A stretch of DNA of 21,558 nucleotides, taken from the IMG/VR virus record IMGVR_UViG_3300042691_017815, positions 1 to 21,558 of that record; one strand, 5' to 3'. The notes under the pieces are model-generated. The model was given only the letters and a program-made list of their open reading frames with translations, did not search any database and had not been told where the DNA came from. Shown in pieces: positions 1 through 21,558 of this stretch. Numbering within the stretch: position 1 is the stretch's first letter; every line of letters begins with the position of its first letter. The DNA is from a virus. Made by a program: the position numbers and the translations under genes.

Positions 1-78
1 AGGGAAGCGCGGGCCGTCGCGATTGAAGTTCTGCGCGACGGCCTGGATGACCTTGCGGGGTTGTGGGGGCTTTCGTGA
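1..78 (+). CDS. 3' end of an unidentified upstream gene
   Basis: An open frame enters the window at base 1 and runs 25 codons to a TGA at 76-78. It ends in DGLDDLAGLWGLS. The stop overlaps the GTG start of the methyltransferase (GTGA, 75-78), the same junction style used throughout the window, which is the main reason to believe it is a real gene end. Too little protein is present to name it. Confidence 0.5.
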   Translation, partial: REARAVAIEVLRDGLDDLAGLWGLS

Positions 79-773
79 GCCGCGTTGAGCACCTTGCGGA
101 CGGCGTGACGCTGTATCTCGGGGACTGCCGGGAGATATTGCCCACGCTCGGGAAGGTTGATGCTGTGGTGACGGACCCGCCTTATGGGATCGGCCTCAAT
201 ACAAATAATCAGAGGTTTAGCGGGGGCGACCCTGCAAGCGTTTCAAAGCGCGGCGTTGGGAAGAAATACGCAGCGCCAATCGTCGGGGATGATCAGGAAT
301 TTGACCCGAGACACCTTCTGGTCGCGTCGGAAGTGGTTTTGTGGGGGTGGAATAATTTTGCTGACAAACTCCCGAAAGGTACGGCGCTCGTGTGGCTCAA
401 GCGAAACGATGCTGCTTTCGGGTCGTTCTTGTCGGATGCGGAAGTCGGATGGATGAACAGCGGTCACGGTGTTTATTGCTTTCGTGACCTGTCTAATAAT
501 GGGATCGTCAACGAACGAGCACATCCGACGCAAAAGCCAGAACCCCTTATGAAATGGTGCATTGAGCGGCTGAAGGGGCGTACCATCCTCGATCCTTACA
601 TGGGCTCCGGCACGACCGGCGTTGCAGCGGTAAAACTCGGCCGCAAGTTCATCGGCATCGAAATCGAGCCGGCATATTTCGACATCGCTTGCCGGCGTAT
701 CTCTGAGGCGCTGAAGCAACCGGACCTGTTTATCGCCCCTCCTGTGAAGGCGAAGCAGGAGACGTTGTTGTGA
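75..773 (+). CDS. DNA N6-adenine or N4-cytosine methyltransferase, beta class
   Basis: A 232-residue DNA methyltransferase that should transfer a methyl group from S-adenosylmethionine to an exocyclic amino group in DNA. The catalytic motif DPPYG lies at residues 34-38, HPTQKP at 150-155 and the SAM-binding motif DPYMGSGTTG at 173-182. Catalytic motif before SAM motif is the beta-class order, with the target-recognition part in the short stretch between. I choose GTG at 75 because it overlaps the upstream stop and follows a G-rich run; an in-frame GTG at 63 would add four residues. Composition differs from the rest: bases 301-360 contain 31 G or C of 60, against 45 of 60 at 1261-1320, which suggests recent acquisition. 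No restriction partner is seen. A role in shielding phage DNA from host restriction is the family's usual one and is inferred; the recognition site is unknown. Confidence 0.93.
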   Translation: MSRVEHLADGVTLYLGDCREILPTLGKVDAVVTDPPYGIGLNTNNQRFSGGDPASVSKRGVGKKYAAPIVGDDQEFDPRHLLVASEVVLWGWNNFADKLPKGTALVWLKRNDAAFGSFLSDAEVGWMNSGHGVYCFRDLSNNGIVNERAHPTQKPEPLMKWCIERLKGRTILDPYMGSGTTGVAAVKLGRKFIGIEIEPAYFDIACRRISEALKQPDLFIAPPVKAKQETLL

Positions 774-834
774 CCTTGACGCCCTGTACAAATCAGTGCA
801 CCCCACAACCCCCTGAGTAGCAAAGAAAAAAGCA

Positions 835-1206
835 ATGCCTCGCGGCTCCAAGGCTCGCGGCTCCAAGCCCGGCGAACGCCGCGGCGGTCGGAAGCCCGGC
901 ACCCCGAACAAGGCGAAGCCCGCCGATAAGAAGACCCTCGAGGAGCTCGCCCGCGAGTACACCCCGAGGGCGCTCGGAACCCTCGCCGAGATCGCCTTCT
1001 CGAAAACCGCGACCGACGCCGCCCGCGTCTCTGCGGCCTCCGCCCTGCTCGATCGCGGCTACGGCAAGCCCAAGCAGGCCACCGAAGTCTCCGGGGCCAA
1101 CGGCGGCCCCATCCAGTCCGAAGATCTCTCCAACGCCAACCCGGTCGACATCGCGCGCCGCCTGGCGTGGATCTTCGCCGCGGCGCAGAAAGCCAAGTCC
1201 GCATGA
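835..1206 (+). CDS. Small basic protein, candidate terminase small subunit
   Basis: A 123-residue protein with a very basic N-terminus (MPRGSKARGSKPGERRGGRK, then PGTPNK) followed by a helical region from about residue 33 and a segment LLDRGYGKPKQATEVSG near residue 70. The RGGRKPGTPNK and DRGYGKP...EVSG signatures are ones I associate with small DNA-binding proteins near phage terminase genes. A small terminase subunit that recognises the packaging site is therefore possible but not shown. The first codons carry a near-perfect 15-base tandem duplication that encodes RGSKA/RGSKP. It follows a 61-base gap after the methyltransferase, where I see no convincing promoter, and its stop overlaps the ATG of the first tailspike (ATGA, 1203-1206). 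The large terminase lies about 10.6 kb away, an unusual separation if this is its partner. Confidence 0.72.
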   Translation: MPRGSKARGSKPGERRGGRKPGTPNKAKPADKKTLEELAREYTPRALGTLAEIAFSKTATDAARVSAASALLDRGYGKPKQATEVSGANGGPIQSEDLSNANPVDIARRLAWIFAAAQKAKSA

Positions 1207-2414
1207 GCCAAGTCGGGGCGATCCTCACCAGCCTGCACGGCAACGAAGCCGGGCTGGACAAGGACGGCCGCCTCGTCGTCCCCGCCGGCATCCAGGGCGT
1301 CGGCGTCATGCCGAGCTTCCTCTACGGCGACGGCTCGACCGACGACACCAGCGCCCTCCAGCGGGCGATCGACAAGGCCGAGGCCATGTCGCCCATGGGC
1401 ACCGTCGTCCTGCCCGAGGGGACCTTCGCCCACACCGGCCTGACTGTGAGCGCCGGCATCCGCATCATCGGCGCGTCCGACCTGCGCACCAGGCTCTACC
1501 TCAAGAGCGGCTCCAACACCTCGAGCCTCACCTACACCGGCGAGAAGACCGGCGCCGGCTACGAGCTCAAGCAGCCCCGGCTGGAGAACCTGCTGATCGA
1601 CGGCAACAAGGCGGGCCAGTCGGGCACCTCGCACGGCGTCTACCTGCCGGCGATCAGCTACAGCGTCGGCACCGACTACGCGTTCGGCGTCGGCATGTTC
1701 CAGGTGAACATCATCAACTGCGAGACGAACGGGATCAACATCGGCAACAACCGCAACGCTGGCGGGTTCGTCCGCGGCAGCGTGCGCGACAGCGGCGGCA
1801 CCGGCATCGTCATCGGCAGCGCCTCCGACTGGCACTTCTACCATTTCGGCTGCGGCGGCAACGGCGGCCACGGCATCTACAACGTCGGCGGCCAGATCAT
1901 CCGCATCTACGACTGCGACATCTACTCGAACACCCTCGCCGGCATCCGCATGGACTCGACGGCCAATTCCATGCAGGTCGCGATGGGCTCCATCGACCGC
2001 AACGGCCAGCAGGGCGTCCTGCTCAACGGCGCAGGCACGACGGTCCCGGGCCTGGTCACGATCCTCGGCACGCAATTCTATGAAAATTCGGCCGAGACGA
2101 CGAACACCTTCGCCGACATCACGCTGTTCGACTTCGTCGGCGGCTGCGCCATCGGCACGACGCACAAGCGCTCGACCACCAACTCGCCGAAGTACCTGGT
2201 CAACTCGACCGGCACCTCGAGCGGCTTTGGCTTCATCAGCCCGCTCTATGACCTCGGCTCGCCCCCCTGGGGCACGGCGATGACCAACGACGTCACCAAG
2301 CTGCGCGAGGGCCTCCAGACGACAGGCTGGACGACCGGCGGCGACGCCGCGGTCAACGGCTACGTGACCGTGACCATCAACGGCACCGCATACAAGATGG
2401 CGACCATCGCATGA
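1203..2414 (+). CDS. Tagged tailspike 1, pectin-lyase-like beta-helix protein
   Basis: A 403-residue predicted tailspike. It starts with the shared tag GAILTSLHGNEAGLDKDGRL (residues 5-24), then DGSTDDTSALQRAID, the typical entry to a right-handed parallel beta-helix of the pectate-lyase-3 kind. Landmarks shared with the next two genes are DGNKAGQS (from residue 133), GSIDRN (from 262), SPKYLVNSTGT (near 329) and TNDVTKL. The last residues (GYVTVTINGTAYKMATIA) resemble the C-terminus of tailspike 2. Proteins of this fold usually form trimers that bind and cleave capsule, O-antigen or exopolysaccharide; the substrate cannot be read from sequence. The start is ATG 1203, overlapping the previous stop; an in-frame upstream start at 1167 would spoil the tag alignment. 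It is translationally coupled to the next gene through ATGA at 2411-2414. Confidence 0.88.
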   Translation: MSQVGAILTSLHGNEAGLDKDGRLVVPAGIQGVGVMPSFLYGDGSTDDTSALQRAIDKAEAMSPMGTVVLPEGTFAHTGLTVSAGIRIIGASDLRTRLYLKSGSNTSSLTYTGEKTGAGYELKQPRLENLLIDGNKAGQSGTSHGVYLPAISYSVGTDYAFGVGMFQVNIINCETNGINIGNNRNAGGFVRGSVRDSGGTGIVIGSASDWHFYHFGCGGNGGHGIYNVGGQIIRIYDCDIYSNTLAGIRMDSTANSMQVAMGSIDRNGQQGVLLNGAGTTVPGLVTILGTQFYENSAETTNTFADITLFDFVGGCAIGTTHKRSTTNSPKYLVNSTGTSSGFGFISPLYDLGSPPWGTAMTNDVTKLREGLQTTGWTTGGDAAVNGYVTVTINGTAYKMATIA

Positions 2415-3991
2415 CAGAGATCGTCACCTCCATCCATGGCAATGAGATCGGCCTGGACGCGCAGCGCCGCCTTGTCGTGCGCGCCGGCATCGCCGGGCTG
2501 GCCACGCCGGTCAACGTCGTCGCCGATGGCGTCACCGACAACTACACGGCCCTGCAAGGCGAGATTAACCGGCTTGAGGCGGCCGGCGGCGGCACGCTCG
2601 ACCTGCCCGCCGGCGTCATCGTCTCCAGCCCGCTGACCGTCACCGGGCCGATCCGCATCCGCGGGCAGGGCCGCGACATCACCACCCTCAAGCTCGCCGA
2701 TGGCAGCAACGCCGACTTCCTGACCATCGCCGCGGTGGATCAGTCCGACCCGCTGTGGATCGAGTTCTGCGACTTCAAGCTCGACGGCAACAAGGCGAAC
2801 CAGTCCGCCGGGTCGTGCATCTACCTGCCCACGCTGGGCACCGGCTACGGGCAGGCCATGCACTGCCGCTCCATGACCATCATGGGGGCGAAGGAGCACG
2901 GCGTCGAGGTGCAGACCAACCGCAACGCCGGCGCGCTGCGCAACTGTTACATCCACTCCAACACGCTCGATGGCTTCTACGTCTCGACCTCGGGCGACTT
3001 CCGCGCCGAGTCCTGCTCGTTCGCCAACAACGGGCGCTACGGCGTCAACCTGATCGCCAGCTATGCGATGTTCTTCGACAAGTGTTACGCCTACTCGAAC
3101 ATCAACGTCGGCGTGAATATCCAGGTCGACGCGCAGGAAGTGTTCTGGATCGGCGGCTCGGTCGACCGTAACCGCAACCACGGCATCTCGATCGTGGCGG
3201 CCAACGACGCCGCCGGCGTGCGCGGCTTCAAGATCATCGGCACCACCTTCTACGAGAACTCGAACTTCGACCCGGGCGTCTACTCCAACATCAAGGTGAA
3301 CAACGCGCCGGCCGGCGTCTCGGTCATCGGGTGTCACTTCCTGCGCAGCGGCGGCGATAACCCGAAATACGTGATCGAGACGGCCGGCACCGCGGCCAAC
3401 GTGGCGTGGATCGCCAACACCTATGAGGGCGTCACCGCCGGCGCCGAGCCTTGGCTGACGGACTTCTCCAACGACGACTCCAAGCTGATCGTGGCGGCCG
3501 ACTCCTACCTCGACACGCGCTCGCCGAAGAACATCATCCTGCGCAGCGCCAACCCGGCCGTCGAGCTCTACGAGACGGACGCCTCCTCCAACCGCAAGCG
3601 CTGGCGCATGGACGCGGAGAGCGACCAGCTCCGCGGCCGGCTGTTGTCCGATGATGGCGTCAGCTCCTCGCGGTGGCTGACCGTCACCCGCACCAACCAC
3701 ACCGTCAACAGCGTCTACCTCGGCGGCTCCAACACGGCCGACGCCGGGCTGGAGGTCATCTCGACGCCCAGCGGCGTCAACAAGGTCAACGCGACAGGCT
3801 CGACCACGGGCAACGCGGTCACGGTGGGCGCTGGCGGCTCCGACGCCGACATCGACCTGGCGCTGAGCCCCAAGGGCGCCGGCAACCTCAAGTTCGGCAC
3901 CTACACGGCCGGGGCCGCGGCTGACTCGACAGGCTACATCACCGTGAAGGACGCGGCCGGCAACGTCCGCAAGCTCATGGTTCAGGCATGA
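2411..3991 (+). CDS. Tagged tailspike 2, beta-helix protein with C-terminal extension
   Basis: A 526-residue paralogue of the preceding tailspike. It begins MTEIVTSIHGNEIGLDAQRR, continues with VADGVTDNYTALQGEIN (beta-helix entry) and carries DGNKANQS, GGSVDRN, FYENS, NPKYVIETAGT and SNDDSKL, matching tailspikes 1 and 3 in order. After the helix it has an extra C-terminal part of about 160 residues. This contains NPAVELYETDASSNRKRW and MDAESDQLRGRLL, then an ATGSTTGNAVTVGAGGSD segment and LALSPKGAGNLKFGTYT, ending GYITVKDAAGNVRKLMVQA. I recognise this as a C-terminal module found on many phage tail and fibre proteins, probably for trimerisation or receptor contact; that role is inferred. ATGA overlaps join it to both neighbours. 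It is the longest of the three tandem copies. Confidence 0.9.
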   Translation: MTEIVTSIHGNEIGLDAQRRLVVRAGIAGLATPVNVVADGVTDNYTALQGEINRLEAAGGGTLDLPAGVIVSSPLTVTGPIRIRGQGRDITTLKLADGSNADFLTIAAVDQSDPLWIEFCDFKLDGNKANQSAGSCIYLPTLGTGYGQAMHCRSMTIMGAKEHGVEVQTNRNAGALRNCYIHSNTLDGFYVSTSGDFRAESCSFANNGRYGVNLIASYAMFFDKCYAYSNINVGVNIQVDAQEVFWIGGSVDRNRNHGISIVAANDAAGVRGFKIIGTTFYENSNFDPGVYSNIKVNNAPAGVSVIGCHFLRSGGDNPKYVIETAGTAANVAWIANTYEGVTAGAEPWLTDFSNDDSKLIVAADSYLDTRSPKNIILRSANPAVELYETDASSNRKRWRMDAESDQLRGRLLSDDGVSSSRWLTVTRTNHTVNSVYLGGSNTADAGLEVISTPSGVNKVNATGSTTGNAVTVGAGGSDADIDLALSPKGAGNLKFGTYTAGAAADSTGYITVKDAAGNVRKLMVQA

Positions 3992-5160
3992 CGGAGATCC
4001 TCACCAGCATCCACGGCAACGAGATCGGCCTCGACGCCGTCGGCCGGCTCCTCGTGCGCTCCGGCGTCGAGGGCCTCGGCGTCAACGCCACCCGCTACGG
4101 CATGCGCGGCAACCGCGATCCGCTGAGCGCCGCCGAGAACAGCGCCGCCTTCATGCGCGCCTATGAGGCGGCCAAGGCCGACAAGGGTCTGATCGTCATC
4201 CCCAACGGCTGGTACTACATGGCCCCGATGGACCTGACCGGGGCCGACCAGGGCGTCACCATCATCGGCGAGTCGTGGAACGACAACATCGGCGAGTCGC
4301 CCGAGGTCGGCGGAGCGGTGCTGGAGCTCGCCAGCAACTCCAACGACAGCCTGTTCACGGTCGCGGCCGACTGCGCGCCGATCCACTTCAAGAACCTCTT
4401 CCTGCGCGGCAATCAGGCGGGCCAGACGACGGGCACCAGCCACGCGGTGGAGTTCTCCGACGCCGGCTCGCCGAGCCGCAGCGGCACGTTCGAGCGGGTC
4501 CGCATGGAGCGCTGGCGCTCCGGCGCGGTGGCGATCGGCACCTACCGCGACGCTGGCAAGATGGATCTGTGCGTCATTCTGACGTGCGGCTATCAGTCGA
4601 ACGGCACGCCGGTCGTGACGCGCGGCGACGGCATCCTGGCCGGGTCCTGCAACGACTGGCGCTTCACCCGCGTGGACTGCGGCGCCAACGGCCGGCACGG
4701 CTTCTACTCGACCGGCGCTGGCACGGTGCTGATGGGGCAGTGCAACTGGTTCTCGAACCTCGGCAGCGGGATCAAGCTCGACGCGCTGACCGGGCAGTTC
4801 GACTACAGTTGCGGCAGCATCGACCGCAACGAGCTTGAGGGCGTGGTCCTAGTCGGCTCGGCGAGTTCCACCCGCATGTACGGGCGCACGTTCTCGCAGA
4901 TGCTGTTTTCCGGCAACTGCAACGCCGCCAATGACACATACGCCGACATCCGGATCGCGGACGACGCGCTCGGCACCACGGCGCTGATCGCCCCGACGTT
5001 CTCGCGCGGCCAGTTCACGAACTACCCGAAATACAACATCCAGACGACGGGCACGACGACGGGGGTGCATGTCCTCGCCTCGCGCTATCGCACCGACGCG
5101 GCGGCCAGCTACGTCACCGCCTACACCAACGACGTCAGCAAGCTGATCGTCTACTCCTGA
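3988..5160 (+). CDS. Tagged tailspike 3, beta-helix protein
   Basis: A 390-residue third paralogue. The N-terminal tag is MTEILTSIHGNEIGLDAVGR. The helix entry is less canonical than in the two upstream copies (NRDPLSAAENSAAFMRAYEA), followed by GLIVIPNGWYYMAPMDLTGA. Shared landmarks are RGNQAGQTTGTSH, GSIDRN, YPKYNIQTTGT and TNDVSKL, and the protein ends shortly after (LIVYS), without the C-terminal extension of tailspike 2. A surface-polysaccharide binding or cleaving role is inferred from the fold. Its ATG overlaps the previous stop (ATGA, 3988-3991). Its own TGA (5158-5160) is followed at once by a strong ribosome binding site for the next gene. Middle sections differ strongly from the other copies while the landmarks are kept, as expected for receptor-binding proteins under diversifying selection. 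Confidence 0.88.
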   Translation: MTEILTSIHGNEIGLDAVGRLLVRSGVEGLGVNATRYGMRGNRDPLSAAENSAAFMRAYEAAKADKGLIVIPNGWYYMAPMDLTGADQGVTIIGESWNDNIGESPEVGGAVLELASNSNDSLFTVAADCAPIHFKNLFLRGNQAGQTTGTSHAVEFSDAGSPSRSGTFERVRMERWRSGAVAIGTYRDAGKMDLCVILTCGYQSNGTPVVTRGDGILAGSCNDWRFTRVDCGANGRHGFYSTGAGTVLMGQCNWFSNLGSGIKLDALTGQFDYSCGSIDRNELEGVVLVGSASSTRMYGRTFSQMLFSGNCNAANDTYADIRIADDALGTTALIAPTFSRGQFTNYPKYNIQTTGTTTGVHVLASRYRTDAAASYVTAYTNDVSKLIVYS

Positions 5161-5170
5161 AGGAGCGGCC

Positions 5171-5479
5171 ATGCCGAGCGATACCGAAAACATCCTGCTC
5201 AACAACGCCGCGGCGACGGGCACCTCGGTGCGCTGGACGGGCGGGCGCGGCGTGTTCGTGGTCCCCTCCGCGACCTGGAACGGCGCGACGGTGGCGCTGC
5301 ACTGGAGCATCGACAACTCGACCTTCCTGCCGGTCGACCGCAGCGGCGACACCTACGTGACGCTGACGGCGAACGGCGCGGGCATTTTCGAGCTGCCGCC
5401 CTGCCACCTCAAGGCCGTCGTCACCGGCGGCCCGCCGAGCGCCGTCTACGCCTACATCAAGGGCACGCGGGTCGACTGA
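5171..5479 (+). CDS. Small conserved phage protein, function unknown
   Basis: A 102-residue, beta-rich protein starting MPSDTENILLNNAAATGTSV, with WTGGRGVFVVPSATWNGATV near the middle and Gly/Pro-rich turns toward the end. I recognise the style as a small protein that sits among tail genes in phages, but I cannot assign a function. Start choice is firm: GAAGGAG at 5159-5165 lies five bases before ATG 5171. The stop overlaps the next start (TGATG, 5477-5481). It is probably a minor virion or assembly protein, by position only. Confidence 0.82.
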   Translation: MPSDTENILLNNAAATGTSVRWTGGRGVFVVPSATWNGATVALHWSIDNSTFLPVDRSGDTYVTLTANGAGIFELPPCHLKAVVTGGPPSAVYAYIKGTRVD

Positions 5480-6279
5480 TGGGCCGTCCGACCGAAGCCC
5501 TCTCCCGCGGCCTGTCGCGCCCCGTGGCGGGCGGCGGCGTGTTCGTGACGCCGCAGGCGCTGGCCGTCGTCAACGCCTTCACCACGCCGCCCACAGAGGC
5601 CCGGCGCAACCTCGTCATCGACACTGTCAACAAGCTGGCGACCTCGACGATCTGGGCCAAGCTCGACGTGTTCTACATGCTGGCCGCCGCCGACGCGCAG
5701 GCCGCGCGGGTGAACTGGAAGCAGCCAGGCACCTATGACGCGTCGGTCGTGGGCTCGCCCGTCTTCGGCGTCGACACCGGCTACAATAGCGCGAGCAACA
5801 TCGCCAACTACCTGAACACGAATTTCAACCCGTCCTCGTCCACCCGCGTGCAGTCGCAGGACAGCGCCCACATGGGCGTCTGGTCGCGGACGGCCGGGTC
5901 GAACGGCAACGGCGCGGTCGGCAACACCAACGCCACGGTCCTGCCGTTCTCGGTGAACGTCATGAACGTGCGGCTTAACGGAGCGTCAGGCCTGACGGCC
6001 ACCAACGACACCGGCGTCGGCCACTACGTCGGAAGCCGCACGAGCTCTGTCGGCCTGCGTATCTACAAGAACGGCGCGCTGACCAACACGTCCGGGTCGA
6101 ACACCTCGTCCGCGCCGGCGAACGAGAACTATTACGTCTGCGTGCGCAACCAGGCCACGGACTCGACGGGGTCTAACGAGTTCGCGTGCTTCCACTGCGG
6201 CTCGTCCTTGCAGATCGCCGAAGTCGCCACCCTCTACAACATCATCCGTCCCTACCTCGTCGCAGTCGGAGCAGCATAG
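5479..6279 (+). CDS. Probable tail-associated protein with lectin-like beta sandwich
   Basis: A 266-residue protein. An N-terminal helical part (about residues 25-70, with KLDVFYMLAAADAQAARVNW) is followed by a beta-rich domain with YLNTNFNPSSSTRVQSQDSA, a VGLRIYKNGALTNTSGSN hairpin-like segment and a C-terminal helix (EVATLYNIIRPYLVAVG). The pattern resembles concanavalin/LamG-like sandwich proteins found near phage tail fibres; this is recognition by style, not a motif proof. It has no signal peptide and no tag of the neighbouring tailspikes. Its ATG overlaps the previous stop. Its TAG (6277-6279) is part of the AGGAG that serves the next gene. It might contribute to glycan binding. Confidence 0.8.
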   Translation: MGRPTEALSRGLSRPVAGGGVFVTPQALAVVNAFTTPPTEARRNLVIDTVNKLATSTIWAKLDVFYMLAAADAQAARVNWKQPGTYDASVVGSPVFGVDTGYNSASNIANYLNTNFNPSSSTRVQSQDSAHMGVWSRTAGSNGNGAVGNTNATVLPFSVNVMNVRLNGASGLTATNDTGVGHYVGSRTSSVGLRIYKNGALTNTSGSNTSSAPANENYYVCVRNQATDSTGSNEFACFHCGSSLQIAEVATLYNIIRPYLVAVGAA

Positions 6280-6289
6280 GAGCCTAACC

Positions 6290-6733
6290 ATGAGCGCCAT
6301 TTCCAACGCCACTGAGGACGCCATCCTCAAGCTCGTCTTCAACGCCACCACCTGGGCCAACTACGCGGTCGACGCGACGGCCTCGCCCGAGGCGAACATC
6401 GTCGTCACGTTGGCCACGGCCGACCCTGGCGACACCGGCACCGGCTCGACCAACGAGATCTCCTACACCAACTACGCCCGCGTCAACGTGGCGCGCACCT
6501 CGGGCGGCTGGACGGTGTCGGGCACCACCCCCACCAAGGCCGCGCCGGTCGCTACGATCTCGTTCCCCGCCGGCGGCGTGGGCTCGTCCCCCACCGCAAC
6601 GCACTTCGCCACTACGAAGTCGGGCGGCGGCGCGTCGGCCAACCTCTGGTACGGCACGGTCAGCCCGAACATCGTGTGCGGCAACGGCATCACGCCGCAG
6701 CTCACGACGTCGACCGCGATCGAGCTGGCCTAA
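6290..6733 (+). CDS. Conserved phage protein of a tail-fibre-associated family, role unknown
   Basis: A 147-residue protein beginning MSAISNATEDAILKLVFNAT, with VVTLATADPGDTGTGSTNEI, SYTNYARVNV and a Gly/Ser-rich second half ending LTTSTAIELA. The layout (an N-terminal helix ending in a W-containing segment, then a short beta strand followed by ATADPGDTGTG, then YARV) matches a widespread family of small phage proteins often annotated as tail-fibre-related. No enzymatic motif is visible. AGGAG at 6278-6282 precedes ATG 6290 by seven bases, which supports the start. The stop TAA directly abuts the GTG start of the next gene. Confidence 0.83.
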   Translation: MSAISNATEDAILKLVFNATTWANYAVDATASPEANIVVTLATADPGDTGTGSTNEISYTNYARVNVARTSGGWTVSGTTPTKAAPVATISFPAGGVGSSPTATHFATTKSGGGASANLWYGTVSPNIVCGNGITPQLTTSTAIELA

Positions 6734-7219
6734 GTGCACGCAGCCGAGTTCAAGCGCTGCGTGGAGGAGCTCGACGTCGAGGGCATCCGCAGGCTCGCGG
6801 CGCATGTGCTGCCGCACCTGCCGGCCCCCAACACCGACGCCGAGGCGCTCACCGCGCTGCACATCGCCAGGACGCAGGCCGAGTGGCTGCACCTGCGGCA
6901 CCGGGCCTACTCGCACCGCTGGTTGGAGGAGCGCGGCTTGCCGTCGCACCTGCCTGACCACCTCAAGCCCTCGGCTGAGCAAATCTGCCCGGTCGTGCGC
7001 TCCGGCGTCGGCATCAGCATCAACTTCCGCGACCCGCTGCTGCGCCCGGCCGGCGAGCTCATCCGCACCGCCATGAGCGATGTGGTCGAGAATTGCTTCG
7101 CCGACGGCAAGCAGGAGCCTGCCTACGTGACGCCGCGCATGAACGAGGCCGGCCGCCTCGAGCGCAAGCGGCTGTTCGGCATGTGGGAGAAGGTCTACGC
7201 GATGGCGGCGAAGAAGTAG
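6734..7219 (+). CDS. Conserved hypothetical protein, helical
   Basis: A 161-residue, mostly helical protein with GTG start immediately after the previous TAA (6731-6733). Visible features are ALHIARTQAEWLHLRHRAYS, an Arg/His-rich helix, then HRWLEERGLPSHLPDHLKPS, GVGISIN, and a basic C-terminal helix (RLERKRLFGMWEKVYAMAAK). There are no transmembrane segments or catalytic motifs. I recognise the general pattern from tail-region genes of similar phages but not a function. No good Shine-Dalgarno precedes the start, so translation probably depends on coupling to the upstream gene. Confidence 0.78.
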   Translation: MHAAEFKRCVEELDVEGIRRLAAHVLPHLPAPNTDAEALTALHIARTQAEWLHLRHRAYSHRWLEERGLPSHLPDHLKPSAEQICPVVRSGVGISINFRDPLLRPAGELIRTAMSDVVENCFADGKQEPAYVTPRMNEAGRLERKRLFGMWEKVYAMAAKK

Positions 7220-7229
7220 GGGACGGCCA

Positions 7230-7517
7230 ATGAGCGACGTCGGCGGCTACGATCCCCCGATCATCGGTTGGCGCGTGGTCTTCGCCGACGGCACAGAGTA
7301 CGCCTCCTCCGAGGGCCACAACTGGGATCGCGACGTGCCCACGTCCGGCATCCAGTTCCTTGTGGTCTACAAGGAGAGGGGCTACCGCGACATCGAGTGC
7401 GGCCTCGACGAATACAGCTGGCCCGGAGCCCGGCGTAAGAAGCTGGGCACCTGGATGGACGATAGCGCGTTTTACACCCTTTATGACAAGGTCTTCCGCG
7501 ACACCCGGAGGGCCTGA
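7230..7517 (+). CDS. Small hypothetical protein
   Basis: A 95-residue protein starting MSDVGGYDPPIIGWRVVFAD, acidic and aromatic-rich in the middle (YRDIECGLDEYSWPGARRKK) and ending KVFRDTRRA. No known domain is recognised. The start ATG 7230 follows GGGGA at 7219-7223 with normal spacing. The stop overlaps the start of the repeat-protein gene (TGATG, 7515-7519), so the two are probably translated together; this suggests, without proof, that it helps that protein fold or assemble. Confidence 0.78.
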   Translation: MSDVGGYDPPIIGWRVVFADGTEYASSEGHNWDRDVPTSGIQFLVVYKERGYRDIECGLDEYSWPGARRKKLGTWMDDSAFYTLYDKVFRDTRRA

Positions 7518-10075
7518 TGCCCGTCATTTACATAGCGTCGAACGACGACTCGACGGACGACTTTACCGATTACACGCTAGAGTTTAAGAAACAGCTTGAG
7601 GTTACCGGCGCAAGCACGGGCACGCTGAGCTTCTCAGTCGCGCCGGGCACCTACGAATACTTCGCTTTCATCGCGCCCTATGAAATAGGTCTTGTAGACA
7701 CCAACCCGTCAGGCACTTGGTCGGTCGAGCTCAACATCACGACCGGCAACTCCGTCAGCATGCGGTGGGCGGCGCAGGTCGGCAAGCTCAACGACAACGG
7801 CGAGTTCGTCGGCGCGACGGCGTGGTCGCCGACGGACGCGAGCGCCGGATCCGGCGTCAAGACGACGTCGTGGACGAGCACGGCGCTGGGGACCTGGAAC
7901 GACGGCGAACAGTTCTGCGTCCTGTTCCGGTTCTATCACTCCGGGACGATGAACAACATTTCCATGGCGGTGGGCGTTGGCACCACCGACATGGAGCAAA
8001 AGCCTCCATACGACGTCCCGAAAAACGCAAACGGTACGGCGCAGGGCGCTGGCGCGGCGTCTGGAACAGGACTGGCGCTGTTCAACGCCGCCGGCACGGC
8101 GCAAGGCGTTGGAGCGGCGTCCGCCGTCGGCGCCTACGAGATGGGCGGGACCACCGCCGACGGACTGGCGCAGGGCGTCGGCTCAGCCACCGCCACCGGC
8201 GCGTCGACCGCCGACGCCGCAGGAACGGCGCAGGGCGTAGGCGCCGCGACCGCATCCGGCGCGAGCACCGCGGCTGGAGACGGATCCGCCCAAGGCGTAG
8301 GCGCTGCAACGGCCACGGGTCTGGCGCTGTTCGCCGGCGACGGGTCCGCGCAAGGCGTCGGAGCGGCCAGCGCCACCGGCAAGGCGCTGGTCAGCGCGGA
8401 CGGCAGCGCGCAGGGCGTAGGCTCTGCGACGGCGACTGGCGCTTCTACCGCCGCCGCGGATGGGTCCGCGCAAGGCGTCGGAGCGGCCACAGCGGCAGGG
8501 ACCAGCACGGCGGCCTCGGACGGCTCTGCGCAAGGCGTTGGCGCTGCGACGGCCAGTGGCGCGTCCACGGCGGCGGCAGATGGCTCCGCACAGGGCGTCG
8601 GTTCGGCTACGGCGGTCGGCGAGGCGGTCGCCGTCGCTGAAGGCGCGGGCAGCGCGCAGGGCGTTGGTTCGGCCTCCGCGACGGGCGCATCCACGGCGGA
8701 CGCCGACGGCTCTGCGCAAGGCGTCGGCTCGGCCTCGGCGGACGGGGCCAGCACCGGCAACATGGACGGCTCGGCCCTCGGGGTCGGCTCGGCCAGCGCA
8801 ACAGGAACATCGACGGCCGACGCGGATGGCTCGGCGCAGGGCGTCGGCGCAGCCACGGCGACAGCGACATCGACGGCCGACGCCGCAGGCTCTGCGCAAG
8901 GCGTCGGGTCGGCCACGGCCGAGGGCTCGTCCGTCACCGCCGCTGATGGCGTCGGCTCGGCGCAAGGCGTCGGCAGCGCCACGGCGACCGGGCAATCCAC
9001 GGCCAACGCGGACGGCTCGGCTCTCGGCGTCGGCAGCGCGACCGGAGCCGGGGCCAGCACCGCGGCCTCAGACGGCGCAGCGCAAGGCGCAGGGGCCGCC
9101 ACCGGAGACGGGGCGTCCAATGCGGCTGCGGATGGCTCCGCCCAGGGCGTGGGCTCCGCCTCCGGCGTTGGAGCATCGGCGTCCACGGGACAGGGCGTCG
9201 GCAACGCGCTCGGCATTGGCGACGCGTCCGCGGTCGGCCAGTCGACGGCGGCCTCTGATGGGTCGGCCCAAGGGGCTGGCGCAGCGATTGGCGCAGGAGC
9301 CTCGACCGCCGTCGCCGATGGCACGGCCCAAGGGGTCGGCTCGGCGTCCGCCACCGGGGCGAGCACGGCGACCGCCGACGGCGCGGCCCAAGGCGTCGGC
9401 TCCGCATCGGCTGTTGGGGCCAGCGCAGCGACGGCGGACGGGTCCGCACAGGGTGTCGGATCGGCGACTGGCGTCGGCGCGGCCAACGTGGCGGCGGACG
9501 GGTCCGCGCAGGGTGTCGGATCGGCCACTGGCGCTGGCGCATCCGCGGCGAGCGGCGAAGGCGTCGGCGACGCTCTTGGCGTCGGTTCGGCCTCGGCCGC
9601 CGGCGCTTCCACAGCGACCGCGGACGGCGCAGCCCAGGGCGCAGGAACGGCTTCCGGCGCAGGCCTGGCGCTGTTCGACGCCGCTGGCTCTGCACAGGGC
9701 GCAGGCGCGGCGACAGGCGCAGGGCAGGCCCTCTTCAACGGGGTGGGCTCCGCGCAAGGCGTCGGCTCCGCGGCTGCGGTCGGAACGTCCGTCGCGACAG
9801 GCGACGCCGTCGGAACGGCGCAGGGCGTCGGGTCCGTTTCTGCGGTCGGCGAGTCCACCGCGGAGAGCGCCGGCACGGCGCGCGGGGTCGGCACGGCCTC
9901 GGCCTTCAGCATCGCGGTGACCGCGGACGGGGCCGGATCGGCGCAAGGCGTCAGCCTCGCGATCGGCGTCGGCGCAAGCATCTTCCGCCCGCTGCGCGCG
10001 CGCGGGCATCGCAACGCAGGGCCGTGGAAGCGGAGGGAACAGGGCCGGCCCTCGCGGCCCTCGAGGATGCAATGA
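7517..10075 (+). CDS. 852-residue protein with 32 Gly/Ala-rich 20-residue repeats, probable fibre
   Basis: Residues 1-172 form a probable beta-sandwich domain (MPVIYIASNDDSTDDFTDYT at the start; FRFYHSGTMNNISMAVGVGT near its end). Residues 173-826 are 32 tandem repeats, mostly 20 residues, with consensus GSAQGVGSATATGASTAAAD. Residues 827-852 are a basic tail (RARGHRNAGPWKRREQGR and on) with nine Arg/Lys and one Glu. In the consensus every odd position is Gly, Ala or Ser, as in silk-like or tightly stacked beta structures. There is no signal peptide or membrane segment. The start overlaps the previous stop and the end overlaps the ATG of the next gene (ATGA, 10072-10075), so it is an in-operon structural gene. 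A long fibre, spacer or decoration role is inferred. The first roughly 100 bases are less GC-rich than the repeats. I know Gly/Ala repeats of this kind in phage tail-region proteins but no established function. Confidence 0.87.
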   Translation: MPVIYIASNDDSTDDFTDYTLEFKKQLEVTGASTGTLSFSVAPGTYEYFAFIAPYEIGLVDTNPSGTWSVELNITTGNSVSMRWAAQVGKLNDNGEFVGATAWSPTDASAGSGVKTTSWTSTALGTWNDGEQFCVLFRFYHSGTMNNISMAVGVGTTDMEQKPPYDVPKNANGTAQGAGAASGTGLALFNAAGTAQGVGAASAVGAYEMGGTTADGLAQGVGSATATGASTADAAGTAQGVGAATASGASTAAGDGSAQGVGAATATGLALFAGDGSAQGVGAASATGKALVSADGSAQGVGSATATGASTAAADGSAQGVGAATAAGTSTAASDGSAQGVGAATASGASTAAADGSAQGVGSATAVGEAVAVAEGAGSAQGVGSASATGASTADADGSAQGVGSASADGASTGNMDGSALGVGSASATGTSTADADGSAQGVGAATATATSTADAAGSAQGVGSATAEGSSVTAADGVGSAQGVGSATATGQSTANADGSALGVGSATGAGASTAASDGAAQGAGAATGDGASNAAADGSAQGVGSASGVGASASTGQGVGNALGIGDASAVGQSTAASDGSAQGAGAAIGAGASTAVADGTAQGVGSASATGASTATADGAAQGVGSASAVGASAATADGSAQGVGSATGVGAANVAADGSAQGVGSATGAGASAASGEGVGDALGVGSASAAGASTATADGAAQGAGTASGAGLALFDAAGSAQGAGAATGAGQALFNGVGSAQGVGSAAAVGTSVATGDAVGTAQGVGSVSAVGESTAESAGTARGVGTASAFSIAVTADGAGSAQGVSLAIGVGASIFRPLRARGHRNAGPWKRREQGRPSRPSRMQ
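8033..9994 (+). repeat. 32-copy in-frame repeat array, 60-bp unit
   Basis: Counting each G[STA]A[QLR]G unit gives 32 copies covering residues 173-826 of the 852-residue protein. Twenty-five are 20 residues, five are 22, one (the second) is 23 and one (the thirty-first) is 21, which sums to the 654 residues observed. Codons vary freely between copies (for example AQGVG is written gcgcagggcgtcggc, gcccaaggcgtaggc or gcgcaaggcgttgga). The DNA copies are therefore diverged while the protein pattern is kept, which argues for selection on the protein rather than recent slippage. Confidence 0.95.
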
Positions 10076-10890
10076 AAAACATTCTGACATCCATCGAAGG
10101 GCGACGCCTCGGCATCGACTCCGACGGCAACCTCTTGTTCGACGGCGCCCCGATCGCCGGGCCTGACGCCGCAGGCGCGTCTGCGTTCTCCAACGTCGTC
10201 ACGCTGACGAACGGCGATTTCACCGATGGCCAATATTTGGTGACCGCCCAGCAGTCGGGGACGCTCTTCATCGTCAACGCCGGAGACATCTACCCCTACC
10301 AGATGGAGTTGCCAGAGGACGCGCCGGTCGGCTGGTTCGCGCGCTTTGTGGCGACCAAGTACGTGCCGCCGTACCAGACCGACGCGACGCAAACGCGCAT
10401 GAAAACGCTCGACATCCACACGGATGAGCCGGGCTACCAGGTCGACCTCGCCTTCCGCGGGATCAGCAAGGTCAACACGCACTGCGACGTCCACTGCGTC
10501 GAGAACACAGACGGCGGCTCGGCGGCCTATGTCCATGCCGGCCCGCATCTCTGGGGCAACCTGCCGGCGATCGCGCCCGCCACGACCTACACGATCAGCA
10601 TCGACAACGCTGGCGCGGCCCGCACGGTCGGCACGCGGTACATCTTCGACCAGTACAACTCCATGACGATCGCTGACTGGGGCGGCTACGCGCCCCACAG
10701 CATCTCGTGGGCTTGGTATCGCGGCAACGGCGTCTACGACGAACTGATCCCGCAGACCGAGTTCGACGCGACCTACATCCTGCGCGATTTCGACATCGGC
10801 TACACGATCTACGCCGGCGTCACCGGAGAAAACAGGTACGGGTCCAAGACCTACCTGTCGAACGCCACTGGGACCGTTATCGCAGCATAA
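10072..10890 (+). CDS. Tagged beta-rich protein of unknown function (272 aa)
   Basis: A 272-residue protein that opens with the tag MKNILTSIEGRRLGIDSDGN and then is unrelated to the tailspikes. The body is beta-rich, with VVTLTNGDFTDGQYLVTAQQ, YPYQMELPEDAPVGWFARFV and YIFDQYNSMTIADWGGYAPH as landmarks, and a C-terminus LSNATGTVIAA. No catalytic motif, membrane segment or signal peptide is seen. I start it at ATG 10072, which overlaps the stop of the repeat protein and places the tag at the very N-terminus; an in-frame GTG at 10024 would add 16 residues inside the upstream coding frame. The tag suggests it is mounted on the same partner as the tailspikes (inference). Confidence 0.85.
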   Translation: MKNILTSIEGRRLGIDSDGNLLFDGAPIAGPDAAGASAFSNVVTLTNGDFTDGQYLVTAQQSGTLFIVNAGDIYPYQMELPEDAPVGWFARFVATKYVPPYQTDATQTRMKTLDIHTDEPGYQVDLAFRGISKVNTHCDVHCVENTDGGSAAYVHAGPHLWGNLPAIAPATTYTISIDNAGAARTVGTRYIFDQYNSMTIADWGGYAPHSISWAWYRGNGVYDELIPQTEFDATYILRDFDIGYTIYAGVTGENRYGSKTYLSNATGTVIAA

Positions 10891-10906
10891 CCAACACGAG
10901 GCTATC

Positions 10907-11215
10907 ATGTCTGACTTCGCCACCGTCGTTTCCGCGCTCGAGCTCGTCGTGGGCAACACCCGCGCCGTCGAGATCCTCAAGGCCGTCGAGACGGACAACT
11001 CCGCGCTCATCGCCGACAACCTCGCGCTGACCAACAAGTGCACGGCGCTGGAGGCGGCGCTGGCCAAGTCGCAGGCCGACGCCATGAACCTCGTCACCGC
11101 CATCCAGGCGGTGCGCGCCGACGCCGCCGACGGCGTGCTCGACAACCCCATCCCCGACCCCGTGGTCGTGGACCCCGTGGTCGACCCGACCCCGGCTCCC
11201 GCGCCTTCGATCTAA
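10907..11215 (+). CDS. Small coiled-coil protein with Pro/Val/Asp-rich tail
   Basis: A 102-residue protein. Residues 1-75 are helical with a likely coiled coil (ETDNSALIADNLALTNKCTA and LEAALAKSQADAMNLVTAIQ). The C-terminus is an extended DNPIPDPVVVDPVVDPTPAP stretch, probably disordered. GAGG at 10898-10901 precedes ATG 10907. No enzymatic motif is present. It sits between two tag-bearing proteins and may be an assembly factor or linker; that is a guess from position and composition. Confidence 0.8.
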   Translation: MSDFATVVSALELVVGNTRAVEILKAVETDNSALIADNLALTNKCTALEAALAKSQADAMNLVTAIQAVRADAADGVLDNPIPDPVVVDPVVDPTPAPAPSI

Positions 11216-11258
11216 TCGAGCGCCCCGCAGCAACAGCACCACATAAAGGGGAACCCCG

Positions 11259-11846
11259 ATGGCCAACCAGATCCTGACCTCCATCCACGGCAAGCGCTTC
11301 GGCCTCGGCCCGCGCGGCGAGCTCCTCCTCGACAAGGGGGTCGGCACGTTGTCGGTTCCCACCGTCGCCTATACCAACACGGCGGCCGGCACGGCGCTGA
11401 CCGCGTCCTCGACCGAGACGGCGCTGGGCTCCTACTCCATCCCGGCCAACTCGCTGTTCCCCGGCGCGCTGATCCAGGTCCGCTTCCAGGGCATCGCGAC
11501 GGCGACCAACGGCTCCGACACGCTGACCGTGAAGCTCTACATCGGCGGCCTGACCGGCACGGCCCTGATCGCCATGGCGGCGCAGGACGTGGCCAACAAC
11601 GACGTGTTCACCGGCGAGTACGAGCTGATCGTCCGCACCGTCGGCGCGTCGGGCACGATCGTCGGCGTGGGCACCTACAAGTCCATCCCGGCGGCCGAGG
11701 GCACCATGACCATCAAGGACGACTATCTGGCGTCCACCGCCATCGACACGACGGCGGCGCAGGTCGTCGCGGTGTCGGGGGCGTGGTCCTCGACCAACGC
11801 CGGCAACTCCTGCCGCCTCGACTTCCTGCGGGTCATCATCGGCTAA
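11259..11846 (+). CDS. Tagged beta-sandwich protein (195 aa), function unknown
   Basis: A 195-residue protein beginning MANQILTSIHGKRFGLGPRG, the fifth copy of the shared tag. It then has a beta-rich body of about 160 residues: YSIPANSLFPGALIQVRFQG, DTLTVKLYIGGLTGTALIAM, a strand pair near FTGEYELIVRTVGASGTIVG, and a C-terminal NSCRLDFLRVIIG. The body looks like a single jelly-roll or sandwich domain of the type used as head-fibre tips, decoration proteins or baseplate adaptors. AAAGGGGA at 11245-11252 before ATG 11259 supports the start. Its stop overlaps the start of the large terminase (TAATG, 11844-11848). Confidence 0.87.
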   Translation: MANQILTSIHGKRFGLGPRGELLLDKGVGTLSVPTVAYTNTAAGTALTASSTETALGSYSIPANSLFPGALIQVRFQGIATATNGSDTLTVKLYIGGLTGTALIAMAAQDVANNDVFTGEYELIVRTVGASGTIVGVGTYKSIPAAEGTMTIKDDYLASTAIDTTAAQVVAVSGAWSSTNAGNSCRLDFLRVIIG

Positions 11847-13411
11847 TGTCCGCGGAAATCCTCAAGGCCCTGCTCGACGAGTTCACAAGGCTCGACGAGC
11901 CGGGCCGGCAGGAGCTGGCGAAGGTCGCCCTCGGCGCGACCAAGGGAATGACCTGGGTGCCCAACCCGGGCCCGCAGGCCATGGCGGCTATGTCCGAGGC
12001 GGACGAGCTGTTCTATGGTGGCCAGGCCGGCGGCGGGAAGACGGATCTCGCCATCGGCCTGGCGCTTACGCAGCACAAGCGCAGCCTACTCCTGCGCCGC
12101 ATCAACCGCGACGCCGTAAAGCTGGTTCCGCGCATCGAGGAGATCGTCGGCTCGCGCAGCGGCTGGAACGGCCAGGACAGGGTCTGGCGCTTTCCCGACG
12201 GCAAGCAGATCGACATCGCCGGGTGCGAGCTCGAGGGCGACAAGCAGCGCTTCAAGGGCGACCCGCACGACCTCATCGTGTTCGACGAGGGCACCGACTT
12301 TCTGGAGAGCCAGTTCCGCTTCATCATCGGCTGGAACCGCTCCGCCGACGCCAACCAGCGCTGCCGCGTGCTGGTCACGTCCAACCCGCCGACCACCGCC
12401 GACGGCCTCTGGGTCATCAAATACTGGGCCCCGTGGCTCGACGACACCCACCCCAACCCGGCCAAGCCGGGCGAGCTGCGCTGGTACACCACCATTGGCG
12501 GGCAGGACGTCGAGGTCGACGGCCCGGGCCCGCACGTCATCCCCGACGAGCCCGAGCCTGTCATGGCGCGCTCGCGGACCTTCATCCCGGCGAAACTGTC
12601 GGACAACTACGACCTGGCGCGCACGGGCTACGCCAGCGTGCTGGCCGCGCTGCCGCCCGAGCTGCGCGCCGCCTACCGCGACGGGCGCTTCGACGCCGGC
12701 CTGCGTGACGCCGACTTCCAGGTCATCCCGACCGCATGGATCAGGGCGGCGCAGGATCGCTGGAGCCCCAAGCCCCCGCCGGGCGCGGCCATGGTGGCCA
12801 TGGGCTTCGACCCCGCCGGCGGCGGCCAGGACGCCGCGGTGCTCGCGAGGCGCTACGGCGGCTGGTACGACGAGATGATCGCCAAGACGGGCGAGGAGAC
12901 CGCCGACGGCTCGTCCATGGCGGCGCTGGTCATGCGCTATCGCCGGGACCAAGCCCCGGTCGTGGTCGACGTCGGAGGCGGATATGCAGGAGCCGTCATC
13001 CAGCGGCTCAAAGACAACGGACTCGGACACAGCCCCTTCAACGGAGCCAACGCCAGCACCGGGACCGACAAGTCCGGCCAGCTCAAATTCGCCAACAAGC
13101 GAGCCGAGGCGTGGTGGCGCTTTCGTGAGGCGCTTGACCCTGATCAGGATGGCGGGTCCTGCATCGCTCTGCCGCCGGACCCCGAGCTTAGAGCGGATCT
13201 TGCCGCGCCGACGTGGTCGCTGACCCCGCGCGGCGTGCAACTGGAAAGCAAGGACGACATCCGCAAGCGGCTCGGCCGATCGCCCGGGCGCGGCGACGCC
13301 GTCGTCATGGCCCTTTCCGAGGGCGACAGGGCGCGCACGCGGGCGTTCTTCCAGCAGACCGGCAGGCTCCCGACCGTGAAACTCGGCTACGCCAATTTGA
13401 AGAGGCACTGA
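11846..13411 (+). CDS. terL: Terminase large subunit
   Basis: The ATP-driven DNA packaging motor and headful or site-specific nuclease, 521 residues. The ATPase part has Walker A GGQAGGGKT at residues 58-66 and Walker B LIVFDEG at 143-149, followed by VLVTSNPPTT as the coupling region. The RNase H-like nuclease part has candidate metal-binding aspartates in GFDPAGGG (D322), VVVDVGGG (D375) and GRGDAVVMAL (D484). Length is normal for the family. I choose ATG 11846, overlapping the preceding stop; an in-frame start at 11783 would add 21 residues inside the upstream gene with no family resemblance. During assembly it acts at the portal vertex, and the portal gene follows after one small gene. 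Confidence 0.97.
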   Translation: MSAEILKALLDEFTRLDEPGRQELAKVALGATKGMTWVPNPGPQAMAAMSEADELFYGGQAGGGKTDLAIGLALTQHKRSLLLRRINRDAVKLVPRIEEIVGSRSGWNGQDRVWRFPDGKQIDIAGCELEGDKQRFKGDPHDLIVFDEGTDFLESQFRFIIGWNRSADANQRCRVLVTSNPPTTADGLWVIKYWAPWLDDTHPNPAKPGELRWYTTIGGQDVEVDGPGPHVIPDEPEPVMARSRTFIPAKLSDNYDLARTGYASVLAALPPELRAAYRDGRFDAGLRDADFQVIPTAWIRAAQDRWSPKPPPGAAMVAMGFDPAGGGQDAAVLARRYGGWYDEMIAKTGEETADGSSMAALVMRYRRDQAPVVVDVGGGYAGAVIQRLKDNGLGHSPFNGANASTGTDKSGQLKFANKRAEAWWRFREALDPDQDGGSCIALPPDPELRADLAAPTWSLTPRGVQLESKDDIRKRLGRSPGRGDAVVMALSEGDRARTRAFFQQTGRLPTVKLGYANLKRH

Positions 13412-13412
13412 A

Positions 13413-13634
13413 ATGGGCAATCTGTTTAGGCAACCCAAGGTCCAGGCTCCGCCGCCGCCGGCGGCTCCGGCGCCGATGCCCGACCCGACCAGCCCGGCCG
13501 TGCTCGAGGCGCGCCGCAAGTCGACGGAAATGGCCATGGCCCGCGCCGGCCGCGCGTCCACCATCCTGTCGACGCGCGACAGCCGCGCCGATGCGGGCGG
13601 CAGCGACACCTATTCCTCGACGCATCTCGGCTGA
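13413..13634 (+). CDS. Small Pro-rich protein between terminase and portal
   Basis: A 73-residue protein: MGNLFRQPKVQAPPPPAAPA, then a helical segment SPAVLEARRKSTEMAMARAG and a Gly/Ser-rich end (ADAGGSDTYSSTHLG). Proteins of this size and character recur between the terminase and portal genes of podoviruses of this kind, without a known function. The ATG lies one base after the terminase TGA (13409-13411), so it is probably coupled. The Pro-rich arm could bind a neighbouring head or terminase protein. Confidence 0.78.
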   Translation: MGNLFRQPKVQAPPPPAAPAPMPDPTSPAVLEARRKSTEMAMARAGRASTILSTRDSRADAGGSDTYSSTHLG

Positions 13635-13640
13635 CGCGTC

Positions 13641-15293
13641 ATGAAAGAGCGCTGCCGGCAGATCATCGGGATAGGCAATCGCCTGTTCTCCGACCGCATG
13701 CCGCTCATGTCGTTGTGGCAGGAGCTCGCCGACAACTTCTACCCGGAGCGGGCTGACTTCACGACGACGCGCTCGATCGGCACCGATTTCGCGTCGCACC
13801 TGTTCACCGGCGCGCCCCTGCTCGCCCGGCGCGAGCTGGCCAATTCGCTCAGCGCCATGCTGCGCCCGCGCGGCCAGCAGTGGTTCTCGGCCCGCACCCT
13901 CGACGAGGCGGTCAACGAGGACTCCGGCAACAGACAGTGGCTCGACATGGTCAGCGAGCGCATGCGCCTGCTGATGTACGACTCGCGCGCCCAGTTCCAG
14001 CGCGCGACGAAGGAGGCCGACAACGACTTCGCCACCTTCGGCCAGTGCGTCATCACCGCAGACCTCGACCTGACCATCAACGCCATCCTCTATCGCTGCT
14101 GGCACCTGCGCGACGTCGCCTGGTCCGAGAACGAGAGGCTCGAGGTCGACACCATCCACCACAAGTGGAAAATGTCGGCCCGCGACATGGTGCGCCGCTA
14201 CGGCGACAAGGTCGACGGGCGCGTCCGCGACCTGCTCAAGGACGAGCCGCACAAGAAGATCGAGTGCCGGCGCGTCGTCATGCCGGCCGACGAATACGAC
14301 CTGAAGCGGGTTGGGGCCGATCGCGCCAAGCCCTACGTTGCGCTGCACATCGACTGCGAGAACGACACCGTTCTGGAAGAGAAGTACGTCAAGCGCATCA
14401 ACTACGTGCTGCCGCGCTGGCAGACGGTGAGCGGCTCCCAGTACGCCCACAGCCCGGCCTCGGTCATCGCCCTGCCCGACGCCCGCCTGCTCCAGCAGAT
14501 CACGCTGACCCTGCTTGAGGCCGGGCAGAAGAGCGTCGATCCGCCGCTCGTCGCCACGCATGAGGCGATCCAAGGCGGCGTCAACTTGTACGCCGGCGGC
14601 GTGACGTGGGTCGACAAGGACTACGACGAGCGCCTCGGCGACGCGCTGCGCCCGCTCGACATCGACCGCTCCGGGTTGAACTGGGGCGTCGACCGCGAGG
14701 AGCGCATCACGTCGCTCATCAAGCAGGCGTTCTACCTCGACGAGCTCCGCCTGCCCGACGTCGCCGGCTCCGACCAGATGACGGCGCAAGAGGTCCGCAT
14801 CCGCACGGAAGAGTTCATGCGCCGGGCGCTGCCGCTCTTCGAACCCATGGAGACGGAATACAACGGCGCGTTGTGCAATCTCACGTTCGAGATCGCCATG
14901 GAGCAGCACGCCTTCGGCAACCCGTTCGACATGCCGCAGGCGCTACGCGGCGCCGAGGTGCGGTTTCAGTTCGAGTCACCGATCCAGCAGGCCGCCAACC
15001 GGGCCAACGCGCAAGCCTTCCAGACGAGCGCCAACCTGCTCGCCCTGGCCGCTCAGGTCGACCCGACGGTCATCCACGTGTTCGACACCGACAAGGCGGT
15101 TCGCGACGCTCTGGAGGGCGCTGGAGCCCCGGCGGACTGGATCAAGGCCCCCGAGGTGGTCGAGCAGGAGAAGGCCATGGCGGCCGAGCAGGCCATGGCC
15201 ATGCAGGCCGCACAGGAGGTGGCCGTCGGCGCGGACATCGCGTCGAAGGTCGGCGAGGCGAGCCAGCAGCTCCAGGCCGGAGGCGTCATCTGA
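13641..15293 (+). CDS. Portal (head-tail connector) protein, T7 gp8 family
   Basis: A 550-residue portal protein that forms the ring through which DNA enters and leaves the head. The protein starts MKERCRQIIGIGNRLFSDRM and carries family-typical segments: WQELADNFYPERADFT (about residues 26-41), ANSLSAMLRPRGQQWFSAR, DFATFGQCVITADLDLTINA (about residues 130-150), then IHHKWKMSARDMVRRYGD and QMTAQEVRIRTEEFMRRALP. The C-terminus is Ala/Gln/Glu-rich and helical, as expected for the crown or barrel. Length agrees with the roughly 530-residue T7 connector. It follows the terminase and precedes the scaffold, the T7 order. Its TGA overlaps the ATG of the small membrane protein (TGATG, 15291-15295). 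Confidence 0.96.
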   Translation: MKERCRQIIGIGNRLFSDRMPLMSLWQELADNFYPERADFTTTRSIGTDFASHLFTGAPLLARRELANSLSAMLRPRGQQWFSARTLDEAVNEDSGNRQWLDMVSERMRLLMYDSRAQFQRATKEADNDFATFGQCVITADLDLTINAILYRCWHLRDVAWSENERLEVDTIHHKWKMSARDMVRRYGDKVDGRVRDLLKDEPHKKIECRRVVMPADEYDLKRVGADRAKPYVALHIDCENDTVLEEKYVKRINYVLPRWQTVSGSQYAHSPASVIALPDARLLQQITLTLLEAGQKSVDPPLVATHEAIQGGVNLYAGGVTWVDKDYDERLGDALRPLDIDRSGLNWGVDREERITSLIKQAFYLDELRLPDVAGSDQMTAQEVRIRTEEFMRRALPLFEPMETEYNGALCNLTFEIAMEQHAFGNPFDMPQALRGAEVRFQFESPIQQAANRANAQAFQTSANLLALAAQVDPTVIHVFDTDKAVRDALEGAGAPADWIKAPEVVEQEKAMAAEQAMAMQAAQEVAVGADIASKVGEASQQLQAGGVI

Positions 15294-15448
15294 TGTGGCG
15301 CGCCTTCGCCTGCCTCGCGGCAGGGGCGTTTTCAGCCGCCATCCTCGTGGCGGGGATGGGCGCTCTCCACGGCAGCATTGCGATGGCGGCCGTCCTTCTG
15401 ATCGCATTCGTGGCGGTGAAACTGGAGAACGCGCGTGACCGTGCATGA
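15293..15448 (+). CDS. Small membrane protein with two predicted TM segments, holin candidate
   Basis: A 51-residue protein starting MWRAFACLAAGAFSAAILVA. Hydrophobic segments lie at about residues 3-24 and 28-43, separated by a short HGS turn, followed by a charged tail KLENARDRA. Two membrane spans with a charged C-terminus is the class II holin pattern, but position inside the head-gene cluster is unusual for lysis and no endolysin is in the window. The ATG overlaps the portal stop, and the stop lies within the start of the next gene (14-base overlap), so all three small genes here are coupled. Confidence 0.7.
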   Translation: MWRAFACLAAGAFSAAILVAGMGALHGSIAMAAVLLIAFVAVKLENARDRA

Positions 15449-15617
15449 GCCCGTGAAGATCGACCGCGAGCTGATCCTGCTCCGCCGCGAGGTCGAGCGC
15501 CTGACCCGGCGCGTCGACCAGCTGGAGCGCGAGGCCTTCGCCAAGGGCTTTGAGGAGCGGCACCGCTCGCTCTCCCGCCCCTGGTACACCTACAAGCCGC
15601 CCGTGCGGGGGGAATGA
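15435..15617 (+). CDS. Small coiled-coil protein
   Basis: A 60-residue highly charged helical protein (GTG start). Residues 10-35 (DRELILLRREVERLTRRVDQ and following) show leucine/valine heptads typical of a coiled coil. The C-terminus ends RPWYTYKPPVRGE. It overlaps the upstream membrane protein by 14 bases and the next membrane protein at ATGATG (15614-15619). GTG 15441 is an alternative start two codons in. No function is known to me. Confidence 0.72.
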   Translation: MTVHEPVKIDRELILLRREVERLTRRVDQLEREAFAKGFEERHRSLSRPWYTYKPPVRGE

Positions 15618-15724
15618 TGGACCTCGAGCAGTCGATGCGGGTGACGGTCTATTTCGCCGTCTCCGCCGCCTTCCTCGCCGGGGCGGTGATCGCCGCGCTC
15701 GTCGTCGCGTTCCTGATGTGGTGA
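15617..15724 (+). CDS. 35-residue single-span membrane protein
   Basis: A very short gene reading MDLEQSMRVTVYFAVSAAFL and ending in VVAFLMW. After a short polar N-terminus the rest is one continuous hydrophobic span. The start is ATG 15617 (TGATG with the previous stop) or ATG 15614 (ATGA), which adds one Met. It is supported by exact coupling to the gene before, a coherent membrane span and the absence of any other use for these bases. It could be a lysis or membrane-anchoring accessory. Confidence 0.6.
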   Translation: MDLEQSMRVTVYFAVSAAFLAGAVIAALVVAFLMW

Positions 15725-15826
15725 CCATGCAGGGCTCCCGGAACATACTGGCAACAACATGGCTCAAGTCACTGACATGTAACGACAATCGAGCAATCTT
15801 GGAGTGTCCACCAACCCGAGAGATGC

Positions 15827-16117
15827 ATGGCCCTCGATAAGCGCCAGTCCCCGCTCTTCGTCCGCTACGAGGACGCCGACGTCTACGCCATCAAGGCGCT
15901 CGCCGCTGGCAAGGCCAACGAAGGCCAACAGCAGCGCGCCATAGCTTGGATCGTCAACGTGTTGTGCGACGCCAACGCCCTGTCATTTCGCCCGGACTCC
16001 CCGCGCGAAACTGATTTCGCGGAGGGCAAGCGCCACGTGGCGATCCAAATCCGCAAGCTGGTGGAATTGCCAGTGAGCGTCCTCGTGAAGCCCCCTAAGA
16101 GGTCAACGAATGAGTGA
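15827..16117 (+). CDS. Small conserved protein between portal and scaffold
   Basis: A 96-residue helical protein starting MALDKRQSPLFVRYEDADVY, with ALAAGKANEGQQQRAIAWIV and LSFRPDSPRETDFAEGKRHV, a pattern I recognise from small genes next to portal or scaffold genes in comparable podoviruses. No function is established. CCGAGAG at 15816-15822 lies five bases before ATG 15827. Its last eight bases overlap the scaffold gene. The basic end (KPPKRSTNE) and lack of membrane segments suggest a soluble assembly-related protein (inference). Confidence 0.82.
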   Translation: MALDKRQSPLFVRYEDADVYAIKALAAGKANEGQQQRAIAWIVNVLCDANALSFRPDSPRETDFAEGKRHVAIQIRKLVELPVSVLVKPPKRSTNE

Positions 16118-17102
16118 AGCCATCGCCGCGGCCACGCCGCCGGCAGAAGCCCCCGCGCCGACCCCCGCACCCGCCCCCGAGGCGGGTGTTGTCGTTTCTG
16201 GGGGCCAGACCACCGCCCCTGCCGCCGCGCCCGCTGGCGAGGCTCCTGCGCCCGCTCCCGTGGGCACCATCGCAGAGGGAGCAACCACAGACCTGCCCGC
16301 CGCCCATCCCGCCGACTGGCCGGAGGACTGGCGGGCCAAGCTCGCCGGCGAGGACAAGGCCTACCTGAAGACGCTGGAGCGGTTCAACTCGCCCGCCGAT
16401 CTGGCGAAGTCCTACCGCGAGCTGCGGGCCCTCCAGGCCTCCGGCAAGCTCAAGGCCGCCGCGCCGGAGAACGCCACGCCCGAGCAGCTCGCGGCATGGC
16501 GCGCCGACAACGGCATCCCTGAGAAGCCGGAAGAGTACAAGGCCACCCTGCCCAACGGCGTCGTGTTGGGAGAAGCCGATCAGCCCCTCGTGCAGTCCTT
16601 CCAGGCGACGGCGCACGAGCTCAACATGACCGGCGGGCAGTTCTCCAAGGTCATGTCCTGGTACTTTCAGGAGGCGGCGCGCATCGACACCGAGCGCGCC
16701 CAGCAGGACATGCAGTTCAAGTCGATGGCCGAGGACACGCTCCGCTCGGAGTGGGGCCAGAGCTACCGGCAGAACGTCACCGCGGTGGAGAACTTCGCCG
16801 CCGGCATGCCCGGCGACCTGCGCAACCAGTTGTTCGGCGGACGCCTCGCCGACGGCACGCGCATCGGCGACCACCCCGACTTCATCAAGTGGATGGCCCT
16901 CTCGGCCAACCAGTTGAACCCCTATTCCAGCCTCGTCCCGTCGGGATCCGCCGACCCTGTCAAGCAGGGCAAGGCCCGCCTCGACGAGATCCGGAATATG
17001 CAGCGCGAGAACCCTCACAAGTATTGGTCGGACAAGGCCCTCCAGGAGGAGGAGCTGAAGCTGATCGAGGCTGAAGAGCGGATGAAAACCCGCGCTGCGT
17101 AA
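16110..17102 (+). CDS. Scaffolding (capsid assembly) protein
   Basis: A 330-residue protein with the composition of a phage scaffold. A disordered Ala/Pro-rich N-terminus occupies residues 1-60. A tryptophan-containing motif HPADWPEDWRAKLAGEDKAY follows, then LERFNSPADLAKSYRELRAL, and a long charged helical remainder ending LQEEELKLIEAEERMKTRAA. These WPEDW...LERF...DLAKSYREL signatures match the capsid assembly proteins of podoviruses. The position directly before the major capsid gene supports the call. It would guide coat assembly into procapsids and then leave. Start ATG 16110 overlaps the previous gene by eight bases. Confidence 0.92.
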   Translation: MSEAIAAATPPAEAPAPTPAPAPEAGVVVSGGQTTAPAAAPAGEAPAPAPVGTIAEGATTDLPAAHPADWPEDWRAKLAGEDKAYLKTLERFNSPADLAKSYRELRALQASGKLKAAAPENATPEQLAAWRADNGIPEKPEEYKATLPNGVVLGEADQPLVQSFQATAHELNMTGGQFSKVMSWYFQEAARIDTERAQQDMQFKSMAEDTLRSEWGQSYRQNVTAVENFAAGMPGDLRNQLFGGRLADGTRIGDHPDFIKWMALSANQLNPYSSLVPSGSADPVKQGKARLDEIRNMQRENPHKYWSDKALQEEELKLIEAEERMKTRAA

Positions 17103-17292
17103 CCCGCGTCGACTGACGGACAACCCGGCGACGGCCCCGTCAGCGGCGCACCATCACCCCTCCCCCCGACCTTAAGCCGAAGCCCCGCAGGGTAGCGGAC
17201 GGCCCCGTGCGCCTCGTCGCCCGGACAACCCGGAAGCCTCGCCTGCGGCCAACCGGACGCCGCGGTCACCACACCAACTTGTGGTGTCCATC
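17103..17292 (+). promoter_or_regulatory. Noncoding leader of the capsid gene with repeats and a hairpin
   Basis: This 190-base gap is long for this compact genome. Two exact direct repeats occur: ggacaacccgg at 17118-17128 and 17223-17233, and acggccccgt at 17131-17140 and 17199-17208. At 17271-17287 a hairpin acacca-acttg-tggtgt ends five bases before ATG 17293 and covers the only purine-rich candidate for a ribosome site. No sigma-70 promoter is evident. A phage-polymerase promoter, processing site or translational control element is possible, as capsid genes are usually expressed at the highest level. Confidence 0.5.
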
Positions 17293-18132
17293 ATGGCTGC
17301 TACAGCCTTCCAAATTCAGTATAGGCAACAGTTCATCTCCTCCTTCGAGCAGCGCATGTCCCTCCTCGGGGCCAGCGTCATGCGCGAGGCGGTGATCAAG
17401 GGCAACCAGGCCACCTTCCTGGTCGCCGGTTCTGGCGGCGCGACCGCGGTGACCCGCGGCGTCAACGGGCTCATCCCGGCTCGCCAGGACGACCTGAACC
17501 AGTACACGGCCACTCTGGTCGAGTGGCACGACCTGGTGCAGCGCACCTCGTTCAACATCTTCGCTTCGCAGGGTGACGGAAACCGCATCATGCAGGAGAC
17601 CACCATGGGTGTGGTCAACCGCAAGATCGACCAGGACATCCTCGCCGAGCTCGCCAACACCACGGTGGATGCGGGTCCGGCGGCGACCATGTCCCTGTCC
17701 CTCGCCATGCGCGCGTGGACCATCCTCGGCAACGCGGACGTGCCCGTCGACGACGTCGACAACATGTTCTGCGTCATCAGCCCGGCGGCCTACGCCTACC
17801 TGATGCAGACCAAGGAGTTCGCGAACGAGGACTACGTCGAGGTGAAGCCCTTCGCGGGCCCGGCTCGGCGTTATCGCAGGTGGGCGGGCATCAACTGGAT
17901 CGTCCACCCCAACCTGTCTGGCGCCGGCACCGCCGCCGAGCTCTGCTACATGTTCCACCGCAACGCGATCGGACATGCGGCGAACACCGGCGATATGGAG
18001 TCGGTCGTCGGCTACGACGAGGAGCAGGCGTATTCCTACGCTCGCGCCTCGATCTTCATGGGCAGCAAGATCCTCCAGGGGGCTGGCGTCGTGAAGATCA
18101 CGCACGACGGCTCGGCCTACGTCGCCACCTGA
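17293..18132 (+). CDS. Major capsid protein
   Basis: A 279-residue coat protein expected to form the icosahedral shell. It starts MAATAFQIQYRQQFISSFEQ, with FLVAGSGGATAVTRGVNGLI near residue 40, QDDLNQYTATLVEWHDLVQR, DNMFCVISPAAYAYLMQTKE (about residues 156-175) and SYARASIFMGSKILQGAGVV near the end. These are features of HK97-fold coat proteins of the P22-like or Phage_capsid_2 type found in podoviruses. I use ATG 17293; an in-frame GTG at 17281 lies within the hairpin and would add four residues. It follows the scaffold gene after a structured leader and is followed by a hairpin. Confidence 0.94.
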   Translation: MAATAFQIQYRQQFISSFEQRMSLLGASVMREAVIKGNQATFLVAGSGGATAVTRGVNGLIPARQDDLNQYTATLVEWHDLVQRTSFNIFASQGDGNRIMQETTMGVVNRKIDQDILAELANTTVDAGPAATMSLSLAMRAWTILGNADVPVDDVDNMFCVISPAAYAYLMQTKEFANEDYVEVKPFAGPARRYRRWAGINWIVHPNLSGAGTAAELCYMFHRNAIGHAANTGDMESVVGYDEEQAYSYARASIFMGSKILQGAGVVKITHDGSAYVAT

Positions 18133-18139
18133 GCTTGAT

Positions 18140-18159
18140 GGGCGGCCTGCGGGCCGCCT
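18140..18159 (+). terminator. GC-rich hairpin after the capsid gene
   Basis: A perfect 7-bp stem ggcggcc (18141-18147), loop tgcg, ggccgcc (18152-18158), extendable by a G-U pair at 18140/18159, starts eight bases after the capsid stop. It is followed by a pyrimidine-rich but not oligo-T run (tatctcattccctccctcc). It could be a partial terminator or an mRNA-stabilising 3' structure. Confidence 0.5.
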
Positions 18160-18196
18160 ATCTCATTCCCTCCCTCCAGAGTGAAAGGAAGCCACT

Positions 18197-18469
18197 ATGG
18201 CTTACGATACCGCCAACCCCCCGTTCCTGATCTCTCAGGGCATCGGCGGCGTCGGCCAGGTGTGGGGCTACCGCTCCACCGACGCCGGCACCACGGTCGA
18301 CGCCGCGGGGTACTTCACCAACGGCGCTGACCTCGGCATGGCCACCGGCGGCGCGATCGTGGTCGTCGACACCGACGCCTCGCCCGTCGCCGCGCAGGTC
18401 GCGTTCATCAACGTGGTCGGCGGCACGCCCGACATCACGGACGCCACCGCGGCCACAGACAGCGACTGA
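18197..18469 (+). CDS. Small protein after the capsid gene, probable head or decoration protein
   Basis: A 90-residue beta-rich protein starting MAYDTANPPFLISQGIGGVG, with VWGYRSTDAGTTVDAAGYFT, then NGADLGMATGGAIVVVDTDA and a Thr/Ala-rich end. I recognise this as a recurrent small protein directly downstream of capsid genes in this type of phage. A head decoration or capsid-stabilising role fits the position but is not demonstrated. AAGGAAG at 18185-18191 lies five bases before ATG 18197, the best ribosome binding site in the window, implying high expression as for a stoichiometric virion protein. Confidence 0.87.
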   Translation: MAYDTANPPFLISQGIGGVGQVWGYRSTDAGTTVDAAGYFTNGADLGMATGGAIVVVDTDASPVAAQVAFINVVGGTPDITDATAATDSD

Positions 18470-18474
18470 CGTCA

Positions 18475-18516
18475 AGGACGCCAATTCATCTCCGAAAGGG
18501 GCGGAATTGGCGTCCT
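18475..18516 (+). terminator. Long perfect hairpin with GAAA tetraloop
   Basis: The arms aggacgccaattc (18475-18487) and gaattggcgtcct (18504-18516) pair over 13 bp. Inside, ctcc-GAAA-gggg (18490-18501) adds four pairs including one G-U, capped by a GNRA-type tetraloop, with two mismatches between the stems. It begins six bases after the stop of the 90-residue gene. There is no following T-run, so it may be a phage-polymerase terminator, an RNase III site or a stability element. In T7 a terminator also follows the capsid gene. Confidence 0.65.
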
Positions 18517-18580
18517 CCCGTATCCCGAACCTTCCTGCATCCGGGGCGAGAAGCTCCGGAATACAACCGAGAGAACCCCC

Positions 18581-19096
18581 GTGGAAAAGCCCTCAGAAGC
18601 TGCCATGCCCACCGCTGCGCCGACCCCGCCTCCCGCGCCCACCGCCCGGCCCGTCGCGCCGTCGCCCAAGCGCAACGCCCTGTCGGAGAAGAACTTCGGC
18701 CCGCCCGAGTACCGCCGCAACACCTGGGTCGCCTTCCCCGACGCCGGCGTCCCGCTCGAGACGGTCGTCGATCCGAAATACTGGGTCCACGTCGTCCGCC
18801 GGCTGCGGCCTTGCGACATTATCGAAGTGCACGCGGAAGACGGGGCCTACTTCGCCCGGCTCTACGTCCGCGCGGCGAGCACCAACGGCGCGGTCGTCAT
18901 GAAGGTGCTGGAGCACCACGAGTGGCGCGAGGCCGTCGCCGAGGTCCCCTCGGCCTACATGGTCCTGTGGCGCGGCGGCATCCGCAAATGGGGCGTCAAG
19001 CGCATTTCCGACGAGCACGTCATGAAGGACGGGTTCGACACCAAGGAGCTCGCGCACGCCTACGTCGGCGAGCTCATGCGGCAGTTCGCGGCGTAA
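18581..19096 (+). CDS. Conserved hypothetical protein between head and tail genes
   Basis: A 171-residue protein with a Pro/Ala-rich N-terminal arm (residues 9-30) and then a compact domain: EYRRNTWVAFPDAGVPLETV, DPKYWVHVVRRLRPCDIIEV, DGAYFARLYVRAASTNGAVV, and a C-terminal helix LAHAYVGELMRQFAA. I choose GTG 18581 because CGAGAG lies seven bases before it; ATG 18605 is an alternative that shortens it by eight residues. Position suggests a head-completion or connector accessory, but no motif proves it. The gene is isolated by a hairpin upstream and a palindrome cluster downstream. Confidence 0.82.
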   Translation: MEKPSEAAMPTAAPTPPPAPTARPVAPSPKRNALSEKNFGPPEYRRNTWVAFPDAGVPLETVVDPKYWVHVVRRLRPCDIIEVHAEDGAYFARLYVRAASTNGAVVMKVLEHHEWREAVAEVPSAYMVLWRGGIRKWGVKRISDEHVMKDGFDTKELAHAYVGELMRQFAA

Positions 19097-19147
19097 TTCT
19101 GCCGGCGAAATTCCGCCGGCGGAATTAGCGGCAAGACCGGCGAAATT
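19095..19147. repeat. Cluster of CCGGCG/AATT palindromes
   Basis: Bases 19109-19126 (aattccgccggcggaatt) form a perfect 18-base palindrome. It overlaps a related imperfect copy at 19095-19112 (aattctgccggcgaaatt), and ccggcgaaatt recurs at 19102-19112 and 19137-19147. The cluster starts at the stop of the 171-residue gene and ends 14 bases before the tail tubular gene. It can be an RNA hairpin or a binding site for a dimeric DNA-binding protein. Confidence 0.75.
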
Positions 19148-19161
19148 ACGGAGCACGGCTC

Positions 19162-19836
19162 ATGGCTTCACGTTTGGGAATTTACAACGCGGCGTTGCGC
19201 CACCTCGGCGAGCGCCGCCTTGCGAGCCTGACGGAGGACCGTGAGCCGCGCTACCTCCTCGACGAGGTCTACTCCGACGTGGCGAACTACTGCCTCGAGC
19301 AGGGTTTCTGGAACTTCGCCATGCGCGCGGTCCAGCTCTCGTCCTCGTCCACGATCGAGCCTGGGTTCGGCTTCCTCTACGCTTTCGAAAAGCCCGCCGA
19401 CATGGTGCGGCCCTACGAGATGAGCGCCTTCCCGGAGATGCGCCCGCCGCTCCTCAACATCCGCGAGGAGACGACCTACTGGGCCGCCGACTGGACGACG
19501 ATTTACATCCGCTACGTCTCCAGCGGCGCCGATTACGGCATGAACCTGGCGGCCTGGCCCTCGTCCTTCCGCCTCTACGTCGAGCTCTTCCTCGCGTGGT
19601 CGGTCGCGCATTCGCTGACCAGCTACGGGCGCGAGGACCTGATGAAGGAAGTCGCCCGCGCGCTGAAGGACGCCCGCACCAAGGACGCCCTGCGCGAGCC
19701 GCCCGGCTTCCCGCCGCTTGGCACCTGGGGCATGTCGCGCCTCGGCTCCAACTCCAACCGCTGGCGCACGCGTGGCCCGATTGGCGGCAGCATCGACGTC
19801 CTCACCGATGATTTCGGCAACTGGTTGACCCCGTAA
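19162..19836 (+). CDS. Tail tubular protein A, T7 gp11 family
   Basis: A 224-residue tail protein expected to form the ring that joins the portal to the rest of the short tail. It starts MASRLGIYNAALRHLGERRL, followed by PRYLLDEVYSDVANYCLEQG and FWNFAMRAVQLSSS, then FLYAFEKPADMVRPYEM, WTTIYIRYVSSGADYGMNLA and WPSSFRLYVELFLAWSVAHS. This order of motifs (short N-terminal helix with G.R.L, an LD.. YSDV segment, F.KP.D, then W...F) matches tail tubular A proteins. Length is close to T7 gp11 (about 196) with a modest C-terminal addition. The stop overlaps the ATG of the last tailspike (TAATG, 19834-19838). Tail tubular protein B is not within the window. Confidence 0.92.
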   Translation: MASRLGIYNAALRHLGERRLASLTEDREPRYLLDEVYSDVANYCLEQGFWNFAMRAVQLSSSSTIEPGFGFLYAFEKPADMVRPYEMSAFPEMRPPLLNIREETTYWAADWTTIYIRYVSSGADYGMNLAAWPSSFRLYVELFLAWSVAHSLTSYGREDLMKEVARALKDARTKDALREPPGFPPLGTWGMSRLGSNSNRWRTRGPIGGSIDVLTDDFGNWLTP

Positions 19837-21558
19837 TGCCCCCTAAAAAGCTCGTCACCCACCTCTCCGAGCAGCCGGTCCCCAGCCCGACCGCCGACGA
19901 AATCGCGCGCCTCGCCGGCGGCGGTGGCGGAGGCGGTGGGGGCGCGGGCCTCGTCGACGGCGACTATGGCGACATCGTCGTGTCGGGCTCCGGCACCGCC
20001 ATGACCATCGACGCCAACGCCGTCACGCTGCCCAAGCTCAGCCTCGAACCCTACGTCGAGACGCTGCTCGCCTCGACCACGGCGGCGCAGGCCCGCTCCA
20101 CCCTCCAGCTCGGCTCGGCGGCGCTGGCGGCCAGCGGCGACTTCGCCACGGCGGCGCACACCCATGCGGCCACGGCCGTCACGTTCCTCCAGACAGGCGC
20201 TGGCGCGGCGTCGATCACCCTCGACACGCACATGAGGACGTACGTCTCGGCCGAGCAATTCGGTTTCGCGACGGGCAACACCGCGGCCGGCAACTTCACC
20301 GCGCTGAAGAACGCCGCTGCCACCGGCTTCAGCGTGCAGATGCCGCGGGGCACGTTCCCCATGGCCTGCTCGACCAGCCAGTCCGACGTGATCACGCTGG
20401 CCGCCGGCCAGTGCCTGCGCGGCTACGGGCTCGACACCATCCTGTCGCTCGACTGGACCGGGAAGACGAGCACGGATCACTTCCTGTTCGACATGGGCGC
20501 GGACGGGTCCTGCTACGAGAATTTCACCGTCAACGGTAACCGCTGGACCGGCGGCACGCCCTTCAACCTCTCCGACAACACCACCTTCCGGGTCCAGCTC
20601 TTCAAGGGCCAGACCTACACCAAGGTGAAGAACTTCCTCGCTCGCCGGCTGAGCTTCAAGAACCTGCCCGGCGGCTATCCCTCGACCGACAACAACTACA
20701 ACCCGGGCGGGCAACAGATCCTCGAGGGCCTGACGTTCAACGGCGTGTGCGAGCGGTCGCTGTTCGACGACCTCGACTTCTACGACTGCGACTCGACCTT
20801 CCACATCCTCGGCGGGGTCGGGCAGGGGATCACGTCGGCGGCCTACTGGTCGAACGGCAACATGGTGCGCAACTTCCGCAACGCGCACAGCACGACCTTC
20901 GCCCGCGGGCAGTGGGTGGCGCTGGGCGTCTACGGCGCGCGCGACACCATCATCGACGGGGCCTACCTCCAGGGCGCGCGCCTCGCCTGCCTCAACATCG
21001 AATGGGCCGACCGCTACACCGCGCGCAACGTCACCTGCAAAGACGGATTGCGCGCCGGCATCCAGTTCTTCGGCGCGGTGCGCGACGCCGTCGTCGACCG
21101 CCCCGTCCTCGACAACTGCGGCGCAGCCTTCTCCGCGCCCTACGCGTTCGACGCGACCGCCGCGCCGATCCGTTTCAACCACGGCCAGTGGTTCGAGAAT
21201 GGGCTGGCGGCCAACCCCTCCAACTGTCACGTCTACCTGCCGCGGTTCTCCAACATCCCGGCCTACACGACGGGCTCGCCCGGGCAGAACTCGCCCTATC
21301 CCGTCTATTGCGCCTATGACGCGCCGGCCAACCTCTCCGGCGCGATCGAGGGAGAGCCGCGGAACCTGCGCGTCACGATCGACAGCGAGGCCCTGCGCAT
21401 CGGCGGAAACGCCGCCTTCATCACCAACTCGTCGGCGCTCCAGCCGATGGCCTACAACGTCGTCGTCGAGGGGCTGAGCTACGGCGCTCCGATCGCGCTG
21501 ACCGCCGCCGATAGCAACATGTCCTCGGCCGTCACCAAGGCGGTGGACGGATACGACA
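19836..21558 (+). CDS. Tailspike 4 with fibre-type N-terminus, cut by window end
   Basis: An open frame of at least 574 codons with no stop before the window end. It starts MPPKKLVTHLSEQPVPSPTA, has a run of nine glycines (residues 28-36), then the fibre-head motif GDYGDIVVSGSGTAMTIDAN, a TLQLGSAALAASGDFATAAH segment and THAATAV (about residues 86-115). From about residue 138 (VSAEQFGFATGNTAAGNFTA) it is a beta-helix with VNGNRWTGGTPFN and repeated turn motifs, as in pectate-lyase-like tailspikes. It lacks the ILTSIHG tag of the other three, so it is probably attached differently, perhaps directly to the tail. A depolymerase or receptor-binding role is inferred. Coupled to tail tubular A. Confidence 0.9.
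   Translation, partial: MPPKKLVTHLSEQPVPSPTADEIARLAGGGGGGGGGAGLVDGDYGDIVVSGSGTAMTIDANAVTLPKLSLEPYVETLLASTTAAQARSTLQLGSAALAASGDFATAAHTHAATAVTFLQTGAGAASITLDTHMRTYVSAEQFGFATGNTAAGNFTALKNAAATGFSVQMPRGTFPMACSTSQSDVITLAAGQCLRGYGLDTILSLDWTGKTSTDHFLFDMGADGSCYENFTVNGNRWTGGTPFNLSDNTTFRVQLFKGQTYTKVKNFLARRLSFKNLPGGYPSTDNNYNPGGQQILEGLTFNGVCERSLFDDLDFYDCDSTFHILGGVGQGITSAAYWSNGNMVRNFRNAHSTTFARGQWVALGVYGARDTIIDGAYLQGARLACLNIEWADRYTARNVTCKDGLRAGIQFFGAVRDAVVDRPVLDNCGAAFSAPYAFDATAAPIRFNHGQWFENGLAANPSNCHVYLPRFSNIPAYTTGSPGQNSPYPVYCAYDAPANLSGAIEGEPRNLRVTIDSEALRIGGNAAFITNSSALQPMAYNVVVEGLSYGAPIALTAADSNMSSAVTKAVDGYD

Follow-up and report, generated by a model that had tools for sequence, protein, structure and literature searches.

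In phage P22, beta-helix tailspikes are attached through an N-terminal head-binding domain, which is folded and comprises about 110 amino acids. Fibres of podoviruses with T7-like tails have an N-terminal attachment module as well (the T7 gp17-type anchor, PF03906), and the capsid-targeting sequence of phage T4, a short peptide at the N-terminus of T4 proteins that are otherwise unrelated, directs proteins to the head interior and is cleaved. Short conserved N-terminal peptides have also been described by Latka and colleagues, with 7 or 11 residues in phages K1E, K1-5 and SP6 and with the sequence MALxxLV in KP34 phages (PMC6872550); the phages concerned also include Klebsiella phages KP32, KP34, Menlow and phiK64-1 (PMC6872550). 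These peptides differ per phage group and are thought to dock second receptor-binding proteins on a T4gp10-like adaptor (PMC6872550).

The DNA analysed here (the window) comprises an entire viral contig (21,558 bases), which reads from its predicted genes as a podovirus with T7-like organisation. Five of its ORFs begin with one peptide of about 20 residues, and we propose, from sequence comparisons and structure models and with a probability of about 0.7, that this peptide is a lineage-wide docking tag that fixes interchangeable, often glycan-active appendages to the virion. The tag, ILTS[LI]HGRxxGLDxxGxLV, is common to a whole lineage of uncultured podoviruses of T7-type organisation and would fold, probably into a short beta hairpin, on binding one conserved site of the virion; any body fused behind it would be displayed, and bodies would be exchanged in a cargo slot beside the large-terminase gene (terL). 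Several bodies are of glycan-cleaving or glycan-binding types, so the appendages on display probably serve in receptor binding or in the handling of exopolysaccharide; most phages would have a single kind, and the virus of the window as many as five.

Five tagged genes upstream of terL

The predicted features of the window are as follows.

63-770: DNA methyltransferase
835-1206, + strand: small-terminase-like ORF, upstream bound of the cargo block (phrog_2538, terminase small subunit, E 1.8e-4)
1203-11846: cargo block, between the small-terminase-like ORF and terL
1203-2414, + strand: tagged tailspike 1, 403 amino acids; tag ILTSLHGNEAGLDKDGRLVV at about 1221-1280; beta-helix body (PF12708); ATGA overlap with the preceding ORF
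2411-3991, + strand: tagged tailspike 2, 526 amino acids; tag at about 2420-2479; beta-helix body (PF13229)
3988-5160, + strand: tagged tailspike 3, 390 amino acids; tag at about 3997-4056; body homologous to those of tailspikes 1 and 2
10072-10890, + strand: tagged 272-residue protein; tag at about 10081-10140; singleton body of unknown fold
11259-11846, + strand: tagged 195-residue protein; tag at about 11271-11330, modelled as disordered; jelly-roll body; stop overlaps the start of terL
11846-13411, + strand: large terminase (terL), directly 3' of the last tagged gene
13641-15293, + strand: portal (PF12236, head-tail connector); candidate docking platform
16110-17102: scaffold
17293-18132, + strand: major capsid protein (MCP; PF19821); candidate docking platform
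18197-18469, + strand: p95, small protein whose gene adjoins the capsid gene (phrog_18004); candidate docking platform
18581-19096, + strand: p171 (phrog_26742)
19162-19836, + strand: tail tubular protein A-like (tube A; phrog_394); candidate docking platform
3' end of the window: open ORF of 574 amino acids, cut by the contig end

The tag stands at the N-terminus of the ORFs beginning at 1203 (MSQVGAILTSLHGNEAGLDKDGRLVV), 2411 (MTEIVTSIHGNEIGLDAQRRLVV), 3988 (MTEILTSIHGNEIGLDAVGRLLV), 10072 (MKNILTSIEGRRLGIDSDGNLLF) and 11259 (MANQILTSIHGKRFGLGPRGELLL), and a search of the window's own record with one tag returned exactly these five places and none besides. An out-of-sample HMM, which drew on 47 tags from other contigs and excluded the window together with its four closest relatives, matched exactly the same five ORFs (32-42 bits, i-E 6e-13 to 5e-10), compared with 2.8 bits for the next ORF of the window and 15.9 bits for the best of 23,000 shuffled window ORFs. 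Both the reading of the ORFs and the HMM bear out an earlier note on this DNA, made from the letters alone, that five genes begin with the same short module; its placement of all five between the candidate small terminase and the large terminase agrees with the block given above. The note had also called the five proteins otherwise different. This holds for the 272- and 195-residue proteins, whose bodies showed no similarity by BLAST to the tailspikes or to one another, as the note had said; the three tailspike bodies are related to one another (27-30% identity over about 330 amino acids), so the five proteins represent three body types. A role of the 195-residue protein as an adaptor, which the note had considered, was not supported: the model of its family resembles the C-terminal domain of phage depolymerases (e.g. 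KP34) and of tailspike phi15, i.e. a carbohydrate-binding jelly roll, and judged by this model the protein looks like another appendage. The C-terminal domain of KP34gp57 has been described as a carbohydrate-binding module (PMC10653864). In a Pfam search of the five window proteins, no N-terminal domain such as that of the P22 tailspike was found, and the tag is modelled as disordered.

Four of the five tagged genes start with an ATGA overlap with the preceding gene, and the ATG of terL overlaps the stop of the fifth (the 195-residue protein), as expected of one operon. The ORF at 835-1206 has a better match than phrog_2538, namely phrog_15261 (function unknown).

Further ORFs lie within the block. 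An 852-residue protein (7517-10075), possibly a fibrous stalk, is largely built from some 28 degenerate repeats of 20 residues (DGSAQGVGSATATGASTAA type) with a 60-nt period at the DNA level, and gave no match in Pfam and PHROG searches. An ORF of 147 amino acids (6290-6733) resembles PF23140, the fibre I protein gp80 of podophage GP4 (E 9e-8), and also matches phrog_240 (head protein), and an ORF of 266 amino acids (5479-6279) resembles the C-terminal region of long phage proteins with no known function (phrog_26223, E 2e-21; phrog_18498). The core of the window is mosaic: TerL (11846-13411) has its nearest relatives among BPP-1-like and Acidovorax/Caulobacter phages (42-45% identity), and portal and MCP have theirs among pelagiphages (27-28% identity).

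Spread across a lineage of uncultured podoviruses

Two scans of IMG/VR for the tag itself yielded 18 and 24 confirmed loci, and an iterated profile over these contigs yielded 50 tagged ORFs, all with the tag at the N-terminus and with a gap in E-value from 2.5e-6 to 0.66. In each of 76 non-redundant tagged proteins, the tag begins 1-10 residues after the start (within the first 11). The 34 tag-bearing contigs first tabulated, which were found by the tag alone, all have terL and portal genes of one kind and, as far as each contig extends, also those of scaffold, MCP, p95, p171 and tube A. Compared with the window, their MCPs are 49-75% identical, their portals 39-54% and their TerL proteins 40-69%. 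Judging from these proteins, every tagged contig is a member of one uncultured podovirus lineage with a common virion core.

This first set was picked by the tag, and the unbiased rate derives only from a portal-selected set, for which the best 80 of 581 confirmed relatives from a portal-based, tag-blind scan were taken. Of these best 80 of 581, 51 relatives have 1.5 kb or more of sequence upstream of terL, and the tag was recognised in 31 of the 51 (61%); among 32 tagged ORFs, 19 stop no more than 50 nt from terL. About 40% of the portal relatives have no recognisable tag, and the tag is thus not essential to the lineage. At least five of 20 "untagged" portal relatives carry a degenerate tag (L091, MSGTNYTNFNGRRAGQDN; L140, MTKQNTVSIHGRML; L142, MKQILTSLYDTNTIGLAH; L150, MPYVSLHGRATGFD; L102, MSTEVFHPLVDRRIGLTQKGNL), which in L142 sits on a body resembling the lectin family.

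In the regions read, the tag is absent from relatives whose core is similar (pelagiphages Hodr and HTVC010P, and podovirus ct8d5349) and from phages with a similar TerL (BPP-1, Acidovorax AP1, Limnohabitans DC33, Caulobacter RapA, Acinetobacter 4316 and ct4oC223), and tblastn of a 32-residue tag against annotated phages found nothing. One cultured genome has the tag, that of Chelativorans xinjiangense (L025), on a 173-residue protein inside a phage module (prophage); the other 397 genomes from the same order have none, so the tag is not a common bacterial motif.

Genes of nonulosonic (sialic-like) acid type were observed upstream of the tagged gene in three contigs (L043, 589-6964; L037, 5619-6470; L038, 6004-7041), comprising by Pfam NeuB, a cytidylyltransferase, a DegT aminotransferase and a HisF-like protein; L031 has genes that look similar to this set, by appearance alone.

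The tag peptide and the bodies behind it

An alignment of 66 tags gave the consensus I-L-T-S-[LI]-H-G-[RK]-[RE]-[LIV]-G-L-[DSGT]-x-x-G-x-L-V, in which G7 and G11 are invariant. The tag is absent from the Pfam, PHROGs and NCBIfam models and the PDB chains searched, and its strings occur in none of the papers searched. Weak PDB matches of the tag profile, to short GrL fragments of Photorhabdus lectins, were set aside as not meaningful.

The shared 5' end might be a remnant of recombination or expression in one gene slot, in which the bodies were swapped and the peptide is functionless. Such a history would fit the single slot beside terL and the 65-78% DNA identity across the tag in the window's tandem tagged genes, but the codons differ at 66% of identical tag residues (34% have the same codon, in tags on different bodies and different contigs) and serines in the window's tags are encoded by both AGC and TCC, which argues that selection acts on the peptide; the invariance of G7 and G11 requires such selection as well. 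A mere remnant is hardly credible to us, and homology at the DNA level was rejected, on codon usage, as the cause of the shared tag.

In AlphaFold models of two unrelated body families (monomers, from ten-sequence alignments), the bodies are well folded (pLDDT up to 90+) and the tag is left disordered (pLDDT 33-50) although it is well conserved in the input alignments; two short low-confidence strands were predicted in the tag, at 5-7 and 11-15. These strands make a hairpin possible, the tag occurs only on virion-type proteins, and a registration element is needed by many fibre proteins; the tag might therefore nucleate the folding or trimerisation of differing fibre proteins, as a capping hairpin, and not serve as a docking site. 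We regard this as improbable: the bodies are predicted to fold without the tag, trimerisation motifs would not usually be restricted to a lineage, and a shared external partner accounts better for one peptide on unrelated bodies within a single virion lineage.

The 76 tagged proteins fall into 17 body clusters (BLAST behind the tag), or 15 after lenient profile-profile merging. Several of the bodies, not all, are of receptor-binding or depolymerase type, i.e. beta-helix tailspikes (PF12708, PF13229), an SGNH/lipase-type esterase (L010; phrog_6102, E 7e-39), ConA-like lectin/glucanase bodies, and the depolymerase jelly roll; for one ConA-like body (L012), the top PDB matches of the model are glucanases, legume and bacterial lectins, and carrageenases. 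Many others are small beta-rich orphans, and the small bodies (126-175 amino acids) are mostly without assigned function, so the glycan theme does not cover all cargo yet.

These bodies also bear on the possibility that the tag is a transient assembly signal, for a chaperone or for scaffold or prohead targeting, like the capsid-targeting sequence of T4. N-terminal peptides route unrelated proteins into proheads in T4, and the cargo adjoins the terminase and portal genes, but bodies of tailspike, lectin and esterase type have their function outside the virion and no prohead protease was recognised in the cargo block; a transient signal of this kind appears very improbable.

Two further genes of the cargo region were noted. 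A second LamG/ConA-type protein of L012 (10513-11847; PF13385, E 4e-11) lies in the block before terL and has no tag, hence not all proteins of the cargo block carry one. The gene after the tagged esterase of L010 (5740-6273) starts MPDILQSIDNRLLGRDANNNFV, possibly a diverged tag missed by the profile.

For a docking peptide, one would expect a conserved sequence on unrelated bodies that is unstructured alone and confined to one virion lineage, as appears to be the case here from the alignments and models. The profile search that the earlier note had suggested returned the tag on many unrelated bodies and often several times per genome (three tags each in G001-G004 and G029, five in the window; the contigs are mostly fragments and these counts are lower bounds). 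Confinement of the motif to a larger domain of one family, which the note had named as evidence against its idea, was not found: the tag is not part of a larger domain by the profile search, with the 17 body clusters behind it.

The presumed docking partner and known systems

No gene within about 10 kb cleanly separates tagged from untagged relatives. The core genes occur in both alike, so profiling does not name the socket. The note's picture of a docking peptide for interchangeable spikes is supported in part: the unrelated bodies, the disorder of the tag in two AlphaFold models and its conservation at the protein level are consistent with it, and a single partner is not singled out by the core genes. 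Two candidates for a tag-specific partner, p171 and p95, were promising at first but are also present in untagged relatives; p171 was found in all tagged contigs that reach its region. Against PDB, p171 has no relatives and p95 has one chance-level match only. A p95-like N-terminus is also present on an 893-residue ORF of L057 (4355-7036, - strand), and a p95 paralogue lies between the tagged gene and terL in L013 (2405-2671).

The T7-type fibre anchor (PF03906) was above cut-off in none of 12 lineage contigs, and the T4gp10-like adaptor (PF07880) was below cut-off in all 12; these contigs may be fragments, and docking domains 2-3 of gp10 lie outside the PF07880 model. At least one near-complete relative, G017, carries apparently ordinary tail-fibre genes downstream (25214-28698), hence the tagged proteins are probably additional appendages.

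A narrower form of the docking reading, whose probability is contained in that of the main one, places the tag on the head, with the tagged proteins as capsid fibres or decorations on MCP or p95. In Rhizobium phage RHph_Y25, the gene of an untagged relative of the L025/L019-type body immediately follows that of the major head protein; the p95 paralogue of L013 lies beside a tagged gene, MCP is better conserved in the lineage than any other core protein, and the L157-family body has a weak Pfam match to the phi29-type head fibre (PF11133, E 0.008). This match is below cut-off, however, and tails are the more usual place for beta-helix spikes and esterases; we consider docking on the head rather unlikely. 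For the docking tag as such, our guess at the socket slightly favours the tail hub (portal, tube A or nozzle) over the capsid (MCP or p95). The most far-reaching form of the proposal is put forward tentatively and with some doubt: a single plug-and-socket peptide in a family-sized lineage of environmental podoviruses, with one conserved virion site (perhaps on the capsid) that displays exchangeable lectins, esterases, lyases and decorations, up to five kinds per genome.

If the docking reading is right, the tag offers a sequence handle on appendages in a large group of uncultured viruses, whose cargo is otherwise made up of unrecognisable orphans; any ORF that starts with the tag would be a candidate displayed protein, and the tag would represent a natural genetic display tag. 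It raises the testable question of which virion protein is the socket.

With regard to known systems, the T7 gp17-type anchor is a folded domain of about 150 amino acids, unlike the tag, and the window proteins also have no match to it. The cargo of the T4 capsid-targeting sequence goes inside the head, whereas the bodies behind the present tag look external. Like the tag, the peptides of K1-5, SP6, KP32 and KP34 are short and conserved, stand at the extreme N-terminus of differing bodies and occur several times per genome, and they too have been proposed as attachments for interchangeable parts. The K1-5/KP34 peptides have 7-11 residues, occur on depolymerases and dock to a T4gp10-like adaptor, whereas the present tag has about 20 residues, occurs on at least 15 body families including non-enzymes, and belongs to a lineage with no gp10-like adaptor above cut-off (12 contigs). 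The K1-5/SP6/KP34 peptides differ per group, whereas the tag spans a lineage with terL identity down to 40%; by inspection, the KP34 heptapeptide MALxxLV and the tag consensus are unrelated in sequence. By analogy, the tag would work like the peptides of K1-5, SP6 and the Klebsiella phages, and is at most a putative member of their class; it is longer, has a broader cargo and is far more widespread.
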